DNA from: Actinomycetota bacterium
GTDB lineage: Bacteria > Actinomycetota > Acidimicrobiia > Acidimicrobiales > JAJPHE01
Length of the DNA stretch: 45,577 nt
Assembly (NCBI GenBank): GCA_027315345.1
Contig: DAHUYE010000075.1
Span: 1-45,577 of the forward strand
Direction: 5' to 3'
Positions within the stretch are counted from its first letter, which is position 1, and every line of letters begins with the position of its first letter. A model generated the notes under the pieces. The model was not told the DNA's origin. It saw nothing but the letters and a program-made list of their open reading frames with translations, and did not search any database. This document shows positions 1-45,577 of the stretch, one piece after another. The position numbers and the translations under genes were made by a program.

Positions 1-125
1 TGACGCAGGCCCTCCTCGACGTAGCGCTGGGCCAGGGTGCGCTCGGCGAGTCCGGAGTGGCGCGCTCGCTCCCCGAGCCGGCGGCGCGTCCCAGAGGCCA
101 GGCGCAGGGTGTAGTGGTCAGCCAC
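1..125 (-). CDS. Ribbon-helix-helix antitoxin-like protein, start only
   Basis: The reading frame begins at a GTG at 125 and leaves the window at the left edge, so only about 41 N-terminal residues are visible. They start V-A-D-H-Y-T-L-R-L-A and continue into an amphipathic helix with the pattern of a ribbon-helix-helix DNA-binding domain: a short beta strand with alternating hydrophobic residues, then two helices (GTRRRLGERARHSGLAERT, then LAQRYVEEGLR). Such proteins are usually antitoxins of VapB/CopG type that bind their own promoter. The palindrome just upstream (135-151) fits that. A toxin gene, if there is one, would lie beyond the window edge. No clear Shine-Dalgarno sequence was seen. 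Being an RHH protein is well supported; being an antitoxin is inference. Confidence 0.6.
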   Translation of the reverse strand, partial: MADHYTLRLASGTRRRLGERARHSGLAERTLAQRYVEEGLR

Positions 126-134
126 CTGAGCACT

Positions 135-161
135 GTACCACCGCGTGGTACCTCGTGGCAC
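135..161. promoter_or_regulatory. Palindromic operator upstream of the RHH gene
   Basis: A perfect inverted repeat GTACCAC-CGC-GTGGTAC spans 135-151. A further half-site-like GTGGCAC at 155-161 repeats the right arm (145-151) at a 10-bp step, one helical turn. It lies 10 bp upstream of the GTG start at 125 on the minus strand. RHH antitoxins normally bind arrays of short repeats of this kind to repress themselves, so this is the likely operator and promoter region. Confidence 0.5.
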
Positions 162-517
162 GAAAAAGGTTGTGCCTCATGGCTCCCAAGCGCCGGATTC
201 CCCCTACGGTCAGGGCAGTGTTCGTCTCCGGCCTGCGTCACTTCCTGGGAATGCCCGAGGACGCCCCAAGCCCAGCCAAGCGGATGGCCTGACTGATCTC
301 CATGTGTGTTCAGCTCTCGACGTCCCGGTCTGAGCCAACTCTGCCACCCCCGGTAGATCGCTCGCAGGGCGCGCCATGCAGATGCCTCCCCGGTGCCGGC
401 CGGACCGCCCGCAAAACGCCCGGTCATCGAAAGGGGTAGTTCGCGATACCAAACTCCGTCACTCATTGTGCAGACACCTTTCGCAAGGACGGAAGGGAAG
501 GGAAAGCGGCGGAAGAA
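162..517. other. Gap without recognisable gene
   Basis: Open frames exist here on both strands (for example a minus frame over 210-452) but their translations are rich in Arg, Pro and Ser, resemble no family I know, and lack a Shine-Dalgarno sequence. The right end abuts the stop of the 97-aa gene. Cassette copy B shows no similarity beyond its own stop codon, so this DNA is not part of the duplicated unit. It may be a decayed region. Confidence 0.4.
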
Positions 518-811
518 TCACTCGGATTCGTGTGACGCCAACAAGCCGGTCATCAGGTCGTGGAGTTGATCGCTCAATCTCTCTCCGTACTCGACGATCA
601 TCTCGACGAATTGGCTCTGCGTATTCGGGGCGAGTTGGGTGCCCTTCTCCTGGAGGGTCCAGGCGGCCCCGACTACGACGGCCACTGTGTTCAGCATCCG
701 GTGGACGAGGACACAGGCGGTTCCGTCATCGAGGGCGCCGACAGCCGGCGCCCTCCGCAGGGAAGGTCGGGTCTCGACCATCCCTGCGGAGTGATTGTGC
801 GCCGCTTTCAC
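518..811 (-). CDS. Conserved 97-aa protein, cassette copy A
   Basis: Function unknown. The protein has 97 residues, starts at GTG 811 and overlaps the stop of the secreted-protein gene as GTGA, so the two are probably translated together. A mostly hydrophobic stretch (about residues 34-52, with core NTVAVVVGAAW) could form an amphipathic or membrane-associated helix. It is followed by a region with QFVEMIV and a C-terminal LSDQLHDLMTGLL helix. A second copy at 22217-22510 is about three-quarters identical by eye, with the central segments VLVHRML and TVAVVVGAAWTL conserved. Retention of both copies with intact frames shows that this is a real gene under selection. I recognise no named domain. 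Confidence 0.65.
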   Translation of the reverse strand: MKAAHNHSAGMVETRPSLRRAPAVGALDDGTACVLVHRMLNTVAVVVGAAWTLQEKGTQLAPNTQSQFVEMIVEYGERLSDQLHDLMTGLLASHESE

Positions 812-1416
812 AGATTGGCCGAGATGGAGGTGAAGATGGATTCGACCAGCTGAACCCCAGCGCTGACGGCCGACCTTTGAGAGCCCGAGTCGGATGAGCC
901 CTGGACCGAACCGGACAGGCCAACGCTGGCCGAACCGTTCGCGCTCAGTCCCGCCGAGGGAGCTGAGTCGTCATCAGATTGCGACGCAGTGGGCTGACCA
1001 GAGGAGGCAGGAGGGTCAGTCGTTGCCCTCGTCGGCGAGGGGTCGGCCTTCTCGGTGCGGCGCTGGAGGGTGGTTCGAGTCGCGACATGGCCGGTCACCC
1101 GGATGGAGTCGCTGTGCGCCGGCCGGTAGACAACCGCCTTACGGGCCGTGGACGCCGTGGCGGCGGCGTTGGCAGTGACCAGGGCCTCGGCGTGAGCCCG
1201 AATCCGGTTGGCGTCGGACTCGGTCATCCCGACCAGGACGGTGGCGGTCTGCTTGGCCCGACTGGCCACGGAGAAGTCAGGGCGATGGACCTGGGCCTTC
1301 ACCGCGGCCCGAGCCGAGGCGTTGATACCCAGATCGCTCTGGGCGTAGGCGGCGCTGCCGGTGGAGATGACAAGCAGTCCAACGGACGCCGCAGCCAGCT
1401 TCGAGGTGAGCTTCAT
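808..1416 (-). CDS. Secreted Ser/Ala-rich protein, cassette copy A
   Basis: Function unknown. The ATG at 1416 is chosen because the downstream protein opens with a textbook signal peptide (MKLTSKLAAAS, a hydrophobic core, then AYA before Q as the likely cleavage site) and a purine-rich AAAGGA sits about 9 nt upstream. A longer frame to 1470 would put 18 residues before the signal peptide. The mature protein of about 175 residues has a helical first half with TESDANRIRAHAEAL, a Ser/Thr/Pro-rich middle typical of an exported linker, and a C-terminal segment rich in small residues (ANGSASVGLSGSVQ) ending SIFTSISANL. The paralogue at 22507-23118 has the same layout and ending. The 97-aa gene follows with a GTGA overlap. 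I recognise no catalytic motif; a surface or extracellular role is inferred from the signal peptide. Confidence 0.65.
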   Translation of the reverse strand: MKLTSKLAAASVGLLVISTGSAAYAQSDLGINASARAAVKAQVHRPDFSVASRAKQTATVLVGMTESDANRIRAHAEALVTANAAATASTARKAVVYRPAHSDSIRVTGHVATRTTLQRRTEKADPSPTRATTDPPASSGQPTASQSDDDSAPSAGLSANGSASVGLSGSVQGSSDSGSQRSAVSAGVQLVESIFTSISANL

Positions 1417-1549
1417 TTCTAGGTTCCTTTCAGGTTCGGTGGCCCCACTGACCACCTGCGCCCCTACCAACGAAGCTGCGCTCCAGTTCCGCTGTGAGTA
1501 GTTGAATCACCACCAGACGTGGCATGTTGCTCACCGAACGGGGGACAGA
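1417..1549 (-). promoter_or_regulatory. Conserved upstream region of cassette copy A
   Basis: About 130 bp upstream of the secreted-protein start is shared with the same position upstream of copy B (23119-23253). The best blocks on the plus strand are CCAACGAAGCTG, TTCCGCTGTGAGTAGT, AATCACCACC and CACCGAACGGGGGACA. Conservation outside the coding region implies promoter or operator function. In transcription direction a GGAAC/GGAAG element is followed 13 nt later by CGTT, which resembles an ECF-type -35/-10 pair, but the spacer is shorter than the usual 16-17. The region also separates the cassette from the divergent sigma factor gene. Confidence 0.5.
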
Positions 1550-1674
1550 AGGCAGGGGGACGACACAATCGGATGACAGCCAAGTCTCCGATCGTGACGT
1601 CGGTTTGATCTTCAGCCCGATGTCGAGCAGGTCGAGCATCACTGCATCACCACCATCACCAAGGGAGCCCTCTC

Positions 1675-2859
1675 GTGACGATCTGCACCGACCAAGACTG
1701 GGATGAGGACACCAGCACCCTGATTGATTGCTTCGATGAGCTGGTATCCCAGTACGACGTCAAAGTCCGCAGGGCCATCCGCTCTGTCCAGGGCCATACC
1801 TCCGACGAGGACGACCTGGTGCAGGAGGTCTTCGTCCGTCTCCTGATCCGTCTCCGCCGACCTGGCTCGCTCAGGGTCGGCGCCTGGCTATGGCGGGTGG
1901 CGCGAAATGTCGCCATCGATGATCTGCGGCAAAAGACTGTCCGTAGCCGGGCCCGAAGCGAACTGGAACTGTCCCAAGCGGTCAGCTTCGAATGTCGACA
2001 CGAAGAGGGTCTGCACCAATGTTTGTCAGAGACGTTTGGGTCCATGCCTGAGCGCCAGCGCGCTGCCCTGTTGGAGATGGCCGATCAGGGCGCTCGAAGC
2101 TCCGGGAGCTGCCAGGCCGTGGCGGCCGCCTTGGGCGTGACCACCTCGGTGGCCGAAGGCCTGTTGGCCAGAGGTCGCAGACGGCTTACGCTGGCATTGT
2201 CCAGTTCGGGCTTCGGGTTCCGAGACGGATCGCTGGTGGCCTCCCTGGGACTCGGAGTGACGGGCTGGCTCCGATGGGTCCGTCGGACTGGAGCGGGTCA
2301 CGCCGTGGCATTGACAGGGGTAGCCGGTGCCGCCTTGGCCCCGCTGGCGGTTGCAACCTTCTACATCGGCGCACAACCTGGGTCCGCCCCAGGGAGCCGG
2401 CCGGCCGAGAGCGCCAGGTCAGCAAGCATCAGCCATGGTGCCGGGCCTGCTGGGCGTGACGTCAAGACCCCTGCCGCGAGCGTGCTGCCCGGCCGGAAGC
2501 GATTCAACGCGTCGGGTCACGGTCAGACTCCTGTGCTCTCCTCACCTGGTCAGGTGATGTCGGAGAGCGATGGCCCGGATCCGATTACTGAACTGGGGTC
2601 CATCAGGTCCGCCAAGCTGGTAGGGGATGTGGCCGCCGCCGCCAGTCTCGACATCCACCAGTTGGTCGGAACAACTGAAGCTGCTACAGCTCAGTCGGGG
2701 AAGTCCGGCCCTGTCCAGGCGCCGCTCGTCAACGCTCAGCTACGACAGACGGTGGGAGCAAACACCGCTCAGCCGCCCCAGGTCGTAGCTCAGGACAGCC
2801 AACCTCTCCTCATAGCCGTTGCCACCGCCGCACCCTTATCGTTTACACCCAGTCGCTGA
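1675..2859 (+). CDS. ECF-type sigma-70 factor with membrane anchor and C-terminal tail
   Basis: This 394-aa protein directs RNA polymerase to a specific promoter set. GTG at 1675 is preceded by AAGGGAG (1661-1667). Sigma region 2 lies at about residues 20-90, with the typical DEDDLVQEVFVRLL core and AWLWRVARNVAIDDLR. Sigma region 4 lies at about 118-172, including a helix-turn-helix near AVAAALGVTTSVAEGLLARGRRR. A single transmembrane segment follows at about 207-231, then a Ser/Pro/Gln-rich tail of about 160 residues, presumably outside the membrane. Ordinary ECF factors have about 180-200 residues, so the C-terminal half is an extension that may replace a separate anti-sigma factor. It is divergent from the secreted cassette, and its 3' end overlaps the converging LuxR gene by 70 bp. 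Sigma identity is firm; tethering is inferred from hydropathy. Confidence 0.8.
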   Translation: MTICTDQDWDEDTSTLIDCFDELVSQYDVKVRRAIRSVQGHTSDEDDLVQEVFVRLLIRLRRPGSLRVGAWLWRVARNVAIDDLRQKTVRSRARSELELSQAVSFECRHEEGLHQCLSETFGSMPERQRAALLEMADQGARSSGSCQAVAAALGVTTSVAEGLLARGRRRLTLALSSSGFGFRDGSLVASLGLGVTGWLRWVRRTGAGHAVALTGVAGAALAPLAVATFYIGAQPGSAPGSRPAESARSASISHGAGPAGRDVKTPAASVLPGRKRFNASGHGQTPVLSSPGQVMSESDGPDPITELGSIRSAKLVGDVAAAASLDIHQLVGTTEAATAQSGKSGPVQAPLVNAQLRQTVGANTAQPPQVVAQDSQPLLIAVATAAPLSFTPSR

Positions 2860-3470
2860 TACACCCGGCGGAGATAGGTCTTCACGGTGGCCTCGGAAAC
2901 GAACATCGCCCGACCAATCTCCCGCGCCGTCATTCCGTCGGCCACGCGGCGTAGCGCCTCGAGCTCACGCTCCGTCGGCCAGTCAGCCCCCCGCGGTCGG
3001 GACACCACCGCCTCGGCCAGGGCGGCGCCGATGGAGTCGGCCATGATCACTTCTCCCTGAAAGATCCGCCACAACTGTTCCAGCATGACGGCCCCGTCTT
3101 CCCGATCGCTTAGAAAGCCGCGGGCGCCTGCAGACATGACGCCGTAGACGTCGGTAGGGGTCGGATCATGGCCGACCAGAACCACGCGGAGGGCGGGAAG
3201 AGCTTCCTTGGCCGTAGTTACCAGGGAAGATCCCTGCAGTCCTTCAACCAACGGGCCAGCTATGAGCATGCTGGCTCCGGTCCGAACGCACGCTGCCACC
3301 GCGTCCAGTCCGGACCTCGTGGCCCCGGCTAGGGCGAAGCGATGATCACTGGCTAAGAGAGCGTCATAGGCGCGGACGCAAAGAGGCATTGAGCACGCCA
3401 CCTGTACCGAGATCAGATCGGCGCTCCGTAGATCGGTCGTGTCTCGACGCGCTACTTCGGATATGGCCAT
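2790..3470 (-). CDS. LuxR/NarL-family response-regulator-like transcription factor
   Basis: The ATG at 3470 is supported by GAGGAGG seven nucleotides upstream, giving 226 aa; the frame is open further, to 3524. The C-terminal part (about residues 155-220) is a LuxR-type HTH: WPTERELEALRRVADGMTAREIGRAMFVSEATVKTYLRRVYQRLGV spans the four helices. The N-terminal part looks like a receiver fold (VVLVGHDPTPTDVYGVMSAGARGFL) but the usual acidic pocket and phosphoacceptor Asp are not evident: the corresponding strand reads SMLIAGPLVEG. It may therefore be an atypical, phosphorylation-independent regulator. The 3' end overlaps the sigma factor gene tail to tail. An 18-bp direct repeat upstream (3520-3559) could be its own operator. 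Confidence 0.8.
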   Translation of the reverse strand: MAISEVARRDTTDLRSADLISVQVACSMPLCVRAYDALLASDHRFALAGATRSGLDAVAACVRTGASMLIAGPLVEGLQGSSLVTTAKEALPALRVVLVGHDPTPTDVYGVMSAGARGFLSDREDGAVMLEQLWRIFQGEVIMADSIGAALAEAVVSRPRGADWPTERELEALRRVADGMTAREIGRAMFVSEATVKTYLRRVYQRLGVNDKGAAVATAMRRGWLS

Positions 3471-3519
3471 CAGGACGCCTCCTCGAGAGCGGGGTCGTGG
3501 ATCACACGGCTCACCGAAT

Positions 3520-3559
3520 TTCAACGGGCATGGCTAGACTCTTCAATCGGCATGGCTAG
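3520..3559. repeat. Tandem 18-bp direct repeat upstream of the LuxR-type gene
   Basis: TTCAA-(CG/TC)-GGCATGGCTAG occurs at 3520-3537 and 3542-3559, differing at two positions, with a 22-bp period (two helical turns). It starts 50 bp upstream of the LuxR start at 3470. Phased repeats of this sort usually bind a regulator on one face of the DNA. Confidence 0.55.
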
Positions 3560-3740
3560 TTCCGGCCGGTCGGCGCTGCTCGGAGCAAACGTCAACGCAG
3601 AGGGCAGCCACCGGCCAGTCGGTTTGTAATCTCTAATTTGTCCGGATTTGTGGCGTTTGTCAAGGGCCTATTTCGCCGGCGGGGCTAGGGAGGCTTGCGA
3701 GGGAGTGGCTATTCAGGGTGGCACTAACAGCAATCATCAG

Positions 3741-4196
3741 GTGACCAGATATAGAGCGGAGGCGACCCGAACCGATACCGGGTGGCTGATCAAGGTACGG
3801 GGGGCACGCGGCTTGACGATTGCGGCCCGAACCCTGGCGGGAGCCGAAGCGGACGTGGCCGAGGCTCTGGCCGCCCGGCTGGATACTTCGCCCAGAGGCC
3901 TGGATCTGGCCATTCGCGTTCTCATCCCCGAGTCGATCTCGGACCGGCTGAAAGCGGCTCTCGAACTGTCAGCGGAGGCCGACACCCTCCGCGATGCAGC
4001 CGCCACCGCGTGGCGGGAGGTGGCCGTCGCCCTGGCCACAGAGCTCGGGCTCAGCCAGCAGGACGCCGCGGCGGTGATGGGAATCTCGCGCCAGAGAGTC
4101 GGTCAGTTGTTACGAAACGTAGAAGGACCGAGAGAGGATCGCGAAACTCCACTGCCGGCGGGGCGCAGGAGGCGCATGAGCTCGCCAGTTCGCTGA
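3741..4196 (+). CDS. HicB-like protein with C-terminal helix-turn-helix
   Basis: The 151-aa form begins at GTG 3741 (VTRYRAEATRTDTGWLI). The frame is open back to ATG 3648, but those 31 extra residues (MWRLSRAYFAGG...) do not look like part of the domain. Residues 1-60 resemble the HicB antitoxin fold: a strand with Arg/Thr, then TGWLIKVRGARGLTIAARTL and a helix AEADVAEALAARL. A long helix follows (AALELSAEADTLRDAAATAWREV), then an HTH (LGLSQQDAAAVMGISRQRVGQLL) and a basic tail. This arrangement is common in actinobacterial HicB-type regulators, which often have no toxin partner; no HicA-like gene is seen next to it. No clear Shine-Dalgarno sequence decides the start. Confidence 0.6.
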   Translation: MTRYRAEATRTDTGWLIKVRGARGLTIAARTLAGAEADVAEALAARLDTSPRGLDLAIRVLIPESISDRLKAALELSAEADTLRDAAATAWREVAVALATELGLSQQDAAAVMGISRQRVGQLLRNVEGPREDRETPLPAGRRRRMSSPVR

Positions 4197-4416
4197 GGAG
4201 CCAGGGGGAGCGCCGGTATCAAAGTCGGGGGGTTGTAAGTGGCTTGAGTACCCAAGGCCCGCCATCCGAGCTCAGCCACCGCAGCTACACTGGTGCCGGC
4301 TGACCAGGGCGGAGATTGTGATGGCCCAGGGCCGGCAAAGCCCCCTTGCCCGGGTTCGATCCCGACACTGCCTCCGATAAATCGAACGTCGTCAGGAAAG
4401 ACCGTAGCCGGTCGTT

Positions 4417-5127
4417 ATGGAAACGAACACCGCAAACTCCACCCGGCCCGCCGTAGTCCTCCTGTCGGGGGGGCTGGATTCGGCCACCACTCTGGCCGTC
4501 TGCCGCCACGAGGGCTTCGCCCCTTACGCCTTGAGCTTCCGATACGGACAGCGCCACGAAGTCGAGTTGTCGGCGGCCCGGGCCGTGGCCGACGCCATCG
4601 GTGTCGAGCGTCACGTAGTGACCGAGATCGATCTGCGGCTCTTCGGTGGATCGGCTCTCACCGCCGACATGGATGTCCCTCACCGCCGAAGGGTCAGCAG
4701 TGACGATTCGGGGATACCCGTCACCTATGTACCGGCCCGGAACACAATTTTCCTGTCCTTTGCCCTGGCCTGGGCCGAGACTCTCGGAACCTCGGACATC
4801 TTCATCGGCGTGAATGCCCTCGACTACAGCGGCTATCCGGACTGCCGTCCGGAATACATCGAGTCCTTCGAGCGTATGGCCGACCTGGCCACCAAGGCCG
4901 GCGTCGAAGGCCGCCAGCGGATCCGCATCCACGCCCCGCTGATCGATCTGAGCAAAGCCGAGATCATCCGGCTCGGAATGTCCCTCGGGGTCGACTACGC
5001 CCTGACCCACAGCTGCTATGACCCCGATGTGGCGGGACGGGCCTGCGGGACCTGCGATTCGTGCCTACTACGGGCCAAGGGATTCGCGGAGGCGGGTTGG
5101 GTGGACCCGCTGTCGCGTCCGGCCTGA
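4417..5127 (+). CDS. queC: 7-cyano-7-deazaguanine (preQ0) synthase QueC
   Basis: QueC converts 7-carboxy-7-deazaguanine to preQ0 with ATP and ammonia, in the cytoplasmic queuosine pathway. The 236-aa product has the normal length. The PP-loop motif SGGLDSATT is at about residues 17-25. The substrate segment [17 protein letters not shown] and the [17 protein letters not shown] motif follow. The C-terminal zinc cysteines appear in [21 protein letters not shown] 4417 gives a family-like N-terminus. It is first in a four-gene operon; queE starts 1 nt after its stop. Confidence 0.95.
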
Positions 5128-5128
5128 C

Positions 5129-5770
5129 ATGTCCTACCGCGTGAAGGAGATCTTCTATACCCTTCAAGGTGAAGGCACCCAGGTCGGACGTCCGGCGGTG
5201 TTCTGCCGTTTCAGCGGGTGCAATCTCTGGACCGGCCGCGAGCGGCACAGAACGTCGGCCGTATGCCGCTTCTGTGACACCGACTTCGTCGGTATCGACG
5301 GCCCGGGGGGCGGCCGGTTCCCCGACGCCGTGGCCCTGGCCCGGGCCGTAGGGGCGGCCTGGACCGGCACTGAGCATCCCCGGGCCCGTCCCTACGTGGT
5401 GTGCACGGGCGGGGAGCCCCTCCTGCAGTTGGACGGGCCGGCGGTGGACGCCCTGCACGAGGCGGGCTTCACGGTGGCGGTGGAAACCAACGGCACCGTG
5501 GCGGCCCCGGCCGGTCTCGACTGGATCTGCGTCAGCCCCAAGGCCGGGACGGCCCTTGTGCTCGATCGTGCCGATGAGCTCAAGCTGATCTTCCCCCAAG
5601 AGGGTGCGCCCCCCTCCGCCTTTGAAGATTCCGGCATCGAAAGGCTCCTCCTCCAGCCCATGGACGGGCCGGACCTGGTGGAGAACACCCGGCTGGCGGT
5701 GCAGTACTGCCTGGAGCATCCGATCTGGCGCTTGAGTCTCCAGACCCACAAATTTCTGGGGATCCCGTAG
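5129..5770 (+). CDS. queE: 7-carboxy-7-deazaguanine synthase QueE (radical SAM)
   Basis: QueE makes 7-carboxy-7-deazaguanine from 6-carboxytetrahydropterin. ATG 5129 (MSYRVKEIFYTLQGEG) lies 1 nt after the queC stop and gives 213 aa with the standard N-terminus; the frame is open further upstream. The cluster cysteines are arranged C-X14-C-X2-C (GCNLW ... AVCRFCDTD), the variant known from some QueE enzymes rather than the classical CX3CX2C. The Gly-rich CTGGEPLLQ SAM motif and VETNGT are present. It overlaps queD by one base (TAGTG). Confidence 0.93.
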   Translation: MSYRVKEIFYTLQGEGTQVGRPAVFCRFSGCNLWTGRERHRTSAVCRFCDTDFVGIDGPGGGRFPDAVALARAVGAAWTGTEHPRARPYVVCTGGEPLLQLDGPAVDALHEAGFTVAVETNGTVAAPAGLDWICVSPKAGTALVLDRADELKLIFPQEGAPPSAFEDSGIERLLLQPMDGPDLVENTRLAVQYCLEHPIWRLSLQTHKFLGIP

Positions 5771-6120
5771 TGGAAATCTTCCGTCAGTTCAGCTTCGAGG
5801 CTGCCCATCTCCTGCCCCATGTGCCCGAAGGCCACAAGTGCGGACGCCTGCACGGACACTCCTTCCGCTTCGAGGTGCACCTGAGTGGGGAGGTGGGGCC
5901 GAGCGGGATGGTGATGGACTTCGCCGATCTGTCCGCGGCGGTTCGACCTCTCCTCGACCAGCTCGATCATCGATATCTCAACGAGATCGACGGCCTGGAG
6001 AATCCGACCAGCGAGAACCTGGTCCGTTGGTTATGGGTGAGATTGGCCGAGTCCCTGCCGCTGTGCCGGATAGTGGTGCGCGAGACCTGTACCTCGGGTG
6101 TCTCCTACTCCGGGGTGTGA
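5770..6120 (+). CDS. queD: 6-carboxy-5,6,7,8-tetrahydropterin synthase QueD
   Basis: QueD converts 7,8-dihydroneopterin triphosphate to 6-carboxytetrahydropterin, the substrate of QueE. It has 116 aa with a GTG start at 5770 that shares its first base with the queE stop. Zinc-binding histidines are visible in FEAAHLLP and RLHGHSF, the catalytic Cys lies in GHKCGRLHGH, and the C-terminal ETCTSGVSY carries the conserved Glu that binds the pterin. MVMDFADL is the usual core strand. Confidence 0.94.
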   Translation: MEIFRQFSFEAAHLLPHVPEGHKCGRLHGHSFRFEVHLSGEVGPSGMVMDFADLSAAVRPLLDQLDHRYLNEIDGLENPTSENLVRWLWVRLAESLPLCRIVVRETCTSGVSYSGV

Positions 6121-6143
6121 AGCCTCCCGCTAAGTTCGCTGTC

Positions 6144-6494
6144 ATGCCCAGTCAGCCGAGCCGCGAGTTGGTGGCCATCCCCAATCCGCACCCAGGCCGG
6201 GATTACGAGGTGCGCTGCGAGTCCCCGGAGTTCACCTGCGTCTGCCCGATGACCGGCCAGCCCGACTTCGCCAGCGTGCAGATCTCCTACATCCCGGGAC
6301 CTTCTATCGTGGAACTGAAGTCCCTCAAGCTCTACCTCTGGAGCTACCGCAACGAGGGCGCCTATCACGAAGATGTCACCAACCGAATCCTCGACGATCT
6401 GGTGGCGGCCCTGGCGCCGAGGCGGATCACGGTGCGTACCGACTGGTTGGTTCGGGGGGGAATCCACACCGTGGTGGAGGCCACCCACCCCTGA
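6144..6494 (+). CDS. queF: NADPH-dependent preQ0 reductase QueF
   Basis: QueF reduces the nitrile of preQ0 to the amine preQ1. ATG 6144 gives a 116-aa unimodular form; the frame is open upstream into queD but the homologous part starts here. The catalytic Cys is in CVCPMTGQPDFA, which also holds the conserved Asp. The QueF motif ELKSLKLYLWSYRNEGAYHE binds NADPH. It lies 23 nt after queD and ends the operon. queC, queE, queD and queF together supply preQ1; the tRNA-inserting enzymes (tgt, queA, queG) are not in the window. Confidence 0.94.
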   Translation: MPSQPSRELVAIPNPHPGRDYEVRCESPEFTCVCPMTGQPDFASVQISYIPGPSIVELKSLKLYLWSYRNEGAYHEDVTNRILDDLVAALAPRRITVRTDWLVRGGIHTVVEATHP

Positions 6495-6533
6495 GCCGCG
6501 GTCGGGGCCGGACTCCGCATCGGGGCCGGTCCG

Positions 6534-7397
6534 TCAGTGGTGGTGGCGGTGCTCCTCGGCCAGATGGGAGTGACCCACTCCGACCGGTTGACCAACCCGT
6601 GCGGCCAGACCGGGCCAGGCCGCACGGTAGGCACAGGTGTCGCAGTTCACCACGGGTCTGCCGTCCAGAGCCTCCCGGTAACGCTCCAGTATCAGGGGGA
6701 CAATCTGCGGGCGGGGGCCGAAATAGCCGGCGTCGATCAGGTCTATTCCATGCCGGGAGGCCAGTTCCCCCAGCTGCGTTCGGGCCCGCTCAACCAACCG
6801 GCCGGTGCAGAGGAACCAGAAGGCCACGGCCAGGCGGCGGTGGCCGAGGACGGCGGTCATCTCCACCGCCTCGGTGACCGAGGGCCCGGTGACGCCGGTG
6901 AAAGCCACCAGGTGGAACTGCGACCGGTTCCACTCAGCCAGGAGCCGGCCCGCCTTGGCCGCGTCCCCGTTGGCGTCGGGGTCCGATGTGCCCCGGGCCA
7001 CCACTAAGAGGGGCCATTGGGCCGCTCCGGAAGCCTCCAGCGAGTCCCCCAGCACCGACACCAGCGGCCTTGACAGGCCCAGTGGACTGCCGAAGAGGAT
7101 GTCCACCCCGGCGTGGCGGGATCGGGCTTCGACCACGATGGCGGGCACATCGCTCTTGGCGTGCCCGGCCCCGAAAAGGACGAGGGGCTGCACCACCACC
7201 CGGGTGGCGCCGGCGGCCACCAGGCGGTCAATGACCGGCCCGGCGGGAGGGTCGCTCATCTCCAGGAAGCCGAGGGCGACGTCGACTCCGGGCCGGGCGG
7301 CGGCCACCAGCCCGTGCAAGGCCCGCATCTCCGCGTCGCTGGCATCGGACCGAGAGCCGTGACCAACCAGGAGGAGGGCCTCCTTGGGCGCCGTCAT
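6534..7397 (-). CDS. cbiX: Sirohydrochlorin cobaltochelatase CbiX with His-rich tail
   Basis: CbiX inserts Co2+ into sirohydrochlorin, the early cobalt step of the oxygen-independent cobalamin route. ATG 7397 overlaps the stop of the chelatase subunit gene (ATGA). The 287-aa protein opens with LLLVGHGSRSDASDAEM, where the His is a metal ligand, and contains two related halves (the second near LLVVARGTSDPDANGD). The C-terminus has NCDTCAYR, a CxxC as in long CbiX forms, and ends in a histidine cluster (GHSHLAEEHRHHH), probably for metal binding. It converges on queF, with 39 bp between them and no clear hairpin. Confidence 0.9.
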   Translation of the reverse strand: MTAPKEALLLVGHGSRSDASDAEMRALHGLVAAARPGVDVALGFLEMSDPPAGPVIDRLVAAGATRVVVQPLVLFGAGHAKSDVPAIVVEARSRHAGVDILFGSPLGLSRPLVSVLGDSLEASGAAQWPLLVVARGTSDPDANGDAAKAGRLLAEWNRSQFHLVAFTGVTGPSVTEAVEMTAVLGHRRLAVAFWFLCTGRLVERARTQLGELASRHGIDLIDAGYFGPRPQIVPLILERYREALDGRPVVNCDTCAYRAAWPGLAARVGQPVGVGHSHLAEEHRHHH

Positions 7398-9241
7398 CCT
7401 CGGGCCTGGCGGACGGCGGCCTCCACGGCCACCGGGGTCATGTCGTCCAGACGGACGCATTCGCCTCCGGCCTCTGCCGCCACCCTGGCGGCCAGGCCCA
7501 ACGGTCGGGATGAGCCCTCGGCGTCGAGGACCAGGGTCCGAATGGCGGCTTGACGCAGGGTCCGGGCCGAGGCCAGGGCCCGCTCCAGTGCTCCGGCCCC
7601 GGCCGTGGCGCGCCCGTCGCTGACCACCACGACCAGAGGCTCGTCCAGATCCCGGCGGACCTGCTCGGCCAGTCGCCCGGCCAACTCGAGGGCCTCGGCC
7701 AAGGGTGTGGCTCCGCCGGTCGGGAGCGCTTCGAGGTGGGCTCGGGCCAGCTCCACACTGGCGGTCGGGGAGAGGACCACCTGGGCTTCGGTGCCACGAC
7801 AGGCGATCAGGGCCACCCGGCTGCGTGACCGGTAGGCATCGGCCAGCAGCCCGAGCACGGCGCCGGTGGCCGCCCGGACCCGCTCGGCCGCGCCCATGGA
7901 GCCGCTGGTGTCGACCACCAGGATGGTGCACTGCCGGGACGGGCGGACCCGAACGGCTTCGCGCAGATCGGCTGCCGTGAGCCGGTTGGGCCCGGCGTCC
8001 TCCCGGGCCTGGCGCTGGAGGCTGGCCCTCAGGCTTGCCACCGGCGCAATCGCCACCGGGCCGCTGCTTCCGGGCGCCCGGTCCCTGATCATCCGGCCCC
8101 GTACGGTGGGCCCCGTGACCGTAGCTTTTCCCGGCGGCAGCAGGGGCAGCGAGCTCCGGCTCGGGTCCCCTTCGACCAGATCGCCCCAGGCTCCGTCCTG
8201 GCGATCGGAGTTGCTCTGTTCCGCCCGGTCCGCCACCCCCCCCGTCGATGCACCGGTGTGCGCGGGGTCCGGGTCGTCTTGGTTGTTGTCGTCGTTGTTG
8301 TGGTCTTGGTTGGGGTAGTCCTCGTTGCGCCCCGGCGGTTGGTCCGCCCGGGCCTGGTCCAGGGCCCGCTGGAGTTCCTCGGGGGGGAACGTGGGTGGAT
8401 CGAAGGGCCGGCGGCGTCGTCGGTGGGCCAGAGCCAGGGGGGCGACCCGCTCGATATCCGATGGCGTGGTCAGGTCCCGGCCCTCCCAGCCGGCCAGGGC
8501 CGCACCGGCCCGGCAGAGGACCAGGTCCCCCCGCAGACCCTCGACCCCGGCCGCCAGGGCCAGGCGGCAGGCGAAATCCACCACCTCATCGGGCAGTTCC
8601 GCCGGCCGGGCGTGGGCCAACCGATCGGCCCAGGCCCGGTCCGGGTGGGCAGAGCCCTGACCTCGGTCGAAGCCGAGGCGGGCCCGCACCGCCGCGGCCC
8701 GTTCCGCGGCCCCGGTGGGAGCCTTGATCTCCACCGCCAGCCCGAAACGGTCGAGGAGTTGGGGGCGGAGTTCTCCCTCCTCGGGGTTCATGGAACCGAC
8801 CAGCACGAAGCGGGCTGCGCTCGCCTGGCTCAGACCGTCCCGCTCGGTCTGGGCCGTTCCGGATGCCGCCGCATCCAGGAGCAGGTCCACCAGGTGGTCG
8901 GGGAGAAGGTTGACTTCGTCGACGTAGAGGACGCCGCCGTCAGCGGCCGCCAGCAGTCCGGGCCTCAACTCGGCCCGGCCGGCCATGGCTGCGCCCAGGT
9001 CGAGTCCGCCCGAGACCCGGTCCTCAGTGGCGCCGATCGGCAGCTCGATGAAAGGCGCCCCCCCGGGCAACACCGCGGCCAGACCCCGAGCCAGGGTGGA
9101 CTTGGCCGTGCCCTTCTCCCCGCGGAGCAGGACGCCGCCGATGCCGGGGTCGACGGCGGCCAGAACCAGCGCCAGGCGGGCCGTTTCCTGTCCGACCACG
9201 GCGCCAAAGGGGAAGGCCCTGCTCACCGGCTCTCGTCCCAT
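7394..9241 (-). CDS. Fused ChlI/ChlD-type AAA+ chelatase subunit with VWA domain
   Basis: This is the ATPase partner of a CobN/ChlH-type chelatase; it drives metal insertion by a MoxR/AAA+ motor. The 615-aa protein combines an AAA+ domain (Walker A GEKGTAKST at about residues 41-49, Walker B GGVLYVDEVNLLP, sensor SMNPEEGELRPQLLDRFG), an acidic Asn/Asp-rich linker near residues 303-325, and a C-terminal von Willebrand A domain with MIDAS motif VVDTSGSMG near 440. It is thus a BchI-BchD fusion rather than CobS/CobT. Start choice: ATG 9241 lies 19 bp inside cobN, while GTG 9226 would make a tight GTGA overlap; either is possible. Position between cobN and cbiX supports a role in cobalt chelation. 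Confidence 0.88.
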   Translation of the reverse strand: MGREPVSRAFPFGAVVGQETARLALVLAAVDPGIGGVLLRGEKGTAKSTLARGLAAVLPGGAPFIELPIGATEDRVSGGLDLGAAMAGRAELRPGLLAAADGGVLYVDEVNLLPDHLVDLLLDAAASGTAQTERDGLSQASAARFVLVGSMNPEEGELRPQLLDRFGLAVEIKAPTGAAERAAAVRARLGFDRGQGSAHPDRAWADRLAHARPAELPDEVVDFACRLALAAGVEGLRGDLVLCRAGAALAGWEGRDLTTPSDIERVAPLALAHRRRRRPFDPPTFPPEELQRALDQARADQPPGRNEDYPNQDHNNDDNNQDDPDPAHTGASTGGVADRAEQSNSDRQDGAWGDLVEGDPSRSSLPLLPPGKATVTGPTVRGRMIRDRAPGSSGPVAIAPVASLRASLQRQAREDAGPNRLTAADLREAVRVRPSRQCTILVVDTSGSMGAAERVRAATGAVLGLLADAYRSRSRVALIACRGTEAQVVLSPTASVELARAHLEALPTGGATPLAEALELAGRLAEQVRRDLDEPLVVVVSDGRATAGAGALERALASARTLRQAAIRTLVLDAEGSSRPLGLAARVAAEAGGECVRLDDMTPVAVEAAVRQARG

Positions 9242-12200
9242 TGCTCAGATTCCAGCACGGCTTCGACCAGGGCCTTGCGGGCCGCCTCGCTCGGGGCGGC
9301 CCACAGACCTCGCTCGGCCGCTTCCAGCAGCCGTTCGGCTATGGAGCGCAGAGCGGTCGGATTGGACCGGCCGAAGAAAGCCCGCACCTCCGGGTCGGAG
9401 ACATAGGCCTCGGTGACCCGCTCGTACATCCAGTCCTCGACCACCCCGGTGGTGGCGTCGTAGCCGAACAGGTAGTCCACGGTGGCGGCCAGCTCGAAGG
9501 CGCCCTTGTAGCCGTGCCGGCCCATGGCCGTTATCCACTTGGGATTGATCACCCGGGAGCGGACGACCCGAGCCGCCTCCTCGGCCAGAGCCCTCACCTG
9601 GGGCCGGCTGGGATCGGCGGTGTCCCCGAACCAGGCCTTGGGGGCATGACCGTTGAGGAGCCGGACGGCGGCCACCATGCCGCCGTGGTCCTGGAGGTAG
9701 TCATCACTGTCGAAGATGTCGTGTTCCCGGTTGTCCTGATTCTTGATGGCCACCTCGATAGCGGCGAAGCGGCGCCGCATGGCCTCAGGGGCGGCCGCCC
9801 CCACCACCTCCCGGCGGTAGGCGAACCCCGACCAGGCCAGGTAGATCTCACCCAGGTCGGCCCCGGTCCGCCAGGAACCGGCTTCGAGCACTGGGAGGAT
9901 GCCCGAGCCGTAGCCTCCCGGTGGGGGCCCGTAGATGCGGGCGTCTTCGGATCCGGCCACCCGGATCGGGTTGATGTCCCCGTCCTCATCCAGCGAGGCG
10001 GCCAGGACCACGGCGTCGTCGAGCAGGGCTATGAGGTGAGGAAAAGCGTCCCGGAAGAAGCCCGAGATGCGCAGGGTGACGTCCACCCGCGGCCGGCCGA
10101 GTTCGGTGGGGGAGACGGGCTCCAGTCCGGTGACCCGCCCCGACTCGGCGTCCCACGTGGGCCGGATGCCCATGAGGGCCAGGGCCTGAGCCGCGTCGTC
10201 GCCCCCGGTGCGCATGGCCGCCGTCCCCCACAGGACCAGACCCACCGTTCTGGGGGCCACCCCCGTCTCGGCCACGTGGCGTTCGACCACCGCATCGGCC
10301 AAGGCCCGGCCCACTTCCCACGACAGCGGGCTGGGTAGAGCCCTCGGATCGACGGAGTAGAAGTTGCGACCGGTCGGTAGGACGTGGGCCGCTCCCCGGC
10401 TGGGGGCTCCGCTCGGGCCGGGGGGAACGAATCGCCCCTCGAGAGCCGCCACAGTGGCCTCCAACTCGTCGCCGGTCCGCCCCAGGTTGGGCACCAGCCG
10501 GTCGGCCACCCAGGCCATGACCGGATCCTCCCCGACGGTGGCCGGGTTCCAGCCGGAAGCAGCCAGGGCCTCCACCTGGGTCCGGCACAGGGCCTCCACC
10601 TGATCCAACTCCAGCCGGCCGGCGGAGCCGAGGTCGATGCCGGCCGAGGCCGCCACCACCGCCCGCAGGGAGGGCACCGGGCCCTGGGGCAGGCGGGTTA
10701 TGGCCAGAACGTTGTCGATCAGGTTCTCGCCCTCGGGAGGCTGACCGAGGATGTGCAGGCCGCCGCGGATCTGAGCGTCCTTGAGGGCGCAGAGGTAACC
10801 GTCGACGTGGAGCACCAACTCGTCGAACTCCTCCTCCCCGGGATCGGCCGCCAGACCCAGATCCCGGTGGATCTCGGCCTCTACCAGCAAATTCCATACT
10901 TGAGCCCGCAGGGCCGGCAGCTTGGCCGGGTCCATGGCCTGGGCGGAGGCGTAGGCATCGAGGAGCTGCTCCAGGCGGGCCAGATCGTCATAGGTGTCCG
11001 CCCGCGTCATGGGCGGAGGCAGGTGGTCGATGATGACGGCATGGGCCCGGCGCTTGGCCTGGGTTCCCTCTCCCGGATCGTTCACCACGAACGGGTACAC
11101 GAGGGGCATGGAGCCCAGCGCCGCATCCGGGAAGCAGTCCGGCCCCAGGGCGTTGGCCCGTCCGGGCAGCCACTCCAGGGTTCCGTGCTTGCCGATGTGG
11201 ATGACAGCGTCGGCCCGCCAAACTGCGTCGAGCCAGTGGTAGAAGCCGAGGTAGTGGTGCGGGGGCGGGAGATCAGGGGAGTGGTAGGTCCCGATGGGAT
11301 CGGGCCCGAAGCCCCGGGGCGGCTGGATGACCACCACCACACCGCCTAGATCCAGTCCGGCGAAGCAGAGGGCGCTCCCATCCAGGTACACCTGTCCAGG
11401 CGCCGGGCCCCACACCTGTTCCACCTGCCGGCGGGCCGAGCCGGGCAGGGTGCTGTACCAATCGAGATAATCCGAGGTCTCCAGGCGTCCCACCGATCGG
11501 TCCACCTGCTCGGGGGTCAGCTCCGCCGTCTCGTAGGTGAGCCGGTCGGAAAGCTCGGCCATGAGACTGTCCCCGTCGGGTGGTATCCGGTCCACCGGGA
11601 CGCCGGCCCGCTTCAGGCGGTGGAGCAAGGCGATGGCCGAGGCGGGGGTGTCCAGCCCCACGGCGTTTCCGAGACGGCTGCGTTTGGTGGGATAGGCCGA
11701 CAGCACCACGGCTATGCGCTTGTCCGGGTTGGCCAGGCGGCGCAGGCGGGCCAGGCGCAGGGCCAGTGCCGCCACCCGATGCGTCCGCTCCGGGTCAGCC
11801 CGGGTGGCCGTTATCGGAACCCCAAGCTCGCCTCCGTCGTCTACAACCTCTTTGAAGGCGAAGGCGGGCCCGATGATGCGCCCGTCGAACTCCGGCCAGG
11901 CCACGCCCAAGGCCACGTCGAGGGGGGCCAGGCCCATGTCGTCGCTGCGCCACTCCTCCTGTGACCGGTTGGACGATGGAGCCTGGAGGATGGGCACGCC
12001 CAGGCGCTCCAGGTCCGGGACTTCCCAGCCGGAACCCTCCTCGGCTCCCGCCGACCCCATGGCCAACACGGTGGTCACCACCACGTCGACGCCGTTGTCC
12101 TCCAGGAGGTCGATGGCCGGCACCCGTCCGGAGGCATCCGGGCGCAGGGAGTAGCAGTAGACGCAGACGACGTCGGCTCCGGCCTCATCCAGGGCCCGGC

Positions 12201-12741
12201 CCAGGTCCTCCACGAAGGTCGTGTTCCCCGCGATCAGATGGGCCCGGTAGAACACGACCCCCACCCGGGGCCGTTCCCGGCGCGGAGTGGAGGCTCCGGC
12301 GAAGATCCCCGTCAGGGGCAGCTCCCGGGGCAACTCGAAGCCGAAGCCGGTGAGGAGCAGGGTGTCGGACAGGAACCGCAGCAGTCCGGCCATGTTGTCC
12401 GGACCGCCGGCGGCCAGGTAGCGGTGCGCCTCCCGGGCTATGCCCACCGGCACGGTGGACAACCGCACCATCTCGGCGTCCACCTCGGCCTCGCCTCCGA
12501 CGGCCACCAGGTGTACGCCACCCTGGAGGCAGCCTTCCCGCAATCGGTCGAAAGGTTCCTCCCAGGCCCGACGCCCGCCCAGAAGCCGGACCACCACCAC
12601 GCTGACCCCACTGAGGTCGACCGCACCGTCCACGCGGGTGGGACTGGCCGCCCGCACGGGGGGGAACCCGGCCGGCAGGAGGTGGAGCACGGAGCGGATG
12701 GCCAAGAGCTCCGTGTCGGCGTTACTGAGGACCAGGATCAT
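9223..12741 (-). CDS. cobN: Cobaltochelatase large subunit CobN
   Basis: CobN binds hydrogenobyrinic acid a,c-diamide and cobalt and, with its ATPase partner, makes the cob(II)yrinic derivative, the late cobalt step of the aerobic route. At 1172 aa it is of normal length. The CobN/ChlH hallmark IHIGKHGTLEWLPG is near residue 512. Conserved blocks VGVVFYRAHLIAGNTTFVEDL, ITATRADPERTHRVAALALRL and the C-terminal KWITAMGRHGYKGAFELA are present. ATG 12741 is the first start after the divergent promoter region. Its 3' end overlaps the ChlI/ChlD-type gene, giving the operon cobN, chelatase ATPase, cbiX. ChlH of chlorophyll synthesis is unlikely because all neighbours are corrin genes. Confidence 0.93.
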   Translation of the reverse strand: MILVLSNADTELLAIRSVLHLLPAGFPPVRAASPTRVDGAVDLSGVSVVVVRLLGGRRAWEEPFDRLREGCLQGGVHLVAVGGEAEVDAEMVRLSTVPVGIAREAHRYLAAGGPDNMAGLLRFLSDTLLLTGFGFELPRELPLTGIFAGASTPRRERPRVGVVFYRAHLIAGNTTFVEDLGRALDEAGADVVCVYCYSLRPDASGRVPAIDLLEDNGVDVVVTTVLAMGSAGAEEGSGWEVPDLERLGVPILQAPSSNRSQEEWRSDDMGLAPLDVALGVAWPEFDGRIIGPAFAFKEVVDDGGELGVPITATRADPERTHRVAALALRLARLRRLANPDKRIAVVLSAYPTKRSRLGNAVGLDTPASAIALLHRLKRAGVPVDRIPPDGDSLMAELSDRLTYETAELTPEQVDRSVGRLETSDYLDWYSTLPGSARRQVEQVWGPAPGQVYLDGSALCFAGLDLGGVVVVIQPPRGFGPDPIGTYHSPDLPPPHHYLGFYHWLDAVWRADAVIHIGKHGTLEWLPGRANALGPDCFPDAALGSMPLVYPFVVNDPGEGTQAKRRAHAVIIDHLPPPMTRADTYDDLARLEQLLDAYASAQAMDPAKLPALRAQVWNLLVEAEIHRDLGLAADPGEEEFDELVLHVDGYLCALKDAQIRGGLHILGQPPEGENLIDNVLAITRLPQGPVPSLRAVVAASAGIDLGSAGRLELDQVEALCRTQVEALAASGWNPATVGEDPVMAWVADRLVPNLGRTGDELEATVAALEGRFVPPGPSGAPSRGAAHVLPTGRNFYSVDPRALPSPLSWEVGRALADAVVERHVAETGVAPRTVGLVLWGTAAMRTGGDDAAQALALMGIRPTWDAESGRVTGLEPVSPTELGRPRVDVTLRISGFFRDAFPHLIALLDDAVVLAASLDEDGDINPIRVAGSEDARIYGPPPGGYGSGILPVLEAGSWRTGADLGEIYLAWSGFAYRREVVGAAAPEAMRRRFAAIEVAIKNQDNREHDIFDSDDYLQDHGGMVAAVRLLNGHAPKAWFGDTADPSRPQVRALAEEAARVVRSRVINPKWITAMGRHGYKGAFELAATVDYLFGYDATTGVVEDWMYERVTEAYVSDPEVRAFFGRSNPTALRSIAERLLEAAERGLWAAPSEAARKALVEAVLESEQWDESR

Positions 12742-12853
12742 CCGCTTTTCTCCATGACTTCCTGGTTCCGTGGCCCCGGCAGCGTAGTCCCCACCCTGTC
12801 AGGCGCCTCCCGGCCATCGGGCCGCTTACGCCCGGACCGCTACCTTCCGGGCG
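12742..12853. promoter_or_regulatory. Divergent promoter region cobN / cobB
   Basis: These 112 bp must hold the promoters of both cobalamin gene arms. I see no cobalamin riboswitch; its roughly 200-nt core would not fit. No confident -35/-10 pair or Shine-Dalgarno sequence is visible on either side. Confidence 0.5.
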
Positions 12854-14230
12854 GTGACAGGCGTGATCGGTCCCCGCCTGATCGTGGCCGGCACCCACTC
12901 GAACGTGGGCAAGACCACGGTCACCACCGGTCTGCTGGCGGCCCTGGCCCGGCGGGGCCTGGACGTGGCCGGGGCCAAGGTCGGGCCCGATTTCATCGAC
13001 CCCGGCTACCACGCACTGGCCAGCGGCCGGCCACCGCGCAACCTCGACGCCTGGATGTGCGGCCCCGAGGCCATCCGTCCCCTGGCCGCCCGGGCCGCCT
13101 CGGGGGCCGATGTCTTGATCATCGAAGGCGTGATGGGTCTCTTCGATGGTGCCGCCGACAGCACGCCGTCTTCCACCGCCGATGTCGCCCGTCTCCTGGA
13201 GGCGCCGGTGATTTTGGTGGTGGACGGCTCGTCCCTGTCCTCCTCGGTGGCCGCCCTGGTCCACGGGTATGTGAGCTATCGCCCCGAGATCCGAGTGGCC
13301 GGGGTGATCCTCAACCGGGTCGGCTCGGCCGTTCATGAGGCCCTGCTGAGAGAGGCGTTGGCCGACCAGCCGGTACAGGTTCTCGGCGCTCTGCCCCGGG
13401 ACCCACGCTTCGTCTGGCGCGACCGGCACCTCGGCCTGGTGCCGGTCATCGAGGAGGCGACCGCGGTGGGATCTTCCCTGGAATCCCTGGCCGCGGCCGT
13501 GAGCGAGCATGTGGATCTGGAGGGGGTGGTCCGCCTGGCTCGCAGCGCCCCCACCCTCCGGGCCGCCCTGCCCCTGCTGCCCTCCCTCCAGGGCCGGTCC
13601 CGGGTGGCGATGGCGGCCGGGGCCGCCTTCAGCTTCGCCTACACCGACACAGCGGAGGCCCTGGCCGCCGCCGGTGCCGAGGTGGTCCCCTTTGACCCGC
13701 TCCAGGACGAGCACCTGCCGGAGGCAGTCGACGGCCTGATGGTCGGAGGCGGGTTCCCCGAGGAGTACGCCGTTCGGCTGTCCGCCAATCGAGGTCTGCT
13801 CGAAGAACTGCGGGCGATGGTTGGCCAGGGTCTTCCTACCTGGGCCGAATGCGGCGGTCTCCTGCTGCTGTGCCGAAGCCTGGACGGCCACGCCATGGCC
13901 GGGGTGGTGCCGGCCGATGGGGAGATGACCGGGCGTCTCACCCTGGGCTACCGCACGGCCAGGTTGGAAGCGGACTGCGTGGCCGGGCCGGCCGGAGCCC
14001 AGATCCGGGGCCACGAGTTCCACTACTCGCGGGTCGCACCCGCCGGGGACGGGCTCTTGCTCGCCAGCCGCTTCTCCACCCGGGCCGAGGGATGGGCCCG
14101 GCCCGGCCTGCTGGCCACCTACCTCCACTACCACCCTGGGGGCGACCCGGCCCCGGTGGCCCGGTTTGCGGCCCGGGCGGCTCAGTTCGGCGGGCAGCGC
14201 GACTCCCACCCGTCCCGATCCGGAGGGTAG
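12854..14230 (+). CDS. cobB: Cobyrinate / hydrogenobyrinate a,c-diamide synthase CobB/CbiA
   Basis: The enzyme amidates the a and c side chains of (hydrogeno)cobyrinate using glutamine and ATP. The 458-aa product starts at GTG 12854. The P-loop is AGTHSNVGKTTV at about residues 12-23, followed by KVGPDFIDPGYH and EGVMGLFDG. The C-terminal glutaminase domain carries the nucleophile Cys in WAECGGLLLL near residue 332 and the HEFHYS motif. Whether the substrate is cobyrinate (CbiA) or hydrogenobyrinate (CobB) cannot be decided from sequence; cobN nearby favours CobB. No clear Shine-Dalgarno sequence precedes the start. Confidence 0.92.
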   Translation: MTGVIGPRLIVAGTHSNVGKTTVTTGLLAALARRGLDVAGAKVGPDFIDPGYHALASGRPPRNLDAWMCGPEAIRPLAARAASGADVLIIEGVMGLFDGAADSTPSSTADVARLLEAPVILVVDGSSLSSSVAALVHGYVSYRPEIRVAGVILNRVGSAVHEALLREALADQPVQVLGALPRDPRFVWRDRHLGLVPVIEEATAVGSSLESLAAAVSEHVDLEGVVRLARSAPTLRAALPLLPSLQGRSRVAMAAGAAFSFAYTDTAEALAAAGAEVVPFDPLQDEHLPEAVDGLMVGGGFPEEYAVRLSANRGLLEELRAMVGQGLPTWAECGGLLLLCRSLDGHAMAGVVPADGEMTGRLTLGYRTARLEADCVAGPAGAQIRGHEFHYSRVAPAGDGLLLASRFSTRAEGWARPGLLATYLHYHPGGDPAPVARFAARAAQFGGQRDSHPSRSGG

Positions 14231-14273
14231 GGCCCGCGGAGCGGAGCCGCCCTGCCCTACGTCTACCCTACGT
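14227..14273. promoter_or_regulatory. Hairpin and tandem 8-bp repeats upstream of RHH-cobI
   Basis: CCCTACGT occurs at 14255-14262 and 14266-14273, an 11-bp step, about one DNA turn. An inverted copy GTAGGGC at 14227-14233, which includes the cobB stop codon, pairs perfectly with GCCCTAC at 14254-14260. Inside that, GCGG (14236-14239) pairs with CCGC (14247-14250). The block ends 2 bp before the GTG start of the cobI fusion. It could be an RHH operator, an attenuating hairpin, or both. No U-tract follows, so a simple terminator is less likely. Confidence 0.5.
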
Positions 14274-14275
14274 GG

Positions 14276-15142
14276 GTGCGCAAGACCAGTGTCTACCTGC
14301 CGGAGGGGCTGAAGCGCTCGCTGGCCGAGGTGGCCGCCCGATCCGGGCTCTCCGAGGCCCAGGTCGTCCGCCTGGCCATAGAACGGGAGTTGGCCAGCTC
14401 CGACCGTGACCGCCGGCCCCCCGACCGGCCCGTGCCCGGGCGCCTGGTCGGGATCGGGGTCGGGCCGGGCGACCCTGGCCTGGTGACCATCTCCGCCTTG
14501 GCGGCCCTGCGCCGGGCCGACCGGGTGGTGGCGCCCTCGACCTCCGTCGATGCCGTTGGGCGGGCGGAGATGATCGTCCGCCAGGCGGCCCCCGACGTGG
14601 TGGTGGAGCGGCTGGTCTTCGAGATGGCCCCGGACCGGGCGGCCCGGGACGGGGCGGTCGTCCGAGCCGCCGAGCGGGTGGCCGCCTGCCTCCAGAGCGG
14701 GGAGGAGGTGGCCTTCATAACCCTGGGCGACCCACTCGTGTACTCCACCTTCGCCGGCGTGAGCCGGGCCGTTCGTGATCTGCGCCCCGGGACGGTGGTG
14801 GAGCACCAGCCCGGCATCATGGCCTTCCAGGCCCTGGCGGCGCGAACCGGGACCGTCCTGGCCGATGAGCGCCAGGCGATCCTGGTGCGCACCGCCCTCA
14901 GCCAGGACGACCTGGAGGCTGACCTGCACCGCCGGGACGTGACGCTGGTGGCCTACAAGGGCGGAAAGCGGCTGCCCGAGGTGGCGGCGGCGGTGGAGCG
15001 GGCCGGCCGCAGCCGCGCCGCGGTGGCCGGAGAGTTGTTGGGCATGGGGGGAGAGCGCCTCGGCGCCCTGGCCGAGATGTCGGCCGGCCCGGCTTCCTAC
15101 CTGGCCACCGTCATCGTCCCCGCCGAGGAGGACGGCCAGTGA
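14276..15142 (+). CDS. cobI: Ribbon-helix-helix domain fused to precorrin-2 C20-methyltransferase
   Basis: Residues about 57-288 are CobI/CbiL, which methylates C20 of (cobalt-)precorrin-2: GIGVGPGDPGLVT is the SAM-binding loop, and ITLGDPLVYSTF, QPGIMAFQALAA and LVAYKGGKR are family motifs. Residues 1-41 are a clean ribbon-helix-helix domain: strand RKTSVYLP, helix EGLKRSLAEVAARSG, then helix SEAQVVRLAIERELA. A linker SSDRDRRPPDRPVPG joins them. There is no stop or frame change between the parts. An internal GTG at 14432 could start a CobI-only form but has no Shine-Dalgarno sequence. GTG 14276 itself also lacks one. Normal CobI has about 230-250 aa and no DNA-binding domain. The next gene overlaps by 4 bp. 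The enzyme role is firm; DNA binding is inferred from the domain and the repeats just upstream. Confidence 0.9.
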   Translation: MRKTSVYLPEGLKRSLAEVAARSGLSEAQVVRLAIERELASSDRDRRPPDRPVPGRLVGIGVGPGDPGLVTISALAALRRADRVVAPSTSVDAVGRAEMIVRQAAPDVVVERLVFEMAPDRAARDGAVVRAAERVAACLQSGEEVAFITLGDPLVYSTFAGVSRAVRDLRPGTVVEHQPGIMAFQALAARTGTVLADERQAILVRTALSQDDLEADLHRRDVTLVAYKGGKRLPEVAAAVERAGRSRAAVAGELLGMGGERLGALAEMSAGPASYLATVIVPAEEDGQ

Positions 15143-15948
15143 TCAGCTTCGTGGGCGCCGGTCCGGGCGCGGAGGATCTCATCACCCTGAGGGGAGCCAA
15201 CCGCCTGGCCTCGGCGGCGGTGGTGGTCTGGGCGTCGTCGCTGGTGCCCGAAGCCGTGCTCGGACACTGCGGGCCGGGCGTGGAGGTACATGACTCGGCC
15301 ACCATGACCCTCGAGGACGTCGTAGCCGTCTACGCCTCCCAGCCCCCGGACACCCCCATCGTCCGCCTGCACTCGGGCGACCCATCCCTGTACGGCGCGC
15401 TTACCGAACAGATGGCGTGGTGTGACGCCAACGGCCGGGAGTGGGAGATCGTGCCTGGGGTGTCCTCCCTGGCGGCGGCGGCGGCCTCCGCCCGCAAGGA
15501 GTTGACGGTTCCGGCCCTGTCCCAGAGCGTCGTGATCACACGTCTGGCCGGGCGGACGGCCGCCTCCATGCCCGACGGGGAGGGGGTGGCCGCCTACGCC
15601 GCCCACGGCGGCACCCTGGCCGTCTTCCTCTCGGCGGCCCGGCCGGACGAGCTGCAGGCCGAGCTCCTGGGGCCCGACTCGGCCTTCCGGCAGGAGACGC
15701 CGGCGGTCATCGTGGTGCGGGCGAGTTGGCCTGACGAGCAGGTGGTTCCGACCACGGTGGGCCGGCTGGCCGAGACGCTGCGCTCCACCGGAGCCACCAT
15801 GACCACTCTGGTCCTGGTCGGTGAGTCACTGGCCGACGGGGCACCCCCGCGGCGGACCCATCTGTACGCCCCGGACTACACCACCGCCTATCGCCTGCGG
15901 TCATCCTCCGGTTCGACCCGCGGTCGTCCCTCGGCCCGGCGCCGATAG
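15139..15948 (+). CDS. cobM: (Cobalt-)precorrin-4 C11-methyltransferase CobM/CbiF
   Basis: CobM methylates C11 of precorrin-4 or cobalt-precorrin-4. The 269-aa protein opens with FVGAGPGAEDLITLRGA, the SAM-binding motif, and holds RLHSGDPSLYGALTEQM, VPGVSSLAAAAA and the C-terminal methyltransferase block PAVIVVRASWPDEQ. The GTG start overlaps the cobI stop (GTGA). The last 20 or so residues, after YTTAYR, are a Ser/Arg-rich extension of no obvious role. Confidence 0.93.
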   Translation: MISFVGAGPGAEDLITLRGANRLASAAVVVWASSLVPEAVLGHCGPGVEVHDSATMTLEDVVAVYASQPPDTPIVRLHSGDPSLYGALTEQMAWCDANGREWEIVPGVSSLAAAAASARKELTVPALSQSVVITRLAGRTAASMPDGEGVAAYAAHGGTLAVFLSAARPDELQAELLGPDSAFRQETPAVIVVRASWPDEQVVPTTVGRLAETLRSTGATMTTLVLVGESLADGAPPRRTHLYAPDYTTAYRLRSSSGSTRGRPSARRR

Positions 15949-15950
15949 AG

Positions 15951-17054
15951 ATGGGTGGCCCTCCCCCCCACGAGCCGCCCCTGGCTCCGGAGGTCGCCCG
16001 GGCCAAGGGCCTGCGCACGGGCTTCACCACCGGCGCCTGCTCGGCGGCGGCGTCCAAGGCGGCTGTGCTGTGGCTGACTACCGGCCAGATCCCGGCCCGG
16101 GTGGACATCGCCCTGCCGGCCGGGCGCCGGGTCGGCTTCGATGTCCTGATTGTCGATGCCACCAGAGGCATCTGCGCGGTGGTAAAGGACGCCGGGGACG
16201 ACCCCGATGTGACCCACGGGGCCCACCTGACGGCTCGGGCGGCCTGGGCCGAGGCGGGGGACCGGCCGGTGGTGCTGAGCGCGGGGGACGGTGTTGGTAC
16301 GGTCACCCTGCCCGGGCTGGGCATCCCGGTGGGAGAGCCGGCCATCACCGAGGTCCCCCGGGCGATGATCTCCGCCGCCGTGGCTGAGGTGACCGACCGA
16401 CCTGTTCGCATCGAGCTCTCGGTGCCCGGCGGTCAGGCCATGGCGGCCAAGACATCCAACGCCCGACTCGGCATCCAAGGTGGAATCTCCATACTCGGGA
16501 CCACCGGGATCGTAAGACCGTTCTCCACGGCCGCTTGGCGGGCCAGCGTCGTTCAGCAGGTCGATGTTGCCGCTGCCCAGGGCCAGGACCACATGGTCCT
16601 CTCCACCGGGGGCCGTACCGATGCCGCCGCCCAGCGTCTGTTTCCCGAACTGCCGGCCGTCTGCTTCGTCGAAGTCGGGGACTTCACCGGAATCGCTCTG
16701 CGCCGGGCCCGGCACCACGGCATGGAACAGGTCACCTTCGTCGGCATGGCGGGCAAGATCGCCAAGCTGGCCGCCGGTGTGCTGATGACCCACTACCGCC
16801 GTTCCAAAGTGGACGGGGACCTACTGGCCGAAGTCGCCCGAGCCACCGGGGCGCCGGCCGAGGTCATCGGGGCGGCCACGGCCACGGCCACGGCCCGTCA
16901 CTTCGCCGAAGTCTGCATGGCGGCGGGGGCGATGGCTCCGCTGGAGGAGTTGTGCCGGCGGGCGGGTGCGGCCTGTGCTCAATACGCCGAGGGGCTGGCC
17001 GTGCAGGTGATCATGGTGGACTTCGAGGGCGCCGAGGTGCTGGCCCGTGGCTGA
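15951..17054 (+). CDS. cbiD: Cobalt-precorrin-5B C1-methyltransferase CbiD
   Basis: CbiD methylates C1 in the oxygen-independent pathway and is a marker of that route. The 367-aa protein has LRTGFTTGACSAAASKAA near the N-terminus, VVKDAGDDPDVTHG, INPR-like AITEVPRAMI, the GGISILGTTGIVRP block and FVGMAGKIAKLAAG. The start ATG 15951 lies 2 bp after the cobM stop. The 3' end overlaps cobL by 8 bp. Confidence 0.94.
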   Translation: MGGPPPHEPPLAPEVARAKGLRTGFTTGACSAAASKAAVLWLTTGQIPARVDIALPAGRRVGFDVLIVDATRGICAVVKDAGDDPDVTHGAHLTARAAWAEAGDRPVVLSAGDGVGTVTLPGLGIPVGEPAITEVPRAMISAAVAEVTDRPVRIELSVPGGQAMAAKTSNARLGIQGGISILGTTGIVRPFSTAAWRASVVQQVDVAAAQGQDHMVLSTGGRTDAAAQRLFPELPAVCFVEVGDFTGIALRRARHHGMEQVTFVGMAGKIAKLAAGVLMTHYRRSKVDGDLLAEVARATGAPAEVIGAATATATARHFAEVCMAAGAMAPLEELCRRAGAACAQYAEGLAVQVIMVDFEGAEVLARG

Positions 17055-18258
17055 CCCGAGGATCGACGTGGTCGGACTCCACGGCGGTGAGCCCTGGGGT
17101 CATGGGGCCATGACGGCTCTGGCCGACGCCCAGATCGTGGCCGGCTCCGCCCGCCATCTGGCCCAGGTCCGTGTTCGGCTGGGTCCCGGGGCGGAGGAGG
17201 TCACTCTGTCGGGGCCACTCCCGGCCTTCCTGGACGAGCTGGACACCCTTAGTCGGGAGGGCCGGCGGGTCTGCCTGCTCGCATCCGGGGACCCGGGCTT
17301 CTTCGGGATCGCCCACCTGGCGGCGGCCCGGCTCGGGGCGGCCCGCCTGCGCGTGCATCCGGCCCCCAGTTCGGTTTCCCTCGCCTTTTCCCGGGTGGCG
17401 GAGCGGTGGGATGACGCCGTGGTCGTTTCCGCCCATGGCCGGCCTCTGGACCTGGCCGTCTCCACGGCGCTGGCCAACCCCAAGGTGGCCGTTCTCACCG
17501 CTCCGGACCAACCCCCCGAAGCCCTGGGCCGGGCCCTGCGCCAGAACGGCATCGGTCCACGCCGCGTGGTGGTGGCCAGCCGGCTGGGCGAGGCGGATGA
17601 GAGGGTGGTCCACTGTGACGTTGACGGACTGGCCCAGGGGCAGTTCGACGGCCTGTCGGTGGTGCTGCTCCTGAGTCCCGAACGAGGTGACCACCAGGGG
17701 GCGGGTCTGCGCTGGGGAAGGGAGGAGGCCGCCTTCCAGCACCGGGCCGGGATGATCACCAAGGGGGAGGTCAGGGCTGTCGCCCTGGGAAAACTGGGTC
17801 TGCCCGCCACCGGCACCCTCTGGGATGTAGGGGCCGGGTCGGGCTCCGTGGCCGTGGAGGCGGCCCGCATCTCTCCGGCCCTTTCCGTTCTGGCCGTGGA
17901 GCGCCGCGCTGACGACGCAGCCCGCATACGAGCCAACGCGGCCGGGCTGAGCGTGACCGTGGTGGAGGGGGAGGCCCCGGCGGCGCTGGTGGACCTGCCC
18001 GATCCCGACCGGGTCTTTGTCGGCGGCGGTGGACTCTTCGTCCTCGACGCCGTTCTGGACCGGCTTCGTCCCGGTGGCACCGTGGTGGCGACCTGGGCAT
18101 CTCTGGACCGGGCGGTGGCGGCGGCGGAGCGGTTGGGGAATCTGGTTCAGGTGGCGGTGAGCCGGGGTGTCCGATTCGGTGAGGACGACGCCTTGCGCCT
18201 GGCGGCGGAGAATCCGGTGTTCATCACCTGGGGTCCCACCGACCGGGAGGCCCGGTGA
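17047..18258 (+). CDS. cobL: Precorrin-6B C5,15-methyltransferase (decarboxylating), CbiE-CbiT fusion
   Basis: This 403-aa protein joins the CbiE C5-methyltransferase (about residues 1-205; LASGDPGFFGIA, VHPAPSSVSLAF) to the CbiT C15-methyltransferase and decarboxylase (about 235-403; ITKGEVRAVALGKLGL, the SAM motif DVGAGSGSVAVEAAR near 259, and FVGGGG). This is the CobL arrangement. GTG 17047 lies inside the cbiD 3' end. The downstream start overlaps by 4 bp. Confidence 0.93.
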   Translation: MADPRIDVVGLHGGEPWGHGAMTALADAQIVAGSARHLAQVRVRLGPGAEEVTLSGPLPAFLDELDTLSREGRRVCLLASGDPGFFGIAHLAAARLGAARLRVHPAPSSVSLAFSRVAERWDDAVVVSAHGRPLDLAVSTALANPKVAVLTAPDQPPEALGRALRQNGIGPRRVVVASRLGEADERVVHCDVDGLAQGQFDGLSVVLLLSPERGDHQGAGLRWGREEAAFQHRAGMITKGEVRAVALGKLGLPATGTLWDVGAGSGSVAVEAARISPALSVLAVERRADDAARIRANAAGLSVTVVEGEAPAALVDLPDPDRVFVGGGGLFVLDAVLDRLRPGGTVVATWASLDRAVAAAERLGNLVQVAVSRGVRFGEDDALRLAAENPVFITWGPTDREAR

Positions 18259-19961
18259 GAGTGCTGTGCTGCTCGGTGACCGAGCGGGGGGCGGCGTTGG
18301 CGCGGCGGCTCCCCTTCGAGCACCGTCACGGCGCCCTGGTGGCCACGGTACGGGAGGGGTGGGGTCGGTACGACGCCTTCGTGCTCATCTGCGCCACCGG
18401 AGTGGCCGTCCGGGCCGCGGCCCCCATGCTGGTTGACAAGGCCACCGACCCGGCCGTGGTCTGCCTGGATGACACGGCTCGCTGGGCCGTCGCCCTGACC
18501 GGGGGTCACGCCGGGGGGGCCAACCGGCTGGCGCGGGAGCTGGCGGCCCTGACCGGCGCCGAGGCCGTAGTAACCACGGCCAGTGACGAGGCCGGCCTCC
18601 CAGCGCTGGATGCCCTGGAAGGGGTCAAAGCAGAGGGCGACGTGACCGGAGTGATGCGGCGCTGGCTGGACGGCCAGGCGCCCCGGCTGCTCACTGACCC
18701 CGAGTTGGCGGCCTGGCCCCTCCCGCCGGCTCTGGCTCGGTTGGCCGGTCCCGACCGTTGGTCAGGCTCGGACGAGGGACTCGAACCCCCTCGTGTGCGC
18801 CTGACCGATCGGGACAGCGAAGCCGAAGAGGGTGAGGTGCTCCTGCATCCCCCGTCCCTGGTCATCGGAGTGGGGACCAGCCGCGGTGCTTCGGTCCCCG
18901 GTCTACGCCAGCTGGTCGAGAATGTTCTGCGGGGGGCCGGGCTGCACCCGGCGGCAGTGGGGCGGGTGGTGACCCACGAGTTGAAAGTGTCCGAGCCGGC
19001 CATCACCGAACTCGCCCGGGGGTTCGGCGTGCCACTCGGCGTCTTCCCCGCTGCCGAGCTGGCCGCGGTGGCGGTGCCCAACCCCAACCCGGTGGTCCAG
19101 GCTGCCGTCGGCACTCCGTCGGTGGCCGAGGCGGCCGCCCTGCTGGGAGCGGGTCCCGGGGGCGAGCTGGTGGTGGCGAAGCAGAAAAGCGCCGATTCCA
19201 CCGTGGCCGTCGCCCGTCGCCACCTTCCCATCGGCGCCCTGGCGGTGGTGGGCCTCGGACCGGGGGACGCGGCCTGGCGGACCCAAGCCGCGGCCGCGGC
19301 CGTGCGCTCCGCGGCGGTGGTCATCGGTTACGGCCCCTACGTGGACCTGGCGGCCGACCTGTTGTCCTCCTCCCAGGAGGTCCTGCGCTACCCGATCGGA
19401 GAGGAGGCGGAGCGTTGTGCCGAAGCTCTCCGGCGGGCCGCCGGGGGTCAGCGGGTGGCGCTGGTCTGTTCAGGCGATCCCGGGGTGTACGCCATGGCCG
19501 GCCTCGTACTGGAGATGGCGCCGCAATTCGGTGACCCTCCGGTGCGGATTGAACCCGGTGTGACCGCAGCCCTGAGCGCGGCCGGCGTGCTGGGGGCGCC
19601 TTTGGGCCATGACCACGCCGCCATTTCCCTCTCCGATCTGCTTACCCCTTGGCCGGTCATCCGTCGACGGTTGGAGGCGGCCCGAGATGGCGACTTCGTG
19701 GTCTCCCTCTACAACCCGCGCTCCCGGCGGAGGACCACGCAGCTGGTGGAGGCCATGACCATCCTGTCCGGCCAGCGTCTACCGGACACCCCCGTGGCGG
19801 TGGTGACTAATGCCGGCCGCCCAACCCAGAAGGTGGTCAGGACCACTCTGGCCGCCCTGGATCCCGGCGTGGTCGACATGGTCTCGATGGTGATCGTGGG
19901 CTCCTCCACCACCCGCTGGATCGGTACCCGGATGGTCACCCCGCGGGGTTACAACCCGTGA
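18255..19961 (+). CDS. CbiG-CobJ fusion: cobalt-precorrin-5A hydrolase and precorrin-3B C17-methyltransferase
   Basis: Residues about 1-325 are CbiG, which opens the delta-lactone of cobalt-precorrin-5A in the anaerobic route (FVLICATGVAVRAAAP, ALTGGHAGGANRLA, VIGVGTSRGA, FFPAAEL-like FPAAELAAV). Residues about 328-568 are CobJ/CbiH, the ring-contraction C17-methyltransferase (VVGLGPGDAAWRT, CSGDPGVYAMAG, EPGVTAALSAAG, SLYNPRSRRR). The 568-aa length matches the sum of the two. Such fusions are known and would channel neighbouring steps. The GTG start overlaps the cobL stop (GTGA). Confidence 0.92.
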   Translation: MRVLCCSVTERGAALARRLPFEHRHGALVATVREGWGRYDAFVLICATGVAVRAAAPMLVDKATDPAVVCLDDTARWAVALTGGHAGGANRLARELAALTGAEAVVTTASDEAGLPALDALEGVKAEGDVTGVMRRWLDGQAPRLLTDPELAAWPLPPALARLAGPDRWSGSDEGLEPPRVRLTDRDSEAEEGEVLLHPPSLVIGVGTSRGASVPGLRQLVENVLRGAGLHPAAVGRVVTHELKVSEPAITELARGFGVPLGVFPAAELAAVAVPNPNPVVQAAVGTPSVAEAAALLGAGPGGELVVAKQKSADSTVAVARRHLPIGALAVVGLGPGDAAWRTQAAAAAVRSAAVVIGYGPYVDLAADLLSSSQEVLRYPIGEEAERCAEALRRAAGGQRVALVCSGDPGVYAMAGLVLEMAPQFGDPPVRIEPGVTAALSAAGVLGAPLGHDHAAISLSDLLTPWPVIRRRLEAARDGDFVVSLYNPRSRRRTTQLVEAMTILSGQRLPDTPVAVVTNAGRPTQKVVRTTLAALDPGVVDMVSMVIVGSSTTRWIGTRMVTPRGYNP

Positions 19962-20764
19962 GCGTCCTGATCACCCGGCGCTGCACGGCCTGTGGTTCCT
20001 GCATCATCACCTGCCCCGAGTCTGCGCTCACCTCGGCCCCCCTGATGCCGGCCGTCGACCCTGATCGCTGTACGGATTGTCTTGCCTGCCTGGAGGTCTG
20101 CCCCGTGGATGCCATACAACCGTCGGCCCACCCGATCCACCCCATCGAGGTCGAGAGCTACCGGATCATGAATTCCGAGGTGGACTTCTCATCCTGGCCG
20201 GCCGGCCAACGGGAGGTGGTGGCCCGCATGGTCCACGCCACGGCCGATGACAGCTTCGCCTCCTCGGCCCGGATCGGTTCTGAGGCGGTGGAGGGCGCCA
20301 TATCGGCCCTCCGATCGGGTGCGCCGGTCATCTGCGACGCCCGAATGGTGATGGCGGGCATCCCTTCGGTGCCAACCGCCCGCTGTTATCTCGACCAGGT
20401 GGAAAGATCGCCGGAGGCAGGGACCCGCTCGGCCGCGGCGATGACTGCGGCGGCGGCGGACCATCCCGACGGTGCCGTGTGGGTGATCGGCAACGCCCCC
20501 ACTGCCCTGATGGCTCTGATCGAACTTCATCCCCGGATCCGCCCGGCCGCCATTATCGGACTGCCGGTCGGATACGTAGGTGCCGCCGCGGCCAAAGTCG
20601 ATCTCTGGGCGGGCCCGTGGCGCGAGCTCGCCATCACCAACGTGGGCCGGAAGGGAGGCAGTGCCGTAGCCGCCGCCGCCGTCAATGCTCTGGTGCGCAT
20701 GGCCGTCGACGGGGAGTGGGGGAGCGACGGTGGGACCGGCCCAGGCCGCAGGGTGGGCAAGTGA
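19958..20764 (+). CDS. 2[4Fe-4S] ferredoxin fused to precorrin-8X methylmutase (CbiC/CobH)
   Basis: Residues about 1-55 are a bacterial ferredoxin with two cluster motifs, CTACGSCIITCP and CTDCLACLEVCP. Residues about 65-268 are precorrin-8X methylmutase, which moves the C11 methyl group to C12 to make (hydrogeno)cobyrinate. The catalytic His is in VARMVHATADD, with DARMVMAGI and VIGNAPTAL as further family blocks and GLPVGYVGAAAAK near the end. The mutase reaction needs no electrons, so the ferredoxin part probably serves another step, such as ring contraction or a reduction. The GTG start overlaps the cbiG-cobJ stop. Confidence 0.9.
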   Translation: MSVLITRRCTACGSCIITCPESALTSAPLMPAVDPDRCTDCLACLEVCPVDAIQPSAHPIHPIEVESYRIMNSEVDFSSWPAGQREVVARMVHATADDSFASSARIGSEAVEGAISALRSGAPVICDARMVMAGIPSVPTARCYLDQVERSPEAGTRSAAAMTAAAADHPDGAVWVIGNAPTALMALIELHPRIRPAAIIGLPVGYVGAAAAKVDLWAGPWRELAITNVGRKGGSAVAAAAVNALVRMAVDGEWGSDGGTGPGRRVGK

Positions 20765-20883
20765 CGGTCCATCGGGTGGGGGCCGGGCCTGGGGACCCGG
20801 GGCTGTTGAACCTCCGGGCTCCCCGTCCCCTGACCCAGGCCGAGGTGGTGTCAGTGCAGCCCTGGCGGCTCAGCATGGGCTAA
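20761..20883 (+). pseudogene. Truncated uroporphyrinogen-III C-methyltransferase (cobA stub)
   Basis: A GTG overlapping the preceding stop (GTGA) opens a frame of 40 codons. It begins V-T-V-H-R-V and continues GAGPGDPGLLNLRAPRPLTQAEVV, which matches the SAM-binding N-terminus of CobA/SUMT enzymes. After about residue 30 the match is lost, and the frame runs into a stop at 20881-20883 that overlaps the 3' end of the converging DUF302 gene. A full enzyme has about 250 aa, so this is the 5' remnant of a gene cut by a rearrangement. The intact first methyltransferase must be encoded elsewhere. Confidence 0.75.
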
Positions 20884-21290
20884 CGGCGCGGGACCGGGTG
20901 ATCCTGGGTCAGGCTTTCGAGAGCCGAAGTGATCAGGCGACCCGCTTCGGCCGCCACGTCTGCCAAGTCAGGGTTACCGGTGAGCGTCCCCATGATCGAG
21001 GGGTCCATGGCCTCGACCAAGCTGTGGCCGCTACGGGCCCGGACCACAACATTGCACGGAAGGAGGACCGCCACGCTGGGCTCGATGGCCAGGGCCCGGT
21101 GGGCCAGGGAGGGGTTGCAGGCTCCGATGATCAGGCATGCCTCGGTCTCCTCCCCGAGTTTGTCCCTGAGCGTGGCCCGGACGTCGATCTCGGTGAGCGT
21201 GCCGAAGCCCCTGGCCTTGAGGGACTCCTTGACCGCGCCGACGGCCCGGTCGTAGGGAAGTGCGATCTCGACTGACTTGCTATAGCCCAA
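20880..21290 (-). CDS. DUF302 family protein
   Basis: The 136-aa protein starts at TTG 21290, supported by GAGGAG five nucleotides upstream; that Shine-Dalgarno sequence overlaps the stop of the methyltransferase gene, so the two are one operon. It shows the DUF302 pattern: an N-terminal strand-helix (VEIALPYDRAVGAVKESLKARGFG), EIDVRATLRDKLGEE, IIGACNPSLAHRAL and LLPCNVVVR. Biochemical function is not established. Members often lie next to CsoR/CstR-type regulators and sulfur or metal genes, which fits the possible operator at 22058-22069. Confidence 0.85.
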   Translation of the reverse strand: MGYSKSVEIALPYDRAVGAVKESLKARGFGTLTEIDVRATLRDKLGEETEACLIIGACNPSLAHRALAIEPSVAVLLPCNVVVRARSGHSLVEAMDPSIMGTLTGNPDLADVAAEAGRLITSALESLTQDHPVPRR

Positions 21291-21299
21291 TTGAACTCC

Positions 21300-21935
21300 T
21301 CAGTTCTCGACTGCCTCAGGCGAATGCGAGGAGCATCCGCTCGAATTTCGGGCCCGGACCAGCACGTCGACGGCTGTGCGCTCACCCGCCTCCGTATCCA
21401 CACGGCGGCTCACTCGCTCGGCGCGCTCGACGGCCAGATCCCCCAGGTCGGGCATGAGGTCCTCGGGACCGTAGAGAACCTCAGGATCCTGGGGGCCGCC
21501 GTAACCGTCAGTGAGGTTGGTGGAGTCGTGGCCCACCACGAGTAGGAGCGCACCCGGGGCCAGGGCGGCCCGGGCATGGCTCAGGACCAGGTGCCGCTGG
21601 GCTGGCGGGAGGTGCAGGTAGAAGACAATCACCAGGTCGAAAGCCTGGCCGGGCGGCTCCCAGTCGACGACGTCGGCCTCGAAGAAGTCCGCCGTCACGC
21701 CCCGCTCGGCAGCGAGCGAGCGGGCCCGATCGACGGCGACCCGGGAGAAGTCCACACCGGTCACCTGCCAGCCCCGCTCGGCCAGCCACAGGGCGTTGCG
21801 ACCCTCCCCACAGGCCAGGTCCAGTGCCCGCCCGGTCGGAAGCGCGGCCGCCTCCTCGGCGAGGAACCGGTTGGGCTTGGCGCCCCAGACCAGGACCTGG
21901 CTCCGGTAGCGGTCGTCCCATGCGGAGGGGTCCAT
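21300..21935 (-). CDS. SAM-dependent class I methyltransferase (TehB/thiol methyltransferase-like)
   Basis: ATG 21935 with GAGGG just upstream gives 211 aa; a TTG at 21944 would add three residues. The Rossmann-type SAM site is ALDLACGEGRNALWLAERG, followed by VTGVDFS and an acidic strand FFEADVVDW. The opening WDDRYRSQVLVWGAKPNRFL is typical of the TehB/thiopurine-like subgroup that methylates small chalcogen or thiol compounds. The exact substrate is unknown. It sits between the 32-aa ORF and the DUF302 gene with short spacing on both sides. Confidence 0.85.
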   Translation of the reverse strand: MDPSAWDDRYRSQVLVWGAKPNRFLAEEAAALPTGRALDLACGEGRNALWLAERGWQVTGVDFSRVAVDRARSLAAERGVTADFFEADVVDWEPPGQAFDLVIVFYLHLPPAQRHLVLSHARAALAPGALLLVVGHDSTNLTDGYGGPQDPEVLYGPEDLMPDLGDLAVERAERVSRRVDTEAGERTAVDVLVRARNSSGCSSHSPEAVEN

Positions 21936-21940
21936 GGCCC

Positions 21941-22039
21941 TCAACTCGCCAATTCGGCTGGTTGGGCAGCCCGGCGGGCCGGCACCTGGACTGGGATGAC
22001 GTGTTGGGGGCTGTCGTTGTAAAGGGCGGCGCTGGCCAC
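21941..22039 (-). CDS. Small 32-aa ORF with strong ribosome binding site
   Basis: A GTG at 22039 is preceded at 5 nt by AGGAGGT (22045-22051), one of the strongest Shine-Dalgarno sequences in the window. The predicted peptide begins VASAALYNDSPQHVIPVQV, continues with an Ala/Arg-rich tail and stops at 21941, 5 bp before the ATG of the methyltransferase. The frame has no long hydrophobic segment or cysteines. It may be a small protein or a leader peptide that couples translation. I recognise no family. Confidence 0.45.
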   Translation of the reverse strand: MASAALYNDSPQHVIPVQVPARRAAQPAELAS

Positions 22040-22057
22040 GGGCTACCTCCTAAGTGA

Positions 22058-22069
22058 ACCCACGGGGGT
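22058..22069. promoter_or_regulatory. Possible CsoR/CstR-type operator
   Basis: On the minus strand GATACCCCCGTGGGTTC holds ACCC and GGGT arms around four bases. CsoR-family repressors (copper- or persulfide-sensing) recognise G/C-tract inverted repeats flanked by A/T of this general form. It lies just upstream of the AGGAGGT of the 32-aa ORF, where a repressor would block transcription. The match is by eye and imperfect. Confidence 0.35.
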
Positions 22070-22216
22070 ATCTCATCCAACAGTCATCGAAGGACTGCCA
22101 TTCCCACTCACTGCCGGTCCCCGCCCACGTCTGCTAACCACGTCAGCGCATCGAACGTGAGCGGCTGGCTGCCACCCGTCGATCCGTTCGTAACGACGGA
22201 AGATGATAAGCCGACA

Positions 22217-22510
22217 TCATTCCGAGTCATGGGCGGTCAACAGACCTGTCATGAGGTCGCGAAGCTGATCGCTGAGGCTCTCTCCGTGTGCGACGATCAT
22301 CTCGACAAATTCCCTTTGCATGTAGGGGGCCAGCTGCGGGCCCTGTTCCCGGAGCGTCCAGGCTGCTCCCACTACGACGGCCACCGTCTTCAGCATTCGG
22401 TGGACGAGGACACACGTCGTTTCGTCATCGATGGCGCGGCTGTCCGGCGCCCTCCGCAGGGAAGGTCGGGGCTCGACCGTCCCTGCGGAGTGATGGTGCG
22501 CCGGTTTCAC
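22217..22510 (-). CDS. Conserved 97-aa protein, cassette copy B
   Basis: Paralogue of the 518-811 product with the same 97-residue length and the same GTG start inside a GTGA overlap with the secreted-protein gene. About 25 of 97 positions differ by eye. The segments SLRRAP, CVLVHRML, TVAVVVGAAWTL, FVEMIV, LSDQL and DLMTGLL are kept, so these probably form the structural core. Function is unknown. Similarity to copy A ends near the stop codon. Confidence 0.65.
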   Translation of the reverse strand: MKPAHHHSAGTVEPRPSLRRAPDSRAIDDETTCVLVHRMLKTVAVVVGAAWTLREQGPQLAPYMQREFVEMIVAHGESLSDQLRDLMTGLLTAHDSE

Positions 22511-23118
22511 AGATTGGCCGAGATGGAGCTGAAGATTGACTGGATAAGCCGGACCCCGGCACTGGCCGCCGATCCGCCTGACTCAGAGTCAGCTGAACTA
22601 TGAACGGAGCCCGTCAGCTCAACACTGGCGGAGCCGTTCACGCTCAGCCCTCCACGCGATGTCGAGTCGGGCCGATTCGGTGCCGGGGCGTCCCGCTCCG
22701 GAGAGACGGGAGGGCCAGTGTTGACCGTGCTCGGGGAGGGGTCCGCTTCGGCCGTACGGCGGTGGAGCGTGGTGTGAGTAGCGGCATGGCCGGTTACCTG
22801 GATTGATCCGCTGGAACATGCCGGCCGGTAGGCGGCCGTCTTATGGACCGTCGACGCCGTGGCGTCGGCCTTGGCAGAGATCAGGGCCTGGGCGTGGCTC
22901 CGAATCCGGTTGGCGTCGGATTCGGTGGTCCCGACCAGGACGCCCGTTGCCTCCTTGACTCGGCCGACGACCGAGAAGTCAGGCCGATGGACCTCGGCCC
23001 GCACCGCGGCCCGCGCCGCGGCGTTGAGCCCCAGATCAGTCTGGGCGTAAGCGGCACTGCCTGTGGAGACGACCAGCAGTCCGAGAGACGCCGCCGCCAG
23101 CTTCGAGGTGAGTTTCAT
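22507..23118 (-). CDS. Secreted Ser/Ala-rich protein, cassette copy B
   Basis: Paralogue of the 808-1416 product. ATG 23118 begins the same signal peptide (MKLTSKLAAAS ... AYAQ) with AAAGGA upstream; a longer frame to 23151 is not needed. The 203-aa precursor keeps VHRPDFSV, TESDANRIR, YRPA, VTGHAAT, NGSASVELTGSV and the SIFSSISANL ending, while the Pro/Ser/Asp-rich middle has diverged, including small length changes. That pattern suggests two conserved folded parts joined by a free linker. It precedes the 97-aa gene by a 4-bp overlap. Function unknown. Confidence 0.65.
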   Translation of the reverse strand: MKLTSKLAAASLGLLVVSTGSAAYAQTDLGLNAAARAAVRAEVHRPDFSVVGRVKEATGVLVGTTESDANRIRSHAQALISAKADATASTVHKTAAYRPACSSGSIQVTGHAATHTTLHRRTAEADPSPSTVNTGPPVSPERDAPAPNRPDSTSRGGLSVNGSASVELTGSVHSSADSESGGSAASAGVRLIQSIFSSISANL

Positions 23119-23253
23119 TTTGGTGTTTCCTTTCCGGTTCGGCGGCCCCACTGGCCACCTTCACCCGCTCACCAACGAAGCTGGGGACCACTTCCGCTGT
23201 GAGTAGTGAAATCACCACCGAAAGTGGTCGATGGCGCACCGAACGGGGGACAC
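23119..23253 (-). promoter_or_regulatory. Conserved upstream region of cassette copy B
   Basis: This region aligns with 1417-1549 almost without gaps, with blocks CCAACGAAGCTG, CTTCCGCTGTGAGTAGT, AATCACCACC and CACCGAACGGGGGACA. Similarity fades at the 3' end of the ClC gene. A promoter here would free the cassette from read-through of the ClC gene, which lies upstream on the same strand. Confidence 0.5.
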
Positions 23254-23270
23254 AACCGATGTACCTGGCG

Positions 23271-25436
23271 CTACCGAGGCGAGGTCTCCGTGGTTGGCGA
23301 GAAGAGGCGGCGGACTCGTTCCAAATCCTCTTCTCTGGTCAGGATCCCGAGACCGTCTTCCGCTTCGACGATGGTGCTTCCTCTCGGCAGAAGCTGATCA
23401 GCGTCGCGCTGGAGGGTCATCACGATGGTCCCAGGCGGAAGCCCGAGCCGGCCGAGGGCAAGGCCGACGGTCGGAGAGCGGCTGGAGACTCTGACATCCA
23501 GCGCCACGGCCCGGGGCGAGATCCGGGAGACCTGGCTGAGCCCAGCGGTCAGACCGGCGCGATAGCCCCGCACGACCGCCGAAATCGAAAGAATTCCGGC
23601 CACGCGGCGGTCCGCGTCGAGGACCGGGATCCAATTGGTGCCGGCGTTCATGAGGGACTCGAGTGCGCTGGACAGCCGATCGGCTTCCAGCACGGTCGGA
23701 GCGGTGGGATCGGCCAGGCGGCCCACATCGGTGCCCTGGTGGGCGTCCAAACTCTCTTCGGAGGCCGGCGTCGGAGCTGCATCCCGAAGCGCCCGGGTGC
23801 TGACCGTGCCGATGAAAACACCGTTCTCATCGACGACGGGAGCCCCGGGGAGGTTGTCCCGCTGGAGCTTGGCGGCCGCCTCGGCGGCACCGTTCCGGGC
23901 ATCTAGAACCACTCTGGGTGCGCTCATGGCCTCCGCCACCGTGATGGATCCCAGCAGGGGCATGCCGGCCTGGAGCCGGTGGGCGGGTGAGTCGTCCCGG
24001 TTGGCCAGTTGGCTGCGGTAGATGGTGTCGTCGGCCCGGCGCACGATGAGGGTGGACAGGCCTACCGCCACCATGGCCGGGGCCAGTACGGCCAGGCTGC
24101 CGGTCATCTCCGCCGTCATCAGCATCACCGCCAGGGGAGCTCGTGATATCCCTCCGAAACAGGCCATCATCCCCACGATCACGAACGGGGCGGGGCTGTG
24201 GGGAATGTCCGGTGCGATCGGCTCCAGGAGCCGCCATACCGAGGCACCGGTGAATGCTCCGATGACCATCCCCGGACCGAAGATGCCCCCGGAGCCACCC
24301 GAGCCGATGGATAGGGATGTCGTGAGGATCTTGGCCGCCGGCAGGGCCAGCACCACCCACAGGGGCAGTCCGAGCAACTGCGCGCCGAGGGACTTCTGGA
24401 TCCAGCCGTAGCCGGTGCCGAGGACGCCGGGCAGGCCCAGGGCGATCAATCCGACGAGCACCCCGCCGAGGGCCGGCTTGAGGGGCCGGGCGACGGACAG
24501 GCCGGAGAACAATCCGGCGGTGGCGTAGAAGACCTTGGCGTAAAGGAGGCCGATCAGGCCGCCCATCACTCCGATGATGGCGTACCAGAGCAAGGCCAAG
24601 GGGTGGAGGAACTGATAGGAGCCCGAGGCGAAGCCGAAGAGGGGGGCGAAGCCGAAAACGGCGGCGAAGACCGTGTAGCCGATGACGGCGGCAATGATCC
24701 CGGGCACGATGGCGTCGACCTCGATGTCGTCCCGGTAGAGGATCTCGGCTGACAGGAGCGCACCGCCCAGGGGGGCGCCGAATATGGATCCGATGCCTGA
24801 ACCGATCCCGATGGACACCAGGATCCGACCGTCGGAAGGCTCCAGGTTCAGGACCCTGGCCAGGAAAGAGCCGAACCCGGCCGAGATCTGGGCGGTGGGA
24901 CCCTCCCGGCCTCCGGAGCCGCCCGAGCCGATGGTGATGGCCGAGGCCAGGATCTTCACGACCACGGCCCGGGCCCGGACGCCCCGGGGGTTGTCGTGAA
25001 CGGCGGCAATGGCGGCGTCGGTGCCGTGTCCTTCCGCCTCGGGGGCGAAGTTGAACACGATCAGACCCGATAACAGCCCGCCCAGCCCGACCACCAGGGG
25101 AATGGCCCAGGGCCGGGTGAAGTGAGATGAGCCGGCCAGGGCCCCCTCCCCCGTCGGCGTCGGAGGTTGGTAGCCGCCCAGGTCGTGCAGGAGAAGGTGG
25201 GTGGCCAGATTCAGGGCGTCGTAGAACACCAAGGCCCCCAACCCGGCGATGACGCCGACCAGAACGCCTAAGACCAGCCACTTGCGCAGGTAGGTGGTGG
25301 ACCGCAGCCGCCGGGATCCGGCCGTGGCAACCCCGCGCAGCCGGGTCCGCAGTGAAACGGGAAGACCCGGACCGGAAGCCACCGATCCACCTCCAGTCTC
25401 GGTGGTACCGGGTCTCCGGCGCCTCAGAGTGACCAC
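23271..25436 (-). CDS. ClC-type chloride channel/antiporter with CBS pair and RCK_C domain
   Basis: This 721-aa membrane protein moves chloride or a related anion. The transmembrane part (about residues 50-445) carries GREGPTAQ with the gating glutamate, expected in proton-coupled exchangers, and GSGGIFGPG. The usual N-terminal selectivity motif GSGIP is replaced by GHGTD, so the anion preference may differ. Two CBS domains (about 495-630) follow, probably binding adenine nucleotides. The C-terminal segment (about 640-715; SPRAVALDVRV, LPPGTIVMTL, LPRGSTIVEAEDGL) resembles the TrkA-C/RCK_C ligand domain of potassium transporters, a less common partner for ClC. GTG 25436 is the first start in the frame and has no strong Shine-Dalgarno sequence. 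Confidence 0.9.
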   Translation of the reverse strand: MVTLRRRRPGTTETGGGSVASGPGLPVSLRTRLRGVATAGSRRLRSTTYLRKWLVLGVLVGVIAGLGALVFYDALNLATHLLLHDLGGYQPPTPTGEGALAGSSHFTRPWAIPLVVGLGGLLSGLIVFNFAPEAEGHGTDAAIAAVHDNPRGVRARAVVVKILASAITIGSGGSGGREGPTAQISAGFGSFLARVLNLEPSDGRILVSIGIGSGIGSIFGAPLGGALLSAEILYRDDIEVDAIVPGIIAAVIGYTVFAAVFGFAPLFGFASGSYQFLHPLALLWYAIIGVMGGLIGLLYAKVFYATAGLFSGLSVARPLKPALGGVLVGLIALGLPGVLGTGYGWIQKSLGAQLLGLPLWVVLALPAAKILTTSLSIGSGGSGGIFGPGMVIGAFTGASVWRLLEPIAPDIPHSPAPFVIVGMMACFGGISRAPLAVMLMTAEMTGSLAVLAPAMVAVGLSTLIVRRADDTIYRSQLANRDDSPAHRLQAGMPLLGSITVAEAMSAPRVVLDARNGAAEAAAKLQRDNLPGAPVVDENGVFIGTVSTRALRDAAPTPASEESLDAHQGTDVGRLADPTAPTVLEADRLSSALESLMNAGTNWIPVLDADRRVAGILSISAVVRGYRAGLTAGLSQVSRISPRAVALDVRVSSRSPTVGLALGRLGLPPGTIVMTLQRDADQLLPRGSTIVEAEDGLGILTREEDLERVRRLFSPTTETSPR

Positions 25437-25776
25437 CCGGCGGCCCAGTCCTGCTCGGCCAGCTCACCGGCCGCGGCCGAGAAGGCATCCAGGGCCGCGA
25501 TCAGCTGGACAGCTCTCCTACAGGCGACGCTTCCTGCACATGGCAACTATCGCATAAGGCAGGAAGGCCAACTCTGGACCAGGCCCGCAGCGCCGACGGC
25601 CTTCGACCTGGGTCGGCCTTGGCTTAGGCTGTGGCGCCGGAGCGCCGGGAAGCCTGGTCGGCACGTCATCCGTCCGCGGAAGGAGCCGACTTGGGAGCTA
25701 GGCCTGGCACTCGACTGGGCCTGAGCGGCGGCCCGGGCCGACGGCGGGTCGTCCGCACAGGCGGGACGGGACCCCG
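25437..25776. other. Divergent gap between ClC and cation exchanger genes
   Basis: These 340 bp separate two divergently transcribed transporter genes and should contain both promoters. A minus frame at 25424-25546 (TTG start, 40 codons, ending AEQDWAAGWSL) overlaps the ClC start and looks weakly coding, but has no Shine-Dalgarno sequence. I see no other gene and no clear operator. Confidence 0.4.
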
Positions 25777-26775
25777 GTGAGCCCCGGGCCGGCAACGGCC
25801 GCCTTCGTGGTCGGCGCGGCGGTGAGTCTCGGCACCAGCTGGCTGCTCGTGTCCAGGTTGGAGCGGCTCGGGGAGCGGCTTGGACTATCCGAGGCGCTGC
25901 TCGGACTCCTGGCTGCCCTGGCCGCTGACGCCCCGGAGATAACCGCCTCGATCACGGCCGTCTCCCACCACCAGCGAAGTGTCGGCGCCGGGGTCGTCCT
26001 GGGCTCGAACGTCTTCAACCTCGCGGCCCTGCTCGGGCTGGGTGCCGTGGTTGCGGGGCGGATCGGGCTGCACCGGCGGGTCGTCCTTCTCGGGGGCGGA
26101 GTGGCTATCTGGACAGCGGCGGTCTGCCTCTGCGCAGTTGACGGAGTGATCGAGGACCCGGTGGCCCTGGTCCTGGTCATGGTGGTCCTGGTCCCTTACG
26201 TTGTGCTCCTGGGCGGACGTTCCCCGCTAGGGCCCCTGCCCCTGCCCAGAGGGTGGTTGACCTGGCTGGCCTCCGCGGTAGCCGAAGAGGAGCTCGAGCT
26301 GGTGGTGGCCATTCGGCCCCGGCGCGGAAGGCCGAAGGATGTTTTGGTAGCGGCGTTGGCCCTAGCGGTGGTGGTGGGTGCCGGCGCGGTCATGGAGAGG
26401 GGAGCCTCAACCCTCGGAGGGCACTACCGGGTCGCGGATGCCGTGGTGGGCGGTCTGGTCCTGGCGGCGGTGACCAGCCTGCCCAATGCGGTGGCCGCCG
26501 TTTATCTGGCCCGCAAGGGCAGGGGGGCGGCCGCACTGAGCACCGCCCTCAGTAGTAACACCCTGAACGTGGTCGCCGGCCTGCTGGCGCCGGGCATCGT
26601 GGTCGGCCTGGCCCGGCCGCCGGGCCAGGGGCTCCTCATCGCCGCGTGGTACATGGGCCTCACGGTCCTGACCCTGATTTTCGCCTTCTTCGCACGTGGG
26701 CTCCAAAGGTGGCAGGGCGTCTTGATAATCGCCGGCTACGGTGCCTTTGCGGCGTGGCTGCTGGCCCTCTCGTGA
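25777..26775 (+). CDS. Sodium/calcium exchanger-family (CaCA) membrane protein
   Basis: The 332-aa protein consists mainly of hydrophobic helices arranged as two homologous halves. The alpha-repeat signatures are AADAPEITASITA with GSNVFNLAALLG in the first half and AAVTSLPNAVAAV with SSNTLNVVAGLL in the second; the acidic and polar residues in them bind the cations. A basic, acidic cytoplasmic loop lies between (AVAEEELELVVAIRPRRGRPKD). GTG 25777 (VSPGPATAAF) is taken as the start. The ion exchanged cannot be told from sequence. It is divergent from the ClC gene. Confidence 0.85.
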   Translation: MSPGPATAAFVVGAAVSLGTSWLLVSRLERLGERLGLSEALLGLLAALAADAPEITASITAVSHHQRSVGAGVVLGSNVFNLAALLGLGAVVAGRIGLHRRVVLLGGGVAIWTAAVCLCAVDGVIEDPVALVLVMVVLVPYVVLLGGRSPLGPLPLPRGWLTWLASAVAEEELELVVAIRPRRGRPKDVLVAALALAVVVGAGAVMERGASTLGGHYRVADAVVGGLVLAAVTSLPNAVAAVYLARKGRGAAALSTALSSNTLNVVAGLLAPGIVVGLARPPGQGLLIAAWYMGLTVLTLIFAFFARGLQRWQGVLIIAGYGAFAAWLLALS

Positions 26776-26880
26776 AGGTGTGCTGACCCCGGCGGTGGGC
26801 GGGGAGACGAGGGCCGCGGTCGTTGGTCCTCAGTCAAAGAGCAGGTCTGAATTCCCTGAGCTCTGTTAATTTCAGTCAAT

Positions 26881-27609
26881 ATGGCGGATGTGGTCCGCAG
26901 GACGTTGTCATCGCTTCAACGGACGAGGCGGCCGGCCCATCCGGACCCTTTGCAACTGTTCTATCAAGACGAGCAGGCCGATCTCGAACGGTTCATGCGG
27001 CGGGTCTTCTACATGCTCTTCTACAACAACATCGCCGGGGACTACGCGGAGTTTGGCTGCCACGGAGCCAGGACCTTCACGCTGGCCGCCCGTACCAGCC
27101 AGATGATCGGACACGGAGCACACCTGTGGGCCCTTGACTCCTTTGAGGGACTTCCCTCGTCGGGGGACCCCCGTGATCAACACAGCGGCTGGACGCCCGG
27201 CGCCATGGCCATGAGCGAGTCGGCCTTTATCGAGGCATGTCTCGCTCAGGGAGTGGAGCGCGATGCCTTCACGACTGTGCCTGGTTTCTACTCCGACTCC
27301 CTCTCAGCCGCGGCACCCGGTCCCCGCCCTGAGCGGGTCTGCTTTGCCTACGTCGACTGTGACCTCTACACCTCCACTCTCGAGGCCCTCCGCTTCCTGG
27401 ACGGCCGGCTCTGCCACGGCGGCGTGCTGGCCCTGGACGACTACTACTGCTACAGCGAGACCCACCCCTCCGGGGAGCGCCTGGCGGCCCTCGAGGTCTT
27501 CGAGGACCACCCCCGCTGGCGCCTGGTGCCGTACCACCATTGGGGCTGGAACGGCCAGTCGTTCGTGATCGAGGACCGCTTCACAGGTCCAGGTGGTCCG
27601 ACCCTCTAA
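26881..27609 (+). CDS. TylF/MycF-family macrocin O-methyltransferase-like protein
   Basis: This 242-aa SAM-dependent methyltransferase belongs to the TylF family, whose known members methylate sugar hydroxyls and need Mg2+. The SAM region is GDYAEFGCHGARTFTLAA, followed by ALDSFEGLPS. The metal-site block FAYVDCDLYTSTLEALRFL and GGVLALDDYYC is well kept. The ATG at 26881 has no good Shine-Dalgarno sequence; AATATG directly after an AT-rich stretch (GTTAATTTCAGTCAAT) may mean a leaderless transcript. There is no sugar biosynthesis gene nearby, so the substrate is open. Confidence 0.85.
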   Translation: MADVVRRTLSSLQRTRRPAHPDPLQLFYQDEQADLERFMRRVFYMLFYNNIAGDYAEFGCHGARTFTLAARTSQMIGHGAHLWALDSFEGLPSSGDPRDQHSGWTPGAMAMSESAFIEACLAQGVERDAFTTVPGFYSDSLSAAAPGPRPERVCFAYVDCDLYTSTLEALRFLDGRLCHGGVLALDDYYCYSETHPSGERLAALEVFEDHPRWRLVPYHHWGWNGQSFVIEDRFTGPGGPTL

Positions 27610-27691
27610 GCGAGTTCAACAGCTCCGCGGTCCGCCTCGCCCGCCGCTCGTGACCGGCGCCTACTGTGGGCCACGCCGTCAGGGGGGCCAC

Positions 27692-28465
27692 ATGGCTGTG
27701 CCCGGAAGCGATCCGAACCGATTCACCCGGGCGCTGTTCGACGGTCTGGGCCGGCGCTACGACGCCCTGGCCGAACTTCTCTCCTTCGGCCAGAACGGCC
27801 GGTGGCGGACAGAGGCGGTCCGAAGGGTCCTGATGGCCGAGTCGATCACCAGCCCAACCCCGGCCGCCTCCCAGGCTCGCCCGGCCCCGCTGGTTCTCGA
27901 CGTCGCCTCCGGCACCGCCGGTATCGCCCTGGAGCTTTCGGCCCGCGGCGCCGGCGGGGTGGTGGGTGTGGACCTCACCGAGGCGATGTTGCGCCGCGGC
28001 CTCGAGAACATCCAGCGCGCCGGCGCCCAGGCAGCCGTGCAGCTGCTGGTCGGCCGGGCCGAGCAGCTCCCCTTCCCGGATGGGTGTTTCGACGGGCTCA
28101 GCTTCAGCTACCTGTTGCGGTACGTGGCCGATCCAGCTGCCACCCTGGCCGAGTTGGCCCGGGTCGTCCGCCCCGGCGGTCGCGTCGCCAGTCTCGAATT
28201 CGCTGTGCCGCCCAGCCGCTTCTGGCGCTTCTGGTGGTGGATGTACACCAGGTTGGTCCTGCCGGCGGCGGGCATGGTCACCGGCGGGCCCGAGTGGTAC
28301 CGGGTCGGCCGGTTCCTCGGACCGAACATCACCGGGCACTACCGGCGCTACCCCGTCGAGTCGACGGTGAAGGCGTGGGAGGCAGCCGGCCTGGCTGAGG
28401 TGGGTTTCAAGCGGATGAGTCTGGGGGGCGGCCTGGTCATGTGGGGGCACAAGCCGGGTGGTTGA
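27692..28465 (+). CDS. Demethylmenaquinone methyltransferase-like (MenG/UbiE family)
   Basis: This is a probable quinone C-methyltransferase, the last step of menaquinone synthesis. ATG 27692 follows AGGGGGG and gives 257 aa; the frame is open upstream but the family N-terminus (RFTRALFDGLGRRYDALAELLSFG) begins here. The SAM site is VLDVASGTAGIALELS, with GVDLTEAML and LPFPDGCFDGLSFSYLLRYV. It has a 15-residue insertion of low complexity before the SAM site (MAESITSPTPAASQA). It overlaps the next gene by 8 bp. The methyltransferase class is firm; the menaquinone substrate is inferred. Confidence 0.8.
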   Translation: MAVPGSDPNRFTRALFDGLGRRYDALAELLSFGQNGRWRTEAVRRVLMAESITSPTPAASQARPAPLVLDVASGTAGIALELSARGAGGVVGVDLTEAMLRRGLENIQRAGAQAAVQLLVGRAEQLPFPDGCFDGLSFSYLLRYVADPAATLAELARVVRPGGRVASLEFAVPPSRFWRFWWWMYTRLVLPAAGMVTGGPEWYRVGRFLGPNITGHYRRYPVESTVKAWEAAGLAEVGFKRMSLGGGLVMWGHKPGG

Positions 28466-29183
28466 GCGCCGACCCGCCTTCTACGCCGCCGCCCCCGGGG
28501 GGTGGCGGGACTGGTGGAGCCTCCTGCACCCTCCCTACACGGTCTGGCACCTCTCCTACGTGGCCATCGGGGCCGGTCTCGCCCCTCACCTGAACATGGC
28601 CAGACTGGGCGCCACCCTGCTGGCCTTCCTGGCTGCCGTGGGGATCAGCGCCCACGCCATCGATGAGTTGGGTGGCCGCCCCCTGGGCACGTCCATCTCC
28701 GGACCGGCACTGGTCGGGGCGGCGGCGGCGGGCCTGATCATCGCCCTGGGCCTGGGCGTGGCCGGCGTTGTCGATGTGGGCTGGGTGCTCACCCCCTTCA
28801 TGGTCATCGGCCCGCTTCTGGTGGTGGCCTACAACGCCGAACTGTTCGGTGGGATCGTCCACACCGACGCCGGATTCGCGGCGGCCTGGGGCTCCTTTCC
28901 GGTGCTGACCGCCTACGTGGCCCAGACCGGACGATTGAGCTGGGCCGCCCTGGCCGGGGCGGCCGGCGCCTTCGGACTGTCATTCGCCCAGCGCAGCCTG
29001 AGCACGCCGGCCCGGATGCTGCGCCGGCGGGCCGTGGGCGTTCAAGGGACGGTGGACCTCTCCGACGGCACCTCGGTCCAGCTCGATCACGCTGCCCTCC
29101 TGGGGCCCTTGGAGCGGGGCCTCCGGGCTCTGTCCTGGGCCATGGCCCTCATCGCCGCGGCGGTGGTCCTGTCCCGGTGGTAG
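28458..29183 (+). CDS. UbiA-like polytopic membrane protein
   Basis: The 241-aa protein begins at GTG 28458 inside the methyltransferase 3' end, so the two are co-translated. It has about seven hydrophobic segments. HPPYTVWHLSYVAIGA and ISAHAIDELGGRPLGT recall the first Asp-rich loop and RP motif of UbiA prenyltransferases, and YNAELFGGIVHTDAGFAAAWGSF recalls the second, but the full DxxxD motifs are incomplete. It may be a divergent prenyltransferase acting on the same quinone pathway as the MenG-like enzyme, or a related protein without that activity. Confidence 0.55.
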   Translation: MVERRPAFYAAAPGGWRDWWSLLHPPYTVWHLSYVAIGAGLAPHLNMARLGATLLAFLAAVGISAHAIDELGGRPLGTSISGPALVGAAAAGLIIALGLGVAGVVDVGWVLTPFMVIGPLLVVAYNAELFGGIVHTDAGFAAAWGSFPVLTAYVAQTGRLSWAALAGAAGAFGLSFAQRSLSTPARMLRRRAVGVQGTVDLSDGTSVQLDHAALLGPLERGLRALSWAMALIAAAVVLSRW

Positions 29184-29218
29184 TCAGGGATCCGGACGCC
29201 GATGGGCCCGAGCCGAGG

Positions 29219-29680
29219 TCAGCGGGTCAGCTGGCGGCGGAAGCCCCTCACGGTCATCTCCACCACCCGGTCGTGACCCCAGCGCAGTAGAGGGCCGGCC
29301 AGCAGGGAGGCAACTCTCATTCGGCGTTGGGTCATCTCGATGCGCCAGGAGACATCGGCACGGGTCCCGTCAGCCGTCGGTTCCAGGGTGAGGCGGGCGG
29401 GACCTTCCAGGTCCCCGTGCACGGTGGCCTCGACCCGGCGGGCCGGCTCACAGCGGTCCAGTTGGACCCGAACCGTCATCCGGTACGGCACCGGGGGAGA
29501 CACGACGCCCCGCAGGACCGAGCCGGCCTGCAGGCCGGGTCCGTCCAATTGGAAGTCGGACAGCCAGCTCCACCAGCCTTCGAAGTGCTCCATCTCCTCG
29601 ATGGCCGACCACAGGGCCTCAGGCGGGACCGGAAAGAGGAAGGAACCGGAGTACTCGATGACGTAGGGAGAGGCCACCAT
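29219..29680 (-). CDS. SRPBCC (polyketide cyclase/START-like) domain protein
   Basis: This single-domain protein of 153 aa has the helix-grip pattern: a first strand IEYSGSFLFPVPPEALWSAIEEMEHFEGWW, antiparallel strands (GSVLRGVVSPPVPYRMTVRVQL, VEATVHGDLEGPARLTLEP, TRADVSWRIEMT) and a long C-terminal helix. Members bind hydrophobic ligands in a central cavity or act on them. No partner gene is adjacent on the same strand; it is convergent with the UbiA-like gene, 35 bp away. Confidence 0.75.
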   Translation of the reverse strand: MVASPYVIEYSGSFLFPVPPEALWSAIEEMEHFEGWWSWLSDFQLDGPGLQAGSVLRGVVSPPVPYRMTVRVQLDRCEPARRVEATVHGDLEGPARLTLEPTADGTRADVSWRIEMTQRRMRVASLLAGPLLRWGHDRVVEMTVRGFRRQLTR

Positions 29681-29708
29681 TGGTGGACGCTACGACCGTG
29701 GTCTTGGC

Positions 29709-30461
29709 TCATGGCGCCGGAGCGCTTCCGTCCCGACCCAGCACCACCACCACCAGGTCGTCATGGAGGGCCTCGACGGCGGCTTCAAGGCCCCGGCCCA
29801 GACTGAGGGCTAGCTCCCAGGGCCGGGTACCCGGAGCCACCTCGGCCAGCATCGATTGGAGGACCCCCTCCCCGAACTGGCGCCCGTCAGGGAGGCGGGC
29901 CTCGGTCAGGCCGTCCGAGAAGAGCAGCACCAGGTCACCGTCTGACACCGTCACGGTGCTGACCTGGGACCGGGGCCGGCCTCCCAGGGCGTCGCGCAGC
30001 CCGAAGAGCGGGTTGGGATGCAGGGGAATCTCCTCGGCCTGGCCGGCGTGGACCAGCCAGGGTGGGGGATGCCCCACCGATACCAGCCGTACGTCGGGGC
30101 CGGCGTCGAGTTCGACATAGATGAACGACACCAGGGTGGAGGAGAGTTCCTCCTCCAGGGCCACCTCCAGGGTGGTGATGGCGTCCTCCATCTCCAGGCC
30201 GGCATAGGCCAGGGCCTTGAGTCCCTTGCGGATGGACATGCCCAGGGCGGCGGCCAGTGAGCCCTTCCCGGACACGTCCCCGATCAACAGAGCCAGGCCA
30301 CCGTCGGGACGGCGAAACCAGTCGTAGAAGTCGCCCCCCACCAACAGATCGGCCCCGGCCGGTTGATACAGGGTGGCAAAGGACCAGCCCGGGATGTCAG
30401 GCAGGTGGCTGGGGAGCAGAGCCCGCTGCACCGCCTCGGAGAGTTCTGGACCGCCCGCCAC
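29709..30461 (-). CDS. PP2C-type (SpoIIE/RsbU) serine phosphatase
   Basis: The 250-aa protein is essentially a bare SpoIIE catalytic domain: LPDIPGWSFATLYQPA, VGGDFYDWF and LLIGDVSGKGSLAAA hold the metal-binding aspartates, SVGHPPPWLV is the core strand, and LLFSDGLTEAR and HDDLVVVVLG complete the site. Such phosphatases act on anti-sigma-factor antagonists in partner-switching stress responses. N-terminal PAS or GAF sensor domains usual in this family are missing, so input probably comes from a partner. The start is GTG 30461. The divergent neighbour is the DUF1059 gene. Confidence 0.85.
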   Translation of the reverse strand: MAGGPELSEAVQRALLPSHLPDIPGWSFATLYQPAGADLLVGGDFYDWFRRPDGGLALLIGDVSGKGSLAAALGMSIRKGLKALAYAGLEMEDAITTLEVALEEELSSTLVSFIYVELDAGPDVRLVSVGHPPPWLVHAGQAEEIPLHPNPLFGLRDALGGRPRSQVSTVTVSDGDLVLLFSDGLTEARLPDGRQFGEGVLQSMLAEVAPGTRPWELALSLGRGLEAAVEALHDDLVVVVLGRDGSAPAP

Positions 30462-30515
30462 TGACGTACGCTATCGGCCGGCGGGCACAGTCCGGCCAGT
30501 ACGGAGGTCGACGCG

Positions 30516-30689
30516 ATGAAGGTTTTGCATTGCCGGGATGCCGGGTTTGATTGTGACGCCATCGTGAGAGGCGTCACCGCCGATGAGATTCTGGCTCAGG
30601 TCAGGCCGCACGCCGCCGAGGTCCACGACACCGAGGTCACCCCCGAACTCGAGGCCGGCCTGCTCACGCTGATCAAAGAGGACGCCTAA
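30516..30689 (+). CDS. DUF1059 small protein
   Basis: A 57-aa protein (MKVLHCRDAGFDCDAIV ... LLTLIKEDA) encoded from ATG 30516 with GGAGG about 7 nt upstream. It matches the DUF1059 pattern: an N-terminal strand with two cysteines (HCRD, FDCD), then VRGVTADEILAQVRPHAAEVH. The family is common in actinobacteria and archaea and has no established function. It is divergent from the phosphatase gene and convergent with the EAL gene. Confidence 0.8.
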   Translation: MKVLHCRDAGFDCDAIVRGVTADEILAQVRPHAAEVHDTEVTPELEAGLLTLIKEDA

Positions 30690-30756
30690 CTCAGGCCGGG
30701 TCGGGCCGGCCGGCCGGTCGAGCCGGCCCATAGGCGTGGCTGTTGCAGCCGGCCGC

Positions 30757-32385
30757 TCAGGCCGACTGGCGGGCTTCGTTCTTCACCACCGGCGCCGGCC
30801 GGCCCAACAGGTAGCCCTGGCCGAGGTTGACGCCCAGCTCCCGCACCGCCGTCAACTCGGCTTCGGTCTCGATGCCTTCCGCAATGAGTTCACAGCCGGT
30901 CTTGGAGGCGTAGCTCTGCAGTCCGGCTATGAGGGCCATCTTGGCCGGGTCGGACTCCAGGCCATGGACCCACGACCGGTCCAGCTTCATGAAGGCGGGC
31001 TTGAGGATGAGGACATGGCGTAGAGAGGCGAAGCCGGCTCCGGCGTCGTCCACCGACAGCAGCACCTCCCCATCGAGCCGGTCCAGGGCGGCCCGCAGGG
31101 CGTTGTAGTCGCTGACCGGCTCGTGTTCGGACAGCTCCAGCACCAGGGTCCGGTCCGGCTCCTCCAGGAGAGGTAGAAGGCAGTCGCTGGTCATGATCAT
31201 CTGCGGTGAGGCGTTGAGCCCCAGCCAGGTGTCGGGGGGCAGATCTGCCGCGGCCTGGATGGAGCGGGCCATGGTGGACTCCTCCAGGCGCAGGCCCATG
31301 CCCACCGCGCTGGCCTGGGCGAAGCGGGACTCGGGATCAGCGCCGTCATCGAAGCGGGTCAGGGCCTCATGGCCGACCACGGACCGCTCGTTCAGGCGGA
31401 TGATGGGCTGGTAGTGCACCCGGAAGCTGCCGTCGGCCAGCAGGGATGAGATCTGCATCTGGGCGGCGTGGTGGCCGGGCCCGCTGCTCAGCGCCGAGCG
31501 CAACATCTCCTCGGCGGCCCCGGCGAAGTCGATGGTGGCGGACAGCAAGCTGCGGGCGGCCCGCATGGACGAGTCGGCGTCGATGGCGACCATCAGCAGG
31601 CCGATGCAGCCCTGCCGGGCGCCCAGAGGTGCACAGGCCAGGGCCTCGGCGGACAGGAGGAGCCCGGGCCGGTCGGACTCGGCGCCGGAATGGTCGGCCA
31701 TCTCGATCCAGGGACCCAGGGTGGCCTTCACCTCGAGATACCGACTGAGGGCGCCGGAGAGGGTCTGGCCGTCACGGATGGAGCCGGGCAGGGTCCCGGC
31801 CGTGGAGAGGGGTACGGCCCGGCCCTGGTCAAACCAGACCACGGCCGCCCCGGCCACCCCGTCCAGTTCCAGAAGTCCGTCACAGATCCCGGCGGCGGTG
31901 GCCTCCGGGCCGCTCTGGCCGGCGGCCTGGCCCAGGTGGCGGAGGAGCCGGGCCCGCTCGCCCAGCAGGTCCGCCACCGTCTCGCCCCAGGACTCCTGTT
32001 GGCGGATCTGGGCCCGGACCCGGGCCAGGAGCTCATCGGGCTCGAAGGGCTTGGTGATGTAGTCGCTGGCCCCGGAGTCCAGCCCGGCCACCCGGTCATC
32101 GAGCTGGTCGGCCCCGGTGACGATGATGACCGGCAGCTGGGCCGTATCCGGGTCGGAGCGGATGCGGCCCAGGACGTCCAGACCGCTCATGCCGGCCAGC
32201 CCCAGATCAAGCAGGACCAGGTCGATCTCGTCCCGGGCCAGCGCCGCCAGGGCGGCCGGGCCGTCAGATGCCTCCACGGCCCGGTAGCCCCCGGTCGTTA
32301 TCAAGGTGGTCAGGAAACGACGAACCGAATCGTCATCCTCAACCACCAGTACCCGGGCTGGGCCCGAGTTGCGCGCCTCGTTCAT
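30757..32385 (-). CDS. Receiver-GAF-EAL protein, probable cyclic-di-GMP phosphodiesterase
   Basis: The 542-aa protein has a response-regulator receiver domain (about residues 10-125; VVEDDDS acidic pocket, phosphoacceptor Asp in LVLLDLGLAGMSG, Lys in YITKPFEP), a GAF-like sensor region (about 150-290) and an EAL domain (about 305-540). EAL catalytic residues look complete: GHEALTRF, LNAS, LELSEHE, VDDAGAG, FMKLDRSWV, IAEGIETEAEL and GQGYLLGRP. It should hydrolyse cyclic-di-GMP under control of a histidine kinase not encoded here. No GGDEF domain is present. Confidence 0.88.
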   Translation of the reverse strand: MNEARNSGPARVLVVEDDDSVRRFLTTLITTGGYRAVEASDGPAALAALARDEIDLVLLDLGLAGMSGLDVLGRIRSDPDTAQLPVIIVTGADQLDDRVAGLDSGASDYITKPFEPDELLARVRAQIRQQESWGETVADLLGERARLLRHLGQAAGQSGPEATAAGICDGLLELDGVAGAAVVWFDQGRAVPLSTAGTLPGSIRDGQTLSGALSRYLEVKATLGPWIEMADHSGAESDRPGLLLSAEALACAPLGARQGCIGLLMVAIDADSSMRAARSLLSATIDFAGAAEEMLRSALSSGPGHHAAQMQISSLLADGSFRVHYQPIIRLNERSVVGHEALTRFDDGADPESRFAQASAVGMGLRLEESTMARSIQAAADLPPDTWLGLNASPQMIMTSDCLLPLLEEPDRTLVLELSEHEPVSDYNALRAALDRLDGEVLLSVDDAGAGFASLRHVLILKPAFMKLDRSWVHGLESDPAKMALIAGLQSYASKTGCELIAEGIETEAELTAVRELGVNLGQGYLLGRPAPVVKNEARQSA

Positions 32386-32501
32386 CGGTGGCCGCCTCCT
32401 TCATAGGACCCGGCCGGGTCAGCGGGGATCGGGCTGATAAGCGAAGGTTAGACCTACTTGGCCGATTTGTCACTACTTAAAGTCAGGGATAAACCGCGCT
32501 G

Positions 32502-32529
32502 AGTGGTCGAACCTCCGAACCAGTGGTCG
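32502..32529. repeat. Direct repeat in the promoter of the first TetR gene
   Basis: AGTGGTCG occurs at 32502-32509 and 32522-32529, a 20-bp step, within the 193-bp region between the divergent EAL and TetR genes. The inner sequence GGTCGAACCTCCGAACC is partly inverted. It may be a regulator site, possibly for the TetR protein itself. Confidence 0.3.
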
Positions 32530-32578
32530 CCGGCTGGCCGCCTGGAACAAACCGTATCCTCGGGTTACAGTTCCCGTC

Positions 32579-33298
32579 GTGACGGGGCGGACCGAATCAC
32601 CAGCCCGGTCCCGGGCCGCGGTCAGTCGGCCCCCGGCGCCGGTGGGCCGGCCCCCGGCGGCCGAGCGGGACTCCCGGCGCCAGGCCCGGGTGGAGGTGCT
32701 CCTGGACGCGGCCGAATCGGCGGTGCGGGACCGGGGCGAGACGGTGACCATGGCCGAGATGGCGGCCCGGGCCGGGGTGACCAAGCCGGTGCTGTACCGC
32801 TACTTCGGCCACCGCTTCGGGCTCTACCAGGCCCTGGCCGTGCGCTACGCCACCGGACTGTTGGGCGAGTTGCGCCAGGCCATGGCCCAGCGCCCGGCCG
32901 GCCGGGCCACCCTGGAGGAGGGCATCGATGCCTACTTCCGTTACACCGAGGCCAATGCCCATCTCTATCGCTTCCTGGCCACCCGCCTGCCCAGCGGGGA
33001 CCCGGCCGGCCAGGAGCTGGTTTCGGGGTTCCTGACCGGCATGGCCGAGGAGGTGAGCCGCATTCTGGGCGAATCGTTGGCCGTGGCCGGCCTGGAGGCC
33101 CGGGCCACCCGGCTGTTCGGCTACGCCATCACCGGTTCGGTGCAGATGGGAGCCGAAGCCTGGATCAACGAGCAGGGCCGGATGGAGAGGAGCGAGGCGG
33201 TGGCCAGCCTCACCGATCTGGTCTGGTTCGGGCTCATCGGGACATTGACCCACCGGGGGCGGGCCGCTCCCGGAGAGAAACCGGAGGAGAAGCATTGA
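32579..33298 (+). CDS. TetR-family transcriptional regulator
   Basis: The 239-aa protein starts at GTG 32579. After a Pro/Arg-rich leader of about 35 residues the TetR HTH occupies about residues 37-83 (LLDAAESAVRDRGETVTMAEMAARAGVTKPVLYRYFGHRFGLYQAL). The C-terminal ligand domain is helical, with W and F residues (DLVWFGLIGTL) as in regulators of lipid or steroid metabolism. It overlaps the P450 gene by 4 bp, which suggests control of its own operon. Confidence 0.88.
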   Translation: MTGRTESPARSRAAVSRPPAPVGRPPAAERDSRRQARVEVLLDAAESAVRDRGETVTMAEMAARAGVTKPVLYRYFGHRFGLYQALAVRYATGLLGELRQAMAQRPAGRATLEEGIDAYFRYTEANAHLYRFLATRLPSGDPAGQELVSGFLTGMAEEVSRILGESLAVAGLEARATRLFGYAITGSVQMGAEAWINEQGRMERSEAVASLTDLVWFGLIGTLTHRGRAAPGEKPEEKH

Positions 33299-34527
33299 GC
33301 ACCCAGGCCAACCGGTCGGTGGCGGCGCTGGACCTGGGATTCGATCCCGCCGATCCGGCCTTCCGGCGCGATCCCTATCCGATTTATGACCGCATCCGGG
33401 CCTCGGCGTCGATCCCCGACGCCGAGGGTTCCTGGTTCCTCTCCCGCCACGCCGACGTGATGGTCGCCCTGCGCGACGCCAAGCTGTCCAGCAATCCCGC
33501 CCACCGCCGGGAGGAGGAGCGGATGAGCCTGAGCAGCATCCCGTTCCTGTCCGACGGCACCCTCCAGCTGATGCTGCTGGCCGATCCCCCCGACCACACC
33601 CGCCTGCGCCGCCTGGCCAACCGGGCCTTCACCCCCCGGGCGGTGGAAGGGCTGCGGCCCCGGGTGGGGGAACTGGTGGACGGGCTGTTGGACCGGGCCG
33701 TGGAGGCCGGGCCGCAGATCGATGTGATGTCCGCTCTGGCCGAGCCTCTGCCGGTCATGGTCATCTGTGACCTGCTGGGAGTGCCGGCCGGGGACTGGGA
33801 CCAGTTCAAGCCGTGGTCCACGGCCATCGCCCGGGTCCTCGACCGGGCGGCCGGACCGGACGCCATGAACGAGGCCCTGCCGGCCGTGATCGGCTTCGTC
33901 CAGTACTTCGCCGCTCTGGTGGAGGAGCGCCGGGCCCAACCCGCCGATGATCTGCTCAGCCGGCTCATAGCCGCCGAGGAAGAGGGCGACAGCCTCTCTC
34001 GGGGCGAGCTGTTCGCCATGATCATCCTGCTGTTCGTGGCCGGGCACGAGACGACCACCAACCTGATCGGCAACGGCACCCTGGCTCTGCTGCGCCATCC
34101 CGACCAGATGGCGGCCTGGCGGCGGGACCCGGGTCTGGCTGGGCCGGCGGTGGAGGAGCTCCTGCGCTACGACGCCCCCGTCCAGGTCACCGCCCGCACC
34201 GCCACCGCCACCACCGAGATCAACAATCTGGTGTTGCAGCCGGGGGACTCGGTGGTCTGCGGTCTGGCCGCCGCCAACCGGGACCCGGACTACACCGAGG
34301 ACCCGGGGACGCTGCTCCTGAAGCGGGGAGTAGCCGGCCACGCCGCCTTCGGCCACGGCATGCACCACTGCCTGGGGGCACCCCTGGCCCGGCTGGAGGG
34401 TCAGGAGGCGCTGGGCCGGCTGGTGGCGCGCTTCCCCGGGCTCACCCTGGCCCAGGACGACCCTCCCTATCGGGACCACTTCGTGTTGAGGGGCCTGGCC
34501 GCCCTGCCGGTCAGCCTGGCTCGCTGA
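33295..34527 (+). CDS. Cytochrome P450
   Basis: This 410-aa soluble bacterial P450 inserts oxygen into a hydrophobic substrate. The TTG start at 33295 overlaps the TetR stop and has GGAGGAG just upstream. The I-helix motif AGHETTTN is near residue 248, the K-helix ExxR is in VEELLRYDAPVQ, and the heme-binding FGHGMHHCLG has its Cys near residue 358. The N-terminal block DPADPAFRRDPYPIYDRIR is the usual opening of class I enzymes. A ferredoxin and reductase are not adjacent. Confidence 0.95.
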   Translation: MSTQANRSVAALDLGFDPADPAFRRDPYPIYDRIRASASIPDAEGSWFLSRHADVMVALRDAKLSSNPAHRREEERMSLSSIPFLSDGTLQLMLLADPPDHTRLRRLANRAFTPRAVEGLRPRVGELVDGLLDRAVEAGPQIDVMSALAEPLPVMVICDLLGVPAGDWDQFKPWSTAIARVLDRAAGPDAMNEALPAVIGFVQYFAALVEERRAQPADDLLSRLIAAEEEGDSLSRGELFAMIILLFVAGHETTTNLIGNGTLALLRHPDQMAAWRRDPGLAGPAVEELLRYDAPVQVTARTATATTEINNLVLQPGDSVVCGLAAANRDPDYTEDPGTLLLKRGVAGHAAFGHGMHHCLGAPLARLEGQEALGRLVARFPGLTLAQDDPPYRDHFVLRGLAALPVSLAR

Positions 34528-35795
34528 TGGCGCCCCGGGATGAGGAGAGTTGGCGTCTGCCCGGCTCGCCCAACAGCCGGCGGGCGGCCATCTACGGGAC
34601 GGCGGCCCGGGTGGCGGCCCGGTACGGAGCGGGCCAGCTGCCGGCGTCGGTGCGGCCCGGCCTGGACTGGGCCCATGAGGCCGGGGCCAGGGACATCTAC
34701 CGCACGGCCGTGAAGCTGCGGGGTGGCTTTTTGAAGTTCGGCCAGTTCGTCTCGGCTCGGCCCGACCTGTTGCCGGAGCCCTACATCCGGGAACTGTCCA
34801 AGCTGCAGGACCGGGTGCCGCCCGCTCCCATCGCCGCCGTGCGCCGGGTGGTGGAAAGGGAGTTGGGCCCAACCGGGGAGATCTTCAACCACTTCGACCC
34901 GGCCGCCTCGGCCGCCTCCCTGGCCCAGGTGCATCGGGCCGAGCTTCGGGACGGCCGGACGGTGGCGGTCAAGGTGCAGTACCCGGGGGTGGCCGAGATC
35001 GTCCCCCGGGAGACCGCCGATACCCGCCGCCTGCTCGGCCTGTTGGACCGGGTGGTGAAGGGCTTGGATCTGTCCACCATCGCCCGGGAGTTGGAGCGGG
35101 TCATCCTGTCCGAACTCGACTACGCCAATGAGGCAGACAACATCGAGCGGTTCGGGGCCAATTTCGCCGGGGAGGATGGGATCGAGGTGCCCGTCGTCCA
35201 TCGGCACCTGTCCGGGCCGCGGGTCCTGGTCATGGACTGGGTCGAGGGCCGCAACCTGGGCCACGCCCTGCGGGACTCCGATCGGGAGACCTGTGAGGAG
35301 GCCCTGCGCCTGCTGGTCGACGCCTTCCTCAAGCAGATCCTGGTGGACGGGTTCGTCCATGCCGATCCGCATCCGGGCAACTTCCTGCTCCAGCCCGGTC
35401 CCCGCCTCGGCATCGTCGATTTCGGCGCCTGTGTGGCCCTGTCCGATCCGACCCGGCTGGCCCTGTGCGAGTTGTACGCCGCCGGGGTGGAGGGCGACAT
35501 CCACCGGTCGGTCGGCGCCCTGGACGCCCTCGGGTTCAAGACCCGCTCCGGGGACCTGTCCTCCCTGGTGGCCTGGGCCAGCCTGTTCGACTCCGGCGCC
35601 ACCGAGGACGACCGGGAGGCCGCCTGGGCCCGGCTCATGGAGGCGGCCCGGAGCGACCCGCTGGTGAGCCTGCCCGAGGAGTTGATCATGGTGGGCCGGG
35701 TGGTCATGGTCCAGACCGGCATGGTCGCCAACCTGAAGCCGTCCTGGTCCATGCCGGACCTGATCGCCAACCGGTTGGCCCAGGCCACATGTTGA
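34527..35795 (+). CDS. ABC1/AarF/UbiB-family atypical kinase
   Basis: The 422-aa protein starts in a TGATG overlap with the P450 stop. Family motifs are KFGQFVSARPDLLPEPY (KxGQ), the Ala-rich loop AASAASLAQVHRAEL, VAVKVQYPG, HADPHPGNF and DFGA. UbiB-like kinases support lipid or quinone metabolism, though direct substrates are rarely known. Co-transcription with a P450 and a transporter suggests a role with lipid-like substrates. It overlaps the transporter gene by 7 bp. Confidence 0.9.
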   Translation: MAPRDEESWRLPGSPNSRRAAIYGTAARVAARYGAGQLPASVRPGLDWAHEAGARDIYRTAVKLRGGFLKFGQFVSARPDLLPEPYIRELSKLQDRVPPAPIAAVRRVVERELGPTGEIFNHFDPAASAASLAQVHRAELRDGRTVAVKVQYPGVAEIVPRETADTRRLLGLLDRVVKGLDLSTIARELERVILSELDYANEADNIERFGANFAGEDGIEVPVVHRHLSGPRVLVMDWVEGRNLGHALRDSDRETCEEALRLLVDAFLKQILVDGFVHADPHPGNFLLQPGPRLGIVDFGACVALSDPTRLALCELYAAGVEGDIHRSVGALDALGFKTRSGDLSSLVAWASLFDSGATEDDREAAWARLMEAARSDPLVSLPEELIMVGRVVMVQTGMVANLKPSWSMPDLIANRLAQATC

Positions 35796-38700
35796 GCCTG
35801 GCCCGCCGCCTCCCGGCCCCGGTGGCCTGGGGGCTGGGCGCCATCGGCCTGATGGCCGGCTGGGCCGTGGCCGGCGCCCTCCTGCCCAACGGGCTGCCCT
35901 TCGGGGTGGTGCTGCTCGGCCTGGTGTTGGGCGGGTTGTCCGCCCTGACGGCCATGGGCCTGGTGATCGTCTACCGCTCGGCCCGCATCATCAACTTCGC
36001 CCAGGCCGAGATCGGCGGGCTGTCGGCGGCGGTGGCAGTGGTGATGGTGACCGGGTCGCACCTGCCGTACTTTGCCGCTCTGCCGGTCGGGCTGGTCGTG
36101 GCCCTGCTGACCGGACTGGTGGTGGATCTGTCGGTCATGCGCCGGCTCTTCTCCGCCCCCCGCCTCATCGTCACGGTGGCCACCATCGGGGTGGCGCAGA
36201 TCCTGGGCGCCGTGGAACTGGTGGTGCCCGAGCTGTTCAGCCACCTGGGCCCGACCACCACCTTCACCACCCCGTTCGGCTTCCACTTCGACGTGGGCCC
36301 CATCGTCTTCAACGGGAACCACATCGTGGCCATGGTCGTCATCCCGGTGGTGCTCACGGCCCTGGCCTGGTTCTTCACCCGCACTGACTTCGGCATCGCC
36401 ATCCGGGGCGCGGCCGACTCCACCGAACGGGCCCAGCTGCTCGGCATCCCGGTCCTGCGCCTGTCCAGCCTGACCTGGATGCTGGCCGCCGGCCTGTCCG
36501 GGATCGGGGCGATGCTGTCCGGCCCCATCCTCGGTCCTCAGCTGGGCGCCCTGGCCGGCCCGGAGGCGTTGCTGGCCCCGTTGGCCGCGGCCGTCATCGC
36601 CCGGATGGAGAGCCTGACCACCGCCGTGGTGGCGTCCCTGGTGATCGGCATCTTCGAACAGGCCGTGTTCTGGTCCTATCCCCGGGCCACCACCGTGGAC
36701 GTGGCCCTGTTCCTGGTCGTGCTCATCGCCCTGTTGCTGCAGCGGCGCCGGCTCAGCCGCACCGACGACGCCGGCCTGGGCAGTTACGTGGCCCAGCGCG
36801 AGACCCGTCCCATCCCCACCCTCCTGCGCCGCCTGCCCGAGGTCCGCATCGGCCGGGTCGTTCTCATGACCGCCATGGCGGCGGTGGTCGTCCTGGTTCC
36901 CTTGGGCATGTCCGACTCCCAGCGGACGCTGATCGCCTACATGGCCATCTACGGGATCATCGCCGTATCCCTGGTGGTACTGACGGGCTGGTCGGGCCAG
37001 ATCAGCCTGGGCCAGTTCGCCTTTGTGGGCCTGGGGGCGGGGACGACGGCGTCGCTGTTCGTGAACGCCCATGCCGACCTCTTCTTCGGGCTGGCCGCCT
37101 CGGTCCTGATCGGCGCCTTGGCCGCCGTCATCGTGGGAGTGCCGGCCCTGCGGGTGCAGGGCCTGTTCCTGGCCGTGGTGACCCTGGCCTTTGCCGTGCC
37201 GGCCAACGACTTCTTTCTGGACTCGACCTATTTCCCCTGGTTCACCCCCAGCCAGCTCAACCGCCCGGCCCTGCTCAGCCGCTTCGACCTCAACTCGGCC
37301 GGGACCTTCTATTACTTCTGCCTGTTGGTGCTGGCGGCGGTGGTGCTGCTGGCCTGGAACTACCGCCGCAGCCGGCCGGGCCGGGCGGCCCTGTCGGTGC
37401 GGGACAACGCCCGGGGGGCGGCCAGCTTCGGCATCAGTCCCAACCGGACCCGGCTGGTGGCCTTCGCCCTGTCCGGGGCCCTGGCCGGCCTGGCCGGGGG
37501 TCTCTACGTCATCGGCCTGCGGGGCGTGGGCTTCGGGGGTTACCCGGCCGAGACCAGCCTGCAGGTCTTCACCATGGTGGTCATCGGTGGACTGGGCAGC
37601 CTGACCGGGGGACTGGTGGGCGCCGTCTATGTGCAGGGGGTCACCTACTTCCTGTCCGGCGCCGCCCAGTTGCTGGCCACCGGGGCCGGCATCCTGCTGG
37701 TGGTCCTGATCCTGCCCGGGGGCCTGGCTGCGGTCGTCTACTGGTTCCGGGACCGGGGCCTGCGGCTCATCGCCGCCCGGCGGGGCCTGTCCGTGCCCAG
37801 CCTGGCCGAACGGGCCGCCTTCACCGAAGACGAGGCTGACGGGTCGGCACCGGCCCGGGCCGGCCGGTCGGGGCCGGCCGGCGGGGACGACGCGGCTCAC
37901 CCCGGGGCGGACGGCGCCGTGTTGGTGTTGCGCGACGTGGACGCCGCCTACGGACAGGTCCAGGTGCTCTTCGGGGTCAACCTGGCCGTGCGCCGGGGTG
38001 AGGTCCTCGGCCTTCTCGGGACCAATGGCTCGGGCAAGTCCACCTCCCTGAAGGTGGCCTCCGGGCTGCTGGGGGCCAAGGCGGGGAGGGTCATCTTCGA
38101 GGGTGACGACGTGACCGGGCTGGATCCGGTGGCCCGGGTCAAGCGGGGCCTGGCCATGGTGCCCAGCGGCCGGGGCGTCTTTCCCTCCCTGACCGTGGCC
38201 GAGAACCTGCGCCTGGGGGGCTGGCTGGCCCGGCGCCAACCGGAGTTCCTGGCCGCCACCACCGAACGCATCCTCGGACTGTTCCCGGCCCTGCAGAGTC
38301 GGATGGGGACCCTGGCCGGCTCACTGTCGGGCGGGGAGCAGCAGATGCTCACCATCGCCCAGGCCCTCTACAGCCGGCCCAGGCTGCTCATGATCGATGA
38401 GCTGTCCCTGGGCCTGGCCCCCACCGTGGTCAGCGAGTTGCTGCGGGTGGTGCGGGAGCTGGCCGAGTCGGGCGTGACGGTGGTGGTGGTGGAGCAGTCC
38501 CTCAACCTGGCCGTGTCCATCACCGACCGGGCCGTGTTCATGGAGCGGGGCCAGGTCCGCTTCAGCGGCGCCACCGCCGAGCTGTCGCAACGCCCGGACC
38601 TGGTGCGTTCGGTGTTCCTCGGTGGCCCGGCGGCGGCCGGAGGAGGACCCGCCGCGTCCCGGGCCGATGGCCGGCCGCCGGTCGGGCGTTCCAACCGCAC

Positions 38701-39709
38701 CGCCGCCGACGGAAGACGGGACGGCGCCGAGGAGGCTCCGGTCGTCTTTTCCGTTCTGGACGTCCACCGGCGTTTCGGCGGGGTGGCCGCCCTGGACGGG
38801 GTGGACCTGGCCGCCCACCAGGGCGAGATCCTCGGCATCATCGGCGCCAACGGGGCCGGTAAGACAACCCTGTTCGACATCTGCTCGGGCTTCCTGGCCC
38901 CCAGCTCGGGTCGCATTCAACTCTCGGGGGCGGACATCACCGACCTGCCGGCCGAGGACAGGGCGATCCTGGGCCTGGGTCGGGTCTTCCAGGACGCCCG
39001 GCTGTTCCCGTCCCTGACCGTGACCGAGACGCTGGCCGTGGCCCACGAGCGTCATCTGGATGTCCGCGACCCCTTCCTCAGCCTGATGCGCACCGAGGCG
39101 GTGCGGCGTTCGGAGAAGGCCACCGCCGATTCGGTGGAGGAACTGGTCGAGCGGTTGGGCCTGGGCCGCTACCGGGACGCCTTCATATCCGAACTGTCCA
39201 CCGGCACCCGCCGGGTGGTGGAACTCGGCTGCCTGCTGGCCCATCAACCCGAGGTCGTCCTCCTGGACGAGCCCACTTCCGGCATCGCCCAGCGGGAAAG
39301 CGAAGCCCTGGGCGCGCTGCTGGTCGACCTGCGGGCCCAGACCGGGGCCACATTCATCATCATCGAGCACGACGTTCCGCTGGTGTCGTCCATATCCGAC
39401 CGGCTGGTGTGCCTGCACCTGGGCCGGGTGCTCTCCGAGGGTATGCCGTCGGCCGTGCTGGCCGATCCGCTGGTGATCGAGGCCTACCTGGGTGCCGACG
39501 CCGTGGCCGCCAGCCGCTCCGGAGCGTCGGCGGCGCCCAAGCCGCCGGCGCCCAAGCGGGGGGCTCCCAAGCGGCCGGCCCGGCGCCGGAGCCCGACCAC
39601 GACCACCACCGCCACCACCACTACCACCACCACCACCGATCGAGTGACCCGACGTCCGAAACCGGCCGCCACCGTCAAGGCCGTAGCCCAGCAGGGGGGA
39701 AAGAAATGA
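35789..39709 (+). CDS. Single-chain branched-chain amino acid-type ABC transporter, LivH-LivM-LivF-LivG fusion
   Basis: ATG 35789 (MLSLARRLPAPVAW) lies inside the UbiB gene end; the frame is open further back, but the protein starts naturally here. The 1306-aa chain holds all four core parts of a HAAT-family importer: LivH-like permease (about residues 1-330; VIVYRSARIINFAQAEIGGL), LivM-like permease (about 355-655; GWSGQISLGQFAFVGLGA, SVRDNARGAASFGI), LivF-like ATPase (about 705-945; Walker A GTNGSGKST, signature LSGGEQQ, Walker B LLMIDEL) and LivG-like ATPase (about 985-1237; GANGAGKTT, VVLLDEP). In the LivG part the signature reads LSTGTRR rather than LSGGQ. The tail of about 65 residues is Pro/Lys/Ala-rich with a poly-Thr run. 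The binding-protein gene overlaps by 4 bp. Usually these parts are separate genes; substrate not predictable. Confidence 0.9.
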   Translation: MLSLARRLPAPVAWGLGAIGLMAGWAVAGALLPNGLPFGVVLLGLVLGGLSALTAMGLVIVYRSARIINFAQAEIGGLSAAVAVVMVTGSHLPYFAALPVGLVVALLTGLVVDLSVMRRLFSAPRLIVTVATIGVAQILGAVELVVPELFSHLGPTTTFTTPFGFHFDVGPIVFNGNHIVAMVVIPVVLTALAWFFTRTDFGIAIRGAADSTERAQLLGIPVLRLSSLTWMLAAGLSGIGAMLSGPILGPQLGALAGPEALLAPLAAAVIARMESLTTAVVASLVIGIFEQAVFWSYPRATTVDVALFLVVLIALLLQRRRLSRTDDAGLGSYVAQRETRPIPTLLRRLPEVRIGRVVLMTAMAAVVVLVPLGMSDSQRTLIAYMAIYGIIAVSLVVLTGWSGQISLGQFAFVGLGAGTTASLFVNAHADLFFGLAASVLIGALAAVIVGVPALRVQGLFLAVVTLAFAVPANDFFLDSTYFPWFTPSQLNRPALLSRFDLNSAGTFYYFCLLVLAAVVLLAWNYRRSRPGRAALSVRDNARGAASFGISPNRTRLVAFALSGALAGLAGGLYVIGLRGVGFGGYPAETSLQVFTMVVIGGLGSLTGGLVGAVYVQGVTYFLSGAAQLLATGAGILLVVLILPGGLAAVVYWFRDRGLRLIAARRGLSVPSLAERAAFTEDEADGSAPARAGRSGPAGGDDAAHPGADGAVLVLRDVDAAYGQVQVLFGVNLAVRRGEVLGLLGTNGSGKSTSLKVASGLLGAKAGRVIFEGDDVTGLDPVARVKRGLAMVPSGRGVFPSLTVAENLRLGGWLARRQPEFLAATTERILGLFPALQSRMGTLAGSLSGGEQQMLTIAQALYSRPRLLMIDELSLGLAPTVVSELLRVVRELAESGVTVVVVEQSLNLAVSITDRAVFMERGQVRFSGATAELSQRPDLVRSVFLGGPAAAGGGPAASRADGRPPVGRSNRTAADGRRDGAEEAPVVFSVLDVHRRFGGVAALDGVDLAAHQGEILGIIGANGAGKTTLFDICSGFLAPSSGRIQLSGADITDLPAEDRAILGLGRVFQDARLFPSLTVTETLAVAHERHLDVRDPFLSLMRTEAVRRSEKATADSVEELVERLGLGRYRDAFISELSTGTRRVVELGCLLAHQPEVVLLDEPTSGIAQRESEALGALLVDLRAQTGATFIIIEHDVPLVSSISDRLVCLHLGRVLSEGMPSAVLADPLVIEAYLGADAVAASRSGASAAPKPPAPKRGAPKRPARRRSPTTTTTATTTTTTTTDRVTRRPKPAATVKAVAQQGGKK
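39596..39637 (+). repeat. ACC-codon tract encoding poly-Thr
   Basis: Fourteen consecutive codons, mostly ACC, encode 13 Thr and one Ala in the cytoplasmic tail of the transporter fusion. The tract is a short imperfect trinucleotide repeat and could vary in length without a frameshift. Confidence 0.8.
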
Positions 39710-41502
39710 GCATGGACCGAAGTCAGATGTCCCAGGACGAGTTCGAGACCATGTTGCGGCGCTGGCTACTCAAGATGGGGGCCCGGTATGTCCCGGTGCT
39801 GGCCGCCATCCTGGCCATCGCCCTGCTCCTAGTGTTCGTGCCCACCACCCAGCCGTTCAGCAACTCGGGGCTGGCCACGGGCACCAGCGCAAACGGGACG
39901 GGCTCCTCGGCCTCGGCCGGTAACTCGGGACCGGCGGCTTCGGCCTCGTCCGGCTCGACGGCCGGAGCCGGGGCGGGACAGTCCGGTTCGGCCTCGGGAT
40001 CGACCGGCAGCACCGGCGCCGGCGCCGTGTCCGGGGGAGGGGGCACGGCGGTGGCCGCCACCGGCTCCGGGGGTGCCGTCGGCGGCGGGGACGTGGCCAA
40101 GACCGGAGTGCGCTGCACCAACGGCGCCCGCCAGTTCGCCTGGTCCGACTTCGCTCCCAACTGCGTGCCGGCCTTCACCGGTAACAACGGGGGAGCCACC
40201 GGCCAGGGCGTCACTCCTTCCACCATCACCCTCACCTACCGGCTGGCCAACTCCTCCCAGCAGTCGGCCGTCAATGCCCTGGCCGGTTCGGCCAACATCA
40301 ACCAGACCGATCTGGTGGCCGACATGCAGACCTACGTCAACTACTTCAACACCCAGTTCGAGTTGTACGGACGCAAGGTGGTGCTCAAGACCTATCAGGG
40401 CCAGGGCGACTACTTGGAGGAGGACCAGGGCCAGAACCTCGGCGCCACCCAGGCCGACGCCGTCACCGCCCACGACATGGGCGCCTTCGGGGATGTCACC
40501 TTCGCCCTGGAGGCGTCCGAACCCTACGAGCAGGACCTGGCCCAGGAGCATGTGGTCAGCTTCTCCTCGGTGGGGATGCCCCAGTCCTTCTACCAGCAGT
40601 ACGCCCCCTACGAGTACTCGGTGGAAGGCCCGAGCGGAACGGTCGGACTGCAGGAAGCCTCGGCGGTGATCTGCGACCGGCTGGCGGGCATGCCGGCCAT
40701 CTATGCCGGGGATGTCACCTACCAACACGAGAACCGGAAGTTCGGGATCATCTACCCCCAGACGCCGTACTACCAGCAGGAGGTGGACACGGCCGAGGCC
40801 GGTCTGGCTGCCTGCGGGGTCAAGCCGGCCAAGGTGATCGGTTATTCGATCAACGTCTCGGAGTACGAGCAGGAGGCGGTGTCGTCCATGGCCGAGATGA
40901 AAGCGGCCGGGGTCACGACCCTGCTGTGCGCCTGTGATCCCATCTACCCGATCCTGTTGACCCAAGCCGCGTCACAGCAAAACTGGAATCCGGAATGGTT
41001 CGCCATCTCCTACGGAGATCCGGTGTCGCGTGACTATCAGCAGTCGGAGTGGGCCCACAGCGTGGCCGGGGGTGTGCAGTTCCCGGTGCCGTCAACGACC
41101 CAGGCCTACCAGGCCTATCAACGGGCCAACCCGGGCCACCAGCCGGCCGAGACGCCGCCGTCCTCACCGCCCTACTACTACGTGGCCTACTACGAGCTGA
41201 TGGAGGTCTTCGCCGGTCTGCAGGCGGCCGGGCCCGACCTGACCGCAGCCAGCTTCGAGCGAGGGGAGTTCAACCTGCCCCCGTCCATACCCGGGGACCC
41301 GGTGGGGGGACGCTGGATATACGGCCAGAACGTCTTCGACCCGGTCAGTTCCTTTTCCCTGGTGTGGTGGGACCCCAATGCGCTGAGCAAGTTCGACAAC
41401 ACCAAGGGCGCCTATCAGTGGTGCAATGGGGGTCAGGTCTACCTGGACAGTGACCTGTCCGCCCTGGGTTCCCACCAGCAGCTGCACTGCTTTGGCCACT
41501 GA
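39706..41502 (+). CDS. Membrane-anchored periplasmic binding protein-like subunit of the ABC importer
   Basis: The 598-aa protein starts at ATG 39706, in an ATGA overlap with the transporter fusion and after GGGGGAAAG. A single hydrophobic segment (about residues 28-46, VPVLAAILAIALLLVFV) lacks a signal-peptidase site or lipobox and probably anchors it. About 80 residues of Gly/Ser/Ala-rich linker follow, then a type 1 periplasmic binding domain (about 130-598; GVTPSTITLTYRLA, FGIIYPQTPYYQQEVDTAEAGLAACG, VTTLLCACDPIYPILLTQAASQQNW). Cysteine pairs (CTNG ... NCVP; WCNGG ... LHCFGH) may form disulfides. It should bring the substrate to the fused importer. Confidence 0.88.
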   Translation: MSMDRSQMSQDEFETMLRRWLLKMGARYVPVLAAILAIALLLVFVPTTQPFSNSGLATGTSANGTGSSASAGNSGPAASASSGSTAGAGAGQSGSASGSTGSTGAGAVSGGGGTAVAATGSGGAVGGGDVAKTGVRCTNGARQFAWSDFAPNCVPAFTGNNGGATGQGVTPSTITLTYRLANSSQQSAVNALAGSANINQTDLVADMQTYVNYFNTQFELYGRKVVLKTYQGQGDYLEEDQGQNLGATQADAVTAHDMGAFGDVTFALEASEPYEQDLAQEHVVSFSSVGMPQSFYQQYAPYEYSVEGPSGTVGLQEASAVICDRLAGMPAIYAGDVTYQHENRKFGIIYPQTPYYQQEVDTAEAGLAACGVKPAKVIGYSINVSEYEQEAVSSMAEMKAAGVTTLLCACDPIYPILLTQAASQQNWNPEWFAISYGDPVSRDYQQSEWAHSVAGGVQFPVPSTTQAYQAYQRANPGHQPAETPPSSPPYYYVAYYELMEVFAGLQAAGPDLTAASFERGEFNLPPSIPGDPVGGRWIYGQNVFDPVSSFSLVWWDPNALSKFDNTKGAYQWCNGGQVYLDSDLSALGSHQQLHCFGH

Positions 41503-41515
41503 GTGGCCCGTTTGA

Positions 41516-41941
41516 TCACACGATCCGGTAGGTCTGCACGGCATGGGCCACCGGCCGTCCCTCGGCATCGGTGGCGCTCATCTCGGTGAAGATGAGCTCC
41601 CGGGCCCGCCGGACGGTCCGGGCCGTGCAGACCAGGTCCGAACTGCGGGCCGCTCCCACGTACTGCACGCTCATAGACACCGTCGAGGCCCGCAGCCCCT
41701 TGGCCAGGTCGTGATCGGACCAGGCCGCCCCGGCGCCGGCCGTGTCCAGCACCGAGGCCACCACCCCGCCGTGGTAGACGGTCCCGTCATTGGTGAGGTC
41801 GGCCCGGAAGGGGAGGCGCAGGATCACCTCGTCGGGCTCGAAGCGCTCGAAGACGACGCCCAGGCCGGCCAGAAAGGGCGTCTCCAGCATGGCCCGGGCC
41901 AGGCCCTGGCGCCGGCGGGCGCCCTCTTCTTCCTCGGCCAT
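41516..41941 (-). CDS. PaaI-family hotdog thioesterase
   Basis: ATG 41941 (MAEEEEGARRRQ) has GGAG 9 nt upstream and is preferred to the longer 41980 start, giving 141 aa. The hotdog fold is shown by FERFEPDEVILRLPFR, the motif NDGTVYHGGVVASVLDTAGAGAAW with catalytic Asn/His/Gly positions, and strands ASTVSMSVQYVGAA and DLVCTARTVRRAREL. Members hydrolyse acyl-CoA thioesters. It is divergent from the AhpD-like gene across a 14-bp palindrome. Confidence 0.85.
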   Translation of the reverse strand: MAEEEEGARRRQGLARAMLETPFLAGLGVVFERFEPDEVILRLPFRADLTNDGTVYHGGVVASVLDTAGAGAAWSDHDLAKGLRASTVSMSVQYVGAARSSDLVCTARTVRRARELIFTEMSATDAEGRPVAHAVQTYRIV

Positions 41942-41984
41942 CCCTGCTCTCCTTCCCGGTCCCAGCGCCGGCATCGGCATGTTG

Positions 41985-41998
41985 ACTGATGCATCAGT
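41985..41998. promoter_or_regulatory. 14-bp palindrome, likely TetR-type operator
   Basis: ACTGATGCATCAGT is a perfect palindrome between the divergent PaaI and AhpD-like genes. It lies 44 bp upstream of the PaaI start and 54 bp upstream of the preferred GTG of the other gene. Its size and symmetry fit a TetR-family dimer site; a TetR gene follows at 42656. It overlaps the alternative ATG 41989, which argues against that start. Confidence 0.5.
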
Positions 41999-42051
41999 TT
42001 GCTACCCTAACCGGGTGGCGGAACGGGTTGGGGAAGAGGCCGGCGGGGGCT

Positions 42052-42612
42052 GTGGCGCGGCCTGAGCTGCTCACCGCCGAGGCGGCCCGGGCCGCCGCTG
42101 AGCAGGCCGGCGTGCCCGAGCGCCTGGCCCGGCTGAACGTGTTCCGCCTGCTGTTGAACCGGACCCGGCTGGCCAAGGCCAGTTCGGATCTCCTGCTCTC
42201 CCTGCTCTTCGGGGCCGAGCTAGACCCCCGCTTGCGGGAGCTGGTCATCATGCGGGTGGCCTGGAACACCGGCTCGGCCTACGAGTGGGCGCAACATTGG
42301 CGGATGGCCATCGGCGCCGGGGTCGAGCCAGGAGATCTGGTGGGGGTGAGGGACTGGGGGGGCCACGGCTTCGAGCCGGCGGCGGCCGCCGTGCTGGCCG
42401 CCACCGATGAGGTCACCGGCCAGGGTGAGGTGGCGACCGCGACGCTGGAGCGCATGAGCAGCCTCCTGGGTGAGGATGCCGCCCTGGAGATGGTGGCCAC
42501 GGCGGCGGCGTGGACGATGCTGTCCACTCTGTTGCGCAGCTTCGCCGTCCCGCTGGAGGACGATCTGGCCGCCTGGCCCCCCGACGGAGCCACGCCGGAC
42601 GGCGCCCGGTGA
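42052..42612 (+). CDS. AhpD/carboxymuconolactone decarboxylase-like protein
   Basis: GTG 42052 (VARPELLTAEAARAA) is preferred, giving 186 aa; ATG 41989 lies inside the palindrome. The CMD-like core is LSLLFGAELDPRLRELVIMRVAWNTGSAYEWAQHWRMAIGAG. The position of the AhpD CxxC disulfide is occupied by TGSAYEW, so it is not a canonical peroxidase reductase and resembles the Glu/His-containing decarboxylase-like members (EW..H). Function unknown. It is followed by the TetR gene, 43 bp on. Confidence 0.75.
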   Translation: MARPELLTAEAARAAAEQAGVPERLARLNVFRLLLNRTRLAKASSDLLLSLLFGAELDPRLRELVIMRVAWNTGSAYEWAQHWRMAIGAGVEPGDLVGVRDWGGHGFEPAAAAVLAATDEVTGQGEVATATLERMSSLLGEDAALEMVATAAAWTMLSTLLRSFAVPLEDDLAAWPPDGATPDGAR

Positions 42613-42655
42613 ACACGACTCTCCAGTCTGTGACCACGGCACCGGACGCAGCGCG

Positions 42656-43291
42656 GTGAGCACGGCGGCGGCGCCGGCCGGGCCGGGGCGGCGGGCGGTC
42701 GGGGACGCCCAGAAGGAGGCCAGACGGGGCCAGATCCTGGCCGCGGCCAAGTCCGTCTTCGCTGAGGCCGGGTTCCAGACCTCGACCATGGCCGACGTAG
42801 CCAGGGCGGCCGAGCTGTCCTACGGAGCGGTGTACTGGTACTTCACCTCCAAGGAGGAACTGTTCCACGCCCTCATGGAACTGGAGGAGGAAGCCCTGCG
42901 GCTTCGCATCCTGGCGAGCCTGGCCGGGCTCTCCCTGGAGGAGCCGGACCAGGCCCTGCGGGGCGCCATCCGGGCCACCTTCGAGTTCTTCGAGGAGGAC
43001 CGGGCCGCCGTCAAGCTCCTCTTCCGCGACTCATACGCCATGGGCGGGCGCTTCGAGTCCCACCTGTCGGGCATCTACGAGCGCTTCATAGATGACTTGG
43101 CCGAAGTCCTTTCCGCCGCCCAGCGCCGGGGCCAGGTGATAGCCGTGCCGGCTCGGGTGGCCGCTTTCAGTGTGGCCGCCCTGGTGGGCCAGCTGGCCTA
43201 CCGCCGGCTCACCACCGATGACGGGCTGGACGCCGGAGTCGTGGCGGACTTCGTGGTCCATCTGATCATGGACGGACTGAGGCCCCGGTGA
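42656..43291 (+). CDS. TetR-family transcriptional regulator
   Basis: GTG 42656 gives 211 aa. The HTH (about residues 23-70) reads ILAAAKSVFAEAGFQTSTMADVARAAELSYGAVYWYFTSKEELFHAL. The C-terminal domain resembles regulators of acyl-CoA and lipid genes (AVKLLFRDSYAMGG, SHLSGIYERFI). It ends in a GTGA overlap with the monooxygenase gene, so it probably controls that operon; the palindrome at 41985-41998 is a candidate site. Confidence 0.88.
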   Translation: MSTAAAPAGPGRRAVGDAQKEARRGQILAAAKSVFAEAGFQTSTMADVARAAELSYGAVYWYFTSKEELFHALMELEEEALRLRILASLAGLSLEEPDQALRGAIRATFEFFEEDRAAVKLLFRDSYAMGGRFESHLSGIYERFIDDLAEVLSAAQRRGQVIAVPARVAAFSVAALVGQLAYRRLTTDDGLDAGVVADFVVHLIMDGLRPR

Positions 43292-44739
43292 GCGCCCGGG
43301 TCATCATCATCGGGGCCGGCATGGCCGGGGTGGCGGCCGCCATCCGCTTGGGCCAGGCCGGTTACGAGGACCTGGTCATCTATGAGAAGGCCGACGGGCT
43401 GGGAGGAACCTGGCGGGACAACACCTATCCCGGCGTGGCTTGTGACGTCCCCTCCCACCTCTACAGCTACTCCTTCGCCCCCAACCCGGAGTGGACCCAC
43501 GTCTTCTCGCCCGGGGCCGAGATCCGCTCCTACCTGGAGCGGGTGGCGGACGACCACGGCGTCACCGGGCGGATCGTCTTCGGGGCCGAGGTCACCGGGC
43601 TGGAACGGCGGGGAAACCTCTGGCACCTCAGCACCGCCGACGGCCGCTCGGATCAGGCGGCGGTGGTCATAGGCGCCACCGGGGTACTGCACCAACCCGC
43701 CTATCCGGACATCGACGGGTTGGGTGATTTCGCCGGCCCGGTCTTCCACTCCGCCCGCTGGGACCACGGGGTCAACCTGGACGGGGCCCGAGTGGGGGTG
43801 ATCGGGACCGGCTCCAGCGCCGTGCAGATAACCGGGGCTCTGGTGAAGCGGGTGGGGGAGTACGTGCTGTTCCAGCGCACCGCCCAGTGGATCCTGCCCG
43901 TACCCAACCCGCCCATCTCCGAGGCCGACCGGACCCGGTACCGGGCCGAGCCAGGGGCCATGGTGGCTCTCAAGGACGAGCTGGCGGCCCAGTTCACAGC
44001 CGGCTTCGCCGACGCCGTGGTCGACGCCGAATCGGAGGCGGCCCGCCACCTGGAGGAGATCTGCGGGGCCCACCTGGAAGCCAGCGTGGCCGACCCGGGG
44101 CTGCGGGCCAAGTTGCTGCCGCCCTATCGCGCCGCCTGTAAACGCCTGGTGGTATCCCCTGACTTCTACGCCGCCATCCAGGCGCCCAGCGCCCGGCTGG
44201 TCACAGCCGCCATCGAGCGGGTCGAGCCCGGCGGTATCCGGACCGCCGACGGGGTGCTGCACGAAGTGGATGTGCTGGTGCTGGCCACCGGTTTCCGGGT
44301 CGACCGGTTCCTGCGGCCCATCTCCGTGACCGGGTCGGGCGGCCTGGAGTTGGACCAGGTCTGGGCCAAACGACCCTCGGCCTACCTGTCCGTATCCGTG
44401 CCGGGCTTCCCCAACCTGTTCCTGCTCAACGGGCCGAACGGGCCGGTGGGCAACTTCTCCCTCATCGACGTGGCCGAACGGCAGATCGACTACATCCTCC
44501 AGCTCCTGGGCCGGTTGGGCGATCCGGAGGCGGCGGCGGTCTGCGCCCGGGCCGACGCGGCCGAGCGCTTCGAGGCGGAGCGGGTGGAAGCAGCCGGGCG
44601 CACCATCTGGGTCACCGGCTGTCGCAGCTGGTACCTGGACGACCGGGGCGTGCCGGCGGCCTGGCCCTGGACCATGCAGCGGTTCCAGGAGGCCATGGCC
44701 GAGCCGGCCCTCGAGGATTTCGAGTTCGAGACGACGTGA
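43288..44739 (+). CDS. Flavin-dependent monooxygenase, Baeyer-Villiger/FMO type
   Basis: This 483-aa FAD and NADPH enzyme inserts oxygen next to a carbonyl or at a heteroatom. The FAD site GAGMAGVAAA is at about residues 9-18, followed by GGTWRDNTYPGVACD. The Baeyer-Villiger fingerprint appears as FAGPVFHSARWD near residue 148, with Asp in place of the usual final Pro. The NADPH site is GTGSSAVQI near 172, and LATGF lies in the C-terminal half. GTG 43288 overlaps the TetR stop. It precedes the diiron oxygenase gene by 16 bp. Substrate not predictable. Confidence 0.88.
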   Translation: MSARVIIIGAGMAGVAAAIRLGQAGYEDLVIYEKADGLGGTWRDNTYPGVACDVPSHLYSYSFAPNPEWTHVFSPGAEIRSYLERVADDHGVTGRIVFGAEVTGLERRGNLWHLSTADGRSDQAAVVIGATGVLHQPAYPDIDGLGDFAGPVFHSARWDHGVNLDGARVGVIGTGSSAVQITGALVKRVGEYVLFQRTAQWILPVPNPPISEADRTRYRAEPGAMVALKDELAAQFTAGFADAVVDAESEAARHLEEICGAHLEASVADPGLRAKLLPPYRAACKRLVVSPDFYAAIQAPSARLVTAAIERVEPGGIRTADGVLHEVDVLVLATGFRVDRFLRPISVTGSGGLELDQVWAKRPSAYLSVSVPGFPNLFLLNGPNGPVGNFSLIDVAERQIDYILQLLGRLGDPEAAAVCARADAAERFEAERVEAAGRTIWVTGCRSWYLDDRGVPAAWPWTMQRFQEAMAEPALEDFEFETT

Positions 44740-44755
44740 GAGAAAAGGAGCAGGA

Positions 44756-45577
44756 ATGCTGGCGGTAGATGTCCCCCAAGCGGTGGCGGAACGGCTCAAC
44801 ACGGCCAGTGCCAAGCGGCGCTGGTACCCCTTCGACCACGATGTCATCGACTGGTCCGTGCCGCTGGGGGGCGAGTGGGCCTACATGCCCGCCCGCCGGT
44901 CCATCTTCACGGCCAGCGACATCCTCGACCGCCTGGACCCGGCCGGGCGCAGCTTCGTGGAGCGCTGGGAGATGACCCAGCGCATGCGCAACACAGCCCA
45001 TGGTGAGCACCTGCTCAACCAGGGGATCCTGGCCATGCTCTGGACCATCGACCCCTATGACCCGAGCTACCGGTATCTCCTGCACGAGGTGGCCGAGGAG
45101 TGCCAGCACATGGCCATGTTCAACCAGTGGGTGCGGCTCAACTCCGACATCGAGACGGCCGGAGCGGGGGAGGCCATGTGGGGCAAGACCATGGCCGACT
45201 TCACCGAGGACCTGGCTGTCGCTCAGCCGGAGGCCTTCTGGGTCAACGTGTTGCTCTTCGAGTTCGTGGGGGACGACTTCAACCAGGCCATGCGGGCCGA
45301 GGGCGGTCACGTGAAGGGCAACGACGGCCGGCCCCTGCACCCGATCCTGGTCCAGATCGGCCAGACCCACGCCGCCGAGGAGGCTCGCCACATCATGTAC
45401 GCCCGGCGCTGGCTGCAGGAGGGCATGCCCAAGCTGGACGACGAGGCCGTGGCCAGGGTGCAGCGGGTGGCCGAACTGGGCGCCCAGGTCCTCATCGGGC
45501 AGAAGTCGGAGATCCTGCCGGTGGCCTACGCCCGCCAGCTGGAGCCGTACATGACCGAGGCCGAGTTCAAGGCGGCC
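44756..45577 (+). CDS. AurF-like diiron oxygenase, truncated by window edge
   Basis: ATG 44756 follows AAAGGAG at a good distance; 274 codons are visible and the frame is open at the right edge. The ligand set of AurF-type non-heme diiron N-oxygenases is recognisable: Glu in AHGEHLLNQ, the ExxH pair in VAEECQHMAMF, Glu in LLFEFVGDD, and HAAEEARHI (H-x3-E-x2-H). AurF oxidises an arylamine to a nitro group; homologues in lipid-rich actinobacteria act on other substrates. Placement after the flavin monooxygenase and TetR suggests a shared oxidative pathway. Confidence 0.82.
   Translation, partial: MLAVDVPQAVAERLNTASAKRRWYPFDHDVIDWSVPLGGEWAYMPARRSIFTASDILDRLDPAGRSFVERWEMTQRMRNTAHGEHLLNQGILAMLWTIDPYDPSYRYLLHEVAEECQHMAMFNQWVRLNSDIETAGAGEAMWGKTMADFTEDLAVAQPEAFWVNVLLFEFVGDDFNQAMRAEGGHVKGNDGRPLHPILVQIGQTHAAEEARHIMYARRWLQEGMPKLDDEAVARVQRVAELGAQVLIGQKSEILPVAYARQLEPYMTEAEFKAA

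Follow-up and report, generated by a model that had tools for sequence, protein, structure and literature searches.

The window, that is, the whole 45,577-nt stretch of DNA analyzed here, which is probably actinobacterial, contains a run of four forward-strand genes in which a cytochrome P450 gene (33247..34527, start uncertain; Pfam PF00067, E 2.3e-21) and an ABC1 (UbiB-like) kinase gene (34527..35795; PF03109, E 1.1e-64) precede a long transporter gene (35789..39709) and the gene of a membrane-anchored substrate-binding protein (39706..41502). Owing to their successive overlaps of 1, 7, and 4 nt, the last being an ATGA overlap, the four genes probably form one operon.

The transporter gene extends from an ATG at 35789 to a TGA at 39707-39709 and comprises 1306 codons with no internal stop. 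Pfam recognizes in its product two stretches of BPD_transp_2 (PF02653; E 1.9e-57, 194.9 bits against a cut-off of 26.8) and two of ABC_tran (PF00005; E 3e-57), and the top NCBIfam models of the single domains run UrtB/LivH, UrtC/LivM, UrtE/LivF, and LivG/UrtD, which gives the domain order H-M-F-G. The LivH-type permease domain covers residues ~11-335 (35819..36793, the first PF02653 stretch) and the LivM-type permease domain residues ~351-690 (36839..37858, with PF02653 at 381-642). They are followed by a LivF-type ATPase domain at residues ~705-950 (37901..38638; Walker A GTNGSGKST, signature LSGGEQQ, switch EQS), a LivG-type ATPase domain at residues ~983-1245 (38735..39523; Walker A GANGAGKTT, signature LSTGTRR, switch EHD) with a BCA_ABC_TP_C match at 1213-1238, and a low-complexity tail of ~60 residues rich in Pro, Thr, Lys, and Arg (39524..39706). 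Thus, Pfam, NCBIfam, and the stop-free frame agree with the initial annotation, which had described two permease and two ATPase domains continuous in this order within 1306 amino acids. In a draft genome of 106 contigs, a lost stop codon or a frameshift could make separate genes look joined. However, the third-position GC content is steady at 0.84-0.97 across the whole frame, joins included, and 17 other single-frame chains were found, including 71% and 66% identical ones from other genomes. An assembly or sequencing artefact was therefore rejected, and we give it practically no chance.

The chain combines two BPD_transp_2 permeases with two unlike ATPases, one LivF-like and one LivG-like, as do transporters of the Liv (HAAT) type. 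None of its domains, scored alone, reaches the curated cut-off of any named Liv or Urt NCBIfam model. The scores (bits/cut-off) are 40/379 for LivH, 61.6/366 for LivM, 193/441 for LivF, and 209.1/362 for LivG, and 60.2/250.3 for UrtB, 78.6/296.2 for UrtC, 191.3/304.1 for UrtD, and 207/285.8 for UrtE. Membership in the urea importers was rejected on this domain-by-domain basis. The whole chain does exceed the cut-offs of UrtE (311.4 against 285.8) and LptB (268.8 against 240), because in those comparisons the scores of both ATPase stretches add up.

The binding protein of 598 amino acids has no match to any Pfam or NCBIfam model. Despite this, its AF2 model (pLDDT 92.3) is predicted to adopt a Liv-type periplasmic binding-protein fold. 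The nearest folds are LivK TM1135 (VIA-align Z 25.0, rmsd 3.8, 341 aligned) and aromatic-acid binding proteins of R. palustris, all at Z 24-25. A hydropathy scan and comparison place an N-terminal anchor helix at residues ~29-45 (39790..39840), which is followed by a Gly/Ser/Ala-rich linker of ~85 residues (39850..40101) and by a conserved core that begins at about residue 133. No lipobox Cys follows the helix, the first Cys being residue 137, so the tether of one helix and a linker of about 80 residues that the initial annotation had proposed in place of a lipobox is borne out. The tether is not supported as a peculiarity of the four-part system: at related loci, many of which encode split transporters, 43 binding proteins could be assessed, and 41 of these likewise have no lipobox-like motif at the N-terminal helix. 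Judging from these predicted proteins, a helix without a lipobox is the norm of the lineage. The pairing of chain and binding protein is not universal: no binding protein lies within about 5 kb of C95, the sister chain encoded by this genome, or on the 14.7-kb contig of L077, the nearest relative of C95.

All 18 aligned chains keep the Walker A Lys, the Walker B Asp-Glu, and the switch residues, EQS for F and EHD for G; in the chain of the window, the Walker B Glu is E871 for F and E1161 for G. A canonical composite ATP site would be formed by the F signature (LSGGEQ) with the Walker motifs and His switch of G, and a weaker, degenerate one by the altered G signature (LSTGT) with the Gln switch of F. 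As these two composite sites are unlike, ATP hydrolysis by the F/G pair is probably asymmetric, as far as motifs can tell. In view of the motifs of E. coli LivF and LivG, such deviations may be ancestral among Liv ATPases rather than peculiar to the chain.

We consider it probable that the two genes encode an ATP-driven importer of the Liv type (HAAT, LivKHMGF-like) that depends on its binding protein and has both permeases and both ATPases made as one chain. The N-terminal helix and long flexible linker would keep the binding protein on the outside of the cytoplasmic membrane, where it would bind a small organic solute and dock on the H-M permease pair, beneath which F and G would close on ATP to power the transport cycle. 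The AF2 model of chain residues 33-1232 has a pTM of 0.77 and a mean pLDDT of 81, and the pLDDT falls below 50 solely in the three inter-domain linkers (model positions 290-305, 642-674, and 912-949). Among the four-part chains, the H-M linker is nearly constant (31-36 residues), whereas the M-F and F-G linkers vary (39-109 and 22-106), which would be expected if the H-M join is older. The M-F junction also retains a tail motif, RD..LR..A.RRG..VPSL, that many split HM proteins carry close to their C-terminus. In the simplest account of its origin, an already fused HM gene would have been joined to an already fused FG pair.

Is the arrangement exceptional? The initial annotation had called a four-part single chain rare, yet 18 distinct single-frame H-M-F-G chains were gathered from 11 of 90 sampled genomes and one further metagenome-assembled genome (MAG), spread over more than one clade. 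The latter came from an additional genome-collection scan that used a few short peptide patterns and gave 17 loci, of which one (L041) encodes a four-part chain. The chains nearest to that of the window are 62-71% identical to it. As for the taxonomic spread, which the same annotation had proposed to map, the architecture was found in at least 9 of 36 genomes of its own order and at least 2 of 30 from other orders of the class, and in none of 24 from other classes of the phylum, these counts being lower bounds; in this sampling it is confined to one class, and the label "rare" is not supported. Of 72,556 plasmid records, only 3 give a match to the chain at E 1e-60, and no such match spans more than 80% of it. 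A search of viral structures with the chain model gave weak matches alone, mostly to ABC ATPases and none of them informative.

A single clade of all four-part chains was rejected in both the HM and the FG tree (AU p 9.4e-6 and 1.4e-4, respectively), which are quick trees with long branches for L041 and L008. An outgroup tree, whose outgroup branches are long and which does not fix the base, requires five changes of the four-part label, three of them forced by starred branches. By these trees, the four-part state has been altered more than once in the lineage, and separate fissions may account for this instead of separate fusions. The single-chain arrangement is real and conserved, a recurrent habit of the lineage and no one-off.

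The same lineage also contains split Liv systems built of the same modules, namely SBP + HM + MFS-F-G, SBP + HM + FG, and HM-G + F. Their F and G domains are ~48-58% identical to those of the window and their HM part is usually fused; they differ in that F-G is carried on an MFS carrier or is free, or G alone is attached to HM. The closest of these split systems encode HM as a single protein and F-G as another, the latter mostly behind an MFS carrier. The MFS-F-G protein has no match among the plasmid records. The Rhodococcus cholate-metabolite transporter CamABCD with its MFS carrier CamM offers a functional parallel (PMC8399759), on which no conclusion here depends. A search of the open-licence literature on Liv fusions and MFS-ABC fusions found no paper whose title or opening abstract lines described either architecture, which is weak evidence of absence.

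With LivKHMGF of the HAAT family (E. coli LivHMGF), the system in the window shares the pair of dissimilar permease types, the pair of dissimilar ATPase types, and a Liv-type binding-protein fold. In contrast to it, all four subunits lie in one chain, the helix-anchored binding protein is unrecognized by Pfam and NCBIfam, and the domains score far below the equivalog cut-offs. The urea importer UrtABCDE resembles the system in that H, M, and F score best against the NCBIfam models UrtB, UrtC, and UrtE, but every domain is below cut-off and the window has a single chain. Exporter-fold full-length ABC proteins such as P-glycoprotein, which have the domain order TMD-NBD-TMD-NBD, also carry four domains in a similarly long chain, although their whole-chain TM to our model is only ~0.3. 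The tandem ATPases DppD/OppD of M. tuberculosis (8wdb, 8j5q), which are peptide-importer subunits with separate permeases, rank with the best PDB structures matched by the fold of the chain model, the match lying over its ATPase pair. B. subtilis RbsA and NupO likewise have two ATPase domains per chain with one degenerate site, but there the ATPase pair is a polypeptide of its own, apart from the permeases, and such tandem fusion is described as relatively rare in prokaryotes (PMC11466899).

The genes around the chain bear on what it might transport. The initial annotation had suggested a lipid-derived substrate from its neighbors, and a specialized importer for lipid- or terpenoid-related compounds, tied to the adjacent P450, UbiB-like kinase, and FMO-type oxygenase, would agree with the probable operon, with the best NCBIfam matches of the P450 and the FMO, which are pentalenolactone enzymes (far below cut-offs), and with the presence of the fatty-acid-named 4n03 (TMq 0.60, Z 23.2) among the fold matches of the binding protein. 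However, leucine and aromatic-acid binders are equal or better in fold score, and within the fetched stretches a P450 homologue occurs at two of the 17 other four-part loci and an ABC1-kinase homologue at one, while homologues of the thioesterase, CMD, FMO, and both TetR genes occur at none. The 71% identical copy (G002) has TetR, ADH, hydrolase, and FAD-enzyme genes as neighbors instead. The neighbors thus do not support a lipid-derived substrate, and we regard such a specialized importer as improbable. A resemblance of the run at 12854-20764 to an Mce locus, based on gene sizes, was likewise discarded as a sign of a steroid context, as Pfam assigned the run to cobalamin synthesis. Signaling genes also occur nearby: the window has an EAL response regulator upstream, a diguanylate-cyclase (GGDEF) gene follows the L077 chain, and another neighbors the gene for the binding protein at L081.

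These signaling genes would suit a sensor or regulator built of importer parts that no longer imports, but the catalytic ATPase residues are retained throughout the aligned chains and a binding-protein homologue lies within the fetched stretch of 14 of the 17 other loci, so that we hold this explanation to be very unlikely. Somewhat less remote, but still unlikely, is that the chain is translated whole and then cut at its disordered linkers, yielding HM plus FG or four separate parts that work as an ordinary multi-subunit importer; the long and variable M-F and F-G linkers, modeled with very low confidence, would be the places for it.

For the single-chain importer, a plausible benefit of fusion would be the right pairing of four unlike subunits amid about twenty related permease pairs. 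Paired by position and open-frame length, the 41 PF02653 matches of the genome make up 20 permease pairs (16 in one frame) and a fragment. The median number of PF02653 matches is 29 in seven genomes with a four-part chain vs 18 in 19 without (Mann-Whitney p 0.099), a trend that lends the insulation benefit weak support. More speculatively, and in our view possible rather than probable, LivF-LivG may serve in this actinobacterial lineage as an exchangeable covalent power module, which on H-M gives an insulated importer and on an MFS carrier (MFS-F-G, beside a separate HM gene) an ATPase-MFS hybrid that either cooperates with the H-M channel or replaces it; the fusions would be selected since about twenty related systems must not mix.

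A natural single-chain binding-protein-dependent importer would set a 1:1:1:1 ratio of its domains, a point reasoned from the chain architecture in the initial annotation and with which we agree. A single gene would also allow each ATP site or permease half to be mutated independently, which is awkward in four-gene Liv systems, and would open the asymmetry of the Liv ATP sites to direct testing. With the MFS-LivF-LivG fusions comes the question of whether ATPases can be coupled to an MFS carrier. Finally, the repeated change of fusion state within a single lineage that carries many related systems would provide a natural test of whether fusion prevents the mixing of paralogous complexes.

The four modules of a LivHMFG-type importer are encoded in the window in one uninterrupted frame of 1306 residues (35789-39709, + strand), with the LivH- and LivM-type permease domains (HM) followed by the LivF- and LivG-type ATPase domains (FG). 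Pfam recognised BPD_transp_2 twice and ABC_tran twice, and the top NCBIfam models in chain order, all below their cut-offs, were UrtB/LivH, UrtC/LivM, UrtE/LivF, and LivG/UrtD. The next gene on the same strand (39706-41502), which shares an ATGA overlap with the chain stop, encodes a binding protein of 598 residues that has an N-terminal helix, no lipobox, and then a long Gly/Ser/Ala linker. The open frame, the Pfam and NCBIfam matches, and the translation thus bear out the initial annotation of a single H-M-F-G polypeptide accompanied by a helix-bearing binding protein. The chain is preceded by an ABC1 (UbiB-like) kinase gene that overlaps its start by 7 nt, and the kinase gene by a P450 gene with a 1-nt overlap. 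Because of these overlaps and the ATGA junction, P450, kinase, chain, and binding protein probably form one operon. The window also carries a cobalamin synthesis run (12854-20764, + strand; CbiA/CobQ-type, TP_methylases, CbiD, CbiG, and CbiC), in which CbiG is joined to one of the TP_methylases and CbiC bears a 4Fe-4S ferredoxin-type domain, and QueC/QueF-type genes (4417-6494).

When the window's own genome and two members of its family were searched in six frames, full-length relatives of the chain turned up at 71% (G002), 62% and 49% (G001), and 62% (C95, a second four-part chain in the own genome). Wider sampling, together with fetched stretches, brought the set to 18 distinct single-frame H-M-F-G chains: four in G005, two each in G000, G001, and G058, one each in G002, G003, G010, G015, G021, G022, and G042, and one (L041) from the MAG FK2.bin2 ('Actinomycetes bacterium'). 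The search flagged a stop in some rows; the frames at five loci (L013, L096, L097, L098, and L087) are open across all four domains, and the flagged stop is therefore the match overrunning the chain end. A frameshift or stop between the domains is contradicted, and an assembly or sequencing artefact ruled out, by these single-frame chains and by codon-position GC that is even along the window frame.

The initial annotation considered a four-part chain rare, a view that the comparison with other genomes does not support. The chain was used as query against 90 distinct genomes in four rounds (3, 25, 38, and 24 new genomes; E limits of 1e-3, 1e-100, 1e-180, and 1e-150); rounds two to four scored only the top 16-24 candidates of each genome. 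Four-part chains recur in at least 11 of the 90, most of them in the window's own order (at least 9 of 36). Among 30 genomes from the class's remaining orders at least 2 have one, and none was recognised among 24 from other classes of the phylum. These counts are lower bounds because the G010 chain was recognised only once its stretch had been fetched.

The same modules are joined in other ways as well. Judged from match position and open-frame length, the 41 PF02653 matches in the own genome represent 20 permease pairs, 16 in a single frame and four in two, and a fragment. F and G form one protein in all eight own-genome split systems (modules in separate proteins) closest to the chain, and lie in separate matches in remoter ones. 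An MFS carrier domain stands ahead of F in seven of the eight, and Pfam found MFS_1 and two ABC_tran domains in all five scanned, where MFS is N-terminal to tandem LivF-LivG (L088:6979-10017 and L090:3639-6797, - strand; L094:7127-10264, L095:7610-10624, and L089:5241-9380, + strand). At L088, L090, L094, and L095 the HM gene and the MFS-F-G gene share a 4-nt overlap. The own-genome fusions adjoin HM permease and binding-protein genes, and the four whose starts are clear measure 1005-1053 aa; such fusions also occur in further genomes of the order and, in other classes, in G071, G085, and G099. Searches of the open-licence literature yielded no paper on MFS-LivF-LivG fusions, which may be even less usual than the four-part architecture itself. 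Elsewhere, HM-G occurs with a separate F, and the modules are divided in a further way at L138:2270-6316 and L145:3475-6333 (+ strand), where three-part H-M-G chains adjoin MFS-F proteins. Among 57 FG modules gathered by similarity rather than as a census, 18 lie inside four-part chains, 29 follow an MFS domain, and 10 are arranged otherwise.

Maximum-likelihood trees were built for the FG part (56 rows, one Sporosarcina module being left out) and the HM part (46 rows). Each requires six changes of the four-part state, of which starred branches force three (FG) and four (HM), and a single clade of all four-part rows was rejected under constraint in both. In both trees the window chain belongs to a set of eight four-part chains with support of 100, and both contain a second group (L079, L082, L083, and L084) and a third (L085, L086, L087, and L096, together with the split relatives L018 or L074); L097 and L098 fall among MFS-F-G and HM systems. 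The four-part state was thus gained, or lost, several times, and an outgroup-bearing tree is compatible with either direction. The lengths of the linkers (H-M 31-36, M-F 39-109, and F-G 22-106) and a tail motif common to HM proteins and the chains' M-F junction fit a chain assembled from HM and FG units that already existed.

In all 18 chains, the Lys of Walker A, the Asp-Glu of Walker B, and the residues of the switch are intact in both ATPases. The F signature is LSGGEQ in 17 and LSGGQQ in one, with Gln as the switch; G signatures are LSTGT-like (LSTGTRR in 14 of 18), with His as the switch. By analogy with ABC architecture, the F-G interface would pair one canonical with one weaker ATP site. 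A structure model of chain residues 33-1232 reached a pTM of 0.77, with pLDDT <50 confined to linkers, and its best PDB matches in a whole-model search include the single ATPases 1ji0 and 1gaj and the tandem ATPases of mycobacterial peptide importers.

The predicted tether in place of a lipobox is present in the window, as initially annotated, and is not special to this system. A scan of fetched loci, based on predicted start codons and covering proteins whose matched part starts more than 45 residues from the frame start, gave 45 rows, or 43 binding proteins once a duplicate (L016/L036) and the masked L131 were removed. A lipobox-like Cys occurs in two (L095 and L119); four of the other 41 (L040, L118, L122, and L128) have a Cys that does not fit a lipobox pattern in the 30-residue stretch beginning at the helix. 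Because 41 of 43 lack a lipobox-like Cys, the predicted helix anchor is the habit of the lineage. R-Y-x-P immediately precedes the helix in 20 of 43.

The modelled binding-protein core (pLDDT 92.3) matches LivK TM1135, as well as binding proteins for aromatic acids, leucine, urea, and amides, at Z 22-25, which places it in the Liv-type fold by prediction with no ligand singled out. Its subfamily (window 40084-41499, alignment A1) conserves NGGAT..GVT and CDPI.PIFLT; no Pfam or NCBIfam model matches the window copy, and a distant member, L086, matches Peripla_BP_6. C95 has no adjoining binding protein. Two own-genome binding proteins (L091:5780-7540, +; L092:5603-7345, -), 47-48% identical to the window's and with no H-M match within the fetched 13 kb, are possible partners of C95.

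A lipid-derived substrate, suggested initially from the neighbouring genes, finds no backing at the 17 other chain loci (fetched stretches of 6-19 kb): P450 homologues occur at two, the ABC1 kinase at one, and thioesterase, CMD, FMO, and TetR genes at none. A binding-protein homologue is present at 14 of 17; at L078 it lies ~5 kb off and at L041 it is a cut piece. GGDEF diguanylate-cyclase genes adjoin the four-part chain at L077 (8636-10153, +) and the binding-protein gene at L081 (13317-15560, -). By default, fold and family point to an organic acid or amino acid as the predicted substrate. No description of the four-part architecture was found in searches of the open-licence literature, and database annotations or subscription papers could still hold one. 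The importer encoded in the window is a novel form of the Liv type, and a recurring feature of its lineage rather than a singular oddity.
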